Source of the DNA: a virus
Direction: 5' to 3' (one strand)
DNA: 64,000 nucleotides
IMG/VR virus record: IMGVR_UViG_3300024261_000015
Coordinates: 18,711-82,710 of that record
In this document: piece after piece, positions 1 to 64,000 of the stretch
Position numbering within the stretch: position 1 is the stretch's first letter
Layout: the number at the start of each line of letters is the position of its first letter
Notes under the pieces: generated by a model
What the model was told of the DNA's origin: nothing
Seen by the model: the letters and a program-made list of their open reading frames with translations, nothing else
Databases searched by the model: none
Position numbers and translations under genes: made by a program

Positions 1-1
1 T

Positions 2-628
2 TTGAGGAAGTCTGGTATTGGCACTAAGAGAGGTAAGGAGTTTTGGATTGATGTGGATGGTAAGAGTGTTCCTGTAGTGCCTCTTTACCACCCATTCTCT
101 ATTTACTCAGAGCCTAAACTTAGGACTCTCTTTATACAGGATATAGATAACGCTTATGATAAGTTTATTCTAGGTAAAAATAAACTAGCCAACTCGACTT
201 ATAATCTTCACAACGATGTTGACTCCGCGCTTAAAGCTATGAAGCACGCCTGTACTAAGGATATCGTTTCAATTGATATTGAAACTACAGGGCTGGACTA
301 CAAAAAAGATAAGATTACATCCATTGGTCTTGCTACTGGAGATAGAGAAGCCTTCGTTATCCCAATTTATCATAGAGAGTCCGAACTTTCTGATGATGAT
401 ATCTCACGTGTCCGTGACAGCTTTACGCTGCTTTTGAAGGACCCCTCCATCGGTAAAATCTTTCATAACTGCAAGTTTGATTTAAAGTTCCTTAAAAACT
501 GGGGAGTTCCTACCTTTAACAACATACATGACACTCAAATCATGCACTCTCTCGTAGATGAGAATAAACCTCACGGTCTTATGGATATAGTAAAGGAACA
601 TTGGCCTAGGGAACTTGAAGAGTTTTAA
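2..628 (+). CDS. DNA polymerase A, N-terminal part: UDG-like end plus 3'-5' exonuclease (5' partial)
   Basis: The start lies left of the window. Residues about 22-60 (VVPLYHPF at 25-32) resemble the last segment of a uracil-DNA glycosylase domain; UDG-PolA fusions are known in phages of the SPO1 type. Residues 85-208 are the proofreading exonuclease of a family A polymerase: Exo I DIETTG (92-97) and Exo II HNCKFD (155-160). The frame stops after ELEEF, before Exo III, which is found at the start of the polymerase gene at 1090. The protein should therefore need to associate with that product to proofread. The next start codon follows the stop by one base, so the three ORFs are co-translated. 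The UDG call rests on a short stretch and is less sure than the exonuclease call. Confidence 0.85.
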   Translation: MRKSGIGTKRGKEFWIDVDGKSVPVVPLYHPFSIYSEPKLRTLFIQDIDNAYDKFILGKNKLANSTYNLHNDVDSALKAMKHACTKDIVSIDIETTGLDYKKDKITSIGLATGDREAFVIPIYHRESELSDDDISRVRDSFTLLLKDPSIGKIFHNCKFDLKFLKNWGVPTFNNIHDTQIMHSLVDENKPHGLMDIVKEHWPRELEEF

Positions 629-629
629 A

Positions 630-1115
630 ATGATTATGAAAATTGACCCCCAAGGCCGAAAAGCTGCTACGAACGGTGCAAAGTTCGAAGATATAATTGA
701 AGATGCTATAACTCAAGCTCTAGAAATCCCTAGCCGTAAATGGCCTAAAGAAGAGGAGCGGCTTACTACTGATAATGTTCTACTAAAGAACGCACCTTAC
801 GAGAGCATTTACGGTACTAAATGTAGAAGTGAGTTTCTTTTGCGGTACCAGGGACGCGATATACGCATTGAATGTAAGTATCAGCAGTCAGCAGGAAGCG
901 TTGACGAGAAGCTTCCATACTTAATGATGAATTTCACTCAAAAAGTAGATGAGGCAGAGACTATTATAATAACACACGGCGACGGCTTTCGTGACGGGGC
1001 GATTAATTGGCTCCGAGAATCATGCAGAGATACAAAGTGTAAAGTATTCACCCTCCTAGAATTTACCTTATACCTCGAAAACCTACGCAATGCTAACAGT
1101 AGCCAAACAAGCTAA
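630..1115 (+). CDS. PD-(D/E)XK nuclease splitting the DNA polymerase gene
   Basis: A 161-residue protein with a PD-(D/E)XK signature: FEDIIEDA near the N-terminus supplies the helix-1 glutamate, and RDIRIECKYQ holds the D...ExK core. It lies exactly between the Exo II half and the Exo III/polymerase half of the polymerase, in what is normally a surface loop. This is the arrangement made by free-standing homing endonucleases that create genes in pieces, as described for a split nrdA in phage Aeh1. No intron or intein features are visible, since stop and start codons separate the parts. The ATG at 630 is chosen over an in-frame TTG at 615 because it directly follows the upstream stop. The nuclease fold is fairly certain; the homing role is inferred. 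Confidence 0.75.
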   Translation: MIMKIDPQGRKAATNGAKFEDIIEDAITQALEIPSRKWPKEEERLTTDNVLLKNAPYESIYGTKCRSEFLLRYQGRDIRIECKYQQSAGSVDEKLPYLMMNFTQKVDEAETIIITHGDGFRDGAINWLRESCRDTKCKVFTLLEFTLYLENLRNANSSQTS

Positions 1116-2616
1116 GAAAGACCCAGATTTTTGGGCTAACATGCCCTTAGATGATTTGGCGTTTGGTAACGCCATGGATTGCGATTTTACGCTCAGGGCT
1201 TATCATGTGCTTAAACAGCAGATGAAGGAGAAGGAGGTTCATAAAGTTTATGATAATCTTCTAAAGGACATCCTTGTTATCTTAAGCATGGTTGAGAACT
1301 TTGGTATTAAGGTAGATACTGATTATCTTAAAGTTCTAGATGATACCCTTATTACTGAGTTAGAGGACCTTAAAGCCAAGATTCAAGAGCTATCTCCCGT
1401 AGGGGAAGTAAACCCTAACTCTATACCAGAGATGGGGTCATTATTGTTTACATCCGATGGGTTTGATTTAACTCCTAGTATGTTCTCTGAGAAGACTAGG
1501 ATGCCTCAGATTAGTGACGAGCATTTATCCGAGGTTTTAGCGGCTACTACCAACAAAAAAGCAAAGGAGTTTATTCAAACTCTTCTAAAATATAAGTACC
1601 GTACTAAACAGCATAGAACTTACGTTAAAGGTGTAGAGAAAGCTATTGAGTATAATGAGGATGGTAGAATCTACTCGCAGTATAACTTCGCCACTGTGGT
1701 TACGGGAAGACTGTCTTGCTCCACTTACAATGTAAGCGGTAAAAAGAAGGGAGTATCTTTCCATACACTGCCAAGAGATGTTGAGGGGGATGCTGTTAAT
1801 ATCCGTAAACTTATGGTAGCCGACCCAGGGAAGGCATTTCTCGCCGCAGACTTCTCTCAAGCGGAGCTTCGGGTACTTGCACAATGCTGCGGAGATAAAG
1901 CTCTCATCCAAGCATTCAATTCAGGAAAAGACCTGCACAGGTTTACAGCATCTTTGGTGTTTGGAAAGAATGCCGATGATGTGACCAAGGAGGAGCGTCA
2001 GATTGCAAAGTCCGTTAGCTTCCTTATCGTGTATGGAGGGGGTCCTAACAAGCTCTCTCAGCAGATAGGTAAGAGTGTAGGCTATTGCAAGGGTATTTTT
2101 AAAGCTTATCAGGACTCATTCCCTAAGGTTTTCAAATGGATTACTAGTATTCACAAGTTCATTAAGGAAAACTCTTACGCGGTTAGTATTTTTGGCAGAC
2201 GTAGGCACCTACCTAATATTAAGAGCCCCCTTAAGAAATACCAATATCGCGCCCTTCGGCAAGGTATGAACTTCGTCATTCAAAGTTCTGCCTCGGACCT
2301 TATGCTTCATTCTATCCGCAGATTACACAAGTACAGAGCAGCTACGGGCTTAGATTTTGATATCTTAGCAACAGTACACGACTCAGTAGAGGTACAATGC
2401 GATAAAAAGGATATAGAGAAAGTAGCTACGCTACTCAAAGTGGTCTTACCTATGACTGATGATTTTAAGGGGATGTACGGAATTGATTTCGTAGTACCCT
2501 TTGAAGTAGATGTTGAGGTTGGTACGTCCTTCGGACACTTAATGGAGGCTGAGTTTAGCCCCAAAGGTAAATTACTTAATGCCCCGAAAATTCAATCATT
2601 CTTCCAAGATGCATAG
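1090..2616 (+). CDS. DNA polymerase A, C-terminal part: Exo III plus polymerase domain
   Basis: 508 residues. The first 40 continue the exonuclease domain (FWANMPLDDL, then NAMDCDFTLRAY with the Exo III aspartate near 30-32). The polymerase domain follows: motif A DFSQAELR (about 254-261), motif B RQIAKSVSFLIVYG (about 300-313, O-helix) and motif C VHDSVE (about 428). All residues expected for a working family A polymerase are present. The ATG overlaps the end of the nuclease ORF by 26 bases, consistent with translational coupling. This is presumably the replicative polymerase, since no family B enzyme is in the window. Confidence 0.93.
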   Translation: MLTVAKQAKKDPDFWANMPLDDLAFGNAMDCDFTLRAYHVLKQQMKEKEVHKVYDNLLKDILVILSMVENFGIKVDTDYLKVLDDTLITELEDLKAKIQELSPVGEVNPNSIPEMGSLLFTSDGFDLTPSMFSEKTRMPQISDEHLSEVLAATTNKKAKEFIQTLLKYKYRTKQHRTYVKGVEKAIEYNEDGRIYSQYNFATVVTGRLSCSTYNVSGKKKGVSFHTLPRDVEGDAVNIRKLMVADPGKAFLAADFSQAELRVLAQCCGDKALIQAFNSGKDLHRFTASLVFGKNADDVTKEERQIAKSVSFLIVYGGGPNKLSQQIGKSVGYCKGIFKAYQDSFPKVFKWITSIHKFIKENSYAVSIFGRRRHLPNIKSPLKKYQYRALRQGMNFVIQSSASDLMLHSIRRLHKYRAATGLDFDILATVHDSVEVQCDKKDIEKVATLLKVVLPMTDDFKGMYGIDFVVPFEVDVEVGTSFGHLMEAEFSPKGKLLNAPKIQSFFQDA

Positions 2617-3622
2617 AACAGTTCTTTTAACTGACCTGCACTTAAGGTCAGACTACATGCCTGGATATCTAGAGTCTCAGATTTCCACCCTTACGAAGCT
2701 CGTAAACAGGAAACCCCCAGACTCAGTTATAATCAATGGCGATATCTTCCATAGAAGGAATCCAAAAGGTGCTGAATTATTAGCTTTTAGACAGTTACTA
2801 GAAGGTCTTCATACTAAAAAAATATACATTAACCGTGGTAATCACGACACCATAGCTAAAGACGGTTCTACGAAAACTACTTTATCCTTGTTTTCTGATA
2901 TTGCAACTGTATTTTCAGAAACTACAACCGTTCGTCTTGATACCGTAGATTTCGATTTCATACCTCATTACGAGGACGAGCGACTCATAGTGCGGGACCT
3001 TAAAGCCAGTACTAATCATGTCTTCGGCCACTTCGGGTTTGACGGTTGTGTTGCTAATGGTTCTTACGAGTATGAGTCTTATATTAAAAGGTCTCATTTC
3101 GGTAAGAAACGTTTGGTTTTCCTAGGTCATATACACAAACCAAAGATTTACGGTAAAAATGTCTATGTGCTTGGGACACAGTATTCAACCTCCTTCGGGG
3201 AGGCTAATGCACAGAAGTACATACACGAACTAATTATTCGAAATGGGGAGGTGGAAGTTATCCGTAAACCTATTGATTTCGGTATTCGACACGTCACCTC
3301 TACGCTGCATTCTATTGAAGCTGACTCACAACGTTACCGCTTCGACTCGTTCTTTACTATTTTACGAGTTAAATTAGATACTCTTGACGCTGCTAGTGAA
3401 AAAGAGTTAACAGAAATTCTACTAAAGAAACATAAAGTAAATCACTTGGAAATTGTCTTTGATGATGTACTTCCGAAGTATGAAGTATCACATATAGATT
3501 ACGATTCGCTGTTGACGGTTGACGATAATATTATCCACGAATACATTGATAATGCAAACACTATTTTCTCCAAGGCTGAGTTACTAGATGCTTTAGAGGA
3601 GATACGAGAATATGAAACTTAA
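2609..3622 (+). CDS. SbcD/Mre11-like nuclease subunit (T4 gp47-like)
   Basis: Calcineurin-type metallophosphoesterase with the metal-ligand series DLHLRSD near the N-terminus, NGDIFHRR, NRGNHD, and later GHFG and GHIHKPK. Together with the next gene it forms the gp46/gp47 (SbcCD, Rad50/Mre11) complex that resects DNA ends for recombination-dependent replication. The ATG at 2609 puts the conserved start at residue 5-10 and overlaps the polymerase stop by 8 bases; an in-frame ATG at 2579 would add 10 residues. It overlaps the SbcC-like gene by 11 bases. Confidence 0.92.
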   Translation: MHRTVLLTDLHLRSDYMPGYLESQISTLTKLVNRKPPDSVIINGDIFHRRNPKGAELLAFRQLLEGLHTKKIYINRGNHDTIAKDGSTKTTLSLFSDIATVFSETTTVRLDTVDFDFIPHYEDERLIVRDLKASTNHVFGHFGFDGCVANGSYEYESYIKRSHFGKKRLVFLGHIHKPKIYGKNVYVLGTQYSTSFGEANAQKYIHELIIRNGEVEVIRKPIDFGIRHVTSTLHSIEADSQRYRFDSFFTILRVKLDTLDAASEKELTEILLKKHKVNHLEIVFDDVLPKYEVSHIDYDSLLTVDDNIIHEYIDNANTIFSKAELLDALEEIREYET

Positions 3623-5225
3623 TACAATAAAAATAGAAAACTTCTTATCTATTGAAGAAGCAGAGGTAGACTTCGAGGATTTCTCGGAGCTTGTCCGTGT
3701 AGTTGGAGTTAATAACGATACCAAGCCAAAGTCTTCAAATGGTGCTGGGAAGAGTAGCATTATTGAGGCTGTTGCATTTGCTTTATTCGGAAAGACTATC
3801 AGGAAGACTACGGAAAAGAGCCTCGGCAATCTTAATACGAAAGGTAAATGCAGAGTAACCATACGAGTTAACGATAACGTGGTTATTGAGAGGACTAAAA
3901 AGCCTCCCATGCTTAAAGTAATGGTTGACGGCGAGAACTGCACCAAAGAGGGGGTTAGTCAAACTCAAAAATATCTAGAGAGTATCCTTAATACGAATTC
4001 GTCCGTATTTTTAGCCTCGATAGTTTTCGGTCAAGGGAACTCCACCAACTTCCTCACCGCAAGCGCGGAAGAGAAGAGAACCATCATCCAGAACTTTCTA
4101 AGCGTCTCTGAGTTGTTTAAGCAGAGGCAACACATTAAGGCGATAAAATCAAAGAACAATAACGATAAGAAAGTATACAGCACCTTAGTTGATGATGCTA
4201 ACTTTAAATTGGGTGTTATACGTGACCGTAAAAATGACCTTACGAAGATGTGTAAGGAGGCTGATAAATCCCTTACCCCCGAAAAGCTTGCTTTTGTTAA
4301 AAGCCATACCATTTCAGAGATACAAGAGATAGAGCGCAAGAACCATGATTTAGAGGTAGAGTATAACCGTCTACTTTCCAAGAAAAATGAGGTTCGTGGT
4401 ATTGCGGAACGTGCCTTAGCGCGTATTGAAAAATACGAGAACGGTAAATGCGAACATTGTGATAAAGTATCTTTCCATATCTGGGAAATGTTACAAGAAG
4501 ATAAAAAAATCGCTAAGCAATCAGGCGAGGATATGGAGGACATATTACCCTTTGTTCATAAGATAAGGAAGGAGTTGTCAGAAGTCAAACTTCCTATCCA
4601 GCTTGAGGATTTCGACCTTATCGAAAAGGTTAAATCTTTTGAAGCGGAAATTGAAATATTAAAAGGTCAACTCAAGACTCAGAAGCAGATATGTAAAGAG
4701 CATATAGAGGATATGTCTACTGCTCAAAAGCAGTACGACCTTATGAGGTTCTGGGAGACTGCATTCTCAGAACAAGGTTTAGTTAAGTATGTTATCCGTA
4801 ATATCCTTTCATTCTTCAATGAGCGTTCTAATTACTATCTTGGGTTTCTAACTCAAGGTAATTTCTCCATAGAATTTGATGACCTGCTACAAGAAACTAT
4901 CCTCAATAAAAAGAAGACTTCTTATTTCAGTACGTTGTCTGGGGGAGAAAAGAAGAAACTATCCCTTTCCGTCATGCTGGCTCTAAACGACCTCCTTCTC
5001 CTTACAGGAAAGGAAAGGTCCAATGTCGTATTCTTTGACGAAATCGCTGACTCGCTAGATGAGGAGGGTATAAAAGGGTTGTATGAGTTAATACAACAAA
5101 TAACCTTAACTAAAAGATTATTTATTATAACTCATAACGATAATTTGACGTCTCTTATAGAAGACTGGTCGGATATCTTAGAAGTTACTAAGGAGAACCA
5201 CATCTCAAAGGTTAAAAAACTATAA
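3612..5225 (+). CDS. SbcC/Rad50-like ATPase subunit (T4 gp46-like)
   Basis: 537 residues in the SMC-like order: Walker A NGAGKSS near residue 45, short coiled-coil arms, a zinc hook CEHC near 279, signature LSGGEKKKLS near 441 and Walker B VVFFDE near 473 followed by a D-loop. The arms are much shorter than in cellular SbcC, as in T4 gp46. It drives the Mre11-like nuclease encoded just upstream. Confidence 0.94.
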   Translation: MKLNTIKIENFLSIEEAEVDFEDFSELVRVVGVNNDTKPKSSNGAGKSSIIEAVAFALFGKTIRKTTEKSLGNLNTKGKCRVTIRVNDNVVIERTKKPPMLKVMVDGENCTKEGVSQTQKYLESILNTNSSVFLASIVFGQGNSTNFLTASAEEKRTIIQNFLSVSELFKQRQHIKAIKSKNNNDKKVYSTLVDDANFKLGVIRDRKNDLTKMCKEADKSLTPEKLAFVKSHTISEIQEIERKNHDLEVEYNRLLSKKNEVRGIAERALARIEKYENGKCEHCDKVSFHIWEMLQEDKKIAKQSGEDMEDILPFVHKIRKELSEVKLPIQLEDFDLIEKVKSFEAEIEILKGQLKTQKQICKEHIEDMSTAQKQYDLMRFWETAFSEQGLVKYVIRNILSFFNERSNYYLGFLTQGNFSIEFDDLLQETILNKKKTSYFSTLSGGEKKKLSLSVMLALNDLLLLTGKERSNVVFFDEIADSLDEEGIKGLYELIQQITLTKRLFIITHNDNLTSLIEDWSDILEVTKENHISKVKKL

Positions 5226-5719
5226 TGCCTATTTATAACCATATTTGTTTAAACTGTCGTACTGCTACCGAATTAATTATTTCCTTTACTGATTACGCTG
5301 ATATTGAAAAAGAGTTTGGGCGTTCTGAGAGCGGTAATATTAGATTTCCATGCGGTGAGGGTGAGTGTAAGGGGTGGTCTGAAAGAGATTACTCCTTGGG
5401 AGTAGCCAATGTCTCAGTTAAGGGGGGTTACTTGTTCCAAACTAGGTCCTACCGCGCTGATGCGGAGCATGAATGGATGAGGAAAGAAATTGCCGCTGCC
5501 AAAAATAGCATTTTAGGGGGGGAGGAAGAACATTCTGACTATAACTCTCAAAGACCCTATGCAGGGTACACTCTAGATGAGCAAGGGGCTAAAGATATGG
5601 GTTTTAATCGCGTAAGTGATACAGAAGCTAAAGCCCGTGCCGAGGTGTCTAAAAAATCAGTAGGCAAAGAAGTTGAAGGTGTTGAAAAGGCTCGAAAAAG
5701 TACTATAATAGAAGACTAA
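5225..5719 (+). CDS. FmdB-like zinc-ribbon protein
   Basis: 164 residues. The N-terminus (MPIYNHICLNC, then CGEGEC) resembles the zinc ribbon of FmdB-family putative regulators. The remainder is charged and low in complexity, ending in a Lys/Glu-rich tail. The start ATG overlaps the previous stop (TAATG). Its job here is unknown; a nucleic-acid or protein-binding accessory role in the replication operon is possible. Confidence 0.6.
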   Translation: MPIYNHICLNCRTATELIISFTDYADIEKEFGRSESGNIRFPCGEGECKGWSERDYSLGVANVSVKGGYLFQTRSYRADAEHEWMRKEIAAAKNSILGGEEEHSDYNSQRPYAGYTLDEQGAKDMGFNRVSDTEAKARAEVSKKSVGKEVEGVEKARKSTIIED

Positions 5720-6177
5720 TGATATTTATAAAAATCTTAAACACGTCTAAGAATCCTACTCCTAAGTTTCATACAGAGGGGTCCGCTGGGTTCGATTTAG
5801 CTATAACTGAGGATGCTGTCATACCTACGGGTACCACAAAAATACTAGGTACTGGTATTCATATCATTATCCCTAAAGGGTACGAAGGTCAGTTACGGTT
5901 ACGAAGCTCTATGTGTAAGCGTGGGTGTGTTATACCTAACTCTCCAGGCACCATAGATTCGGATTATCGTGGTGAGGTAAAGATTGCCCTTTCGTGTATT
6001 TCCCCCCCTAATACTACAGTAAAGGCTGGCGAACGTATAGCTCAGCTAGTGCTATCTAAACTGCCTACCGCAATCCTTCAAGAGGTGACGGCCGCTGAGT
6101 TTATAGAGGAAGAGACTTTTAGGGGTTCTGGGGGTTTTGGCAGTACGGGGTCAGGAATTAACATGACGGGACTATAA
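5719..6177 (+). CDS. dut: dUTP diphosphatase
   Basis: Trimeric all-beta dUTPase of usual length (152 residues) with the five motifs in order: AGFDLA, LRLRSSM, GTIDSDYRGE, AGERIAQLV and RGSGGFGSTG. It hydrolyses dUTP to dUMP and PPi, keeping uracil out of phage DNA and feeding dTMP synthesis; the dCMP deaminase at 43.1 kb would supply the same pool. The start overlaps the preceding stop by one base. Confidence 0.96.
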   Translation: MIFIKILNTSKNPTPKFHTEGSAGFDLAITEDAVIPTGTTKILGTGIHIIIPKGYEGQLRLRSSMCKRGCVIPNSPGTIDSDYRGEVKIALSCISPPNTTVKAGERIAQLVLSKLPTAILQEVTAAEFIEEETFRGSGGFGSTGSGINMTGL

Positions 6178-6178
6178 T
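6173..6178 (+). promoter_or_regulatory. Minimal TATA-type promoter overlapping the dut stop
   Basis: CTATAAT covers the end of dut and is followed after 5 bases by the GTG start of the helicase gene. No -35-like hexamer lies 16-18 bp upstream. It belongs to a set of five sites with identical spacing (see the finding on CTATAAY). Confidence 0.5.
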
Positions 6179-6183
6179 AGGTC

Positions 6184-7476
6184 GTGGCTTACAAATTTCA
6201 AGATTCAATTCAAAGGGGTATCATTTATCTGGCAAAATCTGACGAGGCTTTCCTCTTGCAGATTATGCCAATGGTCAAGGACGAGTACTTCGAGTTCCCG
6301 TCCCACCAAAAGATGTATACCGTCATCACCAATTTCTTCCTACAATACAAGAAGCTCCCAACGGACGACCAGCTTCTAGAAGAAACCAAGTCTACTTTAA
6401 CCTCTAATGAGTTATTCGGAGATTACCGAGACGAGTTAGGGGCTATTAATGGGCTTGATGAAAAATCTATTGATAACCAGGAGTTCTATCTTGATAAGGT
6501 AGAGGAGTTTGCTAAGGAGCAGGCTGTTAAGGATGCTATTCTTAAATCCGTTGACCACCTAAAGAAAAAGAATTTTGGAGCTATTGAAGAGGAGGTTAGG
6601 AATGCGTTTTCTGTTAATAGAAACGTTGACCTAGGAACCGATTACTTTACCGATGTTAAAGAAAGGTGGGAGCGTCTAAATAATGCCGCTATCGTTCCTA
6701 AGTTCCGTACCCCTTTCGAGAGTATTAACGAGGCTCTTGAGGGCGGTCTTGCACATAAAGAGATGGCTATGGTTGTAGCCCCCCCAGGGGTAGGTAAGTC
6801 CTTGTTCTTGGCAAATCAAGCTGCCCGTTCTGTATTGGATGGGCATAATGTTCTGTACATCTCTCTTGAAATGGCAGAGGATAGAGTTGCTCAAAGATTG
6901 GATAGTATCTTTACGAGAATTCAGCAAAAGGAATTGGCGAATCGTGTAGACGACATTGAAGAACGGTTGGATACTATTTCAAAGCAGTGGGAGGAACGAG
7001 GTCGTCTTGTTATTAAAGAGTTTCCCTGCAAGAGGCTTTCTGTTACTGGACTACGAGCTTACCTCAACCAGTTAAAGAACTATGAAGATTTTACTCCTGA
7101 TGTAATTGTAATGGATTACCTTGAGTTGATGAAGACGGAGAAAGACATGGCGGAGTACGCAGGGCAAGAACGCCTCGCACAAGAACTTCGTGGGTGTGCT
7201 AGTGAGTACGAATGTCTTGTTTGGACTGCAACCCAAACGAATCGAGAAGGTAAAAAGGTCAGCATTATTACAGACTCGGAGCTTGCTGATTCGTATGGAA
7301 AAATCCGAGTTTGCGATTTAGTCTTTTCAATTAACCAAACCGAACAGGAATTCGATGAGGGTCTAGCTAGACTCTACCTTATGAAGTCTCGTAATGGTCG
7401 GGCAAGATTCATTACCCCCATCGCTATTGATTATACTAGACTAGTAATAACCCAAACCACATCAAATGACACCTAA
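6184..7476 (+). CDS. Replicative DnaB-like helicase
   Basis: 430 residues: an alpha-helical N-domain (about 1-140) and a RecA-fold motor with Walker A PPGVGKS near residue 202, Walker B VIVMDY near 310 and an arginine-bearing C-terminus. Equivalent to T4 gp41 or DnaB, it unwinds the fork 5'-3' and partners the primase at 61.7 kb. It starts with GTG; no Shine-Dalgarno is visible, and a TATA motif ends 5 bases upstream. Confidence 0.9.
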   Translation: MAYKFQDSIQRGIIYLAKSDEAFLLQIMPMVKDEYFEFPSHQKMYTVITNFFLQYKKLPTDDQLLEETKSTLTSNELFGDYRDELGAINGLDEKSIDNQEFYLDKVEEFAKEQAVKDAILKSVDHLKKKNFGAIEEEVRNAFSVNRNVDLGTDYFTDVKERWERLNNAAIVPKFRTPFESINEALEGGLAHKEMAMVVAPPGVGKSLFLANQAARSVLDGHNVLYISLEMAEDRVAQRLDSIFTRIQQKELANRVDDIEERLDTISKQWEERGRLVIKEFPCKRLSVTGLRAYLNQLKNYEDFTPDVIVMDYLELMKTEKDMAEYAGQERLAQELRGCASEYECLVWTATQTNREGKKVSIITDSELADSYGKIRVCDLVFSINQTEQEFDEGLARLYLMKSRNGRARFITPIAIDYTRLVITQTTSNDT

Positions 7477-7810
7477 ATTCCCTAAGCTAGAACATCCTAT
7501 GGTTGTTTATACTGGCATCAAAACATTTACTATTAAGCAACAAGGTCTTCTTAAGGATAACCTTTATGGTTGTGTTGATTTCCCTAAATGCCTTCTTACG
7601 ATTGACCCCAATCAATGCCCTGAAGATTACAAAGGAACTCTACTTCATGAAATTTGCCATATAGGTTTTGATTGTTATGGGCTAGGAGATGATGATGAGA
7701 TGCCTACACTAGGTAATGAGTACTTAACAACTGTAACTTCAAATATGATACAGCAATTTGCAGGGTTAAACCCTGAACTATTCACCTTTATTTTTAGTCC
7801 TCATGAATGA
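7466..7810 (+). CDS. Small HExxH metallopeptidase-like protein
   Basis: 114 residues with LLHEICHIGFD, the HExxH zinc site, near residue 61, and a downstream acidic segment (LGDDDE) that may supply the third ligand. It resembles small ImmA/IrrE- or SprT-like phage proteins. It overlaps the helicase gene by 11 bases. The substrate is unknown. Confidence 0.7.
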   Translation: MTPKFPKLEHPMVVYTGIKTFTIKQQGLLKDNLYGCVDFPKCLLTIDPNQCPEDYKGTLLHEICHIGFDCYGLGDDDEMPTLGNEYLTTVTSNMIQQFAGLNPELFTFIFSPHE

Positions 7811-8255
7811 TATTCAAACCACGTATCACAGCCTCGAAACTTCGTATTTGGATATAACTAAAAAGTATCTCAATATCAATGAGCATAGCGTAGAGCAGGC
7901 ACTTCTTACTCATACAGGAGTATATGCATTTTTTGGCGCGGTTCTTGCTTACGCCAAACGGGAGATGGAGAACTTTGGGTTTAAGCGTGACCGTGAAGAG
8001 GCTAGGGTTAAAGAGGAAAGACGCCAAGAGTTTATAGGGGAGGGTAAGAAAGCTACCGACAGGGCTTTAGACTCCTACGTTATTACCTGCGAATCAGTAG
8101 CCAAAGCACAGCTTGCCTACCAAGAAGCATCGCACAAGTATTACTTAGCGAAAAACATCCTTAACTCCCTTGACCATCAGAAGGATATGCTAGTCCAAAT
8201 ATCTGCTAATAAACGAGCAGAATCCAAATTAATTGGGGATAATTACACCAGTTAG
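7803..8255 (+). CDS. Probable UvsY-like recombination mediator
   Basis: 150 residues, mostly helical and charged, with a Lys/Arg/Glu-rich middle and a predicted C-terminal coiled coil. Size, composition and position directly before the single-stranded DNA-binding protein match UvsY-type mediators, which load RecA/UvsX onto SSB-coated DNA. No diagnostic motif can be pointed to, so the call is by context. It overlaps the metallopeptidase gene by 8 bases. Confidence 0.45.
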   Translation: MNDIQTTYHSLETSYLDITKKYLNINEHSVEQALLTHTGVYAFFGAVLAYAKREMENFGFKRDREEARVKEERRQEFIGEGKKATDRALDSYVITCESVAKAQLAYQEASHKYYLAKNILNSLDHQKDMLVQISANKRAESKLIGDNYTS

Positions 8256-8257
8256 AC

Positions 8258-8263
8258 TATAAC
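8258..8263 (+). promoter_or_regulatory. Putative promoter of the SSB gene, with a possible 16-codon leader ORF
   Basis: TATAAC follows the previous stop. It could start a transcript with a leader of about 70 bases for the SSB gene. Three bases downstream an ATG opens a 16-codon ORF (8267-8317), which may be chance or a leader peptide. Confidence 0.3.
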
Positions 8264-8336
8264 AGAATGAAGGGAAAACGCACGCCACTCTGGCTTGTGA
8301 TATCTATTCAAAACTAATTTCAACAATAAAAAAACA

Positions 8337-9086
8337 ATGGTAAACTTAGACGAGCTACGTAAAAAGTACGAACAAATTCAGAAAGCCCAAAGTGGTGGCG
8401 GTAACGATGATTTCCTTAAGAAATTCTTCATGATGGAAGAAGGTACTTCGGTTATTCGTGTTCTCCCTCCTAAAGAAGAGGGTTCTGAATTCTACGCTGA
8501 GACGGCAATTCACCGTATCAACGATAAAAATCATCACTGCCCCCGAGTAAAAGGCGGCGACTGCCCTGTATGTGATTTGTATTTTCGATTGTGGAAGGTG
8601 GAAGGTCCGATGAAGGATGAGGCTCAAGACCTCGCTCGTCAGATTAAGCCCCGCAAACGTTATTACACAAATGTTGTAGACCGCCGAGACGGTAGTGTAA
8701 AGATTCTTTCCATGGGTATGAAGCTCTTCGGTAAGATTCTCGATTGCTTCTTTGATGAGGATTATGGTGATATTACTAGCTTGGAAGAAGGCTGGGATTT
8801 CAAGGTCGTGAAAGATACTCAAGGGCAGTGGCCTAATTACGACAAGTCTGGGCCTAAACCTAAACAGAGCCAAGCAGGTACTAAAAAAGAGGCTTCAGAA
8901 TGGATGGATGAGCTTCATGATATTCATGGCCTTGTAAAGGTTGCTGAGTATGATGACCTTAAGACGATGGCAATGGAACTAGAGACTCTTGTGGCTGGTG
9001 GTCCAAGTGGAAAGGGGACTCCTGAGTCCAAGGATGATGACGACACTGATTTTCTATCCAACCTTAAAAGCCTTAAAGTAGACTAA
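8337..9086 (+). CDS. Single-stranded DNA-binding protein (T4 gp32-like)
   Basis: 249 residues with the gp32 architecture: a basic N-terminus for cooperativity, an OB-fold core with a zinc site made by HHC (near 62-64), CPVC (near 76-79) and flanking residues, and an acidic tail (DDDDTDF) ending in LKSLKVD for partner docking. It coats ssDNA at the fork and in recombination. There is an 80-base gap before the gene and no clear ribosome-binding site. Confidence 0.9.
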   Translation: MVNLDELRKKYEQIQKAQSGGGNDDFLKKFFMMEEGTSVIRVLPPKEEGSEFYAETAIHRINDKNHHCPRVKGGDCPVCDLYFRLWKVEGPMKDEAQDLARQIKPRKRYYTNVVDRRDGSVKILSMGMKLFGKILDCFFDEDYGDITSLEEGWDFKVVKDTQGQWPNYDKSGPKPKQSQAGTKKEASEWMDELHDIHGLVKVAEYDDLKTMAMELETLVAGGPSGKGTPESKDDDDTDFLSNLKSLKVD

Positions 9087-9090
9087 AAAT

Positions 9091-10338
9091 ATGAAAAAAG
9101 ACAAGTTGAAGATTTTAGCTTGTCCTGCAAACGAGGGAGGATGCGCGTATTATCGTGTCATCCTCCCTTGTAATAAATTGCAGGAGTTGCACTCTGATGA
9201 GGTTGAAGTCCGTATGGATATGAACCCTCTAGGATGGGATAAAGAAGCTATGCAAGCTAACCAAGATGGTAAGCCTGTTATTTTAAAGGATTGGACTCCT
9301 GAAAATATTGAATGGGCAGACGTAGTTTTCCATCAGAACATTCATAACTTCGGAGGTAATTACACTTTGGAGTTGATGCACCGCGCAGCGCTTGCAGGTA
9401 AGTTAACGCATTACGATAATGATGACTTGCTTACTGATTTGTATGAAGGTCATAGGTTGTTTGGCGCTTATAAAGATAATAAACTCGCAGACCTAACTAA
9501 GCGAATTTATGGTATGGTAGATATTGTATCAGTTACCCAGAGAAAGTTTGCGGAAAGGATAGCTGAGCATGTTGGTCGTGCTTTGGTTATTATTAAAAAC
9601 GCAATCGACTTTAACCTGCCTGCATGGAATGAACTTAAGTTACCCCCGCCTAGAAAGAAGCTAACTAGGATAGGATGGGTTGGAGGTATTCACCATGAAG
9701 AGGATGTTAAGGAGTTCCCTGGAGTAGCAATGGCTGTAAACGCTAGAGCAGGTCCTGAGAATGTACATTGGGGTTGGTATGGTCGTCCTCCTATGCCTGT
9801 CAATAAGGAGACGGGTAAGCCTGAGCCTGACTGGCAACAAGATGTGTGGGATAATTATCAAAATATGTTGAGTCATGGTATTAGACATCACAATTTTCAA
9901 GTGTATGGAGCCCTACCTGCTGAGAATTATGGTAAGATGTACACTAACATTGATATCGCTATAGCCCCCCTTCAAATGAATAACTTCAATGACTCAAAAT
10001 CTGAAATTAAGGTTGCTGAGTGTGGTAGGTATGGCGTACCTCTCGTAGCTTCTAATGTAGGGTGCTATGACGAGACTATCTTTAATGGTCATACAGGGTA
10101 TCTTATTGATTCCGATAACCCTAAAAAGGACTGGGTTAGGTACCTTACCAAATGTATTAAGGACCCTAAACATACACGTGAGATGGGCCAGAACCTTAAA
10201 AAGGTAGTCGATAAGCATTTTGATATCAACAAAAATGTATACGGAAGAATTGAACTTTATAATGAGATTATAAAGGCCAAAGAAGGTACGCTTAAACATA
10301 AACAAGAAGATGCAGGTACAGACGATGGAAACAGTTAG
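9091..10338 (+). CDS. Glycosyltransferase, GT4/GT-B type
   Basis: 415 residues. The C-terminal half has the GT-B donor-site pattern: WVGGIHHEED, then KVAECGRYGVPLVASNVGCYDE with the EX7E-like spacing, followed by a helical tail. The N-domain contains HYDNDDLL. It should transfer a sugar from a nucleotide donor; the acceptor is unknown. It is the first of a run of sugar-transfer genes placed between the SSB and recA genes. Confidence 0.82.
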   Translation: MKKDKLKILACPANEGGCAYYRVILPCNKLQELHSDEVEVRMDMNPLGWDKEAMQANQDGKPVILKDWTPENIEWADVVFHQNIHNFGGNYTLELMHRAALAGKLTHYDNDDLLTDLYEGHRLFGAYKDNKLADLTKRIYGMVDIVSVTQRKFAERIAEHVGRALVIIKNAIDFNLPAWNELKLPPPRKKLTRIGWVGGIHHEEDVKEFPGVAMAVNARAGPENVHWGWYGRPPMPVNKETGKPEPDWQQDVWDNYQNMLSHGIRHHNFQVYGALPAENYGKMYTNIDIAIAPLQMNNFNDSKSEIKVAECGRYGVPLVASNVGCYDETIFNGHTGYLIDSDNPKKDWVRYLTKCIKDPKHTREMGQNLKKVVDKHFDINKNVYGRIELYNEIIKAKEGTLKHKQEDAGTDDGNS

Positions 10339-10486
10339 TATAATAGTAGCGGGTATCGGCTTTATAGCCTTTATTTTAGGATTCGCCCTCCCAGCCCTAC
10401 AGTTTCACGTTATTATGCGAGTGCCCACTAGCAGTACTGCTAGGAAATCCCTTGACAAGGATTCTTACTTGAGGGGTGGGGAGTGA
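10325..10486 (+). CDS. Small membrane protein (53 aa)
   Basis: METVSIIV begins one strongly hydrophobic segment (about residues 4-30), followed by a basic and polar tail. It overlaps the glycosyltransferase end by 14 bases and the next start by 4 (GTGA), so it is embedded in the operon. It might anchor a glycosyltransferase to the inner membrane; this is inference from position. Confidence 0.6.
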   Translation: METVSIIVAGIGFIAFILGFALPALQFHVIMRVPTSSTARKSLDKDSYLRGGE

Positions 10487-11097
10487 CCTCTCCTAGATTT
10501 AGTATTATTATGCCCCATTACCAGGGAAGTATCGACCATGATACTTTTTTGCGGGGGGTTAATAGCATTCTAAATCAAACGTGTAAAGACTTCGAGATAA
10601 TTTGTATTCATGACGGTCCTCTCCTTACAAAAGAAGAGTTTCCAGTCGAAGTTATCTGCACTAAGAAGCGTTATAATGATTGGGGTCATTCCCTTCGTGA
10701 CTGGGGAATAAAGAAGGCTAAAGGCGAATACATTATTCATTTTAACCCAGACAACGTTCTGTATCCCGATTGCCTGGAAGTTCTCTCTACTTACTCGGAT
10801 GATGTCCTCGTCTTTGCTGTAAAAATGATGGGGATGATAGCATACGTTGATGAACAAGGGCAGGAGTGGAAAGCGTACCCCCATGAAAGGGATTATAGTA
10901 TCTATACGGTCATAACAGGGAACCCTGTTAGGTTTAACAATATCGACTGCATGCAATTAGTAGCAAAGAGATGGGTGTGGCACGGTATAGGAGGATGGAA
11001 AGATAAACGCGAGGTATCGGATTTCATTCTTTACGAAGAGATAGGGTTGAAACACCCTCCTAAATTTATTTCTGAGGTTTTAGGAGAACACTATTAA
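10483..11097 (+). CDS. GT2-family glycosyltransferase
   Basis: 204 residues with a GT-A start (FSIIMPHYQG), SILNQTCKDFEII, then KAKGEYIIHFNPDN, where NPDN replaces the usual DxD metal site. Starts with GTG inside the end of the previous small ORF. It is short for GT2 and lacks a membrane segment, so it is a soluble single-domain enzyme. Confidence 0.8.
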   Translation: MTSPRFSIIMPHYQGSIDHDTFLRGVNSILNQTCKDFEIICIHDGPLLTKEEFPVEVICTKKRYNDWGHSLRDWGIKKAKGEYIIHFNPDNVLYPDCLEVLSTYSDDVLVFAVKMMGMIAYVDEQGQEWKAYPHERDYSIYTVITGNPVRFNNIDCMQLVAKRWVWHGIGGWKDKREVSDFILYEEIGLKHPPKFISEVLGEHY

Positions 11098-11109
11098 ATA
11101 TACAACAAC

Positions 11110-11115
11110 TATAAC
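11110..11115 (+). promoter_or_regulatory. TATA-type promoter, 5 bp before a start codon
   Basis: CTATAAC lies in the short gap between two sugar genes and is followed by 5 bases and ATG. No -35 box. Same geometry as the sites at 6173, 14046, 20859 and 21540. Confidence 0.45.
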
Positions 11116-11120
11116 ATTAT

Positions 11121-12656
11121 ATGAGCTTTTTAGACGATAACCCGAGTAAACGGCGTGTATGTGCCGTTATGTGTACATACGGACGATTTGAAATCGTAAA
11201 ACAATCCTTAACAATGTTTTTGGCGCAAGACTATCCTAATAAACAACTTGTTATATTTAACACAGCAACTACACCTTTAATTCTCGATGAGTTCTTAATG
11301 TCCCACCCCGACATTAAGGTTGTAAATCAGACTCATAAATCTGATGGGACTCCTTACAAGAGTTTAGGGTGTGTTCGAAATGCATCGCTTGAACATGCCG
11401 AGGGGGATATTTATATCTGTTGGGATGATGATGATTTGTTTATGCCCTGGCATATTACTCAAGCCATGTCTCACTGGAGTAAAGCTCCTGTAGTAGCGTG
11501 GAAGCCTGACGTATCCTATTGGAGTCAGGATGGAGGTAAAAGCTTTCTTGGGCTTATGGGCAATTCCATGGAGGCTTCTTTCGTAGTAGGAATGAAGCAT
11601 ATGAAACAGTATGGGTTTTCTACGGGACGTTCTGGAGCAGAACATGTTGATGGGGGTTGGTTAGATAAGACTGATGCTTTGATAGAAAATGTAAGCCCCT
11701 TTGAAAGTTATGGGTATATTTGGGGAGATAAACGCGCAGGTCACAAAACAAGCGGTCATATTGGTGACGGTAATAATTTCGAAAACCATAAGAACGCCAG
11801 CGATGATTTTGGGAATGAACCTTTAAGCATTTGCTCCGTGCATATGTTCGACAAGTTTTTCAAAAGCGCTATAGCTATGTGGGAGAACCCCACCCTTTAT
11901 GAGGGCATTAATACTCAGGTTACGGTATCGCAAGTAGAAGAGTTAAAAGGTTTAATGAGGGATTACTACCTTAGACATGCAGTTGAATTACCTGAGTTTT
12001 TGCGTGACGTACAGCCCCAGAAGGTTGAAGATACTATTACGTGCCCTAACTGTAACCATAAGTTTGAGGCCAGTGCCACCTCCTTACCTGTAAGCGAAAA
12101 GCCTGCTACGGGAAGGAACAACTCTTTTTTAAAAGTACTTACCGTACTGGAACAGTCATACAATCGCCCTATAACAATCGTAGAGGCGGGTTGTATTCGG
12201 AAGCCAAATGAAGAAGGTAGAATAGGAGATGGGTGGAGTACTGTGAATTGGGATTGGTATGCTAGGCGTACAGACTCTAAAGTTCACGTTGTGGATATCA
12301 ACAAAGACCACATCGCTCACGGCAAGTCTATCGTCCCAGAAAGTGAGTTTATTACTTACTATCTTGATGATTCTGTGAATTTCTTGAAGAAGTTCGAGGG
12401 GCGGATTGATTTGTTATTTTTAGACAGTTTTGATTACTGCGGGGATGAGGAAAATCAAAGAGCGTGTCATTACCATTCACTGAATGAGGTTATAGCTGCC
12501 TGGGACAAGTTAAGTGCTACTTGTTTTGTTTTGATAGACGATGTCTTTAATGGTGAGTGGGATGGAAAAGGAAAGTTGTCTATACCGTATCTTTTAGATA
12601 ATGGATTTGAGCTTATGTATCATGTAGATAATCAAGTGTTATTGCGTAAAGGGTAA
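11121..12656 (+). CDS. Glycosyltransferase-methyltransferase fusion
   Basis: 511 residues in three parts. Residues 1-250: GT2-type domain (VCAVMCTYGRF, then EGDIYICWDDDDLF with a DDD metal site). Near 310: a zinc-ribbon knuckle, CPNCNHKF. Residues 330-511: a Rossmann-fold class I methyltransferase-like domain (TIVEAGCIR, VHVVDINKDH, DLLFLDSFD, FVLIDDVF). The fusion suggests one enzyme adds and methylates a sugar. The acceptor is unknown. The methyltransferase fold is inferred from strand motifs. Confidence 0.75.
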   Translation: MSFLDDNPSKRRVCAVMCTYGRFEIVKQSLTMFLAQDYPNKQLVIFNTATTPLILDEFLMSHPDIKVVNQTHKSDGTPYKSLGCVRNASLEHAEGDIYICWDDDDLFMPWHITQAMSHWSKAPVVAWKPDVSYWSQDGGKSFLGLMGNSMEASFVVGMKHMKQYGFSTGRSGAEHVDGGWLDKTDALIENVSPFESYGYIWGDKRAGHKTSGHIGDGNNFENHKNASDDFGNEPLSICSVHMFDKFFKSAIAMWENPTLYEGINTQVTVSQVEELKGLMRDYYLRHAVELPEFLRDVQPQKVEDTITCPNCNHKFEASATSLPVSEKPATGRNNSFLKVLTVLEQSYNRPITIVEAGCIRKPNEEGRIGDGWSTVNWDWYARRTDSKVHVVDINKDHIAHGKSIVPESEFITYYLDDSVNFLKKFEGRIDLLFLDSFDYCGDEENQRACHYHSLNEVIAAWDKLSATCFVLIDDVFNGEWDGKGKLSIPYLLDNGFELMYHVDNQVLLRKG

Positions 12657-12657
12657 T

Positions 12658-13332
12658 ATGGAGAAGATAATACATCAAATTTGGGTGGGTCCACACCCAA
12701 TGCCTCAAAACGAAGCCGCTTGGTCTAATGCTATTCGTAACTCACACCCAAACTACGAGTATTACTTTTGGAGTGATAGTAATTTACCTGAGCTTCCTGA
12801 GGATTTGCAGGCTATGGTAGATGTTTTTACGGAATACAAGGAGTGGATTAGAATAGCGGACATGTTGAGGTATTATGTGGTGTGGAAGTACGGGGGGATA
12901 TACATTGATGTTGATTACAAGATAATTAACCCTATAGAGGATTTAAAATTAGAGAACTACAAAGGGTTCGTTCCGCTGCACTACGCTCCTGGAGAAACCA
13001 TATGTAATTCTATTTTTGGCTTTGAGAAAAATCACCCGATTATAGCTGATAGGGTTGATGAGATACTTGAAATGGCAAAGAACGTATCTCAATGGGATAA
13101 TCTAGGATGGTTGCCGTGGTTCGGAGTCCATTTTTTCGGGCAAGGTCTTAAACGTTTCATAGGCGAAGACCCAGATGAAGTGGATACTGTTATAGCTCCT
13201 ATTCTTGAAAGTGAGTGGGGTATTAAAACAATACACTCTAGGGAAGACCTAAAACTTAATTATCTAGCGCATCAATTTTCTTATAATTGGGGTTCTGGGT
13301 TGGACGGCAGAAAGGGGGGGGTACCCTCATAG
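12658..13332 (+). CDS. GT32/OCH1-like glycosyltransferase
   Basis: 224 residues. KIIHQIWVG at the start and RIADMLRYYVVWKYGG followed by IYIDVDY (DxD) are typical of the capsular polysaccharide/OCH1 family of retaining GT-A enzymes. Two bases separate it from the previous stop. It probably adds hexose to a glycan started by neighbouring enzymes. Confidence 0.85.
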   Translation: MEKIIHQIWVGPHPMPQNEAAWSNAIRNSHPNYEYYFWSDSNLPELPEDLQAMVDVFTEYKEWIRIADMLRYYVVWKYGGIYIDVDYKIINPIEDLKLENYKGFVPLHYAPGETICNSIFGFEKNHPIIADRVDEILEMAKNVSQWDNLGWLPWFGVHFFGQGLKRFIGEDPDEVDTVIAPILESEWGIKTIHSREDLKLNYLAHQFSYNWGSGLDGRKGGVPS

Positions 13333-13342
13333 CACGTCTAAA

Positions 13343-14050
13343 ATGATTACCGTAAGTTTACTCTGCTCTTTATATGCCTGGAAAGGCGATAAAGCTCGCG
13401 TCTTTAAAACATTAGAGTGGTATGACGCTTTATGTGAGGGGGCAGGTTATAACTTTAGGCTTCTTCTAGTAAACGATTGTTCGGACGAGAGTTTTGACGA
13501 TATTATTCCTTATATAACCACCCCCAAAGGATATTGCACCGAAGTTCAGTACTTTAAATCTGAGGTGCGGCTAGGCAAAGCTTTGCAGTTAAATCGTTTG
13601 TTAGTATCTTGTGATGATGATTACGTAGGTATAATTGATAATGATGTCATCTGCCCCTACGAATGGCTTACACAGTGCATAGTTATAGCTAATACAGAAA
13701 GTATAGCGGTATGTGGTGTCATGGTAGAGAACCTACCTTTACTTGAAAGTAGAACTCATAAGAGCGGGATTCTTTTTGATTTACCTCAACAGCTTGGGGG
13801 CGCATGCCTTTTATGGAAGAGTTCCAAGCTTGGAGTAGAGGAATACTTCTGGCAGAAGGCTGGTGTGTATGGACATGAGGACGCTGAGTTCGTAAGACGT
13901 ATTAGTAATAAGGTAGGAAGAGTTGCGTGCTTGGCGCAAAGAGGGTATTGTATTTCTCAAGTTGCTGATAGTCCCGAGTACCAAGCATGGAAGAATAAAT
14001 GTTTAAATAGTACCACTCTACTACTAAAAAATAGAATTGATAAACTATAA
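13343..14050 (+). CDS. GT2-family glycosyltransferase
   Basis: 235 residues: VSLLCSLYAW, LLLVNDCSDESF, and DDDYVGIIDNDV as the DxD-type metal site. Late motif GHEDAEFVRRI resembles the acceptor-side ED motif of GT2 enzymes. Ends just where the recA promoter motif starts. Confidence 0.78.
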   Translation: MITVSLLCSLYAWKGDKARVFKTLEWYDALCEGAGYNFRLLLVNDCSDESFDDIIPYITTPKGYCTEVQYFKSEVRLGKALQLNRLLVSCDDDYVGIIDNDVICPYEWLTQCIVIANTESIAVCGVMVENLPLLESRTHKSGILFDLPQQLGGACLLWKSSKLGVEEYFWQKAGVYGHEDAEFVRRISNKVGRVACLAQRGYCISQVADSPEYQAWKNKCLNSTTLLLKNRIDKL

Positions 14051-14051
14051 C
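14046..14051 (+). promoter_or_regulatory. TATA-type promoter of recA
   Basis: CTATAAC overlaps the stop codon of the upstream glycosyltransferase and lies 5 bases before the recA ATG. No -35 box is visible. Confidence 0.45.
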
Positions 14052-14056
14052 ATAGT

Positions 14057-15028
14057 ATGAGCTTTTTAACAGATATTTGCAAACGATTAGACGGAGCAGC
14101 ACTGCTTTCAGAAGAAGACCAAATACATGGTTTTATAGATTCGGGGTCATTACCCCTTAACAAAATTCTCTCTGGCAAGTACAGTGGTGGGTATCCCATC
14201 GGTGCTATTACAGAGATTTACGGTGAGAGTAGTACCGCTAAAACGGTATTTCTTACCCATGCGTTCGTTGGGGCTCAGAAGCAGGGTTATTACACCGTAA
14301 TGATTGACAACGAGCACGCCTACTCCCCTGCGTTCGCTAAGACGCTTGGGGTGGACCCTGAGAAGCTTATCTACCTCATGCCTGAAGCTATGGAGGATTG
14401 CTTTGAAGCGATTGAGAAGGCTATCCTGGCTATTAGAGAGACTGATAAGGATACCCCCATTGTCATTGGGTACGACTCTATTGGAGTCTCTCCTACCCGT
14501 AAGGAGATGGAAGATACGTTTGGAAAGAACAGCGAGATGGGGGGAGCCCTTAGAGCAAAGGTTGCGGGTCAATGCTTGAGGCGAATCAACCCTCTCCTCC
14601 GTAAGCATAAAGCTGCGCTGCTTATTATTAATCAAGTACGCAGTAAGGTTGGAGTTATGTTTGGAGACCCTCGCACTAAAGCAGGAGGCGGAAAAGCACT
14701 TCTATATTATTGCGGTGTGTCTATTGAAACCTGTTCTTCTAAGTCTAACGTTTTGTTTGATGAGCATAAGAATCCTTTAGGTATTATAGGTACTGTTAAA
14801 TGCGTTAAGAACAAAGTAACTGTACCTTACCAGAACTGTGAGTTTGAGCTTCTGTACAATAAAGGGCTTACTAATGATTATGGTATGACCGTGTCTGCTT
14901 TTAAGAGTGGCGCGGTAGAGTCCCCCTCTAAAGGGTGGTATGCTATGAAAGGTGAAACGGGAAAGCATAGAGCTAAGGACCTAGACGCCCTATTAGCCTC
15001 CAAAGTTTCAGCAGGAGATTTAGTATAA
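14057..15028 (+). CDS. RecA/UvsX-like recombinase
   Basis: 323 residues. The ATP site reads GESSTAKT (about 55-62), with Ala where most RecA proteins have Gly before Lys-Thr. Walker B is IVIGYDS near 138; QVRSKVGVMFGD and the AGGGKAL loop match RecA loop regions. It forms the strand-exchange filament in homologous recombination and recombination-primed replication. Ends overlapping the next ATG (TAATG). Confidence 0.9.
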   Translation: MSFLTDICKRLDGAALLSEEDQIHGFIDSGSLPLNKILSGKYSGGYPIGAITEIYGESSTAKTVFLTHAFVGAQKQGYYTVMIDNEHAYSPAFAKTLGVDPEKLIYLMPEAMEDCFEAIEKAILAIRETDKDTPIVIGYDSIGVSPTRKEMEDTFGKNSEMGGALRAKVAGQCLRRINPLLRKHKAALLIINQVRSKVGVMFGDPRTKAGGGKALLYYCGVSIETCSSKSNVLFDEHKNPLGIIGTVKCVKNKVTVPYQNCEFELLYNKGLTNDYGMTVSAFKSGAVESPSKGWYAMKGETGKHRAKDLDALLASKVSAGDLV

Positions 15029-15714
15029 TGCATTTTGATATTGTAGAAATAGGAACCGCTGATTTTGATTCAGAAACGCAGATAGAAAAGGGATTCTTTG
15101 TTGAAAAATTCGGAGAGGTAGAGAATAAACGTATTTTAAGCGTAGAACCCGTTAAACGTTATTTGGATAACTTGCCCGTTCTGCCTAATTCGTTTAAAGA
15201 ACACGCCGCAGTCTCCAATCGGGATGGAGAAATTGATATTTGGTTTGTTTCACCTGAGAACATTGTGAAGTATGGTTTCCCAGGCTGGACGTCGGGGTGT
15301 AACAGTGTAAATAATCCCCACCCTTTGACCTTTGGGGACTACCAAAAAATGAGCCAAGAGCAGAACCACCCTGCGTATATGCGTACTATAGCTGATATTT
15401 TTACAGTTGATACGGTTAAATGTATTACATTTAAGATGTTGGCAGAGAAGTATGATATAACGAGTATAAGTTTTTTAAAAGTTGATGCGGAAGGGCATGA
15501 CACGATAATACTAAACGACTACTTTCAGTACTGCCAAACTTCCCCACAATGTAAAGCTAATTGGATTGTATTCGAAGCTAATGAACTTACTAGCTCAGGT
15601 GTAGTCGATGAGTGCGTGAGGAAGGCAGAACAACTGGGATATATTTTAAGACAAAGGAATTACGATACAATACTACAACTAGACGCAACAGTTTCAGAGG
15701 GAGGTTTAGTGTAG
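15028..15714 (+). CDS. FkbM-family methyltransferase
   Basis: 228 residues with FDIVEIGTADF, SVEPVKRYLDNL, a long insert, and FLKVDAEGHD, the FkbM acidic motif. It is a SAM-dependent O-methyltransferase type often found with glycosyltransferases. Tight overlaps on both sides place it in the same transcript as recA. Confidence 0.82.
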   Translation: MHFDIVEIGTADFDSETQIEKGFFVEKFGEVENKRILSVEPVKRYLDNLPVLPNSFKEHAAVSNRDGEIDIWFVSPENIVKYGFPGWTSGCNSVNNPHPLTFGDYQKMSQEQNHPAYMRTIADIFTVDTVKCITFKMLAEKYDITSISFLKVDAEGHDTIILNDYFQYCQTSPQCKANWIVFEANELTSSGVVDECVRKAEQLGYILRQRNYDTILQLDATVSEGGLV

Positions 15715-16325
15715 TGAGTAAAGTATTTTTAGACTGCGGTGCTCATGAATTTCAAGGTCTTAGGCAATTTATTGATATTTTAGGTATTGATGAGGATTGG
15801 AGAGTGCACAGCTTTGAAGCAAACCCTATTACTTCTGGAAGAGCCGCAGAACATATTGATAAGGCTTGGAAGTTTCATCATGTTTTTCATAATTGCGCTA
15901 TAGGTACACGAGACGGTAAAGTAACGTTTATGGGTGAGTACTGCAATTACCAAGAAGCGGGCGTTCCTGATTCTCAAGGCTCTAGAATATCCGATAATTG
16001 GCACCCTGGAATTTATAGTGAAACATCTAAGGGTGCGGGAGATGGAATCACTTCAAGGGAATTTAAGGTTGATATGATAGACTTCCCTAAGTTTATACGA
16101 GACACGTTTTCTAAGGATGACGAGATTTATATTAAGATGGATGTTGAAGGGTCTGAGTTTGATATTTTAGAGGAGCTTGTAAAAGACTTCCCACCTCAAA
16201 TTAAGGTTATGTACGTTGAATGGCATGAGAGATTTTTCCCTAACGCTCCCTATATGCATCATAGGCGTAAGTTATACACTAAGATTATAACGGAGTTAGG
16301 AGTAGAGCTTAAGGATTGGATTTAG
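15714..16325 (+). CDS. FkbM-family methyltransferase
   Basis: 203 residues from a GTG that overlaps the previous stop (TAGTG). SKVFLDCGAHEFQG is the SAM-binding start, HSFEANP follows, and IYIKMDVEGSEF is the FkbM motif. It is distant in sequence from its upstream neighbour, so it is a separate acquisition or old paralogue. A longer reading from 15612 would overlap that neighbour and is less likely. Confidence 0.84.
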   Translation: MSKVFLDCGAHEFQGLRQFIDILGIDEDWRVHSFEANPITSGRAAEHIDKAWKFHHVFHNCAIGTRDGKVTFMGEYCNYQEAGVPDSQGSRISDNWHPGIYSETSKGAGDGITSREFKVDMIDFPKFIRDTFSKDDEIYIKMDVEGSEFDILEELVKDFPPQIKVMYVEWHERFFPNAPYMHHRRKLYTKIITELGVELKDWI

Positions 16326-16326
16326 A

Positions 16327-17010
16327 ATGACTGTCGGTGTGATATTTTTAAGTTTAGCGTCTACTCCTAAGCTGAGGCAGATGACGCAAAACGCCGTCAA
16401 TAGTTGTATAATTAGTGACCCAGACATAAACTTTAGAGTGCTTGTATGCGAAGGAGTTTCTGGTATTGAATACACAGGGGCTGCGGTAACCAACCCCCCT
16501 ACAGAAGAACCGTTTAACTACAATTGGTATATGAATATGTGTAGGTCTCATGCTATGTTTAAGGGGTGTGAGTACATAGCATTATGCAATAACGACTTAC
16601 TTTTTGAAAATGAGTGGGCTTCTATCTTGATAAAGACTATGAAAAAACAAGGTGTTTTAAGTGCATGCCCTAAGGAACCAACCATTCACAGAGATGTACC
16701 CTTTGTAAATGGCGTTTGTCCTGGTTATGGAGTTACGAGCGGATTTAGACCTATCGCAGGATGGTGTATATTCCAAAATATGCGTATCTACGATATCATC
16801 GGAGATATAGATGAGCGTGCTGAGTTTTGGCACGCGGATACAATGTATGGAGAACAATTGAAGGCGTTTGAGGTTAAGCACATTTTGGTTGAGGGGTCTG
16901 TCGTTCATCACTTAGAAAGGGGGAGCAATACTTTAGAAACACTTTCCAAAACTCAACAGGAAAAGCTGACAACTCACTCTCCTGTACATAGACAGATATA
17001 CTCACTGTAA
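16327..17010 (+). CDS. Glycosyltransferase, GT-A/GT2-like
   Basis: 227 residues: TVGVIFLSLAST at the start, CEYIALCNNDLLFENEW as the metal-binding region, and HADTMYGEQLK near the C-terminus. Last gene of the sugar cluster. A 106-base gap follows, without an obvious terminator. Confidence 0.72.
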   Translation: MTVGVIFLSLASTPKLRQMTQNAVNSCIISDPDINFRVLVCEGVSGIEYTGAAVTNPPTEEPFNYNWYMNMCRSHAMFKGCEYIALCNNDLLFENEWASILIKTMKKQGVLSACPKEPTIHRDVPFVNGVCPGYGVTSGFRPIAGWCIFQNMRIYDIIGDIDERAEFWHADTMYGEQLKAFEVKHILVEGSVVHHLERGSNTLETLSKTQQEKLTTHSPVHRQIYSL

Positions 17011-17116
17011 TTTTGAACACAAACTCATTAAGCCTTAAATAGAGGGCTTAACTTAGCCAGGAACGACCCCAGGGCGACTATTATATACTGTGAGGCTCCA
17101 ATAAAGCTCACCTAAT

Positions 17117-17401
17117 ATGGAAGATATAGTTATTTTTGGTTTTAAGGCTATTGCCTGGACATTTGTTAGCTTAAGTCATGTCATAATTCCTCTCCTTATA
17201 GGGAGTGGGGTATTTTATGCTTATGCGTCTATCAAGGAGGTTATGTGGGCGTTTACATGGGAAACTAAACGGAAAGAGCGTGTAAAAGCATCCACCTCAA
17301 AACCTAAGAAGAGCCCTCCTAAGGAGACTCCCGCACCTTCAAGGGAAGTCGTCAGCAGCTACTCTGACGAATATAAACTACCTCCACTCCCTTTTAGGTA
17401 A
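17117..17401 (+). CDS. Small inner-membrane protein
   Basis: 94 residues with two hydrophobic stretches (about 5-18 and 20-38) followed by a basic, Pro- and Ser-rich cytoplasmic-type tail. No recognised family. TATATA at about 17090 may serve as its promoter. Confidence 0.6.
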   Translation: MEDIVIFGFKAIAWTFVSLSHVIIPLLIGSGVFYAYASIKEVMWAFTWETKRKERVKASTSKPKKSPPKETPAPSREVVSSYSDEYKLPPLPFR

Positions 17402-17427
17402 CTAAATAGAGTACAGGAACTAATCTT

Positions 17428-17847
17428 ATGGTAAACTTATTTCATTCATGGAATCTCAATCTTGATGAGAAGAAGAACTCAGGCTTCAAGCCTGAGGATA
17501 AAGAAGGCAAGAAAGCCGACTTCGACTCACGCAAGACACGTATTCCTTCATTCGCTACAATTGATGATGCGTTCAGCAAAGCTACGTATGGTCAAATTTT
17601 CACTACGCCCAAGTCCAGTAACATTTATGTGATTACTCATGGTACTTGGGGCGAGAAATCCAATGATAAGGTCGTTAAGAGCTTTCCCGCTGGAACTCCC
17701 TATGCAGAGATTAAAGGGTATAGTGAGCGTACAAAAGCAAAGCACGGCGGTAAAACTGTTAAGGCAGGTGAAAAAGGCCGTGAAGAAGCTGGTTTTGCTA
17801 CTAAAGACAAGAAAGACTCCGTTAAAAACATGAAGTCGGTTAATTAA
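17428..17847 (+). CDS. Hypothetical protein
   Basis: 139 residues, lysine-rich at both ends, with a compact middle (residues 40-95: IYVITHGTWGEKSND). A weak Shine-Dalgarno (AGGAAC) precedes the ATG. I do not recognise it. It is followed one base later by the next gene. Confidence 0.6.
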   Translation: MVNLFHSWNLNLDEKKNSGFKPEDKEGKKADFDSRKTRIPSFATIDDAFSKATYGQIFTTPKSSNIYVITHGTWGEKSNDKVVKSFPAGTPYAEIKGYSERTKAKHGGKTVKAGEKGREEAGFATKDKKDSVKNMKSVN

Positions 17848-17848
17848 T

Positions 17849-18190
17849 ATGGCTCGTACGTATATCCCTAAGGGTAGGTTCTTTGAGCCTAATAGAATTC
17901 ATAAGATTGCGAAAGATGTTCTTCGTGATTGTGGTGAGGACCGTAATAGGGCGTTAGAGACATTTACTTACTTTAAAAACCTAGTCGATTCTAGCCCTGA
18001 TGATGATAAGGCTAAAACCGAAATGATTCACGCCTTGGGTTTGTCCCAAGACGCTAATGATAAGATTGTAAAGATTCTAGACATGATGATTAAAATGACT
18101 CAATCCGAACAAAAGATTGATTCTGATAAAAACGTCACCGTTGAAAGTCTCTCCTTCGAAGACCTTAAAAAATCCCGTAAGAATGCCTAA
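17849..18190 (+). CDS. Hypothetical protein
   Basis: 113 residues, mainly helical and charged (DDDKAKTEMIHALGLS). Its end overlaps the start of the Clp-like ATPase gene by 8 bases, suggesting translational coupling and perhaps an adaptor role for that ATPase; this is inference from position only. Confidence 0.6.
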   Translation: MARTYIPKGRFFEPNRIHKIAKDVLRDCGEDRNRALETFTYFKNLVDSSPDDDKAKTEMIHALGLSQDANDKIVKILDMMIKMTQSEQKIDSDKNVTVESLSFEDLKKSRKNA

Positions 18191-19439
18191 AAAAGACCAG
18201 GACAGTTATGTTGTATACAACCCCCACATTGATGAGTTCGTGCGTGTTAAAAAATTCACGGACGTAGAATTAGGGACAATTGTTGTAGCAATAGGAAAAT
18301 TGATTGACCAGCCAGGGGTTAAGATTGGAGCGTATGTACGCAATGTCGTTACTAGTACTGTTGAGGGGCACACTAGGTTTGACCTGTCGGAAGTAGCCGA
18401 GTCTCTATTTGAGTGTGTTATAGAAGTCTATCCTATATTTCAGATAGATTTCGTATGTAAGACTTTAAATGAAATTGGTGAGCTTGACGCTCAACTGCCG
18501 AAAGGGAGGCTTCTTACGTTATCTGAAATAAACAAGTTAACTGCACGTATCAAGGATAAGCTTATTGGGCAACCAGAAGCTGTCGATGAGTGCATGAAAT
18601 CCATTAAACTGCTTAGCTCTGGACTCGGTGAGTTCGTATCTTTGTTCTTTATCGGACCTACAGGTGTAGGTAAGACAGAACTAGCTCGTTTGTTAGCCAA
18701 GGAATACTTAGGGGACCCGAAAAAACTATTAAAGATTAATTGTGGGGAGTACTCCACAGGGCATGAATATGCCAAACTAATCGGTAGTCCTCCTGGATAT
18801 ATTGGTCATAACGAAAAGGGTATTTTATCTGAAAAAGCCGAGCAGTCTTCCGAATGGATTATTTTGTTTGATGAAATCGAGAAGGCTCACCCAAAATTGT
18901 TGAATCTTCTCCTAGGATTTCTAGATGATGGTAAGTTGATGGATAGCCAGGGCACTGAGCTTGATTTTACGGACTCTATCGTCTGTTTTACAAGCAATGT
19001 AGGTATTAAAGGCAACGTGGGTAAGAATTTGCTAGGGTTTGGGGAAGATATTAGAGGTTATGAAGCTTCTAAGAGTATAATTGAGAGTGAGTTCAAGGAA
19101 ACCTTTAGCCCTGAGTTCATAAATCGCTTGGATGGCATAGTGTACTTCAATCAGCTTACAAAAGATGATGCCACTACGATAGCCAGAATCAATCTAAAAC
19201 CTCTACCTGTAAGAACAACAAAGAAACTGGTGGATTATGTCGTTGATAACTCCTTTTCTCTTGAATATGGTGCTAGAAACATCAAAAGATTTATCAGGAA
19301 TCATGTAACTATTAAAATTGCTGAGAAGATTCTCGAAGACGGTAAAACTTTGTCCTATAAGCCCGTATTTGACGATAAAAAATTAATCTCTGTAGAAGAA
19401 ATTTCCAAGCCTAAGGCGTTAAAAAATTCTGATAATTAG
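18183..19439 (+). CDS. Clp/Hsp100-family AAA+ ATPase with a ClpP-docking-like loop
   Basis: 418 residues. After a 115-residue N-domain comes one ATPase module like the second module of ClpA/ClpC: IGQPEAVDECMKSI, Walker A GPTGVGKTEL, pore-loop GSPPGYIGHNE, Walker B IILFDEIEKAHP, sensor FTSNVG, PEFINRLD and a C-terminal small domain with GARNIKRFI. After sensor 1 it has LLGFGED, matching the [ILV]-G-[FL] tripeptide that docks unfoldases onto ClpP. It could redirect the host ClpP peptidase or act as a disaggregase. An in-frame upstream start at 18117 is less likely. Confidence 0.85.
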   Translation: MPKKDQDSYVVYNPHIDEFVRVKKFTDVELGTIVVAIGKLIDQPGVKIGAYVRNVVTSTVEGHTRFDLSEVAESLFECVIEVYPIFQIDFVCKTLNEIGELDAQLPKGRLLTLSEINKLTARIKDKLIGQPEAVDECMKSIKLLSSGLGEFVSLFFIGPTGVGKTELARLLAKEYLGDPKKLLKINCGEYSTGHEYAKLIGSPPGYIGHNEKGILSEKAEQSSEWIILFDEIEKAHPKLLNLLLGFLDDGKLMDSQGTELDFTDSIVCFTSNVGIKGNVGKNLLGFGEDIRGYEASKSIIESEFKETFSPEFINRLDGIVYFNQLTKDDATTIARINLKPLPVRTTKKLVDYVVDNSFSLEYGARNIKRFIRNHVTIKIAEKILEDGKTLSYKPVFDDKKLISVEEISKPKALKNSDN

Positions 19440-19462
19440 TGTCCTTTTGGTGCCCGAGGGAC

Positions 19463-19468
19463 TATAAC
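19463..19468 (+). promoter_or_regulatory. TATA-type promoter with possible 12-codon leader ORF
   Basis: CTATAAC is followed after 5 bases by GTG, which opens a 12-codon ORF (19474-19512). The stop of that ORF overlaps AGAGGT, the ribosome-binding site of the gene at 19520, so termination on the leader ORF could couple to it. Confidence 0.35.
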
Positions 19469-19519
19469 ATAGTGTGGGCAAGCCGATGCCCTTCAACTTA
19501 ACCAAGAGGTAAAAACACT

Positions 19520-19792
19520 ATGAAACGAATTTCTTTTAAATATGATAACGCTAAGAACGACAGTACTCCTGAAGTTCTGGTTACTACGCAAAACCAGCAC
19601 ATGGTTCGCGGATTTAACACCAACTATATGACCAAGGGCCAAGCGACCCGAATTCAGAATGAGTGGCGTAAGATTCAGAACCAACGCTGGAGCACTGCTA
19701 CTAAGGAGCGAGTCCTTATGAATCGAGTAGGTTCCCCTGCAAAAAACTCTTTCCGTATGTATCGTACGGAAGGGATTGCTTACACGGACTGA
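19520..19792 (+). CDS. Small basic hypothetical protein
   Basis: 90 residues rich in Arg, Lys, Asn and Gln, without cysteines or hydrophobic segments. One of the few genes on this strand with a good Shine-Dalgarno (AGAGGT, 8 bases before ATG), and it has its own promoter motif and terminator, so it may be made in large amounts. Nucleic-acid binding is possible from composition. Confidence 0.6.
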   Translation: MKRISFKYDNAKNDSTPEVLVTTQNQHMVRGFNTNYMTKGQATRIQNEWRKIQNQRWSTATKERVLMNRVGSPAKNSFRMYRTEGIAYTD

Positions 19793-19821
19793 TGTAAGCA
19801 AAAGTTTGTTATTCTCCTTAA

Positions 19822-19850
19822 AGAGGGCTTCGAAAGAAGTCCTCTTTTTT
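19822..19850 (+). terminator. Rho-independent terminator
   Basis: AGAGGGCTTC, loop GAAA, GAAGTCCTCT, then six Ts. A stable GNRA-capped stem. Confidence 0.9.
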
Positions 19851-19891
19851 ATTGTATAAGATGCAGGAGATGGGGACCTATATAAAGTACT

Positions 19892-20365
19892 ATGCCTATA
19901 ATGAATGGAATGATGATGCAGGGACCTTCAATGCCCCGCAGACCTGGAGAGGTTATTGCGAACACTTTTTGGGGTTCTGTTAGCGACGCTGTCTCAGTTA
20001 CAGCGGATTTTGCTGGAATGGACACGGGCGCTGACCACCTTCAGCTTGCGGCGGGGGTAGTTCCAGGCACTACGGATAGAATGTTACTTCCTGGAAGACC
20101 AAATCATAAAATTGTAGTTAATGAAGTTTCTGTTAGTCAGGCAGGAGGTACCCCTGGATACGTAGGAACCCTTGCACAAGAAGGAGAAACTTCTGATATC
20201 CTTCAATTTGTCGCAGGGCAGTACGGTCAAGCGCGGTTTGAGGCTATCTTTGAGTTAGAAGTGAATAAAGGTCTTATGTTGTATAGAGCGCAAGGTATTG
20301 CGGGTACAGTAAACGATGATGTTAACGTGGTCACCGTTTTTTATAGTTACGTTGAAAGCGAATGA
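19892..20365 (+). CDS. Hypothetical beta-rich protein, paralogue of the next gene
   Basis: 157 residues. After a Met/Pro-rich start it runs as predicted beta strands. The motif order NTFWG, then FAGMDTGADHLQ, then EGETSD followed by a strand-rich end is shared with the downstream protein (STWG, FPGLDSSKDHLQ, EEDSTSD). A virion decoration or fibre-tip protein is possible; the pair may form a hetero-oligomer. TATATAAAG upstream may be its promoter. Confidence 0.55.
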   Translation: MPIMNGMMMQGPSMPRRPGEVIANTFWGSVSDAVSVTADFAGMDTGADHLQLAAGVVPGTTDRMLLPGRPNHKIVVNEVSVSQAGGTPGYVGTLAQEGETSDILQFVAGQYGQARFEAIFELEVNKGLMLYRAQGIAGTVNDDVNVVTVFYSYVESE

Positions 20366-20856
20366 TACAATCAAATAATCTAGAGCGTTTAATGATTGTT
20401 TCGGGGGTCTCGGACGCAGGTATCTTGTACCGTTCTACTTGGGGTGCTAATGGAGGCTCTCTTGGAGCCTCCGCTGCCCCCACTAATTTAACATTTCCTG
20501 GATTGGATAGTAGCAAGGACCATTTACAGGCAACCGCGCCCGCACGCTCTTCATTTATCGCTATAACTAATAATGATATAACAAAGCGTATCGTATTAAG
20601 CATGGTTGAGGTGGGGTGGAACAATGGGGGGGTCTCGAACCCTAAAGCCATGTTCGGCACACTCGCTGAGGAAGACTCAACATCTGATTTGATTATATGG
20701 ATGTGCGACTTTATTAGCGGTAATTACGCTGTAACTACTCCTATTACATTAGCCCCTGGAAAAGATTTGATTCACTATAACGTTAGAGGTCCAGGCCAGG
20801 GTAACTCAACCGAGCCAGTTTTCTTGAAACTTTTTTACCATTTAGTGGACGCTTAG
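20362..20856 (+). CDS. Hypothetical beta-rich protein, paralogue of the previous gene
   Basis: 164 residues, overlapping the previous gene by 4 bases (ATGA). The same three motif blocks occur at the same spacing as upstream, indicating tandem duplication and strong divergence. No family recognised. Confidence 0.55.
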   Translation: MIQSNNLERLMIVSGVSDAGILYRSTWGANGGSLGASAAPTNLTFPGLDSSKDHLQATAPARSSFIAITNNDITKRIVLSMVEVGWNNGGVSNPKAMFGTLAEEDSTSDLIIWMCDFISGNYAVTTPITLAPGKDLIHYNVRGPGQGNSTEPVFLKLFYHLVDA

Positions 20857-20858
20857 AC

Positions 20859-20864
20859 TATAAT
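20859..20864 (+). promoter_or_regulatory. TATA-type promoter
   Basis: CTATAAT directly follows the upstream stop and ends 5 bases before the next ATG. No -35 box. Confidence 0.5.
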
Positions 20865-20869
20865 AGTGC

Positions 20870-21103
20870 ATGGACACACTAATTCAAGCTGATTATTTTG
20901 CAGAGGTAACTGACGAGAAAATCGCAGGTACTATTATTATTAGGCGCGACACTGCGGTAGCCGTCTACTCGGTCCCAGGTAATTCTAGGCGGTCAATGAT
21001 TCTTACGGAGCAAGGACTTAAATTCTGCCTTAAAGGACGACCTGAGGTTTTTATGAATCCAGACAACATGGAACCTAGAATTCCTGAACTTCTTGTTGAT
21101 TGA
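20870..21103 (+). CDS. Small hypothetical protein
   Basis: 77 residues, predicted mixed alpha/beta, no cysteine cluster and no membrane segment. The gene would be read from a leaderless mRNA if the TATA motif upstream is active. It ends 15 bases before the tRNA. Confidence 0.55.
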   Translation: MDTLIQADYFAEVTDEKIAGTIIIRRDTAVAVYSVPGNSRRSMILTEQGLKFCLKGRPEVFMNPDNMEPRIPELLVD

Positions 21104-21118
21104 GGCATTAAGTAATGC

Positions 21119-21195
21119 GGGACGGTAGCCCAATCGGTAGAGGCAACAGACTTAAAATCTGTTAAGTGCGGGTTCGAATCCCGCTCGTCCTACCA
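21119..21195 (+). tRNA. tRNA-Leu(UAA) with a short variable loop
   Basis: Acceptor GGGACGG pairs with TCGTCCT, anticodon stem ACAGA/TCTGT encloses loop CTTAAAA (anticodon UAA), T arm GCGGG-TTCGAAT-CCCGC, discriminator A and encoded CCA. The variable loop is only 5 bases (TAAGT), although leucine tRNAs normally carry a long variable arm. The D stem has three good pairs. Reads UUA, a codon common in the AT-rich phage genes. Confidence 0.93.
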
Positions 21196-21211
21196 CACAC
21201 TCACTATTAAT

Positions 21212-21520
21212 ATGAAAGAATATAAACCACTTCCCCATTACGTAACGATAAGAGAATCTGAGGTTAGCCCAGGCTCTTTCGGTATCTATACTACGAGGGA
21301 CATTATCCCAAATACTATTATAGGTGTTACGCATCACACGATAGACCATAATGATTTTGAGGGGAATCATGAGTCCGAGGTTATTAGGACTCCTCTCGGA
21401 GGGTTCTGTCAAATATTTGAACATCACAACTGCACTCACGTACTGGATAATGGCGTAGGCAAGCTCGTAACCTTGCGAGCAATTCTTTCTGGTGAGGAAC
21501 TTTCTTCAGATTTTGGTTAA
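21212..21520 (+). CDS. SET-domain protein
   Basis: 102 residues with the SET pattern: PGSFGIYTTRDIIPNTIIGVTHH, then PLGGFCQIFEHHNCTHV in place of the NH(S/D)xxPN segment, and SGEELSSDFG in place of GEELxxDY. Such short SET proteins occur in other phages; they would use SAM to methylate lysines, but the catalytic Tyr is replaced by Phe here, so activity is uncertain. Confidence 0.7.
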   Translation: MKEYKPLPHYVTIRESEVSPGSFGIYTTRDIIPNTIIGVTHHTIDHNDFEGNHESEVIRTPLGGFCQIFEHHNCTHVLDNGVGKLVTLRAILSGEELSSDFG

Positions 21521-21539
21521 ACAATCGCGCAAAATTTTC

Positions 21540-21545
21540 TATAAT
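21540..21545 (+). promoter_or_regulatory. TATA-type promoter
   Basis: CTATAAT then 5 bases (ACATT) and ATG. No -35 box within 15-19 bp. Confidence 0.5.
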
Positions 21546-21550
21546 ACATT

Positions 21551-21778
21551 ATGAACACTACATCAACATCTGAAAAATATCTGGCTCAAATGCTGGAAGG
21601 TTACGAGAACGGCATCCAAGGGGTGGACAACTACATTTCTGAAACTCAAACTGCGCTTGATAAAGCAAAGGAGCAGAAACAAGAAATGCTGGATTCCATC
21701 GAGGAGATTAGGGCAGAGCTTGGTCTCGAAGATGAGATTGCTGAACCTGCCGAAGTTGAAATCTTGAACGAGGCATAA
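21551..21778 (+). CDS. Small acidic coiled-coil protein
   Basis: 75 residues; positions 15-60 form heptads (KAKEQKQEMLDSIEEIRAEL), the C-terminus is strongly acidic. Own promoter and strong terminator make it a monocistronic unit. Function unknown. Confidence 0.6.
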   Translation: MNTTSTSEKYLAQMLEGYENGIQGVDNYISETQTALDKAKEQKQEMLDSIEEIRAELGLEDEIAEPAEVEILNEA

Positions 21779-21794
21779 AACTTTCTTTAAATTT

Positions 21795-21836
21795 AAGAAC
21801 CCCTTGAAGCCTTTGGCCCGAGGGGTTCTTTTTTAC
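21795..21836 (+). terminator. Rho-independent terminator
   Basis: AAGAACCCCTTG and CGAGGGGTTCTT form a 10-12 bp stem around a 12-base loop, followed by TTTTTT. Confidence 0.92.
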
Positions 21837-21849
21837 CTATATAAGTTTA

Positions 21850-22440
21850 GTAAAAGTCAAGTATGGGAAACTTAGTAAAAGTCAAGTCCTATAGGTGCTC
21901 TTACTATACCCATACCCCCCCACAAGGAAAAGTCAAACAATCATGCCCCTACGAACAGGTAAAAGTCAAGAGGACGTGTCCTCTAATATAAGCAAGCTAA
22001 GCGATGAGGGCTATCCTCAGAAGCAAGCTGTCGCTATCTCACTCGATAAAGCGGGGAAGGGCAAGAAGAGGAAGCGTATGAAGAAAGTCAACGAGACAGG
22101 CTTTGTAGTTCAAGGTGCCCCAGCTTCCGAGTTTGGTAGGACTTTTGATAATGCCTGGAAACCTGATTTGACGGTGGGATTTGGTGGAAAGTCAAAAGTC
22201 AAACCCCCCCGCTCAGACAAACCTGAACGGCGGGATTCAACTCACTCAAACCACAAATCTAGTTCGCACAAACCAAAAATGACGAAGGTATAAGCGTGAA
22301 AGTCAAAAACCACTCTTGACGCATCACCTTTATGTTATACCTTGCCTCCATATTATATTATAGTCCATGCGGCTACAATCATGTTCCTGATTACCTAGAT
22401 ACTTATAACCATCATGCGATGGTGTAATTAGAAAAGTCAA
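21850..22440 (+). repeat. Cluster of AAAAGTCAA repeats
   Basis: Copies at 21850-21861 and 21875-21886 (both GTAAAAGTCAAG, 25 bases apart), 21928-21936, 21959-21970, about 22187-22200 (two joined) and 22432-22440, the last just before an ATG. Some are non-coding, some read as GKSQ or KSKV. The reverse complement CTTGACTTTT equals the -35 box used on the minus strand at 31.9-32.1 kb, but no -10 box is placed correctly here. Confidence 0.6.
21943..22293 (+). CDS. Small basic protein, DUF6496-like
   Basis: 116 residues from the ATG at 21943. GYPQKQAVAISLDKAGKGKKRK is the kind of motif found in small basic phage proteins (DUF6496-like), followed by a Ser/Lys/His-rich, Gly-poor tail. Possibly DNA-binding or packaged. 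The reading could extend up to 21895, but that segment has no good start. Confidence 0.55.
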   Translation: MPLRTGKSQEDVSSNISKLSDEGYPQKQAVAISLDKAGKGKKRKRMKKVNETGFVVQGAPASEFGRTFDNAWKPDLTVGFGGKSKVKPPRSDKPERRDSTHSNHKSSSHKPKMTKV

Positions 22441-22442
22441 AG

Positions 22443-22862
22443 ATGGAACGCAAAAACTACATTGTTAAGTTAAAGATGTCCGAAGAGGAATTGTCGTGTT
22501 TCAGGAACCTGGAACCTCTTCTTAATCTTTCTATGTCTCCGAACGAGTCAAACCTCATTTCCAGGTTGCTAGGTTATGAGGACAGTCACGACCTAACCAA
22601 AAAAGGGTATAAATCTAATAGATTTTTACGACAGGCTTTTCAAGTACTCGCATTTCTGTATATAACAAGAGAAGATAGTGGAACCTTTATTGATTTTTGG
22701 GATAGGTTAATCTTCACAGACAAAGAGGTTGAGAGTAAAGTACGCAGAACTTTCAATATTGTTGATAGTAGGGAAACACTTTCGTCTTCGCAGCTTGAGT
22801 TAATGTGGTTGTTAGATACGGATAAGGACGAACTGGACACTACGGATTCTGATTCCGAGTAA
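22443..22862 (+). CDS. Hypothetical protein
   Basis: 139 residues, helical, with an acidic Asp/Ser tail (TTDSDSE). No motif recognised. An AAAAGTCAA copy ends 3 bases before the ATG. Last gene before the MoxR operon. Confidence 0.55.
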   Translation: MERKNYIVKLKMSEEELSCFRNLEPLLNLSMSPNESNLISRLLGYEDSHDLTKKGYKSNRFLRQAFQVLAFLYITREDSGTFIDFWDRLIFTDKEVESKVRRTFNIVDSRETLSSSQLELMWLLDTDKDELDTTDSDSE

Positions 22863-22896
22863 ACACAAAGTACAGTTTGTCGCAGAGCCTATATGC

Positions 22897-22929
22897 GCCC
22901 TAAGTCCTTGCTGTGTAACGACTTAGGGC
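22897..22929 (+). repeat. 13-nt-loop hairpin element, plus-strand copy
   Basis: GCCCTAAGTC, loop CTTGCTGTGTAAC, GACTTAGGGC: a perfect 10-bp inverted repeat. Seven relatives lie on the minus strand between 31.3 and 38.7 kb. This copy ends 38 bp before the -35 box of the MoxR operon promoter. Confidence 0.85.
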
Positions 22930-22967
22930 AAATGTTCGTTTTTACTCGATTTCTTACACCTAGGCTA

Positions 22968-22995
22968 TTGACATTGGAGGAGATTATGTTAAAAT
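22968..22995 (+). promoter_or_regulatory. Sigma-70 promoter of the MoxR-sigma operon
   Basis: TTGACA, 16-bp spacer, TAAAAT. The predicted start near 23002 gives a leader of about 50 bases containing a small hairpin (CGGGA/TCCCG) and a weak Shine-Dalgarno. Confidence 0.8.
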
Positions 22996-23054
22996 GGGGG
23001 TCGTTCGGGAGAAGTCCCGTCCGTTTAACTATACTTTAACCATAGGACTTACTA

Positions 23055-23864
23055 ATGTTCGTAATTGACGAAACTAAAAAAGAAATGCTTTCGACTCTAA
23101 TTGAGTCGGGCAAAAACTGTTTACTTACAGGGGCAACAGGGTGTGGCAAAACCACACTTTGCCTGGAAGTAGCAACCTCACTAGGACTGAATCCAGTTGT
23201 AATTAACATGGGTTCCACACAGGACGCTAGGACTTCTCTTATCGGCTATCATGTTTTGGAGGACGGTACGACCCGATTCCAAACCTCGGACTTTATTAAA
23301 GCCATTCAGACTCCTAATACGCTCATTATTCTTGATGAACTTTCCAGGGCTTCGGATGATGCGTTTAATATCATTTTTCCATTGTTGGATTTCCGTAGGG
23401 ACATTCGTGTTGAGGAACTTGGTGGTTCTGGGGAAACCATTACGGTAGAACCCTCGGTGCGTTTCGTTGCTACTGCAAATATCGGGCTGGACTATTCTTC
23501 TGCGCGTTCACTAGACCGTGCTTTGAAGGACCGTTTTATTCCTTTTCACCTTGATTACATTAAGGGAAAGGAACTTTCCAAGTACATTACTCATCTTTTC
23601 GGGGGTGAGGTTTCTAAGAAATCGAAGCCTCTTGTTCAGGTTTATGATTACTCTCACCAACAGTACAAGGATAGCAAAATCTCTTCGCAGATTTCAACTC
23701 GTATGGTTTTGGAGTGCGTTCCTCTTATGGATAAGTTCTCTCTCAAAGACATTCTTAACAATGTCCTGCTTTCTATGTACGAGGAAGATTCTTGCAGCGT
23801 TATCAATGATGCTAACATCATTCGTGAGTATGCCGATTCGCTTGGTATGTTTGAGGTAAACTGA
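23055..23864 (+). CDS. MoxR-family AAA+ ATPase
   Basis: 269 residues: Walker A GATGCGKTT (about 28-36), Walker B LIILDELSRAS near 93, sensor ATANIGLDYSSAR and an arginine-finger segment ALKDRFI. MoxR ATPases remodel or activate partner proteins together with VWA-domain proteins. Here such a partner lies three genes downstream. First gene of an operon with a consensus sigma-70 promoter. Confidence 0.92.
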   Translation: MFVIDETKKEMLSTLIESGKNCLLTGATGCGKTTLCLEVATSLGLNPVVINMGSTQDARTSLIGYHVLEDGTTRFQTSDFIKAIQTPNTLIILDELSRASDDAFNIIFPLLDFRRDIRVEELGGSGETITVEPSVRFVATANIGLDYSSARSLDRALKDRFIPFHLDYIKGKELSKYITHLFGGEVSKKSKPLVQVYDYSHQQYKDSKISSQISTRMVLECVPLMDKFSLKDILNNVLLSMYEEDSCSVINDANIIREYADSLGMFEVN

Positions 23865-23866
23865 TA

Positions 23867-25177
23867 ATGGAAGAGCCTACCATAGATGCCGAATACATGA
23901 ATCGGTGGTTAGGTGAAGGTAGCCAAATTGAAAGCCTTGCACCTAAAACTCTGTATGATGTGCAGACACTTATTGAATATTACCGAGACATTATTGTTCC
24001 TGATAAAAAGGTTTCTATCGCTTTCCCTACCAATGCAACCGAATCTCCAAGAGCGTGTGTATCAAGGGGGGAAGTGATAATCCCTTTTAATCTTTTGCAA
24101 GTGGGTCGAGTAGATGAAACTATTGGTGCAATGATACATGAGTTGCATCATATTAAACTTACTCCTAGCGAGAAGTTCTACCATAAATTGTCATTTCAAT
24201 TCCTCAGAACATTGATGGAGCAGATTGATTGTTATGGGCTAACCCTAGCAGAAAGAGTGTTTACCGATTCTTCTATTACTATGGACAAGATTCTAGGTAA
24301 TGAGGCGTGTGGAGCAGACATCTCATTTATTCGCAAAGTGTTAGGCGATTTGTTGTTTTTAATCAATGCAGTAGAGGATGTTAGAATTGACGCTAACACC
24401 CCTCCAAACCTTAGAAAGTATATCGACAAGATAGACAAGAAGGGTGAGGCACAACTACTTGAAGCGATTAAAAATGGTAGTTTCTCTAACGAAAGTAGGG
24501 ATTTAGTTTCTATTGGGTATATGATTCTTATGCACCATAAAGGTATGCACAAGTTTCCGTACATCGAAAGTACTTATGGGGACACTCAAGGTATTATTGA
24601 TGCAGATGCTCTTTCTTATCCGACTGGGTTGTTTACTGCCTACAAAGAGGAAATAGCTTCTCACATTTATGAGGAGTACATTAAACATTGCGGTATGCCT
24701 CCTGATGCGAAGCAATCTCAAAATGGTGACGATTCTGAGTTTGATATTAATGGTTACTTTGGCGGCAAGGTTAATCATAGTATTGGGGATTCTCTAGATG
24801 AGCAACTAGACAAAACGACTGTTGCGAAACATGAAGAAGCCCAACAAGATGCTGAAAAATCTGCTGTAGACTCGGCTAAAGAACTACTTAAAGACCTTAA
24901 AGTTAATACTAACCAATCAATGGATGCTTCAGGTAAAACTGTTACCTCTATGGACATTTCTCTAAATGAAACTACTGATAGCTCTGAACAGTCTGCTCCG
25001 CAGAATGCACAAGAGCTTAGGGAACTATTAGAGAAAGAGAGAGAAAATGTTGTGATGTCCCCTGGGATGGTGCAACAAATCAAATCATTTAAAAATATTC
25101 GGGTTCATACAGCAACCGAATCATTTTCTGACCGTACTGTAACTTTCGATACTGTAATCTTTGACGCAACAAACTAA
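23867..25177 (+). CDS. HELHH putative metallopeptidase of the MoxR/VWA set
   Basis: 436 residues. MIHELHHIKL near residue 90 holds an HExxH zinc motif; a long helical region follows, then an acidic and Gln/Ser-rich linker (about 290-390). It resembles predicted metallopeptidases that accompany MoxR and VWA genes in bacteria and phages. It lies 2 bases after moxR. Peptidase activity has not been shown for most such proteins. Confidence 0.7.
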   Translation: MEEPTIDAEYMNRWLGEGSQIESLAPKTLYDVQTLIEYYRDIIVPDKKVSIAFPTNATESPRACVSRGEVIIPFNLLQVGRVDETIGAMIHELHHIKLTPSEKFYHKLSFQFLRTLMEQIDCYGLTLAERVFTDSSITMDKILGNEACGADISFIRKVLGDLLFLINAVEDVRIDANTPPNLRKYIDKIDKKGEAQLLEAIKNGSFSNESRDLVSIGYMILMHHKGMHKFPYIESTYGDTQGIIDADALSYPTGLFTAYKEEIASHIYEEYIKHCGMPPDAKQSQNGDDSEFDINGYFGGKVNHSIGDSLDEQLDKTTVAKHEEAQQDAEKSAVDSAKELLKDLKVNTNQSMDASGKTVTSMDISLNETTDSSEQSAPQNAQELRELLEKERENVVMSPGMVQQIKSFKNIRVHTATESFSDRTVTFDTVIFDATN

Positions 25178-25181
25178 AACC

Positions 25182-25958
25182 ATGACTTCACCTAAACTAT
25201 ACCACATTAAACATCCTCTCTCTAACAATGATTTGCCTGAGCAAACACTTGCTACTTTTACTGACCAAGATGTTGCTGATTACAAAGCAGAGTTCAAGGT
25301 TTATCAATCAGCACAAAATGATTGTGTTCGTGACCTAAACAGTCTTATTGATACCTGTCGTAACGATTTAGCTACTATCTTTGGTTCGTCTAGTGAGTGC
25401 AAGCAAGTTAAGTACTTTGACCGCATGGTTCGTTCTGGAGAAACTGTAACGGATGTTCATGCAATGTCGTATGCTCGACCTGAAACTGTGAAAATGCGTG
25501 TTGAGGAAGCGCGGAAAAAGTATTCTGCTTTTATGGGTTCTGCCAATACTCCTAAAGTAAGCGGAGACGATTCACTTAAAGAAATTAACAATGCAGTTTC
25601 TTTCCTTATGGGTAAGGGCATGACTCTAAACAGCGATTTTACTATCTCCAATGCTGTAAGTATGGCAAAGGCTTCCTTCCAGCAAGACCTTAACGATAAC
25701 CTTATCCAATCTAAGGATGCAGATGGTTGGTCTGGTTTAACTAATAATATCATTATGTCTTCCGATGGTGCGGTATTTCCTACCTCCTCATTCGCGTATA
25801 CAGGTTGTGGAGTAAATGAGCTTAACTTTAAGGCGATTGATATTAATTTAGATACGGATACCCTAAGCTCTTCTATACGGAAGGTAATTGAAAAAGGTAC
25901 TATTACTTACGACATTTCTTTCTCCCAGTCACAAACCCCTACCTTGGTGATTCTCTAA
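25182..25958 (+). CDS. Hypothetical protein of the MoxR operon
   Basis: 258 residues from the ATG at 25182. Helical in the middle, beta-rich at the end. No known motif. It overlaps the VWA gene by one base (TAATG), and its fixed place between the HELHH and VWA genes suggests it belongs to the same complex. Confidence 0.65.
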   Translation: MTSPKLYHIKHPLSNNDLPEQTLATFTDQDVADYKAEFKVYQSAQNDCVRDLNSLIDTCRNDLATIFGSSSECKQVKYFDRMVRSGETVTDVHAMSYARPETVKMRVEEARKKYSAFMGSANTPKVSGDDSLKEINNAVSFLMGKGMTLNSDFTISNAVSMAKASFQQDLNDNLIQSKDADGWSGLTNNIIMSSDGAVFPTSSFAYTGCGVNELNFKAIDINLDTDTLSSSIRKVIEKGTITYDISFSQSQTPTLVIL

Positions 25959-26869
25959 TGCCCGAAACGACAGGTTTGGCTTTCTCCGAAAAGCCTTTGT
26001 ATGAACCAGAGAGGTATTCAGCTTCTTTAGCGGAGAATACTATCTCTATGAGAAATGAACTTTATGAAAAGTTTAAGAGGCATATCACTTTGTTGCTTGA
26101 GCAGAATAAGACTCGTAAGGTAGCATCTAGGAAAGGGTACTTGAACCCTCGCTCTTTGCATAAGTATCAGTATGCGGATAACATCTTTCAGAAAACCATT
26201 CGTTCTATATCAGCAGACACTACTATTGTGTTTCTCATTGATGGTTCAGGTAGTATGAGTAATACTATTGATACAAGTGTAGGTAAGCTAACTTACATTA
26301 ATGTATGTACGGCGGTAGCATCTGCATTTGCGAAGGCTAATGCAACTGTCTTGAAGGGTAAGATTCCTATTGAGGTTTTTATTAAGTCTGCTCCTACAGT
26401 TCATGGTACTTCGCTTACAGGAACTAAGAATGGCGGAATGGCTGTTCTTTCCAGAGTGTTTACTTCGTCTAAGCGCGATAACAACTATGACCGTTTGTTG
26501 AAGGTAGGTACTAACTCTCCTATTATTTTTAAGTCTGGTAGTTATGATGGAAGTTACACTTGCGAGTATGCCGTTCTCCCTGCATTGCAGAAATGGATTG
26601 CAAAGAATGTAAAAACTAAAAAGTGTATTGTGTTTAACCTTACTGATGGTGAAGCATACTGCTCTTTGGGCGTGACTGATTACCAATTCAGAAGCGAAGA
26701 TACCAAAGCTATGCGTATGAAGTACCTTAGAGGGATTCCTAATCTTACACTTATGCTAGGTGCTGAAGGGGATGAGCGTAAGAAGGATATTTATGGGGAG
26801 AATATGCTTTGTGCAGAAGAGGACTTTTCTGGTGCATTGTTCCGAGCGTTTGCGGGGTTTTTGTCCTGA
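25958..26869 (+). CDS. VWA-domain protein, MoxR partner
   Basis: 303 residues. FLIDGSGSMS near residue 90 is the DxSxS metal-ion-dependent adhesion site; NLTDGEAYCS supplies the later aspartate. An N-terminal 80-residue helical and basic part precedes it. With MoxR it would form an ATP-driven module acting on a client protein. Its end overlaps the start of the sigma-factor gene. Confidence 0.88.
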   Translation: MPETTGLAFSEKPLYEPERYSASLAENTISMRNELYEKFKRHITLLLEQNKTRKVASRKGYLNPRSLHKYQYADNIFQKTIRSISADTTIVFLIDGSGSMSNTIDTSVGKLTYINVCTAVASAFAKANATVLKGKIPIEVFIKSAPTVHGTSLTGTKNGGMAVLSRVFTSSKRDNNYDRLLKVGTNSPIIFKSGSYDGSYTCEYAVLPALQKWIAKNVKTKKCIVFNLTDGEAYCSLGVTDYQFRSEDTKAMRMKYLRGIPNLTLMLGAEGDERKKDIYGENMLCAEEDFSGALFRAFAGFLS

Positions 26870-27453
26870 TGCTTACTAATGACCAATGGTTTAAAATCCA
26901 TAAAAAGTATAAGCGTTTGATGTATGCGGTATCGCATAAGATTGGAGGGGATAAGGTTGCACATGATTTTGATGACAGTAACCAAGAACTTGCAATTACA
27001 GCTATGGACGCTTGCGATGCCTTTGCTCGAAAGACGGGACAGGACTTCGATACCTATTTTGGTACTACGCCTTTTGATAAATACATTAAAACCTGTCTGT
27101 GGAATAAGAAGAACAATGTTGGAACCAAGATTAAGAAGAAATACGAAATCAGACGATGCGTTTCTCTTTCATCTAACCCCGAAATGTTCTCTACTGAAAC
27201 AGGCAATGTGTATGCAAGTGCTAACCTTGAACAAGAGCCAACCTCTATTTCAGCATTTGATGACGCTAACCTAGACACTACATCCCAGGCAATTGCCGAT
27301 GCTGTAATATCTGACATGAGAATCATTAAACCTGATGGCACTCTAAACATTTCTAAACTTTCACGAATCACTAACAAACCAAAAAATGAAGTTCGTAACG
27401 CCATCGAGAAGATGAAGTACGACTTACGGGACTACAACAATGAAACAAACTAA
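26869..27453 (+). CDS. Sigma-70-like late transcription factor, T4 gp55-like
   Basis: 194 residues from the ATG that overlaps the VWA stop (TGATG). Residues about 20-85 follow sigma region 2 (DDSNQELAITAMDACDAFA, then DFDTYFGTTPFDKYIKTCLW). A C-terminal helix-turn-helix-like segment (LNISKLSRITNKPKNEVRNA) may correspond to region 4. Short sigma factors of this kind direct T4 late transcription from promoters with only a -10 box, which fits the TATA-only motifs seen upstream of many genes here. Confidence 0.7.
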   Translation: MLTNDQWFKIHKKYKRLMYAVSHKIGGDKVAHDFDDSNQELAITAMDACDAFARKTGQDFDTYFGTTPFDKYIKTCLWNKKNNVGTKIKKKYEIRRCVSLSSNPEMFSTETGNVYASANLEQEPTSISAFDDANLDTTSQAIADAVISDMRIIKPDGTLNISKLSRITNKPKNEVRNAIEKMKYDLRDYNNETN

Positions 27454-28234
27454 TAAACTTCCGCGTCAAGTGGGTTACTCCTTACTTAAATCACTTTACC
27501 TTGCATCTACTTCTTTGCTGGCGGCAAATAGCCTCTCGGATAGTAGGTATAATAATAAACATAAGAAAGCAATGATTTCGAGGAACTCTACTCTGTTTCT
27601 TGAAAGAGATATTGACGCTATGAAATCCATTACTACCTTTTACCAACAGACAATGGAGAAATTGCAAGAGGGAAACCCTCTACCTACAGGCTCATTCATT
27701 ACTGTTGCCAAGCACCATATCCCCAATCTAAAGTATGTGTCTACAGATACTTCTGTTGGTATTGTCCTTACTACTGCAATGCTTAAAAGGATTCTTGAAT
27801 TGTCCACAACCGTAGGGTATGATGTTAAAGGACATACGATAGCAGATAGAGGTATTTTGTATAGTTGTGAGGCTATACAATACACTTCAGATATGCAGCA
27901 TCCCTCAGTTGCTTTTTTGAAGATTCTCGATACCATTCGTTACTTTGAGGAGATAGATTCTGTGATTATGGAGATTTCTCTGGATGGGATTCACAATGAT
28001 TATGAATCATCTCTAGGGGCTTCCAGGGGTTACTATCATAATACCAGAGCGCAGAATAGCCAGAAAGCTAAGAGTGTATTCCCAATGATTTCTGACCGTT
28101 ACCAACATGATAGTTGGTTACATTACCTATCCACTCTGTATAGTGGAATTGTTGAACCTGATACTATCTGTGCTATCAATACTGAGTTACCTATGACTGT
28201 TATGCTGGCTGAACTAAAGGGTGTAAGCGCATGA
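27440..28234 (+). CDS. Hypothetical protein of the MoxR operon
   Basis: 264 residues, starting inside the end of the sigma gene. Helical, with no metal site or membrane segment. Co-transcription with the sigma and MoxR genes is clear from the 14-base overlap. Not recognised. Confidence 0.65.
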   Translation: MKQTNKLPRQVGYSLLKSLYLASTSLLAANSLSDSRYNNKHKKAMISRNSTLFLERDIDAMKSITTFYQQTMEKLQEGNPLPTGSFITVAKHHIPNLKYVSTDTSVGIVLTTAMLKRILELSTTVGYDVKGHTIADRGILYSCEAIQYTSDMQHPSVAFLKILDTIRYFEEIDSVIMEISLDGIHNDYESSLGASRGYYHNTRAQNSQKAKSVFPMISDRYQHDSWLHYLSTLYSGIVEPDTICAINTELPMTVMLAELKGVSA

Positions 28235-28560
28235 GAGTTAGGTACACAGAAAAAGAGGTTTTAGAAAACCCTATGAAGCATATTAGAGGTTATTGCAGGT
28301 ACAAGTCCTTTACATTGAAAGGTAATGAGACGGACTCGCGCTTTGAAGCACACAGCGAAGTTTATGGGAAAATACACCTTGCTGTAAGGTGGGGTATATC
28401 GCGGTACGCTAAACTCCCAGCTAACAGTACTAATATTTTTGATACCAAGCGATTCGTACTAGACCTTTGGAATGGCGAAATCGTTTGGCAGAACTTTGAT
28501 AAAACTAACCCCCATACCTATAAGTTTAAAGGTATAGGTAACAACTACAAAACCTACTAA
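28231..28560 (+). CDS. Hypothetical protein
   Basis: 109 residues, mixed alpha/beta, overlapping the previous gene by 4 bases (ATGA) and the next by one. Tyr- and Lys-rich. No family assigned. Confidence 0.6.
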   Translation: MRVRYTEKEVLENPMKHIRGYCRYKSFTLKGNETDSRFEAHSEVYGKIHLAVRWGISRYAKLPANSTNIFDTKRFVLDLWNGEIVWQNFDKTNPHTYKFKGIGNNYKTY

Positions 28561-28829
28561 TGAAAAAATATATCGTATTTAAGAAAGTCCTAGCCCATGA
28601 ACTCATACTTGTAAAAGGAGAAACGCCCGCAAATGCCGTTGAGAATGTAATCGAAGGAAAAGAAATTATAACTAAATCCCCTTTAGAATGGGAAGAAGAT
28701 TGCGACCCATACACATGGTTGGTGGAACCCATAGACGCTACTGACGAAGAGTTGGAAGAATTACGAAAGAGTAAAAACTCCGCATCTTATATTTTTACAG
28801 ACTACGATTCTTCTAAGGAGATTGACTGA
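28560..28829 (+). CDS. Small hypothetical protein
   Basis: 89 residues. The start MKKYIVFKKVLAHELILVKGETPANAVENV resembles a beta-alpha-beta fold, and the C-terminus is acidic. The stop and start overlap its neighbours by one base on each side. Confidence 0.6.
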   Translation: MKKYIVFKKVLAHELILVKGETPANAVENVIEGKEIITKSPLEWEEDCDPYTWLVEPIDATDEELEELRKSKNSASYIFTDYDSSKEID

Positions 28830-29056
28830 TGCTAGAAAATAACGAAATTAGAGGTAATGTTGAGATTACACTTACACCCGATGAGTTCCAAGGCATTCAG
28901 TACGCCTTAAGAAGCGTTGTAAGGCACGAAGGCACAGACTCCAGTAAACACTACTCCCATATTAGAAATGCGTCAGGAGTGCTGCAAAGAGCCGTAGAGG
29001 AAGAAGATACAGAGAGAATTAATTCATTTTACGACAGTACTTACGGTAAAAAATAA
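28829..29056 (+). CDS. Small acidic hypothetical protein
   Basis: 75 residues; EITLTPDEFQGIQYALRSVV is a helix-rich core and the rest is charged. End of the operon: a TATA motif for the next gene follows its stop by one base. Confidence 0.6.
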   Translation: MLENNEIRGNVEITLTPDEFQGIQYALRSVVRHEGTDSSKHYSHIRNASGVLQRAVEEEDTERINSFYDSTYGKK

Positions 29057-29057
29057 C

Positions 29058-29063
29058 TATAAT
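29058..29063 (+). promoter_or_regulatory. TATA-type promoter
   Basis: CTATAAT with no -35 box. The downstream ATGATG pair gives a spacing of 4 or 7 bases; the second ATG is the better start. Confidence 0.45.
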
Positions 29064-29070
29064 ACTTATG

Positions 29071-30183
29071 ATGGCTAAAAAGAAGATATGTTACTCGGTA
29101 TTTGTAGAGGATAAACCCTATTTGCTATGGCAGCTAGAATTGTTCCTGTACTCCTTAACAAAGAGAGCAAAGATAGACCCAAAGGACATATTCCTATTTT
29201 GGGCTTCCCCTGATTACTACACCGAACCTTCAAGACCCGATTATGAAGGACACATTGCTAGTGAGTGGTTACAAGGTATTGTTCAAGCATATCCTGCTAT
29301 GCACCATAGGTATTCACAAAACTTTGGTAGGCAAAATCGTTGTTTCCGTTTCATGGGTAAAGGTAATTGGCACGGAAAACCGTATGCAGGACTCAACAAG
29401 TGGTCAGCATGGATTGAATGGGCGAACGCGGATTGCTTTAAGGAGTGGGACGAAGTTTGGATTTTGGAACAAGACCTTTGGTTCTCAGGTGAAATACCTA
29501 AAGTACCTGACGGGAATGTAGTGTCCTATAACTGGATTCCAGGGCGTAAGAATGCGTTTAAGAAAGCTCACGCTCCTGACCAAGTAGATGAGTTCCAAAC
29601 CTCAAGAGACTTCAAGAAAAACGCTTTCAGGGGACAGAACCTTGAAGACATCATGCGACTAACAGGCATGAACAAGAATAAAATCGCTAAGTGGAAACAA
29701 GGAGCAGTATTATTTAAGTTTAAAGTCCCAGACCTTAGACCCAAGTTGCTTAACGATATTATGAACTTCAATTACCTGCTACTACACCTTATGGAGATTA
29801 AACATCCATTAGGTATGAGACACGAAACTGATATGATTGCACCTAGCCTAGCAATAGCAAATAGTAATTTGGACATAGAATCATTAAGAGATAATAAACT
29901 AAGGACAGACACATGGACACATGATGAAGAGATACCTCAAGATACCATTGTCCATTATGGTTGGAACTTTAAGAACTACCCTCACCTTAATGTTGATTGG
30001 GGTAAAAGTGATTTCGCAGAGTTAGCACCTTGGCAAGAGAAAAGGCAGGACTTAATCAAATACTCTGAAGAAGCTAAGTTTGAATGGACGAGAAACTTCT
30101 TTACTGATATGTTAAGTATTCACATGGAGTTTCCTAACATACTACGAAGATGCACGAAACAGAATCACGAACTAAGAGTATAG
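29071..30183 (+). CDS. Putative glycosyltransferase, GT-A-like
   Basis: 370 residues. KKICYSVFVEDKPYLLWQLELFLYSL looks like a nucleotide-sugar-binding start, and EVWILEQDLWFSG resembles the acidic metal site of GT-A enzymes such as the hydroxyproline arabinosyltransferase type. Trp and Tyr are frequent. It stands apart from the main sugar cluster. The family call is tentative. Confidence 0.5.
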   Translation: MAKKKICYSVFVEDKPYLLWQLELFLYSLTKRAKIDPKDIFLFWASPDYYTEPSRPDYEGHIASEWLQGIVQAYPAMHHRYSQNFGRQNRCFRFMGKGNWHGKPYAGLNKWSAWIEWANADCFKEWDEVWILEQDLWFSGEIPKVPDGNVVSYNWIPGRKNAFKKAHAPDQVDEFQTSRDFKKNAFRGQNLEDIMRLTGMNKNKIAKWKQGAVLFKFKVPDLRPKLLNDIMNFNYLLLHLMEIKHPLGMRHETDMIAPSLAIANSNLDIESLRDNKLRTDTWTHDEEIPQDTIVHYGWNFKNYPHLNVDWGKSDFAELAPWQEKRQDLIKYSEEAKFEWTRNFFTDMLSIHMEFPNILRRCTKQNHELRV

Positions 30184-30356
30184 AAGATATACTTTCCTAC
30201 TTAGAGGATAGTATAGATACGGATACCACACTTCTTAAATACCCACCCGTAGTTACTGATGGGGGTAAGGACATAACAGAGTGTATAGAGGGTAGATTGT
30301 TAGCTTACCGTGGGGTAAAATCTTTCATAAAGAAAGGAAATTGGGGGGAGGAATAG
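30150..30356 (+). CDS. Small acidic hypothetical protein
   Basis: 68 residues overlapping the previous gene by 34 bases. TKSIEDILSYLEDSIDTD gives a short helical start. The pattern of a small acidic protein at the end of the unit recalls replication accessory proteins, but nothing specific is seen. Confidence 0.5.
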   Translation: MHETESRTKSIEDILSYLEDSIDTDTTLLKYPPVVTDGGKDITECIEGRLLAYRGVKSFIKKGNWGEE

Positions 30357-30395
30357 CATTGTTTGTTCCCTTTTAGTTTGATGTTTATCAGATGG

Positions 30396-30440
30396 ACAGT
30401 CTTAGTATCCCTGTTGTGGGGGTGTTAAGGCTGTTTTTTT
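30396..30440 (+). terminator. Rho-independent terminator ending the plus-strand block
   Basis: ACAGTCTTA pairs with TAAGGCTGT around a loop of about 20 bases, followed by seven Ts. It marks the switch to the minus-strand block. Confidence 0.8.
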
Positions 30441-31018
30441 GTTTCTTATTTCTTATAAGCTATACCCCTCACTAGGGTATTAAATCTCATTAGTAGCTAA
30501 AAAAACAAGGATTAGTAAGAGTTTGGTGGCATAAGACTTGAATTAGATACGACATACGAGCGATTATTCGATATTTATGGCGCATTACAACCCTACTTTC
30601 ATACTTACAATGCTAGTATTGGTAAAAGTCAAGTCCCAATTTTGGGCTCAGACAGAGAAAGTCAAACTACGCCCCCCCACATAGGGGCGAAGTAAAAAAA
30701 AAGAGAGGTAGCATAAGCCACCTCTCACTAAGAAAAGTCAAACCCCCATTTTAACCCCATGAAATCCCCTCAGAAGGAAAAGTCAAGTGCGTGCGCCTTA
30801 CAGCTCACAGGAGGGGGTTTCTATCTATGCACCCCTTATACAAAAATCACTAAGAAAAGTCAAGTTTGGATTTTTCACACTCGTAAACATGCACGAAACA
30901 CACATTAAACTGGAAGCAAAATCTGCTCGTGGGTCGAACGAGAAAAGTCAAGTGGCAGCTCCAGCGGGCAGCCCCTACGCTAGGGAGGTAACTTGTATCA
31001 CATACAACTATGTAAAGT
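30441..31018. other. Non-coding stretch with repeated AAAAGTCAA motifs
   Basis: No convincing gene on either strand. Copies of AAAAGTCAA(G) occur at 30624-30633, 30658-30665, 30733-30741, 30778-30787, 30855-30864 and 30943-30952. Read on the minus strand each is CTTGACTTTT, a -35-like box. The copy at 30855 has TATAAG 17 bp further on, but no start codon follows at the expected place. The rest are not paired with a -10 box. Confidence 0.6.
30694..30730 (-). terminator. Rho-independent terminator (minus strand)
   Basis: On the minus strand GAGAGGTGGC, short loop, GCTACCTCTC, then ten Ts. It would end transcripts coming from the tRNA-Ile side. Confidence 0.85.
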
Positions 31019-31096
31019 TGGTAGGGGGAATGGGATTCGAACCCATAACCTTTCATATATAAGATGAATGCACTAACCTGATTGTGCTATCCCCCT
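31019..31096 (-). tRNA. tRNA-Ile(UAU)
   Basis: Acceptor AGGGGGA/TCCCCCT, D arm GCAC-GTGC, anticodon stem TTCAT/ATGAA with loop CTTATAT (anticodon UAU), T arm ATGGG-TTCGAAT-CCCAT, discriminator A and encoded CCA. It reads AUA directly, whereas most bacteria use a CAU anticodon modified to lysidine for this codon. AUA is frequent in the AT-rich phage genes. Confidence 0.93.
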
Positions 31097-31468
31097 ACCG
31101 AAGACTTTAATTTTTATAACCTAATTGTAAGAGAGCGAAAAAGCGTTTAGTTTTTATACGGGCTTGCTTTTCCGCCCTCCAAGAGTACCGATGAGCTGCA
31201 ATAGCCTTTCGATGCTACCATTATACCATGACGCATTTGAATCACCTAATGTTTTAGGTAATAGTGGAAAAAATACCATTACTTTGGGAAATCCGCCAAA
31301 AGAGTATGAAATTTCACCGTGCGTAACCCCTTTAGTACCAAGGACTTAGGTCGATTGGGGCCCCGCGTGCGGGGTCGTGTCAAGTAAGAACCCCCCTACT
31401 AACCACTAGGGCTTTCAGGGGCGCTCTGAGCCTAAACCCTATTTTACCTCGCTCAGACGAGGGGAGGC
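31097..31468. other. Non-coding stretch upstream of tRNA-Ile, with one hairpin element
   Basis: Holds a plausible minus-strand promoter for the tRNA (TTGGAG, 18 bp, TATAAA near 31155-31185). A minus-strand TATAAT near 31227 is not followed by ATG. A diverged 13-nt-loop hairpin lies at 31322-31350 and a CCCCGC/GCGGGG hairpin just after it. A 61-codon plus-strand frame here lacks any supporting signal. Confidence 0.5.
31322..31350 (-). repeat. 13-nt-loop hairpin element (diverged copy)
   Basis: Minus strand: CCTAAGTC, loop CTTGGTACTAAAG, GGGTTACG. The left arm and loop start are conserved; the right arm pairs only in part. Confidence 0.6.
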
Positions 31469-31813
31469 TTACGCCTCCAGACCTATCTCACTAGCAAGGG
31501 TTTCAGCCAGAGCCTTCCGCGTAGAGCGCAAAGCCTCAATTTGGATATTCGCCTCCTTGCGCTTCGTGGTAGCTTCGGAGAGGCGTTCTTGCCACTCCAC
31601 TACCCGTGCCTTGAAGTTCTCAATCTTATCCTCTCCCTCTGAAGCCCAACGGTTGAACTTCAGCATGGATACCTGAACGGCTTTGATTTTCTCATCAAGA
31701 GCCTGAATCTCAGGGGATTCGTTGATTTGCGCTTTGTTCTCCTTGGCGATGAGAGCGGCGAGTTGTGCTTGCGTTTCCGCAATACGGTCAGAGACGGGAC
31801 GATGCTTAGTCAT
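31469..31813 (-). CDS. Coiled-coil protein
   Basis: 114 residues, nearly all helical: two long heptad regions (residues 8-60 and 62-105) rich in Ala, Glu, Lys and Gln. In contrast to its neighbours it has a leader of about 50 bases and a ribosome-binding site (AGGTAA, 8 bases before ATG). It could be a scaffold-like or inhibitory protein; the function is unknown. Confidence 0.7.
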   Translation of the reverse strand: MTKHRPVSDRIAETQAQLAALIAKENKAQINESPEIQALDEKIKAVQVSMLKFNRWASEGEDKIENFKARVVEWQERLSEATTKRKEANIQIEALRSTRKALAETLASEIGLEA

Positions 31814-31871
31814 AATTTGTTACCTAGTAAAATGTTAGTGAGAGAGGGGGTTGCCCTCGTTGTATGGTATC

Positions 31872-31899
31872 ATTATACCATAAGGAAAGAGAAAGTCAA
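31872..31899 (-). promoter_or_regulatory. Sigma-70 promoter of the coiled-coil gene
   Basis: Minus strand TTGACT at 31899-31894, 16-bp spacer, TATAAT at 31877-31872. The -35 box is a copy of the CTTGACTTT repeat. Confidence 0.88.
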
Positions 31900-31929
31900 G
31901 CCCTAAAGTGGGGAAACTTTCAAGAAAAG

Positions 31930-32052
31930 TCAAGTCCCTGGGTTCACTCCACAGAACCACAGGATATAGGTGGAGAATACCACCGTGAACAGGCAACCGC
32001 CTGCGAGATAGAAAAAGAATTGGGCTCTTTCGAGCGGGTCGTAGTGAGACAT
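31930..32052 (-). CDS. Micro membrane protein (40 aa), leaderless
   Basis: MSHYDPLERAQFFFYLAGG begins the protein; a hydrophobic helix spans about residues 12-34 with two cysteines. The ATG lies 6 bases after a TATAAT box, so the mRNA has no leader. Its stop codon is part of another CTTGACTTTT motif. Not recognised. Confidence 0.65.
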   Translation of the reverse strand: MSHYDPLERAQFFFYLAGGCLFTVVFSTYILWFCGVNPGT

Positions 32053-32058
32053 ATGCTT

Positions 32059-32087
32059 ATTATACTGTAAGAAAAGTCAAAAGTCAA
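32059..32087 (-). promoter_or_regulatory. Sigma-70 promoter giving a leaderless mRNA
   Basis: TTGACT (32087-32082), 17-bp spacer, TATAAT (32064-32059), 6 bases, ATG at 32052. The spacer itself contains a second TTGACTTTT. Confidence 0.85.
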
Positions 32088-32121
32088 GCCCTATCTGAGG
32101 AAAATGCTCGTCTAGGTTGAG

Positions 32122-32204
32122 TGGAGGAGGTGCGGGGATTCGAACCCCGTTCCACGCAAGTTCCCGCAAGGGGCGTTCCCACGTGTCGATACCAGTACAC
32201 CCCC
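32122..32204 (-). ncRNA. tRNA-like RNA resembling a tmRNA tRNA-domain (83 nt)
   Basis: Acceptor GGGGGTG pairs with CACCTCC (one G-U), discriminator U, encoded CCA; T arm CGGGG-TTCGAAT-CCCCG. Instead of a D stem it has TACTGGTATCGACACG, which fits the tmRNA hallmark GGNNUCGAC. Between this and the T arm only about 40 bases remain, foldable as CACG/CGTG enclosing small hairpins, so there is no tag-peptide reading frame and no room for pseudoknots. No normal anticodon loop can be placed. It starts 8 bases after the leaderless gene at 32213-32449 and may be processed from its transcript. It could also be a decayed or odd tRNA. Confidence 0.5.
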
Positions 32205-32212
32205 CGAAGGGT

Positions 32213-32449
32213 CTAGTTCCCTTGCGTTGCCTCGTAAGGTTTACGTTTAGAGCCAGCGTGGTTACCGTAGTGCTTTCCGCAAGCCATAACGGGCAAGCGT
32301 CTACGCACGGAGCGATAAGCATCTAGCGTCCTCAAGGCATAGGCGGGAGTAAACAGCCTGGAATTATGAGCCATCGCAAAATGACTCCCGAGAACGCGGG
32401 AAATGAGGTTGAGAGTGTTGTTTCTGAGAGTGTTGTGATTTTGTTTCAT
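32213..32449 (-). CDS. Small basic protein, leaderless
   Basis: 78 residues, strongly basic (RSVRRRLP, KHYGNHAGSKRKP), with one cysteine and several histidines. The ATG at 32449 lies 6 bases after the -10 box; upstream in-frame codons would precede the promoter and are excluded. The charge suggests nucleic-acid binding. Because a tRNA-like RNA follows directly, the transcript could also be an RNA precursor. Confidence 0.6.
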   Translation of the reverse strand: MKQNHNTLRNNTLNLISRVLGSHFAMAHNSRLFTPAYALRTLDAYRSVRRRLPVMACGKHYGNHAGSKRKPYEATQGN

Positions 32450-32455
32450 GCTTAC

Positions 32456-32484
32456 ATTATACCCGCTCCCGTGCCCAGACGCAA
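32456..32484 (-). promoter_or_regulatory. Sigma-70 promoter giving a leaderless mRNA
   Basis: TTGCGT (32484-32479), 17-bp spacer, TATAAT (32461-32456), 6 bases, ATG. Confidence 0.82.
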
Positions 32485-32513
32485 GTACTAAATAAAGAAA
32501 ATGCGTGAAAAAA

Positions 32514-32545
32514 CGTAAGTCGTGTAGTACCAAGGACTTACGACG
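32514..32545 (-). terminator. 13-nt-loop hairpin element followed by a T run
   Basis: Minus strand: CGTCGTAAGTC, loop CTTGGTACTACAC, GACTTACG, then TTTTTT. It can act as an intrinsic terminator for the gene at 32600, and lies 30 bp upstream of the next -35 box. Confidence 0.72.
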
Positions 32546-32599
32546 AATCGGGGCCCCCGCCCCTATTTTATATTTATATTTTGAGGATTTTATTATTAT

Positions 32600-32788
32600 T
32601 CAACCCCTGAATATTTCTTTATCTTCGACCTCTTCAATTGTACATTCTTCCAAACAATCCATGCACCAATAATAATCATCCATCCATAACTTAGCTAAAC
32701 TTTGCGAATTAGGTTTGTTTATCGGGACCATAACGCTTCCTTGTTGGTGAATATCTCTTCCACCGCAATCTGAACATATTGTAATCAT
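32600..32788 (-). CDS. Small zinc-ribbon-like protein
   Basis: 62 residues from an ATG with a good ribosome-binding site (AGGAG, 6 bases upstream). CSDCGG near the start and CMDCLEEC in the second half make a four-cysteine zinc ribbon. The SD-type start and AT-rich base use differ from its neighbours. Confidence 0.7.
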   Translation of the reverse strand: MITICSDCGGRDIHQQGSVMVPINKPNSQSLAKLWMDDYYWCMDCLEECTIEEVEDKEIFRG

Positions 32789-32807
32789 TTTATCTCCTTT
32801 TATTATT

Positions 32808-33482
32808 TTAGTGGGTTGCAAATCTAACTGTTTTTGTGGTCATCCAGCATAATCCACATGAGGCACAATCTTTGACTTTTCCTGTCTGTTCTGGACAATC
32901 AAAGGACTTGCCCTCAAATGATTCATCGGCGGCATAACTCCAATTTTCTTCGAATGGTCCTTGAGTCGGAACTAATTTTCCATCGTATGCTTTATTCCCC
33001 GAATGACGAATAACGCAACGGTCAGGATATTCATTATTCAGCCTCCAAATAGCGTGTGCAATATTATCTCCCTTGCGAGCGGTATAACCAAACAAGCAAA
33101 GTTTCGAGTGCTTTTCTAGCATCTCTCGCCAGAACTGAATATAATCTACGGAATAAAAATCACCTAGAACATGTAATCGAATGACGATGCCATGTTTATG
33201 TTTCGCGAGCAATGTTTCAATTTCACGCTCCAAAATTATATCTATATTGTGAGGCTTGAATCGGTGCGCGAATGGCATATTATTCCCATAGCAGTCATTC
33301 CAATGGTGACAAGTTGTGGGGCAAGTTGTTCTTTCTTCCAGCGTGAGAGAATATAATCTTTTCCCTTTCCACTTCTTTGAACTAACCACGAACCCTAACT
33401 TTTTATTTCCGCTCCCTTTTTTGAGGGTCTTACCTTCTACGGGTGTGCGGAGCGACTTCTGGAATATGCTTTGTACTTTCAT
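32808..33482 (-). CDS. Cys-rich phage protein of the Gp88-like (DUF7227) type, leaderless
   Basis: 224 residues. TTCPTTCHHWNDCYGNN carries the CP-x2-C-x5-CYG pattern of mycobacteriophage gp88-like proteins, with more cysteines near the C-terminus (CPEQ, CASCGLCW). RLHVLGDFYSVDY lies in the middle. The family function is unknown; a metal cluster is likely. The ATG is 6 bases after a TACAAT box. Confidence 0.68.
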   Translation of the reverse strand: MKVQSIFQKSLRTPVEGKTLKKGSGNKKLGFVVSSKKWKGKRLYSLTLEERTTCPTTCHHWNDCYGNNMPFAHRFKPHNIDIILEREIETLLAKHKHGIVIRLHVLGDFYSVDYIQFWREMLEKHSKLCLFGYTARKGDNIAHAIWRLNNEYPDRCVIRHSGNKAYDGKLVPTQGPFEENWSYAADESFEGKSFDCPEQTGKVKDCASCGLCWMTTKTVRFATH

Positions 33483-33488
33483 TCCGCC

Positions 33489-33517
33489 ATTGTAAACTAT
33501 GGGGGGTGCCGTGTCAA
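33489..33517 (-). promoter_or_regulatory. Sigma-70 promoter giving a leaderless mRNA
   Basis: TTGACA (33517-33512), 17-bp spacer, TACAAT (33494-33489), 6 bases (GGCGGA), ATG. Confidence 0.85.
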
Positions 33518-33556
33518 TAGCCTAGATGGGTAAAATGCGTGAAAATGTGAGAAAAA

Positions 33557-33605
33557 CGTAAGTCGTGCAGTACCAAGGACTTACGACGGCGCGGGGCCCC
33601 GCGCC
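33557..33605 (-). terminator. 13-nt-loop hairpin with T run, adjoining an 18-bp GC palindrome
   Basis: Minus strand, in order: GGCGCGGGGCCCCGCGCC (33605-33588, perfect palindrome), then GTCGTAAGTC, loop CTTGGTACTGCAC, GACTTACG, then TTTTTCTC. It probably terminates transcripts from the genes at 33776-34110. Confidence 0.75.
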
Positions 33606-33775
33606 TGCCATTTTGACAGGGTTTGGGTCACTATGTTCTGCCAAGATGGCAAAAAGCGGAGAAAATCAGCTTTTTAGAACCCCTTTTTTTTGAACATGCG
33701 CTTATGTCAAAATCTACTGTGTTTTGGTAGCACTTTTTCCCGAATTGCACCATATGGTACACACGGGCCTTATTC

Positions 33776-33994
33776 CTAGAAAATAACGGGATGCTCCTCC
33801 AAATATACTAGCTCGCTATGCCATTCAGGGTGATACACTTCCAAAGCATCCCGCGCATCCAAGGGGGTAAGCCCCTCGTTGTACAGGTCAGCAAGAATAT
33901 CTTTCAAGTGAGGACTCTCATCATAATTCATTAGAGACAACTCATTCAGCCACTCACCGAAGGTGGCTTCAAACAAATCAAATTGAGGTTTCAT
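33776..33994 (-). CDS. Small acidic hypothetical protein
   Basis: 72 residues from the ATG that overlaps the stop of the upstream micro membrane protein (TAATG). LTPLDARDALEVYHPEWHSELVYL gives a helical C-terminal half. Longer reading frames upstream are excluded by the 38-codon gene there. Confidence 0.6.
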   Translation of the reverse strand: MKPQFDLFEATFGEWLNELSLMNYDESPHLKDILADLYNEGLTPLDARDALEVYHPEWHSELVYLEEHPVIF

Positions 33995-34110
33995 TAGAGA
34001 GTCCCCGTAAGGGCTTGGATGATGATGCCGAGGGCAGAGCCAAGGCATATGAGGATGAAGCTTCCACCGATGAAGATGGGAAGGTCAAGGTTGTACAGGT
34101 TATTTTTCAT
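33994..34110 (-). CDS. Micro membrane protein (38 aa), paralogue of 35615-35734, leaderless
   Basis: MKNNLYNLDLPIFIGGSFIL starts the protein; residues 10-34 form one membrane helix. It shares the start MKN-YNL-LP-F and overall layout with the protein at 35615-35734, including the 1-4 base overlap with a small soluble protein downstream. Confidence 0.68.
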   Translation of the reverse strand: MKNNLYNLDLPIFIGGSFILICLGSALGIIIQALTGTL

Positions 34111-34116
34111 GTCCCC

Positions 34117-34145
34117 ATTTTAATAAACCATACCCCGAATAGCTA
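34117..34145 (-). promoter_or_regulatory. Promoter for a leaderless mRNA (weak -35)
   Basis: TAAAAT (34122-34117), 6 bases, ATG; 17 bp upstream is TAGCTA, a mutated form of the TTGCTA found in the homologous cassettes at 35741 and 36812. Confidence 0.65.
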
Positions 34146-34171
34146 GAACTAAATCGAATAAATTGGCCGTT

Positions 34172-34199
34172 GTAACCCGTTGCTGTATAAGGACTTACG
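34172..34199 (-). repeat. 13-nt-loop hairpin element
   Basis: Minus strand: CGTAAGTC, loop CTTATACAGCAAC, GGGTTACAACGG. Loop length and ends are conserved though the right arm has drifted. Part of the duplicated intergenic cassette. Confidence 0.65.
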
Positions 34200-34557
34200 T
34201 GTTTCGCGGCCCCCGCCAGAATTTTTGTCAAGGTGAAAGGTGGAGAGGCTAGAGCGGTGGGGATTACTTTATTACCCACACCAAGAAGCGTATTTGAACG
34301 GCATACGCAGCCTGTAAAACTGTAGTTTGGTTCTTCTTGGCGTTACTTGCGTTTGGGTTCTCTGGCACCTTAGCCCGTCAACGGGGAACAACCCCCTCTC
34401 CCGCACGCATTTATCCGAGGATACCCCCCAGTTATCGGGGGCGTTACCTGACGCTCTCATCGCAAGCCTTGCAAAGCTCGCGATGCTCTCCGTGATTTTG
34501 TTGTGAAAGAGGGGGAGCGTTTATCGCCCGCTCCCCAAGGCGATGAAAAACAACCAG
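34200..34557. other. Intergenic stretch with one doubtful frame
   Basis: A 62-codon minus-strand frame (34272-34460) exists but has no ribosome-binding site, no correctly placed -10 box and an Arg-rich, low-quality composition. Several GC-rich inverted repeats occur. I see no RNA gene. Confidence 0.4.
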
Positions 34558-34953
34558 TTAGTTGTGCTTGTCGCCCATTGCTTCGCTGAACTCCCGTGCG
34601 GTCATCATCCCCTTCATTCGGTCATCATCGTCTTGGAGTAGCTCGAAACTATCCCGATAGGCTTTGGGCATATCGTAGGAGTTTAGAATACCTCTCCAAT
34701 TTGAAGACCCGCCCGTTTGGATTGCTTCGTGCTGCATTCCAACCAAGCAGTTGATAACGAGTGCATCGTGTACCTCGATAGCGTTATGGTCAAAATCGTC
34801 CTTGATTGAATACCCTTTGAAGAAAGTGGCTTCGATGCATCTCTTCACCTCGTTAGAGGTTTGCATCCCCATGTAGGATAGGCACTCGTTAGACAGCAAA
34901 GCCCTATCGTCTAGCGCGGTGAATGAGCTATGCTGGATAATGGATATGTCCAT
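34558..34953 (-). CDS. Hypothetical protein
   Basis: 131 residues from the ATG one base after the upstream stop. Acidic, helical; DDDDRMKGMM near the end. It is the second gene of a two-gene leaderless unit. Longer frames overlap the upstream gene and are rejected. Confidence 0.65.
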   Translation of the reverse strand: MDISIIQHSSFTALDDRALLSNECLSYMGMQTSNEVKRCIEATFFKGYSIKDDFDHNAIEVHDALVINCLVGMQHEAIQTGGSSNWRGILNSYDMPKAYRDSFELLQDDDDRMKGMMTAREFSEAMGDKHN

Positions 34954-34954
34954 G

Positions 34955-35188
34955 CTAGTTATCCTCACCCGCGCCAAACACCTCGTCTTGGCAGGTCTGG
35001 CACATCGCTGAAATGGTGTACTCCTTTTGGGAGAGGGCATCACGGAACTCGGAAGCCTCACCCGAACAGGTGGCGCAAGACCCTTCGGCAACCGCGCCCA
35101 CACGGGAAACGCCCGTAAGATTGGAAAGCATCTGCTCGATGCCTTGGTGCTTGAAGGTAGCTTCAAGAGAGTATTGGTTGTTTTTCAT
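34955..35188 (-). CDS. Small four-cysteine protein, leaderless
   Basis: 77 residues. SCATCSGE and MCQTCQDE make two CxxC knuckles about 27 residues apart, a zinc-ribbon layout. The ATG lies 6 bases after TATAAT. Confidence 0.7.
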   Translation of the reverse strand: MKNNQYSLEATFKHQGIEQMLSNLTGVSRVGAVAEGSCATCSGEASEFRDALSQKEYTISAMCQTCQDEVFGAGEDN

Positions 35189-35194
35189 GTTTGT

Positions 35195-35223
35195 ATTATA
35201 CCCGATGAGGGTCGTGAAGTCAA
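35195..35223 (-). promoter_or_regulatory. Sigma-70 promoter giving a leaderless mRNA
   Basis: TTGACT (35223-35218), 17-bp spacer, TATAAT (35200-35195), 6 bases (ACAAAC), ATG. Confidence 0.9.
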
Positions 35224-35242
35224 GTGTTTTATCGGAAAAAGT

Positions 35243-35371
35243 TTAGTCGCACGGTCCTAACATACCAGACAGCATAGCGACCACTTTGAAGGCGTACAGG
35301 TAAACCACGCAGGACACGGCAGCCGAAGCGCCGATGATGGCGATGGTCCAGTTAGTGTTATTATCTTTCAT
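35243..35371 (-). CDS. Micro membrane protein (42 aa), leaderless
   Basis: MKDNNTNWTIAIIGASAAVS begins a single hydrophobic helix (about 8-36), ending GMLGPCD. It ends 20 bases before the next -35 box, so it is a single-gene unit. No family recognised. Confidence 0.68.
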   Translation of the reverse strand: MKDNNTNWTIAIIGASAAVSCVVYLYAFKVVAMLSGMLGPCD

Positions 35372-35377
35372 GTTTAC

Positions 35378-35406
35378 ATTATACCCGATGAGGGCTGAGG
35401 TGTCAA
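35378..35406 (-). promoter_or_regulatory. Consensus sigma-70 promoter giving a leaderless mRNA
   Basis: TTGACA (35406-35401), 17-bp spacer, TATAAT (35383-35378), 6 bases (GTAAAC), ATG. Both boxes match consensus perfectly. The -35 box overlaps the stop of the upstream gene. Confidence 0.92.
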
Positions 35407-35618
35407 GCACCATCTTGGATATTATCTTGAAGAAATTTCATCATCTCCAGCGTGTCCTTGTAGCTCATGGGAGGCATAGGGTCAGGGTTCACATAATGAG
35501 GGTTCGGGTCAAGCCTTCCCCCCGTCATTTTCCACCAATCGTACCAATCCTTTTCATCCCAATAAGCGGTAGGACCAGAGGGCACGGGGAACTTTGCATT
35601 TTCAGGTAGTTTTTTCAT
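35403..35618 (-). CDS. Small Pro/Trp-rich hypothetical protein
   Basis: 71 residues, rich in Pro, Trp, Asp and Tyr (WDEKDWYDWWK, PDPMPPMSY). It overlaps the upstream micro membrane gene by 4 bases (ATGA), so the two are translated together. Confidence 0.62.
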   Translation of the reverse strand: MKKLPENAKFPVPSGPTAYWDEKDWYDWWKMTGGRLDPNPHYVNPDPMPPMSYKDTLEMMKFLQDNIQDGA

Positions 35619-35734
35619 GAGAGCGTACCAAGAATGGCTTCGATGATGCTAACGACAGCGCCGAAAGCGCAAACGAACATGAAGCCCCCGATGATGAAGA
35701 CGGGAAGGGTTAGGTTGTACTGGATATTTTTCAT
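35615..35734 (-). CDS. Micro membrane protein (39 aa), paralogue of 33994-34110, leaderless
   Basis: MKNIQYNLTLPVFIIGGFMF begins the protein; one membrane helix covers residues 10-36. Clear paralogue of the protein at 33994-34110. First gene of a two-gene unit. Confidence 0.68.
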   Translation of the reverse strand: MKNIQYNLTLPVFIIGGFMFVCAFGAVVSIIEAILGTLS

Positions 35735-35740
35735 GTTATC

Positions 35741-35769
35741 ATTATACTCGCTGCGTGTAGGGATAGCAA
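35741..35769 (-). promoter_or_regulatory. Sigma-70 promoter giving a leaderless mRNA
   Basis: TTGCTA (35769-35764), 17-bp spacer, TATAAT (35746-35741), 6 bases, ATG. Sequence is nearly identical to the promoter at 36812. Confidence 0.85.
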
Positions 35770-35822
35770 GAACTAAATTGAAGAAATTGGCCGTTGTAAC
35801 CCGTTGCTCTTCAAGGACTTAC
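35741..35822 (-). repeat. Duplicated intergenic cassette, copy 1
   Basis: About 82 bp almost identical to 36812-36893: -10 and -35 boxes, an AT-rich segment and a 13-nt-loop hairpin (loop CTTGAAGAGCAAC). Differences are confined to the loop and a few bases next to it. A third, diverged copy is at 34117-34199. Confidence 0.85.
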
Positions 35823-35825
35823 GAC

Positions 35826-35843
35826 GGCGCGGGGCCCCGCGCC
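35826..35843. repeat. 18-bp GC-only palindrome
   Basis: GGCGCGGGGCCCCGCGCC, identical to 33588-33605. Related but imperfect GC-rich elements follow the hairpins at 32545 and 36894. Confidence 0.85.
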
Positions 35844-35919
35844 TAAAAAATTGCAAGCATAAAATACGGGGTTGGCGGTTTGTTTCCGTGGTTAGCCGCC
35901 GAACACGTTTTTTATAGCA

Positions 35920-36114
35920 TCACAGCTTGGTCACGGTGAGCGAATCGCGCAGGGTCTTATTATAAAACTCCCCCGTGCTTTCCGCGCCTTCCCATTCCGA
36001 GAACGTCTTACGGTCCATCGGTGCAATGTCGTAGCAATTCCCGTTGGTGAGGGTCATAGTAGCTGAGCTACTGGAGTCGTTATACTGAATAGAGTCAATC
36101 CAAGAACTGGTCAT
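35920..36114 (-). CDS. KTSC-domain protein
   Basis: 64 residues covering a whole KTSC domain: SSWIDSIQYND, MTLTNGNCYDI, and AESTGEFYNKTLRD, matching the family pattern of a start with Ser-x-I-x-x-Y and an ending with A-x-S-x-G-x-(F/Y)-x-N-x-x-(I/L)-R. The role of KTSC proteins is unclear; some sit next to lysyl-tRNA synthetase-related genes. Unlike its neighbours it has a leader of about 117 bases. Confidence 0.8.
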   Translation of the reverse strand: MTSSWIDSIQYNDSSSSATMTLTNGNCYDIAPMDRKTFSEWEGAESTGEFYNKTLRDSLTVTKL

Positions 36115-36231
36115 ATCTTTATACCCCTTTGAAGGGTTTGGGTTTACGTCAAAAAGTGTGGAAATCGAGTTTTTCTGACAGGGACTCGAAACCCTACGGA
36201 CGTTCTTGTGTGGGTGCCGTCCGTAACCCTA
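36115..36231 (-). ncRNA. Structured leader RNA of the KTSC gene
   Basis: From the predicted start: stem ACGGACG/CGTCCGT with a 15-base loop; a hairpin AGGG-TTTCGAGT-CCCT like a tRNA T arm with one extra loop base; an alternative stem CGAGT/ACTCG sharing that loop; and ACCC/GGGT-type pairing just before the start codon, near AAAGGGG. The mutually exclusive stems suggest a switch, or a decayed tRNA. Confidence 0.4.
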
Positions 36232-36237
36232 GCGCGT

Positions 36238-36266
36238 ATTATATCAAAAGGACAACGCCCTGTCAA
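36238..36266 (-). promoter_or_regulatory. Perfect consensus sigma-70 promoter
   Basis: TTGACA (36266-36261), 17-bp spacer, TATAAT (36243-36238). The -35 box overlaps the stop of the upstream gene. No start codon at 6-7 bases; it drives the structured leader instead. Confidence 0.92.
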
Positions 36267-36532
36267 CCATAATACCCGTAACTTTCATCCTCTCCCCAGC
36301 CTATCGAGGTAAACGCGCCCTCATCATCGAAACCGTTATCCCCCCCGTTCCGTTCTTGCTCCATCGCCTCTTCCGTGGCAATCATGCCCGTAGCGCATTC
36401 GCAGAAATCCATGTCCCCGTCATCGTCATAGAATGTGCCGCTATCGCAGCAGGTCATGCAATCGGGACGGTCTTCCATTTCAAAGGCGTTGGAAGTAGGG
36501 TAAGCGTGGTCAAAGGTGCTGGGCTTGTTCAT
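36263..36532 (-). CDS. Small acidic cysteine-rich protein, leaderless
   Basis: 89 residues. DCMTCCDSGTFYDDDGDMDFCEC gives a four/five-cysteine metal-binding knuckle; the rest is rich in Asp, Glu and Gly with GYYG at the end. The ATG lies 7 bases after TATAAT. Resembles a DnaJ-type zinc knuckle only in spacing. Confidence 0.65.
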   Translation of the reverse strand: MNKPSTFDHAYPTSNAFEMEDRPDCMTCCDSGTFYDDDGDMDFCECATGMIATEEAMEQERNGGDNGFDDEGAFTSIGWGEDESYGYYG

Positions 36533-36539
36533 GTTGTAC

Positions 36540-36568
36540 ATTATACGAGGTAAGGGGTTGGATTGCAA
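36540..36568 (-). promoter_or_regulatory. Sigma-70 promoter giving a leaderless mRNA
   Basis: TTGCAA (36568-36563), 17-bp spacer, TATAAT (36545-36540), 7 bases, ATG. Confidence 0.85.
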
Positions 36569-36576
36569 GGACTATT

Positions 36577-36804
36577 TCAGTTTTTTTCTTGGGAGTTCAC
36601 GGCGTGCTGCACAGCCATCACGAATCGGTGCGGGTTGAAAGCGTCGCTGCTCCCTTTGCACAGTTCTTGAAATCTGCGAATCACCTGTTCGCCTTGCTTG
36701 CCATCGCTCAAGCCCTCTTCCCATATTTCATTTTTTTCTATGTCGAGGATAATAAGGGCGCAGGTTTCGGCTAAGGCTTGGAAGTGTTGCTTGGTCATTT
36801 TCAT
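36577..36804 (-). CDS. Small helical hypothetical protein, leaderless
   Basis: 75 residues, MKMTKQHFQALAETCALIIL at the start, helical throughout. An upstream in-frame extension would run through the promoter and is excluded. Confidence 0.65.
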   Translation of the reverse strand: MKMTKQHFQALAETCALIILDIEKNEIWEEGLSDGKQGEQVIRRFQELCKGSSDAFNPHRFVMAVQHAVNSQEKN

Positions 36805-36811
36805 GTTGTAC

Positions 36812-36840
36812 ATTATACTCGCTGCGTGTAGGGATAGCAA
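36812..36840 (-). promoter_or_regulatory. Sigma-70 promoter giving a leaderless mRNA
   Basis: TTGCTA (36840-36835), 17-bp spacer, TATAAT (36817-36812), 7 bases, ATG. Confidence 0.85.
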
Positions 36841-36893
36841 GAACTAAATTGAAGAAATTGGCCGTTGTAACTCGTTGCTGTGTAAGGACTTAC
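36812..36893 (-). repeat. Duplicated intergenic cassette, copy 2
   Basis: Near-identical to 35741-35822. The hairpin loop here is CTTACACAGCAAC. It is followed by GACGCGGGGCCCGCGCC, a broken version of the GC palindrome. Confidence 0.85.
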
Positions 36894-36923
36894 GGCGACG
36901 CGGGGCCCGCGCCCCGAATTTTA

Positions 36924-37040
36924 TCAACCCCAATGACCAAAGATTACCCAATATAAAAATGCATAGAATAGGGCTGAAATAGCAAACGAGGAACACACTC
37001 CTAGGAATACGCTTCCATCGCGTTCTCTGGGCTCATGCAT
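36924..37040 (-). CDS. Micro membrane protein (38 aa)
   Basis: MHEPRERDGSVFLGVCSSFA starts the protein; residues 10-34 are hydrophobic. It overlaps the end of the upstream gene by 8 bases and has no promoter of its own. Confidence 0.6.
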   Translation of the reverse strand: MHEPRERDGSVFLGVCSSFAISALFYAFLYWVIFGHWG

Positions 37041-37362
37041 GGTAATACTCCTCGGTTGCAGTGCATAGGTTCTCGAAATCGTTCCAACGCTTGTCGCTAA
37101 CTGCTTGAATAATAGCCGCAAGACGGTTGACAGGAACCCACCCCGCAACATCATCTGGAAGGACTACGAAATCATCCATTGAGTTCATCAAAGCCACTTC
37201 CATTGTGCTAGTGGCTTTTTCACCTCCAGGTGCAGTCCCGTTCCCGCTATTGTCGCAATGGTGCCTGCTGCCCGTACCGATGCTGAGCTTGAAGCCCTCA
37301 TCAAAGTATATCTGAAAGCCTTCGCTTCTAGTCTTGATAGACATTATCAACTGGCGATTCAT
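37033..37362 (-). CDS. Hypothetical protein
   Basis: 109 residues, mixed alpha/beta with a Gly/Ser/Thr-rich turn near 40-50 (SGNGTAPGGEKAT). It starts inside the upstream gene (ATGA overlap). Second of three genes in one unit. Confidence 0.62.
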   Translation of the reverse strand: MNRQLIMSIKTRSEGFQIYFDEGFKLSIGTGSRHHCDNSGNGTAPGGEKATSTMEVALMNSMDDFVVLPDDVAGWVPVNRLAAIIQAVSDKRWNDFENLCTATEEYYHA

Positions 37363-37586
37363 ACGGAAACCCCCAACTTGGTAAGCGTGTAGCGTGTAAC
37401 CGTCTCAGCTTCGCCAGCAGTGATTTCGCACCTCTTGGCAAGCCCGAGAGCAACCCGATGGAAAGCCTGTTGAGGCGTGTAACCCTCTTCTTGGGTAAGG
37501 GTATAATCATCTACCAATCCAGGAAGGAGGACAGAGATGCCAGCATTGACCGCATCGCGTACGGCTTGTGTATCGTTGTTTATCAT
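37359..37586 (-). CDS. Small helical hypothetical protein, leaderless
   Basis: 75 residues. DAVNAGISVLLPGLVDDYTL and HRVALGLAKRCEITAGEAET suggest a compact helical fold. Leads a three-gene unit. Confidence 0.65.
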   Translation of the reverse strand: MINNDTQAVRDAVNAGISVLLPGLVDDYTLTQEEGYTPQQAFHRVALGLAKRCEITAGEAETVTRYTLTKLGVSV

Positions 37587-37592
37587 ATTATC

Positions 37593-37621
37593 ATTATACT
37601 CGATGGAGTGTGTGAATGCAA
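37593..37621 (-). promoter_or_regulatory. Sigma-70 promoter giving a leaderless mRNA
   Basis: TTGCAT (37621-37616), 17-bp spacer, TATAAT (37598-37593), 6 bases, ATG. A half copy of the hairpin element (GACTTACG) lies at 37650-37661. Confidence 0.85.
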
Positions 37622-37659
37622 CACCTATTTTGGTGAAATGCGTAAGTTTTCGTAAGTCG

Positions 37660-37749
37660 TTAGTCTGTAGGGGGTTGCGACTGAAATATAAGCCAGCCGC
37701 CGCAGAACCCGAGTCCAAGCATATTCAAGGCAAGTAGAACATCAAGCAT
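37660..37749 (-). CDS. Micro membrane protein (29 aa)
   Basis: MLDVLLALNMLGLGFCGGWL then a short polar end. One hydrophobic helix. It overlaps the upstream stop by 8 bases, the same linkage as seen for the micro membrane gene at 36924. Confidence 0.5.
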   Translation of the reverse strand: MLDVLLALNMLGLGFCGGWLIFQSQPPTD

Positions 37750-37888
37750 TTTGGCTCTGCTCCAAGAACTTGAGGGAAGCGGCTTCTAGCGTGTCCTCGC
37801 TTGAGTTCATCATGAGTTCAGCGAGTAGGAAGTTCAGGAAGAGGGGAAATTCCAAAGCCTGTGTGTAGTAACTGGTTTCTTTTATCAT
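37742..37888 (-). CDS. Micro-protein (48 aa), leaderless
   Basis: MIKETSYYTQALEFPLFLNF at the start; helical and partly hydrophobic. First gene of a two-gene unit with the 29-residue membrane protein. Confidence 0.62.
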   Translation of the reverse strand: MIKETSYYTQALEFPLFLNFLLAELMMNSSEDTLEAASLKFLEQSQNA

Positions 37889-37894
37889 GTTTAC

Positions 37895-37923
37895 ATTATA
37901 CCCGATGAGGTGAGACATTGCAA
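37895..37923 (-). promoter_or_regulatory. Sigma-70 promoter giving a leaderless mRNA
   Basis: TTGCAA (37923-37918), 17-bp spacer, TATAAT (37900-37895), 6 bases, ATG. Confidence 0.87.
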
Positions 37924-37925
37924 GC

Positions 37926-38141
37926 TTAAAATCCCCAAAATGAGGATTTCTTTTCACCTGTCCCTGCGCTGATAAGGTGACGCTTGGCAGCTAGAATGTC
38001 CCAATCTGCCTTGTCCATCCATTCAATTACATCATAGGCGATAACACGCTTGTCCATGTCAGAGAGGACAGCCGTTGGCGTGGGAGGGAATAGGTATGCC
38101 GTGCAGAGCATACCAAGTAGAAAGGCGATAACTGATTTCAT
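37926..38141 (-). CDS. Small exported or membrane-anchored protein, leaderless
   Basis: 71 residues; MKSVIAFLLGMLCTAYLFPP is a signal-anchor, followed by a helical acidic domain (DKRVIAYDVIEWMDKADWDI). The gene and its promoter lie inside the 3' end of the upstream transglycosylase ORF. Confidence 0.65.
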   Translation of the reverse strand: MKSVIAFLLGMLCTAYLFPPTPTAVLSDMDKRVIAYDVIEWMDKADWDILAAKRHLISAGTGEKKSSFWGF

Positions 38142-38580
38142 GTATAGCATTATACCCGCTTAGGTGAGGCATTGCAAGGACTTTCTGGACTTTTTTCCAG
38201 TATTTTTCAGTCGCTTGCTTGCGGTAGCCTTTGGGTCCGCCGTTGTGGATTCGGGCACACTTCTCAGCGTTGAACTTCTTAGGGTTCGTCCACGCTTCTT
38301 TGGCGTAGCGCGTCATGTAAGCGTCCACAATGCTCTTGGCATACGCACGGTCATAACAGTCCTTATATGAGCCACCGATGCCAGAGCGTTCTACAGCGTC
38401 CGTCCAGTATATTTTCCAGATTTGTAAGCAGCCTATGGCGTTCCCATTATCCCCTACAGCATCATCTTTGCCGTTGGACTCGACCTGAATCAGAGCGTCC
38501 AGCAGAGTGTCCTGTTGAGGTGTGTACTGTGCCATGACAGGAGTGGATAGAACTAACAGCGTTACAAGTGATTTCATCAT
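38059..38580 (-). CDS. Exported lysozyme/transglycosylase-like protein
   Basis: 173 residues from the ATG 7 bases after TATAAT. MMKSLVTLLVLSTPVMAQ is a cleavable signal peptide. LLDALIQVESNGKDDAVGDNG and the following IGCLQIW fit the catalytic Glu and substrate segment of soluble lytic transglycosylases. The natural end seems to be near WKKVQKVL; the last 40 or so codons read through the promoter and start of the next gene. It may serve in lysis or in exclusion of other phages. Confidence 0.72.
   Translation of the reverse strand: MMKSLVTLLVLSTPVMAQYTPQQDTLLDALIQVESNGKDDAVGDNGNAIGCLQIWKIYWTDAVERSGIGGSYKDCYDRAYAKSIVDAYMTRYAKEAWTNPKKFNAEKCARIHNGGPKGYRKQATEKYWKKVQKVLAMPHLSGYNAIHEISYRLSTWYALHGIPIPSHANGCPL
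38149..38177 (-). promoter_or_regulatory. Sigma-70 promoter giving a leaderless mRNA, inside an ORF
   Basis: TTGCAA (38177-38172), 17-bp spacer, TATAAT (38154-38149), 7 bases, ATG. It lies within the 3' coding end of the transglycosylase gene. Confidence 0.85.
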
Positions 38581-38587
38581 ATTTCTC

Positions 38588-38616
38588 ATTATATTATATT
38601 ATCGACCATATTGCAA
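38588..38616 (-). promoter_or_regulatory. Sigma-70 promoter giving a leaderless mRNA
   Basis: TTGCAA (38616-38611), 17-bp spacer, TATAAT (38593-38588), 7 bases, ATGATG. First unit of the leaderless series in transcription order. Confidence 0.85.
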
Positions 38617-38836
38617 GCACTACTTGAGAAAAATGCAGTCTTTTTACCAGAATATATGGCATTCGTCGTAAGTCGTTGGTATGTAAGGACTTAGGGCGTT
38701 TTTGGGCCTTACTCTGCCATTATGGCAGGTCACGAGACTTTTTGCCTCACAGCGGAAAACTCCACACTAAGGGTCCCATCCGAGAGCTGGGAATAGGCAT
38801 TATATCCGAAGGTTCATGCTTTCTCTATAGGGACTC
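38617..38836. other. Intergenic stretch with a hairpin element and an inverted repeat
   Basis: Contains the hairpin at 38667-38696 (minus strand CCTAAGTC, loop CTTACATACCAAC, GACTTACGACG) and CTGCCATTATGGCAG, a short perfect inverted repeat at about 38717. A related CTGCCATTTTGACAGG lies next to the hairpin at 33.6 kb. No gene seen. Confidence 0.6.
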
Positions 38837-39172
38837 CTAAACACTAAAAGATTCACCACAACCACAGGACTTAGTAGCGTTGGGATTAACAAATTTGAAA
38901 CCTCTACCCATTAAACCTTCCTCAAAATCAATAATGGTATTATTCAAATACAAAAAACTTTTAGGGTCGCACACTATCTCCAAATCTTTGGGTTGCCATT
39001 CTTTAATAGAAATTTGGTCTGTTTTATTCCGAATGTCATCGAACCCCAATGAATAAGAAAATCCAGAACATCCTCCGCCCTTCACCCCCACACGCAGACA
39101 TACATCTCCGAGCTTCTGTTCAAATACAATCTTTCCGACCTCGATGGATGCTCTATCACTTAACATTATCAT
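38837..39172 (-). CDS. IscA/ErpA-like A-type Fe-S carrier
   Basis: 111 residues with VGVKGGGCSGFSYSLGF and the C-terminal CGCGESF: the three cysteines of A-type carriers. It would deliver Fe-S clusters, perhaps to the Cas4-like nuclease at 62.7 kb or to a host enzyme. Marine T4-like phages are known to carry such genes. The first two ATGs (39172, 39166) are both possible starts. Confidence 0.92.
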   Translation of the reverse strand: MIMLSDRASIEVGKIVFEQKLGDVCLRVGVKGGGCSGFSYSLGFDDIRNKTDQISIKEWQPKDLEIVCDPKSFLYLNNTIIDFEEGLMGRGFKFVNPNATKSCGCGESFSV

Positions 39173-39289
39173 GGTGTTATGTAGGGTGGGACTCCTTTAA
39201 AAAAAAAGGGTCTTAATTCTCAAAAAAAAAATAAAAAGTAATAAATGACTGTGCGGGCTTAACCCCTAAATATTGTAGAGAATAACATT

Positions 39290-40246
39290 ATGCCCGAAGC
39301 CCCCATTGCCCCCACACCCGCGCCCGTAAATAACGCCCTTTCGGGTGGTACCTGGATTTCAGGAACAGGACAAAACCAAGTAAGTGGTGCAGTTTCCGCT
39401 ACATCTGCTTATGCTGAAATTACTCAATGGTTAACCATTGAGTATACTAGGAACCCTGATTGGACTGACCGAGTGCCACAGCCCTCAGTTAGAAATCTAT
39501 CTTACTTTAGCGGTACGGAGCAGGTTAATATAACTAGTACTAGGTTACATTTTAATATCACTGGTCACACTTCCTGTAAAAAAGTATTTCAGGCTTATGG
39601 TACCAGTGCTTTTTACCAACCTCAAAAGTTCTCGGTCTTAGCTAATGAATTCGATAAGGTTGGTATGTCCTACGGGAGTGTTGACGGTTCTGGTAATGCG
39701 TTTGTGTTTGGGCCTCAAGGGTCTGTACAAACTATCCAACCTTATATAAACAGGGTTCCCTGGGTTGACGGTATTCATACCGTGTACTCTTTAACTCAAA
39801 CGGGTACCACTGACGGTATGCGCGAATGGCCCTTTACAATGCCGATTCCAAACCAGTACGCGTGGTTGCCTAGTAATATTTATAGACCTTATCGTGATTA
39901 TGAATCCATCGAGTCAGACATTTACGACAATGTGGACGAAGTCTATAACGGTCCAGGGGGAAGAGATTTAAAAAGGAAATCAATACGAATGGTTGGCAAT
40001 TGTTTCCTTATGGGAGGCGGAGGTTATAACACCTCTTCAGAACCAGGGTATGGCGATAATGTTGTAGGCTTACAACACTTAATTTCGTTTATCGAATCGA
40101 ATTGCGGTATCTTGACGAACTCAGGCAACTCCCAGAGATTTCTTAAGCTTATACCTACCGTCTCTAACGGCCATGGCTGGATTCAGTCTGGGGATTGGAT
40201 TGCTATAAATCCTTACTACAATACTGGGTTTCACGACTACACGTAA
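39290..40246 (+). CDS. Hypothetical, probable virion or structural protein
   Basis: 318 residues; Pro/Ala-rich start (PEAPIAPTPAP), then a long region rich in Gly, Ser, Asn and Tyr with predicted beta strands. No family recognised. The composition is typical of tail-fibre or decoration proteins. The next gene overlaps its stop (TAATG). Confidence 0.5.
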   Translation: MPEAPIAPTPAPVNNALSGGTWISGTGQNQVSGAVSATSAYAEITQWLTIEYTRNPDWTDRVPQPSVRNLSYFSGTEQVNITSTRLHFNITGHTSCKKVFQAYGTSAFYQPQKFSVLANEFDKVGMSYGSVDGSGNAFVFGPQGSVQTIQPYINRVPWVDGIHTVYSLTQTGTTDGMREWPFTMPIPNQYAWLPSNIYRPYRDYESIESDIYDNVDEVYNGPGGRDLKRKSIRMVGNCFLMGGGGYNTSSEPGYGDNVVGLQHLISFIESNCGILTNSGNSQRFLKLIPTVSNGHGWIQSGDWIAINPYYNTGFHDYT

Positions 40247-40464
40247 TGGAGAAAATTTTACTAGAGTACGGGGTATTAGGAGCTTGGGTTATATTCAGTA
40301 TAGTTCGTGAGAGATTCCTTATAAAGAGGATGGACGCTAATGCTTTAAGATTTGACCTTGAGCGTTCTAATTGGAATGAAGAGAGAACTCGGATGGTACG
40401 AATCTTAGACGGTCAATTAAACGGTAAACCCTTTGACAAGTCTCAAATGTACTGGGAAAAGTAA
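40246..40464 (+). CDS. Small membrane protein, possible holin-like
   Basis: 72 residues: an N-terminal membrane helix (ILLEYGVLGAWVIFSIV) and a charged helical tail. The topology is that of class III holins or spanin-like proteins, but that is not proof. Confidence 0.5.
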   Translation: MEKILLEYGVLGAWVIFSIVRERFLIKRMDANALRFDLERSNWNEERTRMVRILDGQLNGKPFDKSQMYWEK

Positions 40465-40471
40465 CCGCTGG

Positions 40472-40783
40472 TTAGCGGCCATCCCTAACTCGTTTCTTAA
40501 ATTCTTCGTACTGCTCATCAACAGTTAGCCTTGTACCATCGGAGAAGGTAACATCTAAGTATTCAGATTTGGGGTTACGCACCCTAGACAGTACTAGAGC
40601 AGGGTCAAAAATAGGTGTAATGCTAATAATTTGGCGCGTATTGATAAGGGTAGTCTCGTACCCTTTACCCTTCTGCTCTGACCACATAGGGATAAACCCA
40701 TCTGGGTTCTGGGAGAAGTTACTAGTGGCGAAGGGAATAACCCCTGCAATGCCACATACTAATGCTAATTCTTTAATATTCAT
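40472..40783 (-). CDS. Hypothetical exported protein
   Basis: 103 residues with a weak signal-like start (IKELALVCGIAGVIPFATS) and a beta-rich remainder ending in a charged helix. TLINTRQIISITPIF and DVTFSDGTRL suggest a small beta-barrel. A Shine-Dalgarno-like GAGTAAC precedes the start. Confidence 0.55.
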   Translation of the reverse strand: MNIKELALVCGIAGVIPFATSNFSQNPDGFIPMWSEQKGKGYETTLINTRQIISITPIFDPALVLSRVRNPKSEYLDVTFSDGTRLTVDEQYEEFKKRVRDGR

Positions 40784-40801
40784 GTTTAGTTACTCGAAAG
40801 T

Positions 40802-41005
40802 CTAGCGCATCCTTACAGGATGTAAGATGCCTAATTGTTCCCCAACATCAGATAGTTGTTGGTAAGTGGCTGCAATCCTCTCGCGCGAAGCTCTGTAAGC
40901 CCCTTCTGAGGCGATGTGAATAAACTTGGTTGCGTGCCCATCCTCTTGGGATTTTAACAGCTTCTCAAGTTTAGCGTGTTTTTCTTTTAGTTGTGTGGTA
41001 TCCAT
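40802..41005 (-). CDS. Small coiled-coil protein
   Basis: 67 residues, helical and charged (LKEKHAKLEKLLKSQ). Ribosome-binding site GGAG lies 7-8 bases before the ATG, unlike the leaderless group. Unknown function. Confidence 0.6.
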   Translation of the reverse strand: MDTTQLKEKHAKLEKLLKSQEDGHATKFIHIASEGAYRASRERIAATYQQLSDVGEQLGILHPVRMR

Positions 41006-41006
41006 T

Positions 41007-41540
41007 TTAGTTACTCCAGAAATTTAATATATATGTCCCACTTAAAGGTGATGACCAACTAAGAGGGTCAATCTCCATAATCAGGTCATTGTTATAGAAC
41101 GCATCATATGGAATCTCTACATCTAAGGCAACTACGGTTCCATTACTTGATGCCCATGTCCCTAGGAGTTGATGTCCTGTGATGATACCTGTGTCATCTA
41201 CTACAGTCTGCCACAGTTTAACTCTTGGGGTGTTGCTTGCGTCTGTCTCTACCGTGAAATTAAATAATGTAGACTCGGCTCCTGTTGCAGGGTTCAAGAA
41301 GAATGCGTAGCAATCAATATCTTCAGCCGAATTATTAAAATCTCCTAGGAGGCTACTTTGGGAGTTTGAATCAGGGAGGACTGTAAGGAACTGTGCTGTC
41401 TTAAGCGTGTTATTGGGCTCCACCTCCGTGTAGTCATATTCAGGGTCAGCAGGAGGGTCGCCAGGGCCGTCTGAAGGGACGCTGGTTCCCCCACATCCTG
41501 TGAGTAAAGCAGCGGTTAATAGTAGCTCAAACTTCATCAT
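41007..41540 (-). CDS. Lipoprotein with a PPC-like beta domain
   Basis: 177 residues. LLLTAALLTGCGG is a signal peptide with lipobox LTGC. The rest is a beta-sandwich with TEVEPNNTLKTAQFL, the start pattern of pre-peptidase C-terminal (PPC) domains, and ends YILNFWSN. A phage lipoprotein placed in the host envelope may block infection by other phages or assist release. Start chosen after GAGGA. Confidence 0.7.
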   Translation of the reverse strand: MMKFELLLTAALLTGCGGTSVPSDGPGDPPADPEYDYTEVEPNNTLKTAQFLTVLPDSNSQSSLLGDFNNSAEDIDCYAFFLNPATGAESTLFNFTVETDASNTPRVKLWQTVVDDTGIITGHQLLGTWASSNGTVVALDVEIPYDAFYNNDLIMEIDPLSWSSPLSGTYILNFWSN

Positions 41541-41751
41541 CTTCCTCAAGTTCAGCCTCAGCCTTCTCAGCCTTCTCAGCCTTCTCAGCCTTCTCAGCCT
41601 CAGCCACCTCCGAGTACAGGGTAGCTCGCTTCTCTATAAACTCAGCCTGTCTAGCCTCTAACCCAGGGGTAATAGCAGCCATCACCTCGTCCATAGTCTT
41701 CTTAACGAGGTCCTCTATCTCATCGTCAGTCATTTTTTTGTTATCTTTCAT
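41527..41751 (-). CDS. Small acidic protein with AEK repeats
   Basis: 74 residues; after a helical N-half it has four AEK units (encoded by a 9-bp tandem repeat at about 41560-41600), then EEDDEV. The repeat is prone to length change. The end overlaps the lipoprotein start. Confidence 0.65.
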   Translation of the reverse strand: MKDNKKMTDDEIEDLVKKTMDEVMAAITPGLEARQAEFIEKRATLYSEVAEAEKAEKAEKAEKAEAELEEDDEV

Positions 41752-41755
41752 AGTA

Positions 41756-42370
41756 TTACTCCCCCTCATTTAGGCTATCGGCCTCTACTAAGGTATTCAA
41801 GTACCATTGCGCCTTTTTCATATCTTCGCTCCTCTTACCTTTATAATTACTCCGAAGAACATACTTCAGAACTGAGCCTTGAAGATAACCTTGGTACTGG
41901 TCTGGGGTTAGCTTTGCAGCAAGAACATCAATAGCTTCCATGTTTCCTTCGGTATAATGTCCTGGGCTATTAACCATATCCTTTTCTACTGTATCATTAT
42001 CATAAGGCCCAGGGTCAGGAGGAATGTAATGGTCTGGGTGATTAACCGCATCAGCGTCAATACTACCTTCAGGGACGAAAGCACTCCTGGGATTAACCCT
42101 TCCCACCTGACGCACAGGGTCGAATTTAGGTACACTCTTTACTTCGTCTGCGGGGAGGGGGGTGTCGAACTTCCACTCCCTCTTCCTAAGAGGAGCCGTA
42201 GTAGGCAAACTCACTTCCTCAGCATCCTTGGACTTAGCCTCAAATGCGGGACCTCCAGGGGGGTGGTCCAAGCCCCTCGCGTAGGGGTGTTCTTCCATAT
42301 AAGCCCTATAAAAAGAGTCTATCTTGGAGTCTAATTTGTTAGAATTGTGGGCGTAATTGTTATCGGTCAT
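41756..42370 (-). CDS. DUF3310-containing protein
   Basis: 204 residues. The C-terminal 70 residues match DUF3310: NSPGHYTEGNMEAIDVL, YLQGSVLKYVLRSNYKGK and MKKAQWYL. A degenerate HPDHY copy precedes it. DUF3310 proteins are common in phage nucleotide-metabolism regions but of unknown activity. The N-terminal 100 residues are low in complexity. Confidence 0.82.
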   Translation of the reverse strand: MTDNNYAHNSNKLDSKIDSFYRAYMEEHPYARGLDHPPGGPAFEAKSKDAEEVSLPTTAPLRKREWKFDTPLPADEVKSVPKFDPVRQVGRVNPRSAFVPEGSIDADAVNHPDHYIPPDPGPYDNDTVEKDMVNSPGHYTEGNMEAIDVLAAKLTPDQYQGYLQGSVLKYVLRSNYKGKRSEDMKKAQWYLNTLVEADSLNEGE

Positions 42371-42451
42371 GTTGTGTTTAGGTAGGGGGGTCGGGGCGTT
42401 TAAGCACCCATCTCTTACACTATAATAGTCAGGGTCCCTAAATATTTTACT

Positions 42452-42790
42452 ATGTATAAATATTATATTGAAGTATTACGCGTGCTTGACGGGGACACTG
42501 TTGACGCAATGGTGGATTTAGGGTTTAAAATATGGACTAAGAAACGTATACGTTTTTCGGGGATAGATGCTCCTGAGACACGTACGAGAAACCTAGAAGA
42601 GAAGGCGCGTGGCATTATCTGCAAAAACCGAGTAATAGAACTTCTTGAAAAGAATGATATGAAGGCAGAGCTAATATGTCACGGTATCGGTAAGTATGGA
42701 CGCGTCTTAGGGGCTCTCCGAGTTAAATCTGAGAGGGATACCATAAACGATATTTTGGTACTTGAAGGCTTAGCTGCTACTTACGAATAA
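42452..42790 (+). CDS. Staphylococcal-nuclease-like (SNase) protein
   Basis: 112 residues: VLDGDTVDAM, RIRFSGIDAPETR, and GKYGRVLGAL provide the SNase fold with the Asp, Arg and Glu catalytic positions. It lacks a signal peptide, so it acts inside the cell, possibly on host DNA or RNA. TATAAT at 42424 and CCTAAATATT upstream may be late promoter elements. Confidence 0.88.
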   Translation: MYKYYIEVLRVLDGDTVDAMVDLGFKIWTKKRIRFSGIDAPETRTRNLEEKARGIICKNRVIELLEKNDMKAELICHGIGKYGRVLGALRVKSERDTINDILVLEGLAATYE

Positions 42791-42840
42791 CTAGTGGTTT
42801 TTATAGGGGAACACCCTATATATTTTTAGGAACGCCTATT

Positions 42841-43083
42841 ATGCCTGCCTCAGAACCAAAATCCACTATCTCGCAGAAAACTCTACTACCCATGAGTCTT
42901 GTCGCTGCTATCTGCGCTGGGGTAATTTGGATTAACTCCACCCTGATTGCAATTGATTTCAAGCTTCAAGCAATCGAACTTGAATTAGAGAAAGAATTCA
43001 CTAAGACTGAGATGGAAAACTGGATTCTCAGGTTTAAGATGGAAAATCCTAGTATAATCATTCCCAAAGTGCTTGATGACTAG
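42841..43083 (+). CDS. Small membrane protein
   Basis: 80 residues: one membrane helix (SLVAAICAGVIWINSTLIAI) then a charged helix. Similar in layout to the protein at 40246. Tail-to-tail overlap of 4 bases with the deaminase gene. Confidence 0.55.
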   Translation: MPASEPKSTISQKTLLPMSLVAAICAGVIWINSTLIAIDFKLQAIELELEKEFTKTEMENWILRFKMENPSIIIPKVLDD

Positions 43084-43508
43084 TCTACGATAAGGTCTTC
43101 ACAGAACTCTACAATTACGTCACACTCTTTTAGAAAATGAACTCCACTCTGGTCGGAGTACTTTTCACCACACACGACGCGTTTAATCCCTGATTGGATA
43201 ATTAGCTTCGCGCATTGAAAGCAGGGGGAGAGTGTGACATATAGTGTGGCGGTGTCACTACTCTGAGTCCCCCGTGCAAGCTTTGTAAGGGCGTTAGATT
43301 CGGCGTGGAGTACCTCTGGGAGTGTTTGGCCGTCTCTCCCTTCGCACCTGTTAGAGAAGCCTTTAGGCGTCCCATTGAATCCATCAGATATAATCTGATT
43401 GTCTTTTACGACTAACGCGCCCACTTGTTTGCGGGTAGCGTGGGAGAGTTTACCCCATCTCCACGCCATGTCCATGTAAGCTAAATCTAAATCTTCTTGG
43501 GTAGCCAT
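43080..43508 (-). CDS. dCMP deaminase
   Basis: 142 residues with the zinc motif HAES (near 68) and PCFQC (near 95), the pattern of deoxycytidylate deaminases. It converts dCMP to dUMP, the substrate of thymidylate synthesis, complementing dUTPase. Starts within the end of the upstream gene. Confidence 0.93.
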   Translation of the reverse strand: MATQEDLDLAYMDMAWRWGKLSHATRKQVGALVVKDNQIISDGFNGTPKGFSNRCEGRDGQTLPEVLHAESNALTKLARGTQSSDTATLYVTLSPCFQCAKLIIQSGIKRVVCGEKYSDQSGVHFLKECDVIVEFCEDLIVD

Positions 43509-44119
43509 TTTTTATATCCAAATACTTTAAAATCTTGATGGTAATAGCTATTTACTCTTTCAATATCTTTTTTAGTATACCATTCCTTTGAGGGTTTAGA
43601 GCTTCCTGAGTTATTCGCATGAGGAAGGGGTATTGAAGGCAAGTTTAACTCTTTTAGTAATGCGTTAAAATCTTCTTTTATCTTTTCGAACCGTAAAATC
43701 TTATCAGGCACAACAACATCTCCACGCTTTACATACTCCACCTGAGGGATTGTGGCATGAAGTGTATTTACAGAGGCACTTATGTCCTCTAGAGAGGTTA
43801 AAAACTCGGAAAATGAAATGTCTTTTAATTCACCACGTTTTTGATGCCATGTAAAAAGGGATAGCACTCTATCGTAAGGATTTCTTACAACAGAAAAGAT
43901 ATAATCAAACTTAGTTACATCTTTAACAGGTATTCGGCATCTTTCTCCTAAACCATGATGTTTTTTTGGGTATTGTCCGTTCCCACAGACTGAGTCTGCT
44001 GAACCTATAACACTTACCAAGTCACTAGTATCGAACGCGATTCCGATTGACGTTCCTGCCGTTTTACAGATATCTATAAATAAAATATCTTTACCAGTTT
44101 CATTTACCTTTAAAATCAT
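43487..44119 (-). CDS. Sulfotransferase-like protein
   Basis: 210 residues. ICKTAGTSIG is the 5'-phosphosulfate loop and FSVVRNPYDRVLSLF the 3'-phosphate-binding motif of PAPS-dependent sulfotransferases (family 2 type). It would move sulfate from PAPS to a sugar or other acceptor. It adds to the list of sugar-modifying enzymes in the window. Confidence 0.85.
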   Translation of the reverse strand: MILKVNETGKDILFIDICKTAGTSIGIAFDTSDLVSVIGSADSVCGNGQYPKKHHGLGERCRIPVKDVTKFDYIFSVVRNPYDRVLSLFTWHQKRGELKDISFSEFLTSLEDISASVNTLHATIPQVEYVKRGDVVVPDKILRFEKIKEDFNALLKELNLPSIPLPHANNSGSSKPSKEWYTKKDIERVNSYYHQDFKVFGYKKWLPKKI

Positions 44120-44141
44120 CTAAATCTTATCGGGTAGCCAT

Positions 44142-44261
44142 TTAACCAATTAGTTTCGCTAAAGCAATAAAACCTGCAAGAGATAAAAGTACAAATACAA
44201 GGGCTTCAAGTATTTTACCTGCTGTCACTTCTTTTTTATTTCTTTTATCTCTAAGTTTCAT
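44142..44261 (-). CDS. Micro membrane protein (39 aa)
   Basis: MKLRDKRNKKEVTAGKILEA followed by a hydrophobic helix. A ribosome-binding site (GAGG) precedes it, and its ATG overlaps the previous stop (ATGA). Confidence 0.62.
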   Translation of the reverse strand: MKLRDKRNKKEVTAGKILEALVFVLLSLAGFIALAKLIG

Positions 44262-44485
44262 AACTTTTCCTCAAATTGGTCCCACGTAGCTAAAGCAAGA
44301 GCTACAACCTGTCTAGATTGGATTGACCCCTCCGACTTACCCGCATAGTTCTCTATATTTAAAAGATACTGTTGTAGTTTGGGGGGTAGAAACCCATCCT
44401 TTACTAGGTCAGGTCGCATTTCCTTTGCAAGGTAAATAATAAAATATTCATGCATTGGAAACTCACTTGTCCCATAGTTTGGCAT
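44258..44485 (-). CDS. Small hypothetical protein
   Basis: 75 residues; helical, LVKDGFLPPKLQQYLLNIENY in the middle. A second start at 44455 would give 65 residues and avoid the overlap with the upstream gene. Confidence 0.6.
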   Translation of the reverse strand: MPNYGTSEFPMHEYFIIYLAKEMRPDLVKDGFLPPKLQQYLLNIENYAGKSEGSIQSRQVVALALATWDQFEEKL

Positions 44486-44834
44486 CTTGACCTAGAAAGA
44501 AATCGTGCGCTCCGAAGCGAGGCTCATTAGCTTTCGTATGCTCATTAGACTCTTGCGAGCGGTAAAACTCCATCATGTCTGGTTCACTTAGCTCACTCAA
44601 TTCCTTTGCAGCCTTACGCTGCTCAGGGGAGAGGTTCCTGTTACCCCGCTGTTTCATGCGCTTCTGTCGCTCAATTTTCATACCTCGCTCCTCCTGGTCC
44701 CAATGGCTTTGATGGGGGGTCATTCGTTTACGCTCACTCTGCCTTCCTTTGTTGAAGGGCTTGGTAAAGCTAAGGACGGCACACGCAATGATTGCGAGCC
44801 ACATAAAGTTCTTCTCTGTCATTAAATTTTTCAT
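44463..44834 (-). CDS. Membrane-anchored basic protein
   Basis: 123 residues: MTEKNFMWLAIIACAVLSF forms a membrane anchor, followed by an Arg/Lys/Gln-rich cytoplasmic-type region. The N-terminal 20 residues match the protein encoded at 44839 (LTEKNLLWAILAVLTVVS), so the two share an ancestral anchor. Confidence 0.62.
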   Translation of the reverse strand: MKNLMTEKNFMWLAIIACAVLSFTKPFNKGRQSERKRMTPHQSHWDQEERGMKIERQKRMKQRGNRNLSPEQRKAAKELSELSEPDMMEFYRSQESNEHTKANEPRFGAHDFFLGQDAKLWDK

Positions 44835-44838
44835 AGTA

Positions 44839-44967
44839 TTATTTTCCTTTTACGGGTATAGGGGCACAAATGCTGTCACAAATATGCTTTACTTGTAGGA
44901 CACTAACGACTGTTAACACAGCCAAAATAGCCCACAAGAGATTTTTCTCTGTTAGATACTTCTTCAT
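44839..44967 (-). CDS. Micro membrane protein (42 aa) with shared anchor
   Basis: MKKYLTEKNLLWAILAVLTV is a membrane anchor like the one in the gene downstream, followed by two cysteines (CDSIC). It ends 4 bases before that gene. Confidence 0.6.
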   Translation of the reverse strand: MKKYLTEKNLLWAILAVLTVVSVLQVKHICDSICAPIPVKGK

Positions 44968-44976
44968 AAGTTTTAA

Positions 44977-45780
44977 TTACTGGTTGGGCCAGTCATCCCA
45001 AGTGTTGATGTCCATAAAAGTTCCATCATCCCACACATTTCCGTTGACCTGAATCCAAGGGTCATAGTCCCATTGAAGAACACCAAAACGAAAATCGGTT
45101 CCAAAAGTATTATCATTGAACCTAATCCTAGTGGGGCTAGGAATGCCCCCAGATGCGTGTTCTGTAATATATACAGTATAGTTACCTCCTTGAAAATGGT
45201 TGCCCCAAATCAAAATCCGCTCAACGGGTGCTAATTGTGTTTGTATTATAATACAGGCATTACTGTTATACCCATTCGCGTCTGCAAAGCTAACAGGCAT
45301 ATCAAAGTGGTTATAAGCAATCATAACATCCGAACCTCCTGTCATTTGCAGTCCGTCAGCATGGGAACCCGAATTCCTGCCAATACGGGCAATATAATTA
45401 CCTATAATTCGACAATGCCCTTTGGTAGAGATTTTAATTGCGTCTGCTCCACACTCCTGAATATCATTACCGATGACTCTAGCGTACTGTACATATACAG
45501 CGGAAGAATTGGAACCTCTAAAGGTACAGTTCTCAACCAACAGATTAGTAGAGCGGGGCTGACTATTAGAATCATAATAGACATTAGAAAGCCCATAAGA
45601 CCCTGCGTTGATAGGAAGCAAGAAGGTACAGTTTCTAACGATAACATCGTGAGCTTTCACAGAGAGTTGACTCGTAAAAGCTTGTCCGTCAATGATAGTA
45701 CCGTCTACGGTAATAACATCAGCGATTGCTGGCGCGGTAGCACCTAGCAGTAAGAGGGTAGTTAAAATAAGTTTCTTCAT
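44977..45780 (-). CDS. Exported parallel beta-helix protein
   Basis: 267 residues: signal peptide MKKLILTTLLLLGATAPAIA, then a right-handed beta-helix (many NCT, NHF, N-x-F turns: VIVRNCTF, VENCTFRG, AYNHFDM) as in pectate lyases and depolymerases. The signal peptide means it is exported by Sec, not built into virions in the cytoplasm. It has a clear ribosome-binding site (GAGGAAA). Confidence 0.82.
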   Translation of the reverse strand: MKKLILTTLLLLGATAPAIADVITVDGTIIDGQAFTSQLSVKAHDVIVRNCTFLLPINAGSYGLSNVYYDSNSQPRSTNLLVENCTFRGSNSSAVYVQYARVIGNDIQECGADAIKISTKGHCRIIGNYIARIGRNSGSHADGLQMTGGSDVMIAYNHFDMPVSFADANGYNSNACIIIQTQLAPVERILIWGNHFQGGNYTVYITEHASGGIPSPTRIRFNDNTFGTDFRFGVLQWDYDPWIQVNGNVWDDGTFMDINTWDDWPNQ

Positions 45781-45790
45781 AGTGTTTTCC

Positions 45791-46612
45791 TCATTGATTG
45801 GGCCAGTCATCCCAAGTGTTGATGTCCCATTGACCGTAATCCATAAGGCTTCCATCAGCCCAACGGTTTCCGTTGACCTGAATCAGGGGGTCGTAGTCCC
45901 AAGAAAAAGGACCAAAGCGGTAATCATCGGTAAAGGTATTGTTATTCACGCGGCACATGGTAGGAGCTTGCCAAGGGGAGCCGTTCTTGTGAGTAAGGAA
46001 GATGGAAAAGTTTCCACCATCAAATAGGTTGCCAAAGATGAAGATGCGTGAGATATCAGCGCTTCCATCATGAATCATGCAACCAGCGTTGCTGCCCCAA
46101 GGACCGCTATCCGCATGACTGATGGGGATGTCGAAGTGATTGTAAGCAATCAAAACATTAGAGCCTCCAACCAGTTGAAGACCATCTGCATGAGAACCAG
46201 GAATTAAACCAAGACGAGCAGTATGATTTCCAATAAAGCGGGAATTGCCTCTAGTACTACATTTCATAGCATCAGAGCCCACATCGGTAATATCATTAAA
46301 CATGACTCTAGCATGGTGGACATAGATTCCAGTAGTTCCACCTCGAACAGTACAGTTCTCAATCAAGAGATTAGTTGAGCGAGGGTTCCCATTGGAGTCA
46401 TAATACACATTGGAGATACCGTACCATCCATCGGAACCATCCCAAGCCATATCAATAGTACAGTTTCGAATAATAACATCGTGAGCTTTCACAGAGAGGG
46501 TACTCGTAAAAGTTTGACCATCAATGATAGTACCGTCTACGGTAATAACATCAGCGAGTGCTGGGGCGGTAGCACCTAGCAGTAAGAACAAGGTTAAAAT
46601 AATTTTATTCAT
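45791..46612 (-). CDS. Exported parallel beta-helix protein, paralogue
   Basis: 273 residues, same layout as the gene downstream: signal peptide (IILTLFLLLGATAPALA), identical VITVDGTIIDGQ start, and the shared end INTWDDWPNQ. The high identity at both ends with divergence in the middle points to tandem duplication followed by change in the binding surface. TATAATATAATATG precedes the ORF. Confidence 0.83.
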   Translation of the reverse strand: MNKIILTLFLLLGATAPALADVITVDGTIIDGQTFTSTLSVKAHDVIIRNCTIDMAWDGSDGWYGISNVYYDSNGNPRSTNLLIENCTVRGGTTGIYVHHARVMFNDITDVGSDAMKCSTRGNSRFIGNHTARLGLIPGSHADGLQLVGGSNVLIAYNHFDIPISHADSGPWGSNAGCMIHDGSADISRIFIFGNLFDGGNFSIFLTHKNGSPWQAPTMCRVNNNTFTDDYRFGPFSWDYDPLIQVNGNRWADGSLMDYGQWDINTWDDWPNQ

Positions 46613-46661
46613 ATTATATTATAGGTAATTTTTCAGGTTTTAATTGAAAAATTACTTAAAA

Positions 46662-48566
46662 TTAGAGTTCGCATACTCCATCTCTGCAAGTATCAATCCC
46701 ATCTGACCGTTCTTCATACTTCCCTTCCCTGATAAGCTTGTCCAGGTTAATCGAAGTCCAGTCCACGGCGGTTAGAGGCTCGTTACCTCTGGACCCCGCA
46801 CGGTAAAAGGTGAACCCTTTCAACTCGTTTGCGTATTCTGCAAGCTGTCCTTTGACCTCTTCCGTTGCTTTATAATTGTTAGGCAAGTTACATGTTTTTG
46901 AAACAGCCGAATCAATGAACGACTGTACGACTGCTTGTACTTTGATGTGTTCCTCTGGACTAACATCATATGCTCCAACACAGTGATTGAGGTCCCGTCC
47001 ATCCAAGTAGAGCTTTTTGAAGAGCGCGTCCACGACAAACGCTTCATTCCATACCCCATCAGTGCCTGTACGCCATTTGCGCTTATACACAGGAGCGAAG
47101 ATAGGCTCAAGACCAGTGCTAGTACCGAGAACCATACTAATTGTACCAGTAGGAGCAACAGTAAGTAGCACAGCATTACGAAGCCCTTTACTCCTGATAT
47201 CGTTACGAAGTCGGGAGGGGAGTGTTTGGAAGTATTTTTCATCTTTTAATTGGGTCCAGTCATAAGCAGGGAACGAGCCTTTCTCATCTCCTATCTCGCA
47301 AGACGCTTTGTAGGCTTCATTTCGAATGGTTCCAAACAACCTTTCAAGGAATTCAAGGCAATTATCCGAACCATAACGGTAACCAGCCTTGATTAAGAAG
47401 TAGTGAAGCCCCGTAATACCCAAACCGATTCGTCTAGACTTCAATCCAGCGTCTTTGCACTCCGTAATTGGGAAGTGATTAACCGAAAGTATGTTATCTA
47501 AGAATCTTACACCTAAACGTACTGTTCTAGCCAACTTTTTCCAGTCAACTGTGCCTTCATCCGACACCATATTGGAAAGATTGACGTGACCGAGACAACA
47601 ATTACCATAATTTGGTAAAACTTCCTCCCCGCATGGGTTTGTTGATGGCATGTACTCGAAATACGAGACATTTGTGAACTCATTTGCAAAATCAATGTTA
47701 AAAATTCCAGGTTCGCCCGATTCAATTGCATTTTCAACGATACGACCCCACAAATCTTTAGCTGAAATGTAGATTTTTACTGAATTTTCAAAGGAATCGT
47801 TGAAATGCTTCTTGTAAAACATAGCTGCGCGTCCAATCGCGTCCTCTTCGTCAAAAGCAACCACTTTAACCTTGTCATTACCTTCCTCGGAAATACGGTC
47901 TACTTCATATTGATAGAATTTTTGGTGACGTCCACCCCATGTAAAGTACCACTCCGCATCATTTTCCACCGCTTCAACGAAAGTTTTGGTTATAGCAACC
48001 GAAATGTTGAAGTTTGTAAGCTCATGACGGTCTAACTTTACGTCAAGGAACTCTAGAAAATCAGGATGAGTGATGTTTAGAATGGACATTAAAGCAGTAC
48101 GGCGGTTCTTACCTGCGCGTACATGGTTTCCAATCTCGTTAATCATACGCATAACGGAGATAGAACCTGGGGCGCTGTTCTTAATGTTCCCAATGTCGTT
48201 TCCTTTAGGTCTAATATTACTAAAGTTGAAGCCGATACCCCCACCTCCGCATGAGATTCTATACATGTCGGATATAGTCTTACCAATACTGTCTACTGAA
48301 TCCTTAGGGTCCAGCACATAACAGTTAAGGAGGTTCTGATGAGAGCGTCCCGACCCGAAAAGGATGCGACCACCAGGGCAGAAGTCCCCTGAACGAATAG
48401 AATCGTAGAACTTCTTCTCTATAGAGACTCTCTTTTCGTCCCCCTCCGCGCCTGCTGCGTGGGAAGCGACTCTCTTGGCACACTCCTTCCATGTTTGTTC
48501 ACCAGGGAAGGCGTACTTCTCCATAAATATTTGATGGCCTAAGCCTGTGGGTTCGAAATTGCTCAT
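46662..48566 (-). CDS. nrdJ: Class II (B12-dependent) ribonucleotide reductase
   Basis: 634 residues. SCGGGGIGFNFSNIRPKG, STNPCGEE (active-site Cys and Glu), PTGTISMVLGTSTGLEP and the C-terminal redox pair CRDGVC are those of adenosylcobalamin-dependent NrdJ. It makes dNTPs without oxygen dependence and needs host B12. It stands alone, with no small-subunit gene, as expected. Confidence 0.95.
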   Translation of the reverse strand: MSNFEPTGLGHQIFMEKYAFPGEQTWKECAKRVASHAAGAEGDEKRVSIEKKFYDSIRSGDFCPGGRILFGSGRSHQNLLNCYVLDPKDSVDSIGKTISDMYRISCGGGGIGFNFSNIRPKGNDIGNIKNSAPGSISVMRMINEIGNHVRAGKNRRTALMSILNITHPDFLEFLDVKLDRHELTNFNISVAITKTFVEAVENDAEWYFTWGGRHQKFYQYEVDRISEEGNDKVKVVAFDEEDAIGRAAMFYKKHFNDSFENSVKIYISAKDLWGRIVENAIESGEPGIFNIDFANEFTNVSYFEYMPSTNPCGEEVLPNYGNCCLGHVNLSNMVSDEGTVDWKKLARTVRLGVRFLDNILSVNHFPITECKDAGLKSRRIGLGITGLHYFLIKAGYRYGSDNCLEFLERLFGTIRNEAYKASCEIGDEKGSFPAYDWTQLKDEKYFQTLPSRLRNDIRSKGLRNAVLLTVAPTGTISMVLGTSTGLEPIFAPVYKRKWRTGTDGVWNEAFVVDALFKKLYLDGRDLNHCVGAYDVSPEEHIKVQAVVQSFIDSAVSKTCNLPNNYKATEEVKGQLAEYANELKGFTFYRAGSRGNEPLTAVDWTSINLDKLIREGKYEERSDGIDTCRDGVCEL

Positions 48567-48661
48567 TGTTTTTAGTTTTGACGGGGCTTACCGAGGGACA
48601 TGCACTACATAATAGAACTTAGCGGGTCATTTCTGTACTCGATTGCCTATTATATATAACT

Positions 48662-49024
48662 ATGTGGAAACAAATTCTAACTAAAATCAAAGCAAGCTTG
48701 CTTGCAAATTGGAGCCAACTAGTTTGGTTCATTCTCGGCTCTCTTTTGGGTCTCTTTGTCCTAGGTGGCCTTGTCGGCTGCCGTGCAATTGACGGTACTA
48801 AATCTAGCCTTTCGGAAGTTGATGGTAGTGTGCGTAGCGTTCCCGTTTTGGGTTCTGTTTATGCCATTCCTTCGGATGTCGTTCAAGGGGTTTACGGTGT
48901 AGCCGAAAACGCTGTCGTTGAAACGGTTGAGCTTGTAGCTCCCACCGTTAAAGGTGTCTATGGTATGGTCGAAGGTGCTATTACTGAAACCGAGTGCGAC
49001 AAGTGCGATGTAAAAGAAGACTGA
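48662..49024 (+). CDS. Membrane or lipoprotein-like small protein
   Basis: 120 residues: hydrophobic segment (VWFILGSLLGLFVLGGLVGC) ending in a lipobox-like VGC, then repeated strand-turn units (PVLGSVYAIPSDVVQGVYGV) and CDKC at the end. The position before tail genes and its own terminator suggest a separate unit. TATATA lies 3 bases before the ATG. Confidence 0.6.
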   Translation: MWKQILTKIKASLLANWSQLVWFILGSLLGLFVLGGLVGCRAIDGTKSSLSEVDGSVRSVPVLGSVYAIPSDVVQGVYGVAENAVVETVELVAPTVKGVYGMVEGAITETECDKCDVKED

Positions 49025-49041
49025 CCTTACTTTTTTAATTT

Positions 49042-49079
49042 GAGCCATGGTGGGTTAATACTCATCATGGCTTTTTTTG
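49042..49079 (+). terminator. Rho-independent terminator
   Basis: AGCCATG and CATGGCT pair around a loop of about 16 bases, followed by seven Ts. Confidence 0.88.
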
Positions 49080-49134
49080 TATCTACCCTAGATAATAAGA
49101 GCGCGAGTGCAGGGCGGGAGCGCACGCATACATA

Positions 49135-49941
49135 ATGGACTTCAACGAAAAGCTAAAACTCACAGGACATCTAGAGGTTATCAAGATAGATAACAAGACA
49201 GGTGAAGAGACCGTACTGTTCGATGACCATAACGTCATTACAAGCGGACTCGGACAGAGTATTGCCCAGTTTATGACGGCGTCTGGATGTTATAACCTAA
49301 CCCCCTCGACGAGTTCGTGCCTACCCGACTCCCAGCGTTATGGTCCCAGACCTTCTATTGTCCCCGAAGGGACCGAGAACCAACTCCGTGAATCAGCGGA
49401 ATGGTCAGAATCTTTTGCGGCTGCTGCAGCGAACACCTCATTACCCAAAGATTGTTATTGCTTTACTTTTGCCTCTATAAAATGGCCTATAACTAATAAT
49501 GGTTCCATAAGCCCTAGGAGCTTTATACTGAAAACATGTATGTGTTTGGATAAACTGCAAGCCAAGAAAATAAAAAAGGATATGGACCAAGCATATCCCG
49601 CAGGTGTTAATTTCACGCCTACGATTTATAACGCGTGGGGGGAATATTGGGTAGTAGGTTATGAACTTATTGAACGTGATTGCCTGTGCAGGTCTTCTGG
49701 TCCAAAAGCTAAGTGTAAAGGTACCCAAGAGTTTAAATTACTTGGGCCAGAAGGACGACCTTTGAATATAAATGATGGAGCTTGGGTTACTTCAACTGGT
49801 GAAATTCTACAATTCCCATCAACTGACAAGAAAGACATTTTACAAGCTATAGTAGACGTAGAAAGGGGACTCCCTCTTGCGTGCTGTGGAGATTGGAGGA
49901 GTTCTAATATTTCTTCTTCTACAAATACAGGTACCAATTAA
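49135..49941 (+). CDS. Virion structural protein (tail/fibre)
   Basis: 268 residues. GHLEVIKIDNKTGEETVLFDDHNVITSGLG is the start pattern of tail-associated proteins that also begins several baseplate and fibre proteins. Eight or more cysteines and a Ser/Thr-rich end follow. It ends 5 bases before the long Thr-rich gene. Confidence 0.6.
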   Translation: MDFNEKLKLTGHLEVIKIDNKTGEETVLFDDHNVITSGLGQSIAQFMTASGCYNLTPSTSSCLPDSQRYGPRPSIVPEGTENQLRESAEWSESFAAAAANTSLPKDCYCFTFASIKWPITNNGSISPRSFILKTCMCLDKLQAKKIKKDMDQAYPAGVNFTPTIYNAWGEYWVVGYELIERDCLCRSSGPKAKCKGTQEFKLLGPEGRPLNINDGAWVTSTGEILQFPSTDKKDILQAIVDVERGLPLACCGDWRSSNISSSTNTGTN

Positions 49942-49946
49942 AAAAG

Positions 49947-51674
49947 ATGAAAGACCCCATCCTAGAATTCTCATCAATATCAGTGGTATATGATTACATA
50001 AACAGCCTTCAGTCTAATACCCCCAGCGTCAGGGATGAATGTGATATCTCTTCCTACCAAATAAATCATTTTCAAGTAGGTCAAGGAGCTTCCTCAGTAG
50101 TAGAAGCGTCCTCTGTTATATCTTTAGGCGCACCCCTTACCGATGAGGAATATGGCGGAGTTCTTCGAAGTGTAGACGTGACGAGCGCAACGCTTTACAT
50201 TAGGGAAGGCGTACCCTTTACAGACCAGGACTTCGTTTCTATTACAAACCAAGGCCAGCTAGGAACTTCATCTCTTGTAAGTGTAGTATTTCTCGATGAA
50301 CAGACAGCTAATGGTACGACTATTAACGAGGTAGGTCTTTTTGTAGACAACCCATTCCTCGTACAAGGTCAGGCGTCTCAATTAGAGCAGGCACCTACTA
50401 ATAATCCAAATCAACTTGGGTTTGCGCCAAATTCACCTTCAAACTCTACGGTTGATACTTCCCCTAGAGAAGAGCCTGGGCACCTTTTGGCTGCTTACAG
50501 GCATATTACACCCATTCAGAAAGAAGACTACTTCTCTTTAATGATACGTTGGACCCTTAACTTTACCGAAGACAGGTCCCCCTTCGTACCCACCACCACA
50601 TCTGTAACCTCCTCCTATACTACTTCTACTTCCACAACCACTACCTCTACAACCTCTACTTCTACTGCTACTACCTCTACAACAACCTCTACTTCTTCAA
50701 CAACCTCTAGCTCTACTACCTTAACAACCACTACCTCTACTACTTCAACAACCTATACTACTACTCTTACTACTCTTACTACTACTACCCCCACTACCCT
50801 CACTACCCTCACTACTCTTACTACTACAACCTCTACCACTCTTACTACTACAACCTCTACTACCCCCACTACTCTTACTACTCTTACTACTCTTACTACT
50901 CCCACTACTCTTACTACTACAACCTCTACTCTTACTACTACAACCTCTACTACTCTTACTACTACAACCTCTACTACTCTTACTACTCTTACTACTACAA
51001 CCTCTACTACTCTTACTACTACAACCTCTACTACTCTTACTACTACCCCCACTACCCTCACTACCCTCACTACTCTTACTACTCTTACTACTACCCCCAC
51101 TACCCTCACTACTCTTACTACTCTTACTACTACAACCTCTACTACTCTTACTACTACAACCTCTACTACTCTTACTACTCTTACTACTCTTACTACTACA
51201 ACCTCTACTACTCTTACTACTACAACCTCAACTACCGCAGCAACGACAGTAGTAACAACGACTACGACCACTGCGGCCCTACAGACTCCTTGGTATACAT
51301 ATGTTGACCCCGATAACGGTAATGATGTACTAACTATTTATGCTGTACCCACGGCTTGGCCTCCACCGTATGGGCCAGGACGAATAGCTGGTAGTGCTGG
51401 AAATAGCTATTACCATGGTCTTAAAAGGAGTGGGTCTCGCCCAGGCCCATACAGCTATAGCTTAAAGCTATTTAATTCTGTATCAGCAACCATAGCTACT
51501 TACTCAGCATCGGCTAGCACAACCGCTATTGAGGACCTCGTTGAGGATATTAACACTGGTCACACTAATTACGACTACATTTTTGCCATTTTCCATAATG
51601 AGAGTGAGGCGGAATACTCAGAACCTAACACCTTTGCCAACGCAACTCAATTTACTAACGGAAGTGGCGGATAA
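49947..51674 (+). CDS. Tail or fibre protein with long Thr-rich repeat
   Basis: 575 residues. About 1-210: ordered beta-rich domain with ISLGAPLTDEEYGG and NEVGLFVDNPF, as in tail-fibre assembly regions. About 215-430: an almost uninterrupted T/S/L tract. About 440-575: a second ordered domain (YTYVDPDNGNDVLTIYAVPT). Two globular ends joined by a mucin-like stalk suggest an extended fibre or host-binding stalk. Confidence 0.65.
   Translation: MKDPILEFSSISVVYDYINSLQSNTPSVRDECDISSYQINHFQVGQGASSVVEASSVISLGAPLTDEEYGGVLRSVDVTSATLYIREGVPFTDQDFVSITNQGQLGTSSLVSVVFLDEQTANGTTINEVGLFVDNPFLVQGQASQLEQAPTNNPNQLGFAPNSPSNSTVDTSPREEPGHLLAAYRHITPIQKEDYFSLMIRWTLNFTEDRSPFVPTTTSVTSSYTTSTSTTTTSTTSTSTATTSTTTSTSSTTSSSTTLTTTTSTTSTTYTTTLTTLTTTTPTTLTTLTTLTTTTSTTLTTTTSTTPTTLTTLTTLTTPTTLTTTTSTLTTTTSTTLTTTTSTTLTTLTTTTSTTLTTTTSTTLTTTPTTLTTLTTLTTLTTTPTTLTTLTTLTTTTSTTLTTTTSTTLTTLTTLTTTTSTTLTTTTSTTAATTVVTTTTTTAALQTPWYTYVDPDNGNDVLTIYAVPTAWPPPYGPGRIAGSAGNSYYHGLKRSGSRPGPYSYSLKLFNSVSATIATYSASASTTAIEDLVEDINTGHTNYDYIFAIFHNESEAEYSEPNTFANATQFTNGSGG
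50600..51235 (+). repeat. Tandem short repeats encoding Thr-Thr-Leu/Thr-Ser units
   Basis: Built from ACTACTCTT and ACTACAACCTCT words in several arrangements, with many blocks repeated exactly. Imperfect direct repeats of this kind are prone to slippage and recombination. The minus-strand open frame across it is a by-product of the repeats. Confidence 0.92.
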
Positions 51675-51933
51675 AATCAAATTGGGATGGGTCAAATTCA
51701 GGCCACAATAAACTCTCTGGGTCCTTAATAAAAGCATACCACCTACCATCAATTCTTTTTTGCTTTACTTCCCACTTAGGGTGATTTACAACTGAAAGAT
51801 TTTCGCGCGGGAAGTCGTACCCAGGCTCTATCCTAACTATCCATGTACCGTCCTCTTCCAACGGAGAAGACATTCTAATAGCATACGGGGTATCGAGCCA
51901 GGACCAAACAGTATAGTAATTCTTTGTAGACAT
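51655..51933 (-). CDS. Small hypothetical protein
   Basis: 92 residues, Trp- and Tyr-rich, predicted beta-rich with a charged end. Converges with the fibre gene (20-base overlap) and diverges from the next gene with only 13 bp between start codons. Not recognised. Confidence 0.58.
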   Translation of the reverse strand: MSTKNYYTVWSWLDTPYAIRMSSPLEEDGTWIVRIEPGYDFPRENLSVVNHPKWEVKQKRIDGRWYAFIKDPESLLWPEFDPSQFDFIRHFR

Positions 51934-51946
51934 AGTATATAAAAGC
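51934..51946. promoter_or_regulatory. 13-bp bidirectional promoter
   Basis: AGTATATAAAAGC lies between a minus-strand ATG and a plus-strand GTG. The TATATA core is its own reverse complement, so it can serve as a -10 box for both genes; no -35 boxes are present. Confidence 0.55.
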
Positions 51947-52465
51947 GTGAAGAAAAAAGTTTTGTCAATATTTGGAGATGAATTTTTCCCGAAAGTGGGT
52001 GTAGGTTGGTCATCTCGTAAGAGGCAAGAGTCCGTGGACCTGCTAGTTGAGTTTTTTAAGCAGACTCAACCCGACTTGGTTTACATTATGCCTACTGGGG
52101 GGACCTGCTCGTTCGTAGGGGTTCTATGTTCTATATTAGAAATCCCTTATATTATGGTTTCTCCTTACCCTAATTTCTACAATAACGCTAAACTTGTAGA
52201 TAAGCTATGCATACGGCAGGCGATGGAGAAAGCTAAGTCGTTTGTTTTAATGGAATCTGAGGTTCCCGCCACAAGGAAAGATGGAGAGAACCTTTACGAG
52301 GACTCTGTAGAGTTTCTTTGCAGGGTTTCAGACGCTATCGTGTTTTTCTACAGTAAGGATACGACTAAATCCTACCGTTCCTTTATGGAAAAAACTTGTT
52401 CCGCTGTACCTCACATGAACTTGTGGGAGTTAGTTTACGATGGCGGGCAAATGGTTAGCGAATGA
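51947..52465 (+). CDS. Putative Rossmann-fold/SLOG-like protein
   Basis: 172 residues from a GTG. KVLSIFGDEFF starts a beta-alpha unit, followed by YIMPTGGTCSFVGVL, where a strand ends in a Gly-rich loop as in nucleotide-binding SLOG/LOG-like proteins. The end overlaps the convergent glycosyltransferase gene by 36 bases. The family call is tentative. Confidence 0.4.
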   Translation: MKKKVLSIFGDEFFPKVGVGWSSRKRQESVDLLVEFFKQTQPDLVYIMPTGGTCSFVGVLCSILEIPYIMVSPYPNFYNNAKLVDKLCIRQAMEKAKSFVLMESEVPATRKDGENLYEDSVEFLCRVSDAIVFFYSKDTTKSYRSFMEKTCSAVPHMNLWELVYDGGQMVSE

Positions 52466-53128
52466 CGCAGCAACTCTAGGAATATCCTCTTGGTACAAGG
52501 CGTTATAGTCACCCCCCGAAGCATGGCGGATTGATATGGGGAAAATCTTGTTAACTTTCTTCTTTATAAAACATTGAAGGGTTAAAAATGTATCGTAATG
52601 GTGCCATGCACTTTTCCACGCCTTCGGTGCGCGTAAAGAAATTGAGTGTAAAGTCTTTCCTGTAGTGGCTAAAAAGCAGCCGTCTAACGTAACTACATCT
52701 TTCGCAGTTCCGAAGAAGGTTAGGAACATGGTTTCGTAATCTTTACCGTGATACACCGCTCCTCCACCACAGTTATGCTGTTTGCTGCATGCATACCAAT
52801 TAATTGCTTCGGTTACGACTGCTGTACCTGCGACCCCCGCGAACCCTGTATGAGGGTCCTGAAGTTTAGCGTCTATAATACCGTTAAAATACTCGCTATT
52901 ATTTAGGATTTCGATATCGTCGTGACAAAAAATAACATAATCCTTTGCCAATACACCGCACTCTTCAACCCCGCTCCTTAAAGCTGCCAGCATGGACTCC
53001 GAATTCCTAACAAAGTGAACTTTCCACCCCGCACCCGTCAAAAAAGCGTTTAATTTTCCTACCGTGGTAGTTTTATCCTCGCAATCAGTCATTGATTCAC
53101 GCGTGGGTATGATTACGTAGCGGTTCAT
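52430..53128 (-). CDS. Glycosyltransferase, GT2 variant (StrF-like)
   Basis: 232 residues from the ATG at 53128. YVIFCHDDIEIL carries the DD metal site; GFAGVAGTAV and VTLDGCFLATT match the StrF-like GT2_5 pattern. It lies divergently from the terminase gene. Confidence 0.75.
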   Translation of the reverse strand: MNRYVIIPTRESMTDCEDKTTTVGKLNAFLTGAGWKVHFVRNSESMLAALRSGVEECGVLAKDYVIFCHDDIEILNNSEYFNGIIDAKLQDPHTGFAGVAGTAVVTEAINWYACSKQHNCGGGAVYHGKDYETMFLTFFGTAKDVVTLDGCFLATTGKTLHSISLRAPKAWKSAWHHYDTFLTLQCFIKKKVNKIFPISIRHASGGDYNALYQEDIPRVAASFANHLPAIVN

Positions 53129-53141
53129 GCTATATAATAGC
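53129..53141. promoter_or_regulatory. 13-bp bidirectional promoter with inverted repeat
   Basis: GCTATATAATAGC: GCTAT and ATAGC are inverted repeats, giving TATAAT for the terminase (3 bases before GTG) and TATTAT for the glycosyltransferase. Same spacing as the site at 51934. Confidence 0.6.
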
Positions 53142-54611
53142 GTGAAGAGAGAAGAAATTTTAGACGAACTAGAGAAATGTGCAACTGACCCCGTATATTT
53201 CATCAAGACGTATGTAAATGTTATTCACCCTATCAAGGGGGTTGTACCTTTCCACTTATTTCCGTTCCAAGAGCGTATGATTGGTGAGATTAACGATAAC
53301 CGCTTTACTTTGGTGAAAAAGTTCCGTCAGGCGGGAATTACTACGCTCTCTGCTGCATACTCTCTGTGGAAAATTATCTTTTTTGACCATCAGAACGTTA
53401 TGGTAGTGTCCATTGGCGATAGGGAGTCGCGAGCCTTCCTAGAACGCGTTGTGACGATGTATGATGACTTACCTGCATGGCTGAAGCCTAAGGAGGTAAT
53501 GCGTAACAAGCACGTCCTGAAGCTCTCTACGGGGTCGCAGATTAAATCACAGCCTGCTGGAGCGGGGCGCGGTGAATCGGTCTCTCTCCTTATCGTGGAT
53601 GAGGCTGCTTTCGTGGATAAGATGAGGGAGTTCTGGATGGCAATCTACCCTACGATTAGTACAGGAGGTTCCGCTTGTATCATCTCTACGGTTAATGGTA
53701 TGAGCAATCTTTACTATGAGCTTTACAAAGGCGCGATAGAGAAAATAAACAAGTTCCACATCGTAGATATTCAATGGGAAGAGCACCCATGGTATACCCC
53801 TGAATGGTATGCGGATACCCGACCAAACATGTCGGACAAAGCTTGGCTTCAGGAGTACGAATGCGAGTTCCTAGGTACGGGAGACACGTTCATTGATAGG
53901 CACACCCTAGTAACTATGAAAGAATCCTGCTCAGAAGAGTGGAGTTCTAAGTACACTCACCGTATGCGCGTGTGGGAAGAGCCCCAGCCTTATTACAACT
54001 ACCTATTAACGGTGGATGCCTCCTATGGCCGTGAGCGTGACCACTCCGCTTTCCATATTATTAATTTATATAACGGCGAGCAGGTAGCAGAATTCTACTC
54101 TAACGTCACTCCCATCAGTAAATTTGCGGAGATTATCAGGAAAGAAGGATACCATTACAATACTGCATATGTTCAAGTGGAGCGTAATGGTCTCGGGATG
54201 GCTCTTATCGAACAGTTATGGGAGATTTTAGAGTATGATAACCTTATCATGGATGATAAGGGCGAATTTGGCTTGATGCTGACAACTAAAAGTCGTGAAG
54301 TTGTTTTAACAGATTTGGAAGAGTGCCTGAGAAAAGGTAAAATAAAAATCAATTCCTCGCGCACAGTTGAAGAACTTTTAACTTTTATTATAAATGCGGA
54401 CACTGGTAAAGTGGAAGCAGATGAGGGGTATAATGATGACTTAGTAATGAGCTTGGCTTTAGCGGCCCACTCAATGGATGATATTTACCGTGGAAGTCCT
54501 GAACCTTTAACCTCAGGCGACGATAATAAATCCATGGCAATGCCTATAGTAAGTACTAAATATGCTGACGACGACGAGATACAACAATACCACCAATGGA
54601 TGAAAATGTAA
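53142..54611 (+). CDS. Terminase large subunit
   Basis: 489 residues. ATPase half: FRQAGITTLS (deviant Walker A, with Ile where Lys is usual), LLIVDEAAF (Walker B). Nuclease half: LTVDASYGRERDHSA, QVERNGLG and GYNDDLVMSLA provide the three acidic RuvC-like metal ligands. It packages DNA through the portal encoded next. Starts with GTG. Confidence 0.94.
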   Translation: MKREEILDELEKCATDPVYFIKTYVNVIHPIKGVVPFHLFPFQERMIGEINDNRFTLVKKFRQAGITTLSAAYSLWKIIFFDHQNVMVVSIGDRESRAFLERVVTMYDDLPAWLKPKEVMRNKHVLKLSTGSQIKSQPAGAGRGESVSLLIVDEAAFVDKMREFWMAIYPTISTGGSACIISTVNGMSNLYYELYKGAIEKINKFHIVDIQWEEHPWYTPEWYADTRPNMSDKAWLQEYECEFLGTGDTFIDRHTLVTMKESCSEEWSSKYTHRMRVWEEPQPYYNYLLTVDASYGRERDHSAFHIINLYNGEQVAEFYSNVTPISKFAEIIRKEGYHYNTAYVQVERNGLGMALIEQLWEILEYDNLIMDDKGEFGLMLTTKSREVVLTDLEECLRKGKIKINSSRTVEELLTFIINADTGKVEADEGYNDDLVMSLALAAHSMDDIYRGSPEPLTSGDDNKSMAMPIVSTKYADDDEIQQYHQWMKM

Positions 54612-56299
54612 ACAACGATAAAGTGGACGAGAACATGGGCGCAACAGAGTTCCCTAGCTCGCACACGTACGGAAAGGACGCTCCTGGATATAGAGGAAGG
54701 TTCTCCGCGTTCTGGCAGAACTTCGGTACTGGTGGAAAGAAGAAGCGTGGACGTCCACCTCTTGCACAACCTTTAGCGGGAGATGCTAAAAGCCCCGCAG
54801 ACGAGACCTTTGAGGATTTCGCTGGAGGGTATGGCAAACAAGGGACTAGTTATGGAATGCCTCGCGTTGAGCAGGAACGCCGCAGGCGTTATGCGGATTA
54901 CGAGCGAATGGACCTTGAGGCAGAAGTCGGCGCGGCACTTGATATTTACTCCGATGACGCTACGCAAGAGAACACTAAAAAGGAAATGTTTGAGCTTGAC
55001 ACAGACAATGAGGTTCTTAAGCGTGAAGTGGAGAGGTTTGTTAAGCAGACCAAGCTAGAGAAGTACATCTGGGATATTGTCCGAAATACAGCCAAGTATG
55101 GGGATTGCTTCGTTGAGAACGTAGTAGACCTTAACAACATTGACCAAGGCATCCGACGTCTTAAGATTCTCAACCCTAACTATATTTTCCGCGTAGAAGA
55201 TAAGTATGGGTATTTGAAAGAGTTTTTGCAGGAAATCCCTAACCGTGCAAATCAAACTACAGATTTATCTCAAAGCTTTCTTCCCGATAAGAAAAAGAAA
55301 AACTACATCACGCTCAACAAGGACCAGATTGTACACTTCCGCCGTATGACCTCGGATGCTAACTATTACCCTTATGGCAAGGGAATCCTAGCGTATGGCG
55401 TGCGAGTCTTTAAATCCCTAATGCTGATGGAGGATGCGATGCTTATCTATCGTATCCAACGCGCACCTGAAAGGCGTGCATTCTACCTGGAAACAGGTAA
55501 CCTACCACAGTCTAAAGTGGAAGCTTTCGTTGAACGTATTAAAGCTAAGTTCAAAAAGCAGTCCATGTGGAATCCAAACAGTAACTCTGTAGATTACAAT
55601 TACAACCCTCTTACAGTTGATGAGGATTTCTTTATCCCTATCCGTAACGGTCAAGGAACTAAGGTTGAAGTTCTCCCAGGCGCTCAAAACCTAGGAGAGA
55701 CGGATGATGTTAAGTACTTCCGTGATAAGCTCCTCGCCGCTCTTAAGGTCCCTAAGGACTTTATCGTTGAAAAGGATAGCTCCCCTGAACGTAAAGCTAA
55801 CCTATCTCAATTGGATGTTAAATTTGCAAAGGCGGTTCACAGACTGCAGGCAGATGTTGAGCGTAGTCTTAATGTCCTCCTGAAACGGCACCTTACTTTA
55901 CGAGGACTTCCTAAGAGTCTAATCGAATCGGTTGAAATGAGCCTCACTTCTCCTTCGGATATGTTTGAGAAGCGCCGACTTGAAGTGGATGAGCAGAAAG
56001 TGCGTATTGTCCAAGCCGTCAAAGGTTTGATGTTGTTTGATGACGAGTATCTTTACAAAACTTACTTCGGCATGACTGACTCTGAAGTTGATGAGATGAA
56101 GGAGCGTATGAAGAAGCAGTTTGAGGAGCAACCCCAAGAGGACCCGATGGGTATGGGCGGCGAAGGGATGCCCCCAATGGACGGTCTTGATGACGGTACT
56201 GACCCTGGCGTTGAAGAGGCAGGGGAAGAAGAGCTTGATGCAGACCAAGCTCCTCCAGGCACTACCTCTATAGGTAAGCCAGGTAACGTAAAATCCTAA
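54596..56299 (+). CDS. Portal protein, T4 gp20-like
   Basis: 567 residues. A charged, Pro/Gly-rich N-tail (1-90), then a core with DLEAEVGAALDIYSDD, NTAKYGDCFVENVVD, ILNPNYIFRVED and QIVHFRRMTSDANYYPYGKG, all typical of gp20-type portals. The acidic, Pro/Gly-rich C-tail hangs free. Overlaps the terminase end by 16 bases. Confidence 0.93.
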   Translation: MDENVNNDKVDENMGATEFPSSHTYGKDAPGYRGRFSAFWQNFGTGGKKKRGRPPLAQPLAGDAKSPADETFEDFAGGYGKQGTSYGMPRVEQERRRRYADYERMDLEAEVGAALDIYSDDATQENTKKEMFELDTDNEVLKREVERFVKQTKLEKYIWDIVRNTAKYGDCFVENVVDLNNIDQGIRRLKILNPNYIFRVEDKYGYLKEFLQEIPNRANQTTDLSQSFLPDKKKKNYITLNKDQIVHFRRMTSDANYYPYGKGILAYGVRVFKSLMLMEDAMLIYRIQRAPERRAFYLETGNLPQSKVEAFVERIKAKFKKQSMWNPNSNSVDYNYNPLTVDEDFFIPIRNGQGTKVEVLPGAQNLGETDDVKYFRDKLLAALKVPKDFIVEKDSSPERKANLSQLDVKFAKAVHRLQADVERSLNVLLKRHLTLRGLPKSLIESVEMSLTSPSDMFEKRRLEVDEQKVRIVQAVKGLMLFDDEYLYKTYFGMTDSEVDEMKERMKKQFEEQPQEDPMGMGGEGMPPMDGLDDGTDPGVEEAGEEELDADQAPPGTTSIGKPGNVKS

Positions 56300-56370
56300 A
56301 TATTACAAAATTTTTGTAAAAAAGGACAACTAAGGGTAGTATATACGGTTACCTAGGGCTATTGTATAAT

Positions 56371-58134
56371 ATGAACACCACAACTACATTTTTTAATCGA
56401 GACCAAAGCATTGCTAAAGTTAACATGGCAATGAATTATTTAAGCCGTCTCGTGAGAGAAAACATGACTATTTTTGATTATGATTCTCATACAGGAAAAA
56501 CATCTTTCCTTACTAATTCTGATAAATTAGTTAATTGCGTTGTTGTCACAGAAGGCAGCAACGTTTCTTTAAAAGATGTCGAAGTTGCCGAGGCTAGTGA
56601 CTTATTCTCAAACAAAAAGATTGACGAGGGAGTTGATGGGTTTGTAACTAAGTTTATTGACAGTCTCAAGGTTGGCGAGTATGGGGGAGCCGAAGAGGGC
56701 TTCTCTGACCTTCTAGGCGCTTTTGAGGACCGTTCAAAGGTTAATGAAGCTCGCGCAAAATTAGAACGCCGCCGTGGACATTTCACGGAATCACAAGATA
56801 TCCTAAGTACTCCCGAGTATATTAAATTGGGAGAGGTTAAAGAGCATCTGGTTGAGTTTTTACGGGCTAACAAGGTATCTCTGCTGGAGTACGAAGATGT
56901 TATTAACTCCGTTAGGCTTACAAACGCTCTAGCCACAGCATTTAATTCCCAGCGTAAGAGTTGGAGCGAAGTTGTCCAGGAAGGGCAGATGGTTGTACCT
57001 TACGATTCGAAGAAAACTGTGTACGAAATGATTTGCACTCAGGAGCTAATTAGAAGCGAGCTTACCGAATCTAAAGAGAACTTCGCGAGGTCTTGGGTTA
57101 AAAACCCTAAAATTTCTAAATTAGCTTCATGCATTTATAATACTGATGCTCATGTTTCCACAGCTCTAGAGGAGGCTATCGGCGGTGTTCCGTATCTGGC
57201 TCTTGCGAGTAAGGCAGACATTAAGGAAGTATTCGCTTCGATTTATGAGTCTTCTGACGTTGCCAATATTTCCCAAAAAGATATCCGTGAGTACGTTGCA
57301 CGGATTTTTGAATTTAAGAAGCCTCTCAAATCTAAGATAATCAAAGAACTTAATGAGTCTTACGGTATTAACGTTCAAAATCTTAAGTTTGTCCCCTCTT
57401 TCGCAAACCTTTCAAAGGCTCAGTCAGTAATGTTTGAAGCGCTTTCTAAGATTGGAGGAAAGGAGACTGTAGTTAAAGACGTCCTGTTTGATATGTCCAA
57501 AGCTCTACGCAAAAAGAACGGGATTGAAACCTTAGATTTAAACGATTTTGTTACTGAGGTCTTTACCGAAGCAGGAATCTTTACTGAATCTGAGTTCTAC
57601 CGTGACATGGACCTTGATTCCGTCGTTGAAGCGGTTTTATCCGATAAGAAAGATAAGAAAGAAGACAAGCCCGAAGAGAAGGGCAAGAAAGGAGACAAGC
57701 CTGGAACGAAAGACTTTGAAAAGGTTGACGCCGAAGAAGAAGAGGAGGGGGAGGAGCCCTTAGAGAAAGGCAAGAAAGGCAAGAAAGGTAAGAAGCCTGA
57801 AAAGGGTGGAGGTTTAGATGACGAGGATGCCGACGCAGCCGCAGACCAAACCGCATACGATGAAGCTACCGAATACGCACAGCCTGAAGAAGACGAAGAG
57901 CTTAGGTCTGGTTTAGACGATAGCGGAATGACCGAACTAATGTCGGAACTCGACGAACTCTTTAAGGAGATTGATTGGAGTGCTATCGCTGAGGATGAAG
58001 AAGAAGAAGGCGACGAGGAAGAAGGAGGTGAGGATATTGACGGTAACGATTACGGCGATGGAATGACCGAACGTACTCCTGACGAATCATCTGACGAAGA
58101 TGTGGGTACCCCTTCTGAAGACGAAGCACCTTAA
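56371..58134 (+). CDS. Putative head assembly/structural protein
   Basis: 587 residues. Residues 1-420 are ordered and helical. The C-terminal 160 residues are a highly charged, low-complexity tract (KKGKKGKKPEKGG, EDEEEEGDEEEGG). In T4 this place after the portal holds the prohead protease and core genes; a scaffold or internal head protein is plausible, but no family motif is seen. TATAAT directly abuts the ATG. Confidence 0.5.
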   Translation: MNTTTTFFNRDQSIAKVNMAMNYLSRLVRENMTIFDYDSHTGKTSFLTNSDKLVNCVVVTEGSNVSLKDVEVAEASDLFSNKKIDEGVDGFVTKFIDSLKVGEYGGAEEGFSDLLGAFEDRSKVNEARAKLERRRGHFTESQDILSTPEYIKLGEVKEHLVEFLRANKVSLLEYEDVINSVRLTNALATAFNSQRKSWSEVVQEGQMVVPYDSKKTVYEMICTQELIRSELTESKENFARSWVKNPKISKLASCIYNTDAHVSTALEEAIGGVPYLALASKADIKEVFASIYESSDVANISQKDIREYVARIFEFKKPLKSKIIKELNESYGINVQNLKFVPSFANLSKAQSVMFEALSKIGGKETVVKDVLFDMSKALRKKNGIETLDLNDFVTEVFTEAGIFTESEFYRDMDLDSVVEAVLSDKKDKKEDKPEEKGKKGDKPGTKDFEKVDAEEEEEGEEPLEKGKKGKKGKKPEKGGGLDDEDADAAADQTAYDEATEYAQPEEDEELRSGLDDSGMTELMSELDELFKEIDWSAIAEDEEEEGDEEEGGEDIDGNDYGDGMTERTPDESSDEDVGTPSEDEAP

Positions 58135-58361
58135 TCTTCCATGAAGCCTTGCTTCAACCACATAATATTATAAAACACAAACCTGTTTTGTAATCCTAGC
58201 AGTAAGCTAGTTATATTATACATTTCTTTGATAGACTCTTCTGATACTTTAGAAGAGTTTATCATTTTTTGTAGGGAGTCTACTGCGTACTTCAGGTCTT
58301 CCCTGTCTGCGGGTTGCATCTTACTAAGGGATTTAATAATGTCGTTTTTGTTTTTAATCAT
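58131..58361 (-). CDS. Small hypothetical protein
   Basis: 76 residues, helical, starting inside the UvsW stop (ATGA overlap). VSEESIKEMYNITSLLLGLQN in the middle. Possibly a UvsW accessory protein, comparable to UvsW.1; this is inferred from position. Confidence 0.55.
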   Translation of the reverse strand: MIKNKNDIIKSLSKMQPADREDLKYAVDSLQKMINSSKVSEESIKEMYNITSLLLGLQNRFVFYNIMWLKQGFMED

Positions 58362-59692
58362 AATACTTTTATTTTAAGGGATTTGTATGCCCGTCTACGA
58401 GAAGCAGCGTGCTCTTTTAGATACGGCACCGTGTCATTGAAGTCGTAAATATTTACTTGAGTCTTAGACTCGTGAATTCTTAGAGCGCGGCCAAGAGCCT
58501 GAAGAGTGGCAATCTCCGATTTTAACCCGCGTGCGTTGATAAGGTGAGTTATCTCAGGTATATCTATACCCGTTTGAAGGATTTTAGTTCCTATTAGAAC
58601 TGAATGCTTAGCACTCTTAAACGTTTCGATAGTATTCTTTCGGGTAGTAATATCATCCTTCCCTTCTAAGGTAAGAGCTTCAGGAATCAGACCCCTAAGA
58701 ATTTCCAGGTGTTTAAGGTTTTTAACGAGGATAAGTATTTTACCTGCCTTAACGTTGGAGCATATTTTTTTAATCTTCCCATTCCTCGTAACGTTATTAA
58801 TAATATGGGAGTCGTAAATATCAACATAGGTTGAGTCTAGTAGCGAGTGGTCGGTGTATTCTGGGAGATTCACGAAGGTTACTACGGGAGGAGTTAAAAA
58901 CCCATCCTCTACTAAATCTTGAACGTCTACGTCTGAAATAACACCCCCTAAACATGAAACTAAGTTTAGTTTAGCCATTTTATCTCGGGGCATTGTAGCA
59001 GACATGCCGAACCTGTAATTTGCATTAGGAAAGGATTTAATAACCTTTGTAGTTAGTTTTCCTTTTGAAAATTCATGGACCTCGTCAAATACAATAAACT
59101 CAGAAGAGTCTAAGTGAGAGTCTAATACCTTATGGACAGACTGTACGGTGCATAAGGTTACGGGTTTAATATCCGTCCCATCACCGTAAACCCTACCGAC
59201 ATCAAACCCGTACTTGGTTAGGAACTCGTAGGTTTGCTCTAACAAGGATTTCTGAGTAAAAAAGATTAAACCTCGTTTCCCTTCTAACGCTTTTAGGATA
59301 CCAGCTAGTACGATAGTTTTACCAGCGCCTGTAGGAGCTTCAATTAGCGCTATACCTGCCTTCAGGGATTGCAATATTAACTTTTCCTGGTATTCACGAT
59401 ACTCAATACCTTCTACTTCGATATCAAAGTTACTCATAAGAGGGTCCCGTTCATCTACAAGGGAATACTTAAGCTCAGCTAACTCTAAATCGTTCTCGAT
59501 AAAAGGGAGAAGACCTGTGCCAAATTGGCCTTTTTCTGTAATAAAATATTTGGAGCCATCCCAACCATGCTTGTAAGCTTTACTGTACCTTGCGCCTGGA
59601 ATTTTCGCACTGTACTTCTTACGCAGTATTGTTATGAGCTCTTTATTCTCCGTTTTTAGGAAAGAAGTTACATTTTTTACAATAATTTTCAT
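58358..59692 (-). CDS. UvsW-like superfamily 2 DNA helicase
   Basis: 444 residues: Walker A APTGAGKT (about 118-125), DEVH box VFDEVHEF near 199, SAT motif MSATMPRD, and motif VI LQALGRALRIHES. N-domain 1-95 as in T4 UvsW. It remodels forks and recombination intermediates. Reads opposite to the surrounding structural genes. Confidence 0.93.
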   Translation of the reverse strand: MKIIVKNVTSFLKTENKELITILRKKYSAKIPGARYSKAYKHGWDGSKYFITEKGQFGTGLLPFIENDLELAELKYSLVDERDPLMSNFDIEVEGIEYREYQEKLILQSLKAGIALIEAPTGAGKTIVLAGILKALEGKRGLIFFTQKSLLEQTYEFLTKYGFDVGRVYGDGTDIKPVTLCTVQSVHKVLDSHLDSSEFIVFDEVHEFSKGKLTTKVIKSFPNANYRFGMSATMPRDKMAKLNLVSCLGGVISDVDVQDLVEDGFLTPPVVTFVNLPEYTDHSLLDSTYVDIYDSHIINNVTRNGKIKKICSNVKAGKILILVKNLKHLEILRGLIPEALTLEGKDDITTRKNTIETFKSAKHSVLIGTKILQTGIDIPEITHLINARGLKSEIATLQALGRALRIHESKTQVNIYDFNDTVPYLKEHAASRRRAYKSLKIKVL

Positions 59693-59740
59693 TTATATTA
59701 CTATTATAGTTAAAAGTATCTTTTTTTTTGGAATAAATAT

Positions 59741-60604
59741 ATGAATCAAGACTCAATTGTTGACCTAGTAAAACAACACCAAGCAGGAAACCCAGGTGGT
59801 TCTCCACAGGAAGCCCCTAAGACCTCTCAGGAAGGCGCTGTAGACCACAAAGCTCAGATGATGTCCGAGAACATCCCTGTAGATAAGAACGTTGAGGCGG
59901 CGTTAGAGGCGCTCTTAGGGAAAGTGAAAAGCAAAATGGCGTGGAGCGAGATTGTTTTACCCTCTCAAGGTCTTTTGTACCCTGACGGTCAAAAAACGAT
60001 AAGGATTCGCCCCTTCACTTTCGAAGACGAGCGAATTCTAAAAAGCATGGACGGGATAAAGGACCCTGATGCGGTTATTGAGCGATTGCTCCGTAATGCA
60101 ACGGACGGGTTGGAGGTTGGAGAGCTAACCCCCCATGATAGGGTTTACGTTCTTTACCGCTTGAGAGGTATCTCTTATGGCGATGGGTATGAAGTAACGC
60201 ATGACTGCGATAAGTGCAGCATTACAAGCAAACTAGAGCTTTCCATTAAGAGCTTAACTACTACGAATCTTACGCGAGAGCATATGGTATTTACTTTACC
60301 TGACTCCGAGCAGGAATGCGAGGTGAAGTTGCCTAGGATGCAAGACGAGCATCTTTACAACAATAACTCTAACCTTATGAACAACATGCACATGTTTGTG
60401 TACCGCGTAGGTAATATCACCGACAAGACAATTATCGAGGCGTTTATCCATAAGACTACTGTGCGTGATATCGACACTCTACGAAATAGAATCTTCGCTC
60501 CTGAGTATGGGATGGAAAACCATTTCTTTTATACATGTGCAGGGTGCAGCACGAAGAACAAGGTTGACATTCAGTTGAATGAGAATTTTTTTACAGCGAG
60601 CTGA
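59741..60604 (+). CDS. Baseplate hub/tail assembly protein, T4 gp26-like
   Basis: 287 residues. WSEIVLPSQGLLYPDGQKTIRIRPFTFEDE is the signature start of the T4-type baseplate hub protein family; CDKC and CAGC form a zinc knuckle. Near its end U UUU UUU (60586-60592) offers a -1 slip site leading into the overlapping 64-codon frame. Confidence 0.8.
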   Translation: MNQDSIVDLVKQHQAGNPGGSPQEAPKTSQEGAVDHKAQMMSENIPVDKNVEAALEALLGKVKSKMAWSEIVLPSQGLLYPDGQKTIRIRPFTFEDERILKSMDGIKDPDAVIERLLRNATDGLEVGELTPHDRVYVLYRLRGISYGDGYEVTHDCDKCSITSKLELSIKSLTTTNLTREHMVFTLPDSEQECEVKLPRMQDEHLYNNNSNLMNNMHMFVYRVGNITDKTIIEAFIHKTTVRDIDTLRNRIFAPEYGMENHFFYTCAGCSTKNKVDIQLNENFFTAS

Positions 60605-60786
60605 AGGAGGGCTGGAAAGATGATGGGCTAGAACGACAAGCCTATTTCCTCGTGAAGCACATAAATTTAAGTCTTTCTGACGTATACAAACTAACTTTAC
60701 TAGAACGAAGCACGTATATAAAGCTGTTAAAGGAAGAGCGCTCCCAACAAAATGAAGAGTTGGAACAAGCTCAGAGAAAACACTAG
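60592..60786 (+). CDS. Probable -1 frameshift extension of the hub/chaperone gene
   Basis: A 64-codon frame without its own ATG that continues the -1 frame from T TTT TTT. It encodes GLERQAYFLVKHINLSLSDV, a helix and acidic end of the kind found in tail assembly proteins. The slipped product would be 348 residues. The G/GT-type tail chaperones work this way. An alternative is initiation at an internal GTG near 60652. Confidence 0.6.
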   Translation, partial: YSELKEGWKDDGLERQAYFLVKHINLSLSDVYKLTLLERSTYIKLLKEERSQQNEELEQAQRKH

Positions 60787-60794
60787 ATACTTTT

Positions 60795-61730
60795 ATGGCA
60801 AGCTTCAATAACTTCTCCGTCGTTAAACGGTGGAATAGGCCGAGCGTTCTCATGAAGACGCTCCTAGAGACCTTCTTTACGAATAACGGTACTTACTTTA
60901 AACCTTACAGCGTAAGTACTGTTTATATCCTCCCAGATACCTCCCTAACTAACGGAAGTCCTGATATTTATATTAACCGTCAGGTTAGTGATATGGGGAC
61001 TTCGGCGTATGGCCTTTTAAACGCGTCTAGCTTATCCTCCGTCCAAGCTACATTTGGAGGAGATATAAGTCTTATAGACCTTAACCCCTCCGCTTACCAG
61101 GGCGCGGGAACGGATAGCGCGAGCGGGATTTATAGCGGAAGCACTTCCGCCGACCCTGGGCACTTCCAGGTAGTTCTGGACGGGTCACGGAGCTTCTTGG
61201 AATTCTCCGCTGTAGGTAAATATTTCGATGTTTGGCTTGTTAAGGACTTCGAAGACGCGTTTGATGCTTCATCGGGATGGCAGTTGTATTGGAATAAATT
61301 CGAAGTCTTTAGTGACCGAATTGTAACATTTACAGAGCCTTACCAAGTCACTACTAAAAATAAGCTATCTCAAAAATACATTCAGCTAAGCTCAATCCCA
61401 ACACTTCGAATTACTACGGACGTATTCTTGGCTAACAGGAATATGTCTAGGGACTTAAAGGATATCTGGAGGGAGCAGGTAATTGATGACGCAGAGATTA
61501 GAATTATGCGGAGGAACCCTAGAACCTCAGGATTGATTACTAAAATCGTCCCTGGTCCTGGGCCTAACCAGGGGGACTGGTCTAGGGAAACTAATGTAAG
61601 CTCGGAGAACACCATCACCTTTACCTGGGATACGACCCAGTTAGAGGCAGGAGATTACTTCGTTCAGTGCAAATATACTCTCCTAGAGCAGACATTTGTA
61701 AGCGAAGAGTTCAGTCTAGTGCTTCGGTAA
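60795..61730 (+). CDS. Baseplate or tail structural protein
   Basis: 311 residues, beta-rich: an N-terminal 150 residues with repeated Ser/Thr strands and a C-terminal Ig-like domain (TFTWDTTQLEAGDYFVQCKY). Its end overlaps the convergent primase gene by 20 bases. Family not identified. Confidence 0.6.
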   Translation: MASFNNFSVVKRWNRPSVLMKTLLETFFTNNGTYFKPYSVSTVYILPDTSLTNGSPDIYINRQVSDMGTSAYGLLNASSLSSVQATFGGDISLIDLNPSAYQGAGTDSASGIYSGSTSADPGHFQVVLDGSRSFLEFSAVGKYFDVWLVKDFEDAFDASSGWQLYWNKFEVFSDRIVTFTEPYQVTTKNKLSQKYIQLSSIPTLRITTDVFLANRNMSRDLKDIWREQVIDDAEIRIMRRNPRTSGLITKIVPGPGPNQGDWSRETNVSSENTITFTWDTTQLEAGDYFVQCKYTLLEQTFVSEEFSLVLR

Positions 61731-62694
61731 CCTCATAAGAGAAGTCTACCGCTTGTAGCCCGTTAGTGATACAGGATTTGAACTCGACAGATTTAGTACA
61801 CCTAACGTGTAGTTCGTTCCAATCCTTTATACCTTCAGGAAGCTTCGCTACCATGAAGTGATTTTTATTTTTCGTAAGCATCATGTTACGCGCCTGAACT
61901 ACACCCTCACGACCAGCTTCGTCGTTATCGTAGGCAAACACAATTTGCTTATCTTTTAATTTCTCTGCCTGAGATACTGAAAGGTTACTCCCTTGAGTGC
62001 AAGTGGCGTTAAGCCCGTTCAACTGTAGGCTAATAGCATCTAAAGGGCCTTCAGTCATAAAGATATAATCCGCATCCTCCTTATAAGGGAATAGGATATC
62101 TGAAGACTTAACTCCTGTTACTTCACGCGAGGGGTTTAGATACTTAGTACCTAGAACGCTTAGGTTACGCGCCTGGAAATAGAAGGGTTCGCTGTCACCG
62201 TAAGCATAGGGTATAATAAGCCTGTTGCTGTACCTTCCATTCTTAGCGATATAAAAATCAAACTTATGTAATTTCCTAGAAAGTATGAACTTCCTAGCTA
62301 ATCTATCAGTCATACTGGTAGGGTCTGAGTGATTCAAGTCAAACTTAGAAAAAGAAGAGAATATTTCAGATACTGCGTTATGCTTAGCAGGCTTTTGTAA
62401 CTCTACGCGAATCGAGGAGATATCAAACAGGTGCTCGGGGGAGTCAAACAGCTTAGAACGTAGAAACTTAAGGGCCGCTTCGTACGGAATACCTTCTATT
62501 GCAGATACAAGCTGAGGAAAGTTACCAGTTTCATGCGCCTTAAAGTCTTGCCACAGACCAGTCTCCATATTAACGGAAAGCTTCATCTTGTCATCATCCA
62601 TAAAGATGGAGTTAGCGGTGAATTCTTCGCCAAAAACTCTATTTACGCTGAATTTTGCGTATAAATACTCTTTAATAAGACTAGTAGGTAACAT
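61711..62694 (-). CDS. DNA primase, TOPRIM type (T4 gp61/DnaG-like)
   Basis: 327 residues from the ATG at 62694. EGPLDAISL supplies the TOPRIM glutamate and VFAYDNDEAG the DxD pair; an N-terminal region of about 90 residues precedes. It has no zinc-finger domain, so it may need a partner to choose start sites. An earlier in-frame GTG at 62733 is possible but overlaps the divergent gene more. Confidence 0.86.
   Translation of the reverse strand: MLPTSLIKEYLYAKFSVNRVFGEEFTANSIFMDDDKMKLSVNMETGLWQDFKAHETGNFPQLVSAIEGIPYEAALKFLRSKLFDSPEHLFDISSIRVELQKPAKHNAVSEIFSSFSKFDLNHSDPTSMTDRLARKFILSRKLHKFDFYIAKNGRYSNRLIIPYAYGDSEPFYFQARNLSVLGTKYLNPSREVTGVKSSDILFPYKEDADYIFMTEGPLDAISLQLNGLNATCTQGSNLSVSQAEKLKDKQIVFAYDNDEAGREGVVQARNMMLTKNKNHFMVAKLPEGIKDWNELHVRCTKSVEFKSCITNGLQAVDFSYEVTEALD
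62660..62667 (+). promoter_or_regulatory. T4-type late promoter match
   Basis: TATAAATA, the exact T4 late -10 consensus, inside the 5' end of the primase gene on the opposite strand, 28 bases before the nuclease ATG. No -35 box. Confidence 0.5.
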
Positions 62695-62695
62695 T

Positions 62696-63499
62696 ATGTT
62701 TATTAAAGGCTTTTCCCCATCAAAATTGAACACTTTTGACGAATGTCAGAAGAAATTCCTATACAAGTACGTCCACTACCTCCCTGAGGAGTATAACGAG
62801 GGCTTATCGAAGGAAGCTTTACAGTATGGCTCATATATTCACAAGGTTCTTGAGGATGGAGTCGAAGCGGAGTCGATTGAGGAGCTTAAAGAGCACGCCC
62901 TTCGGCTTCGACCGAGGTATAAATTTACGGGAAGGTCAGACGACACTCTTAAATGCATTAAAAACTTCTTTAGGTTCAACAACAAGTTGACGGAAAGTGT
63001 TTCTACTGAAATGAAGTTTAAAATCGAGGTTCTCCCCGACCTTGAGGTTAACGGGATTATCGACCGCGTGGTAAAGGGGGAGACGGGGAAGTATCTTGTA
63101 ATAGACTACAAGACCTCAAAACGTGAGAAAACTAAGAGGGAACTTTACAACGACCCTCAACTCATGATTTACACCGCTGCAATCGCTCAGATGTACGAGT
63201 GTAAGATTTCAGATGTTACGGTAGCCCACTACTACCCCCTCACTGGGAACTTAGTATCTATACGATACCTGCCCTCCCATGTTGCAAGTTTCTTAAAGAA
63301 AGTTGACCAAAAAAAGTGGGCAATCCGAAAAAAGAAGGCTGAAGACTTCAAGCCTCGCCTTAACCAGTTCTGTGACTGGTGTGGTTACAAGCAGCTTTGT
63401 CCTAAATTCGGAGGGACTGATAAGATGCTGGAAGAAGCTAAAGCGGCTAAGAAAGCCACTAAGCAAAAGGTGAAGCTGGGCACTAAGCCTAAGACCTGA
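62696..63499 (+). CDS. Cas4/RecB-like PD-(D/E)XK nuclease with Fe-S cysteines
   Basis: 267 residues. SPSKLNTFDECQKKFLYKYV has the first cysteine; VNGIIDRV, VIDYKTSKR and QLMIYTAAI are the RecB-motif core; CDWCGYKQLC gives three more cysteines. This is the four-cysteine Fe-S layout of Cas4/AddB-type nucleases. It would trim DNA ends during recombination or replication. The ATG lies one base from the divergent primase start. Confidence 0.86.
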   Translation: MFIKGFSPSKLNTFDECQKKFLYKYVHYLPEEYNEGLSKEALQYGSYIHKVLEDGVEAESIEELKEHALRLRPRYKFTGRSDDTLKCIKNFFRFNNKLTESVSTEMKFKIEVLPDLEVNGIIDRVVKGETGKYLVIDYKTSKREKTKRELYNDPQLMIYTAAIAQMYECKISDVTVAHYYPLTGNLVSIRYLPSHVASFLKKVDQKKWAIRKKKAEDFKPRLNQFCDWCGYKQLCPKFGGTDKMLEEAKAAKKATKQKVKLGTKPKT

Positions 63500-63513
63500 G
63501 GACATAAATCCTC

Positions 63514-63822
63514 CTAAGAAGTTTTCTTAGCTCTATCTCTATATATTAGAGGATAGTAAAGAGTTATATCTATACAAGATAGGAAGTCCTTAACTAAGGA
63601 TTCGTCATACTTGTGTTTCTTAGTGAACTGAGACATTAACCCTGAAAGCTTTATAGCCTTCTGTGTCTGAAAGGATTTAATTATACATTCCTGGAAGATT
63701 GTTATGAAGCTTTCAGAGAATCTATGTCTCCAGCGTTCTTTGAACTCTAAGGATAAGGCATAGTTTACTTGTTCTAGGAATTCTGAGAGTTCAGTTTTAT
63801 CATCTAAGTTTTGTTCTAGCAT
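63514..63822 (-). CDS. Hypothetical helical protein
   Basis: 102 residues, helical and basic at the end (YRDRAKKTS). Size and position recall late transcription or primase accessory proteins, but sequence does not support naming one. It converges on the nuclease gene with a gap of 14 bases. Confidence 0.55.
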   Translation of the reverse strand: MLEQNLDDKTELSEFLEQVNYALSLEFKERWRHRFSESFITIFQECIIKSFQTQKAIKLSGLMSQFTKKHKYDESLVKDFLSCIDITLYYPLIYRDRAKKTS

Positions 63823-63871
63823 TTTTCAATTATATATAATATATAAGATTAAAGTCGAGCGCGTGTCGATA

Positions 63872-64000
63872 ATGAAGAAAAAAATCCAAGCAAGTTTAAC
63901 TTTCCGTAAGAATACCCCTGGAAAGGCCATGGTGTCTGTAAAGAATATGGCACGGTATAAGGGCCAGCTATACACTTTCCAGTACACTAGCTGGGGTCCA
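63872..64000 (+). CDS. Hypothetical protein, 3' partial
   Basis: 43 residues before the right edge. MKKKIQASLTFRKNTPGKAM and a following basic region with predicted strands. Too short to assign. Confidence 0.5.
   Translation, partial: MKKKIQASLTFRKNTPGKAMVSVKNMARYKGQLYTFQYTSWGP

Follow-up and report, generated by a model that had tools for sequence, protein, structure and literature searches.

Candidate two-way late promoters in two 13-bp gaps between head-to-head genes of a marine T4-related phage

How can two genes that point away from each other both be transcribed when only 13 bp separate their start codons? This question is raised by two places in a stretch of phage DNA (the window, the final 64 kb of an 82.7-kb virus record), for each of which a preliminary description had proposed that one palindromic TATA box could drive both strands. 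The phage is marine and T4-related. DNA-level comparison with known phages returned just two weak matches, both in the portal gene, and the best identity of its terminase protein to named T4-like phages is ∼36% or less, which indicates that it has no close named relative.

The gap lengths in that description are exact. Site 1 (51934..51946, AGTATATAAAAGC) lies precisely between a minus-strand ATG at 51933-51931 and a plus-strand GTG at 51947, and site 2 (53129..53141, GCTATATAATAGC) between a minus-strand ATG at 53128-53126 and a plus-strand GTG at 53142. Site 1 is bordered by two conserved proteins with no assigned function. One, of 92 aa (51655..51933, minus strand), has tblastn homologues of 32-100% identity and no match in a family search, and the other, of 172 aa with a GTG start (51947..52465, plus strand), has homologues of ∼20-99% identity and no confident match in a family search. 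Site 2 is bordered by a 232-aa glycosyltransferase, GT (52430..53128, minus strand; Pfam Glyco_tranf_2_5, E=2.7e-10), and by the 489-aa large subunit of terminase (53142..54611, plus strand, GTG start; PHROG terminase, E=1.2e-44). The terminase gene is overlapped downstream by the portal protein gene (54596..56299, plus strand; phrog_213, E=1.3e-85), with which it probably forms one transcription unit. GTG 53142 was taken as the first codon of terminase, since homology sets in at this codon and ATG or GTG is found here in relatives. An alternative ATG at 53127, which is in the same frame and falls within the start codon of GT, was rejected in its favor.

Relatives encode homologous proteins for all four flanking reading frames and keep their head-to-head order, and neither minus-strand gene has a directly upstream same-strand neighbor that could supply its transcription. 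Convergent 3′ ends in this region overlap, by 36 bp at 52430-52465 and by 20 bp at 51655-51674, so that the coding strand changes from one gene to the next and hardly any spacer is left between genes. The gene at 49947-51674 encodes a protein of 575 aa in which a long repeat stretch is rich in threonine and serine (TTST/TTLT). This stretch coincides with a strong GC skew (-0.36 in 50-52 kb) and fails to align from one relative to another.

The palindromic character attributed to both gaps holds at site 2, where GCTATATAATAGC matches its reverse complement at 10 of 13 positions, but not at site 1 as a whole, since AGTATATAAAAGC does so at only 4 of 13 and is thus symmetric just in its TATATA core. 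A pseudo-symmetric -10 element readable on both strands is therefore present in full at site 2 and at site 1 in this core only. At site 2 the hexamer TATATA (53131-53136) reads rightward and TATTAT (53139-53134) reads leftward; each begins 11 nt before its own start codon and the two overlap by about three base pairs. Both gaps carry a TATA box at the -10 position with no -35 element: no sigma70-type -35/-10 pair was found at either gap in a simple regional scan, which returned no excess of such pairs over shuffled sequence. The sequence TATATAAWAGCGTGAAG has only two copies in the 82.7-kb record, and in the related genome G009 (101.7 kb) TATATAATAG is found only at the same two divergent sites.

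We consider it likely that both 13-bp gaps act as two-way late promoters, each serving the two genes beside it. Such a promoter would consist of a pair of -10-type TATA elements, one per strand, that overlap each other and have no -35 partner. Its left half, TATATAG when read leftward, would direct the minus-strand gene, and its right half, read rightward as TATAATAG or TATATAAAA, the plus-strand gene. RNA polymerase with a phage-modified specificity would bind in one orientation at a time, so that initiation would alternate between the two genes. RNA synthesis would begin at, or no more than 1 nt from, the purine of ATG or GTG, yielding leaderless mRNAs on both sides. That the mRNAs look leaderless is what would allow the gap to be only 13 bp, as a divergent pair then needs a single box. 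If both mRNAs begin at their start codons, the two starts would lie ∼14 bp apart. We infer the two-directional transcription, the exact start sites, the late timing and the identity of the sigma factor from sequence.

Comparison with terminase relatives from IMG/VR, from which 53 distinct upstream sequences were kept, supports this assignment at site 2. In 53/53 relatives terminase is preceded by a GT homologue on the opposite strand, with GT identity falling to as low as 30%. When TATATA was searched for within 14 nt of the GT start, it was found 2, 3 or 4 nt from that start in 51/53 relatives, a count that does not consist of independent cases, since the relatives form clusters on the tree. 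The background frequency of TATATA before any ATG at the same loci is 0.98%. Gaps between tightly packed genes could be short and AT-rich, as these are, simply by chance, but this explanation is contradicted by the conservation in 51 of 53 relatives over a background of ∼1% and by the restriction of TATATAATAG in G009 to these two gaps; we give it next to no chance of being correct.

In 35 relatives only 12-25 bp separate the start codons of GT and terminase, and this gap holds a single box. The exact sequence TATATAATAG is present in 30 of these 35 close-set pairs, with varying positions on its flanks. The first T of TATATAATAG lies 11-12 nt from the terminase start in 13 relatives and 19-20 nt from it in 17. 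These observations bear on the possibility that transcripts begin far upstream within the neighboring genes and that the AT-rich gap is only an unstructured landing place for ribosomes. AT-rich starts do ease initiation without a Shine-Dalgarno sequence, which is in favor of such a landing place. Nevertheless, it would not account for a box that has every letter preserved in 30 close-set relatives despite divergence of the GT codons beside it, that stays in place as its distance to terminase varies from 11 to 20 nt, and that has the form of a -10 element enriched before starts throughout the genome. We regard such far-upstream starts as distinctly unlikely.

The remaining 18 relatives, in which the pair is separated by at least 27 bp, show what becomes of the box when the two genes move apart. 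TATATA is kept at the GT start in 17/18, and the rightward TATAATAG half is gone from the GT box in all but one, L087, where the box is duplicated. With a simple motif list, at least 12 of the 18 were seen to have a separate box before terminase (CTATAATA, CTTTAATA, TATTATAG and similar). Mapped on the terminase tree, the fused state with one box and the split state with two have replaced each other at least six times. In L087 a ∼1-kb gene (L087:1572-2542) has been inserted between GT and terminase, accompanied by another copy of the box; the gene resembles GDP-mannose 4,6-dehydratase, a label assigned by eye from the sequence and not by family search. GT in this relative retains CAT-GTC-TATATAATAG, and the second copy is flanked by the inserted gene and terminase. 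In L024 a 137-aa gene lies between GT and terminase, and a box is kept for each of the two. The presence of a box on both sides in split and inserted lineages is hard to explain unless GT and terminase each need one.

Two other explanations can be weighed against these split pairs. The first limits the box to late promoter activity in one direction, toward the plus-strand gene (terminase); the minus-strand genes would then have another source of expression or next to none, and the symmetry would be a by-product of TATATAATAG. Many late boxes are indeed naturally part-symmetric, and the more distant contigs L122 and L123 use TATATAATAG in one direction, which led us to reject the idea that this sequence is exclusive to two-way sites and suggests that part of its symmetry comes with being a late box and was not selected for two-way use. 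A promoter serving terminase alone, however, gives no reason for separated GT genes to keep TATATA 2-4 nt away even where terminase has a second box, nor for the GT box to persist in L087 and L024, where no plus-strand gene starts at it, and it leaves the minus-strand genes with no upstream neighbor on their own strand to transcribe them. We therefore consider the one-way reading unlikely. The second explanation denies the palindrome promoter function and takes it as the target of a dimeric regulator or, with the terminase gene nearby, as a DNA-packaging signal. Although site 2 is palindromic and adjoins terminase, boxes of this type also stand at another gene pair unrelated to it and, in relatives, ahead of genes that lack a divergent partner, and separated lineages have two directional boxes in place of one palindrome. 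This makes such a site very improbable.

Returning to the two-way promoter, conservation at site 1 follows the gene pair as well. The box is present in lineages that have the divergent 92-aa neighbor, with 13 identical base pairs in L004-L008 and with TATATAATAG in L009/L040, L039, L041 and L042. In L010 the 92-aa gene has been lost, the box is missing too, and the 172-aa gene is located directly behind an upstream plus-strand gene. In the genome studied here site 1 has TATATAAAAG, a form that stands next to GT alone in some of the separated pairs, and the plus direction may thus be weak and is less certain than at site 2. For the proposal that one box could drive both strands, the comparative evidence is good at the GT/terminase gap and moderate at the one at 51934.

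A third divergent spacer in the window, of 48 bp (59693..59740), separates a helicase (minus strand) from a baseplate hub gene (plus strand) and has a CTATAATAGT box directed toward the helicase. The same pair in the relative G005 (L032:2476-2495) is separated by a 20-bp gap that holds a perfect 14-bp palindrome, ACTATTATAATAGT, and each start is 12 nt from its own TATAAT.

The short distance between box and start codon is not confined to divergent pairs. Promoter-type words are enriched within 30 nt before starts genome-wide, and late-type boxes are found about 11-13 nt before start codons, most often at 11 nt. A TA-type box ∼10-12 bp before the start, with no Shine-Dalgarno sequence, precedes both site 2 genes and many others. 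Some operon-internal genes carry a Shine-Dalgarno-like AGGAG, so that the leaderless pattern is not universal. An apparent peak of TATAAT at -4 before starts was discarded as mostly an artefact, as it includes the AT of ATG itself.

A second group of genes shows a related arrangement with a different promoter. An array of small genes on the minus strand (32052..38580; reading frames of 39-173 aa) has a leaderless-type sigma70 promoter for each gene, with a TTGCAA-like -35 element, N17, TATAAT, 6-7 nt and then ATG. The pattern TTGCAA-N17-TATAAT-N6/7-ATG has 11 sites in the record compared with 0.11 expected from shuffled sequences, and the relative G003 has the same layout with eight similar promoter sites and one spurious match. 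A TATAAT placed 6-7 nt before ATG, with standard sigma70 spacing, implies that the RNA begins at the ATG. The promoter type and the small size of these genes suggest that they are early. We are inclined to think that in this phage lineage much of the genome, early and late, is expressed from leaderless mRNAs, that late promoters are fused to start codons so that an element of ∼13 bp can be the whole promoter in head-to-head pairs, and that pairs have switched between fused and split states in evolution.

Recognition of the late boxes would require a suitable specificity factor. The candidate is the protein encoded at 26869..27453 on the plus strand, which the preliminary description had called a sigma. 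Among 6 homologues, Sigma70_r2 was detected in 5 (best E=1.2e-5), a weak sign of a Sigma70 region-2 protein but one that recurs consistently. The predicted structure, of moderate quality with a mean pLDDT of 69, gave weak fold matches to sigma subunits in the PDB (best E=0.037), and a sequence search against solved structures returned nothing useful. This protein would probably supply late-box recognition. Neither gp33 nor a gp45 clamp was seen among the reading frames scanned in the record, which is incomplete.

The proposed mechanism resembles both the bidirectional promoters of E. coli and the late promoters of T4; what appears to be new is their fusion with leaderless starts. In bacteria, symmetric -10 elements drive divergent transcription (PMC10268837, PMC12825309), with 7-25 bp between the start sites and 18 bp as the preferred spacing in E. 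coli and Salmonella (PMC10268837). As in these prokaryotic promoters (Warman et al. 2021; PMC10268837; PMC12825309), one pseudo-symmetric -10 element would here be used by polymerase either way. The phage sites differ from the preferred 18 bp in their inferred spacing of ∼14 bp, with hexamers that share about three base pairs, and from bacterial bidirectional promoters in that both products would be protein-coding mRNAs whose start codons abut the promoter. The suggestion that these promoters would be close to the smallest possible consequently calls for caution, as the inferred ∼14 bp falls inside the reported range of 7-25 bp (PMC10268837). The extreme feature is instead the position of the coding regions, which both abut the promoter unit because both mRNAs would be leaderless.

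T4 late promoters have a TATA box with no -35 element, recognized by gp55 and beginning at -13 (PMC2988020). The phage is similar in having TATA-only boxes before head and packaging genes and in encoding a small sigma-like protein. The boxes TATATAATAG and CTATAATA depart from the exact T4 consensus TATAAATA, and the first T at site 2 is 11 nt before the start codon compared with -13 in T4; in some relatives (L062, L109) the sequence is TATATAAATT. Because the T4 spacing would start the RNA inside the start codon, the phage would have to initiate 1-2 nt closer to its box. Two-way use is not mentioned in the review of T4 late promoters, in which the word "bidirectional" is absent (PMC2988020). 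A TA-type signal ∼10-12 bp before the start codon marks leaderless bacterial genes (PMC3160421), which share with the phage genes a -10-type box at a fixed short distance and the lack of a Shine-Dalgarno sequence; here the pattern is found in a phage, at early and late genes and in head-to-head pairs. We did not find a two-way promoter with leaderless starts on both sides described in the open-access literature searched. If the proposal is right, these 13 bp would be a minimal natural two-way expression unit that constitutes both promoters with no untranslated leader. The natural series of fused and split pairs would offer a test of how direction is set in a promoter with no -35 element. It would also suggest that leaderless expression is widespread in this uncultured group of T4-related phages, which would affect the prediction of gene starts there.

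A further feature of the two sites is that their plus-strand genes share ∼25 nt from the box into the coding sequence (TATATAAWAGCGTGAAGARARAAG; 51936-51960 and 53131-53155) despite encoding unrelated proteins. The similarity could stem from duplication, from conversion or from selection acting on the part that is transcribed first.

Follow-up and report, generated by a model that had tools for sequence, protein, structure and literature searches.

The tail assembly chaperones of T4-like phages reportedly come in two genetic arrangements: Vladimirov et al. (Virology, 2022) are said to have found a frameshift kept in several T4-like groups, with T4 using separate genes, 26 and 51. In phage lambda, a short form (gpG) is accompanied by a −1 frameshifted long form (gpGT), and a review describes G–T frameshifting as widely conserved among long-tailed phages, T4 excepted (PMC5009743). 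A further source counts gp26 and gp51 of T4 itself among the hub assembly chaperones and places gp51 outside the particle; a hub location of gp26 has genetic support as well, according to the same source (PMC3004832). For the TAC locus of Vandenendeviridae and phage Adele, a −1 shift is proposed to take place on a conserved poly-T motif close to the end of TAC-N, and the work concerned cites Vladimirov et al. for poly-T slippery sequences in the TAC-N genes of T4-like phages (PMC12846349).

Here we describe a locus in a 64,000-nucleotide stretch of viral DNA (the window), which is included in an 82,710-base virus fragment. As judged from its sequence, the gene at 59741–60604, for which the usual annotation name would be ‘baseplate hub’, is in all likelihood a gp26-type tail assembly chaperone gene of a contractile-tailed T4-type phage, with a short form produced by normal reading and a long form by −1 ribosomal frameshifting; very probably, one gene yields both a short and a long version of a protein that helps in building the tail. 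The likeness to lambda gpG/gpGT is one of arrangement, and gp26-type proteins, set beside that pair, carry two conserved CxxC pairs. The poly-T motif of the Adele locus is given as GTTTTT in PMC12846349, compared with T_TTT_TT(T/C) in loci of the window type.

A slippery heptamer lies in frame ahead of the hub stop codon

The hub open reading frame (59741–60604, + strand) starts with ATG, encodes the 287-amino-acid short form and ends in AAT TTT TTT ACA GCG AGC TGA. Its zero frame contains the heptamer T_TTT_TTT at 60586–60592 (+ strand), which conforms to the X_XXY_YYZ pattern of programmed −1 ribosomal frameshift sites, and the TGA that terminates the short form (60602–60604, + strand) is the fourth codon past it. 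Slipping back by one base opens a frame of 64 codons (60592–60786, + strand, including a stop at 60784–60786) whose product, which would give the long form its gp51-like C-terminal domain, runs from YSELKEGW to QRKH. This overlapping frame is open and has no good start of its own: it lacks ATG entirely, and its sole ATG, GTG or TTG codons are the GTG at 60652 and the TTG at 60760. Because the −1 frame is closed upstream by a stop at 60580–60582 and the zero frame by its own stop at 60602–60604, any shift between them is confined to 60583–60604 (+ strand), a stretch within which the heptamer falls. The sequence-only reading that drew attention to this locus had pointed to T TTT TTT in the correct frame near the hub stop and to a 64-codon continuation without ATG, both of which are present. 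Its proposal of a probable programmed −1 frameshift finds strong support in the conserved site, frame and extension described below.

Runs of seven T's occur 29 times in the window against 35 expected, so that the run alone is not rare. Across the 118 stop-to-stop frames that reach 100 codons or more (62 on one strand and 56 on the other), with ten kinds of heptamer tried, the hub frame alone (1 of 118) combined a slippery heptamer within 40 nt of its stop with a −1 extension 50 or more codons long.

Heptamer and extension are conserved among relatives

A first protein scan recovered three close loci (L001, L002 and L003, with 82, 100 and 98 per cent identity, respectively), in which the 24 bases from the GAG before AAT through the stop are identical to those of the window. 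A further scan of viral contigs used five aligned hub proteins, of which those of L014 and L016 had themselves been found via the extension; the best 80 of 177 relatives were kept by similarity to the window hub. Three of these (L017, L018 and L021) are L001–L003 again, and one (L063), which runs off its contig with no hub stop, was left out, leaving 79 loci, 64 of them distinct around the site.

In the best 80 of 177, all 79 loci with a hub stop carry T_TTT_TT(T/C) in frame, with C as the last base in 58 and T in 21. The distance from heptamer start to hub stop is 16 nt in 78 of the 79 and 25 nt in one. The −1 extension measures 52–62 codons in all 79, and the +1 frame continues for at most 36 codons past the hub stop. 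Among 61 distinct extensions (the window and L014–L016 included, L005 and L078 excluded), the −1 frame is free of stops by construction, and it is the length that carries the signal; both other frames contain stops in every one. Among six near sequences, third positions of the −1 frame took the most substitutions in 14 of 15 pairs, the exception being L020–L019 (32/14/30 by codon position), and the counts were nearly even in L021–L019 (22/15/23). A pattern scan of genome contigs returned 16 matches and no relatives.

Two large phage genomes hold further members of the family. In LR756511.1 (L005, 595 kb), TTTTTTC stands in frame 70 nt ahead of the hub stop and the −1 extension continues for 51 codons beyond it. 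In LR756508.1 (L007, 484 kb), the hub belongs to the same family, the −1 and +1 frames are open for 38 and 86 codons past its stop, respectively, and no clear shift site was found.

Short and fused products align as T4 gp26 and gp51

The short form matches PF12322 (T4_baseplate) with an E value of 1.8e-17 and 64.2 bits (cut-off 24.5), the family of which T4 gp26 and gp51 are both full-length members. On phrog_150 (282 columns), it covers columns 16–233 (E 3.7e-21, 76.8 bits), and the fused window protein covers columns 16–280 (87.8 bits); T4 gp26 ends at column 235 and T4 gp51 spans columns 13–280. Because these column ends agree, the shift would extend a gp26-like short form into a long form of gp51 type, and in L014, too, the fused form extends further along the profile than the short form. 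The family phrog_634 (‘baseplate hub assembly catalyst’), which T4 gp51 also matches, was weakly matched by the window's extension alone (E 0.0017); with a threshold of E 0.1, it was matched by 15 of 29 aligned extensions, the best at 5.4e-7. The hub profile aligned with T4 gp26 at an hhalign probability of 91; T4 gp51 as a single sequence was weak (18 against the hub profile, 2 against the extension profile), and the claim of gp51 homology accordingly rests on family profiles and not on single-sequence comparison. The opposition drawn in the sequence-only reading between ‘tail chaperone’ and ‘gp26-like’ protein does not hold up, in that, by family membership, the gp26-like protein would itself be the chaperone in its short form, with the −1 part as its gp51-like C-terminal domain.

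The hub model (mean pLDDT 82.8) had 61 matches in BFVD at E 0.001 or better, to proteins of the baseplate hub or of its assembly from many phages. Its best PDB match was 3klu (YqbN), which we take to be an XkdN-type tail chaperone, at a middling Z of 5.4 (rmsd 3.7 over 82 residues; Z of 2 or more in 2 of 676 chains), and searching PDB sequences with the hub profile gave no match. The extension was modelled as a helical unit (pLDDT 84.5), for which a fold search against the PDB found no chain at Z 5 or more and no convincing match.

The gene lies in the genome of a contractile-tailed phage

Upstream of the window, the 82,710-base fragment contains a tail sheath gene (phrog_23, E 7.5e-70; PF04984 only below cut-off) and a T4-type tail tube gene, from which we infer a contractile tail. 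No tape-measure gene was recognized in the fragment, where a 907-amino-acid product without PHROGs match follows the tube gene. The chaperone gene sits directly upstream of the tape-measure gene in SP-15 and LIS04, and one small gene lies between the two in HTVC008M. The next gene in the window (60795–61730, + strand, 311 amino acids) had no Pfam or PHROGs match; by eye, N termini like that of its product come after the extension in L001, L014 and L016, distant relatives among them.

Elsewhere in the fragment, threonine-rich low-complexity tracts with LTTTTSTT-like repeats occur in two open reading frames (window 49947–51674, and positions 2–1288 of the fragment, G000:C1), and two adjoining similar reading frames on the − strand (window 44977–46612; 292 and 273 amino acids) have, by eye, the look of a tandem duplication. 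The window also contains genes for tRNA-Leu (TAA; 21119–21195) and tRNA-Ile (TAT; 31019–31096).

A stem-loop is predicted downstream of the heptamer

A stem-loop predicted at 60600–60658 (+ strand; minimum-energy fold −19.6 kcal/mol) begins 7 nt past the heptamer, a spacing usual for stimulators of shifting, and may act as one here. Over 75 nt starting 11 nt after the heptamer start, the window fold had a z of −2.23 against synonymous resampling. Across relatives (L005 and L078 excluded), the mean z was −1.05 in 51 sequences versus −0.29 in 153 hub windows (p 2.4e-6, the sequences being related to one another), and a late-extension control of 51 windows had a mean of −0.23. Dinucleotide shuffles gave a mean z of −1.36 in 62 sequences versus −0.08 and −0.21 in two control stretches. 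The signal is not general, as z lay above −1 in 23 of the 51 sequences, and the predicted folds differ among groups of relatives. The window failed a plain longest-helix test with a score of 0.90 (90 of 100 resamples as good), and 0.05 was reached by 12 of 51 sequences. A downstream stem-loop as stimulator is favoured statistically and not proven.

A single shared RNA fold was sought and not found, and covariation was weak: RNAalifold on six near sequences returned a covariation term of +0.17, with 3 of 19 pairs changed on both sides. Rfam had no match within 60400–60900. An upstream Shine–Dalgarno stimulator was also rejected, an SD-like word being present in 1 of 62 distinct sequences.

Alternative explanations for the −1 frame

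We considered whether the −1 frame could instead be translated from its own start, for example GTG 60652 or CTG 60601, as a separate small gp51-like product. A separate small ‘hub assembly catalyst’ gene is indeed annotated after gp26 in P-SSM2, HTVC008M and S-CRM01, and an SD-like AAGGAGG occurs at 60604–60610. However, this word ends 41 nt upstream of GTG 60652, lies downstream of CTG 60601 and is absent from L001. The −1 frame of the window has no ATG, and within the first 25 codons 28 of the 61 distinct extensions lack ATG, GTG and TTG alike, with such a codon present in the remaining 33, as ATG in one case. In addition, a conserved E-L already appears 3–4 residues past the slip, and independent initiation leaves the conserved in-frame heptamer unexplained, making a two-protein arrangement very improbable.

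The remaining possibilities concern the T run itself. RNA polymerase slipping on it would give mRNAs of altered length and the same fused protein, for which the seven T's in the window and in 21 of 79 relatives offer some room, but 58 of the 79 sites read TTTTTTC and so present a six-T run, which is short for polymerase slippage. Moreover, the X_XXY_YYZ register in the zero frame, needed for ribosomal but not for transcriptional slippage, is kept in 79 of 79, and we regard a transcriptional origin as just as hard to credit as separate initiation. Homopolymers are also error-prone in sequencing and assembly, and an error here could have broken up what is truly one uninterrupted reading frame. 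Such an error would have to recur in all 79 loci, most of which have T6C sites, and in named, mostly cultured phages that show the same arrangement; as far as comparison of these sequences can tell, this explanation, which we consider next to inconceivable, is largely refuted by conservation. A chance run of T's was ruled out by the frame, position and conservation of the heptamer.

Under −1 ribosomal frameshifting, most ribosomes would end at the stop of the 59741–60604 reading frame and release the short chaperone. A minority would slip back one base at T_TTT_TTT (60586–60592), with two Phe tRNAs re-pairing, bypass the stop and append 64 residues to give a long form of 348 residues. If the division of labour follows that of lambda gpG/gpGT, the tape-measure protein would be coated by the short form, and tube subunits would be recruited by the long form.

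A sister group with a +1 (or −2) continuation

The hubs of LIS04, SP-15, GXN1 and LR756508 were used for a second scan, which found at least 513 relatives, of which the best 80 were kept (L097–L176; L006, L008 and L009 are sister loci as well). Three without a stop (L100, L107 and L148) were left out, and in all 77 remaining loci of these best 80, one of them SP-15 itself, the +1 (equivalently −2) frame is open for at least 43 codons past the hub stop. In L128 it is open to the contig end; L113 has an even longer −1 frame, of 96 codons. The commonest site context is TTT TTT TGG CCT (34 of 60 distinct), with others reading TTC TTT TGG, TTT CTT TGG, TTT CTA TGG and TTT TTT CGT CC; the TTT CTA TGG and TTC TTT TGG sites speak against a simple −2 slip, insofar as sequence contexts can indicate.

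The −1 and +1 extensions are homologous to each other (hhalign probability 96.9, E 1.9e-10, 54 columns). On phrog_150, the fused sister products of L127 and L117 end at column 234, and the profile does not show their C-terminal part. We lean towards the view that the direction of recoding changed within one gp26-type family, with the window clade shifting −1 at T_TTT_TTY, the sister clade (LIS04, GXN1 and 77 viral-contig loci) shifting +1 (or −2), for instance at TTT_TGG_CCT, and T4 using two genes, so that both isoforms would have been kept while the mechanism was swapped. In literature searched by the names SP-15 and LIS04, no mention of a shift in the sister group was found, and neither ‘frameshift’ nor ‘tail assembly chaperone’ was found in the available part of the LIS04 genome paper (PMC12160530).

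Comparison with known systems

The sequence-only reading had held a shift to be less usual for a gp26-like protein, which the named T4-like phages do not bear out. We compared P-SSM2 and 12 others, chosen for diversity among 60 listed of 686 tblastn records and comprising cyanophages, a Pelagibacter phage, Pootjesviridae, Pseudomonas pf16, Vibrio phages and two Straboviridae. A −1 extension of 55–63 codons follows gp26 in all 13, and T_TTT_TT(T/C/G) is present in 11. The Vibrio phages D503 (L202) and VP-1 (L205) have the −1 extension and no poly-T heptamer, with CTT TTC and GTT TTT there instead.

Like the window, P-SSM2 gp26/gp51 has a heptamer (T_TTT_TTC) in frame just ahead of the gp26 stop and a −1 extension, here of 58 codons; the distance from heptamer start to stop is 10 nt, against 16 nt in the window, and two genes are annotated. 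The P-SSM2 gene was absent from six records matched by tblastn with the window protein. A single PF12322 match was found in each of the window's 82.7-kb fragment, P-SSM2, LIS04, GXN1, LR756511 and LR756508, and a single phrog_150 match in 10 of 10 other records searched, several of which are fragments, compared with two PF12322 genes in T4.

What would be annotated as ‘baseplate hub’ plus a stray small reading frame would thus be one recoded tail chaperone, a correction to annotation that adds a well-conserved, testable site to the known frameshifts of bacterial viruses. The general picture of tail chaperones is unchanged by this clear but ordinary example; because the named T4-like phages carry the −1 extension and mostly also the poly-T site, the window locus is a further case of a known arrangement. 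A close parallel is with PF12322 in T4, where the short form aligns as gp26 and the fused form as gp51 over the same profile columns, but gp26 and gp51 are two separate genes on opposite strands, whereas the window has one gene and a shift. These comparisons are consistent with the view that the two-gene solution of T4 departs from the shift used by its relatives.
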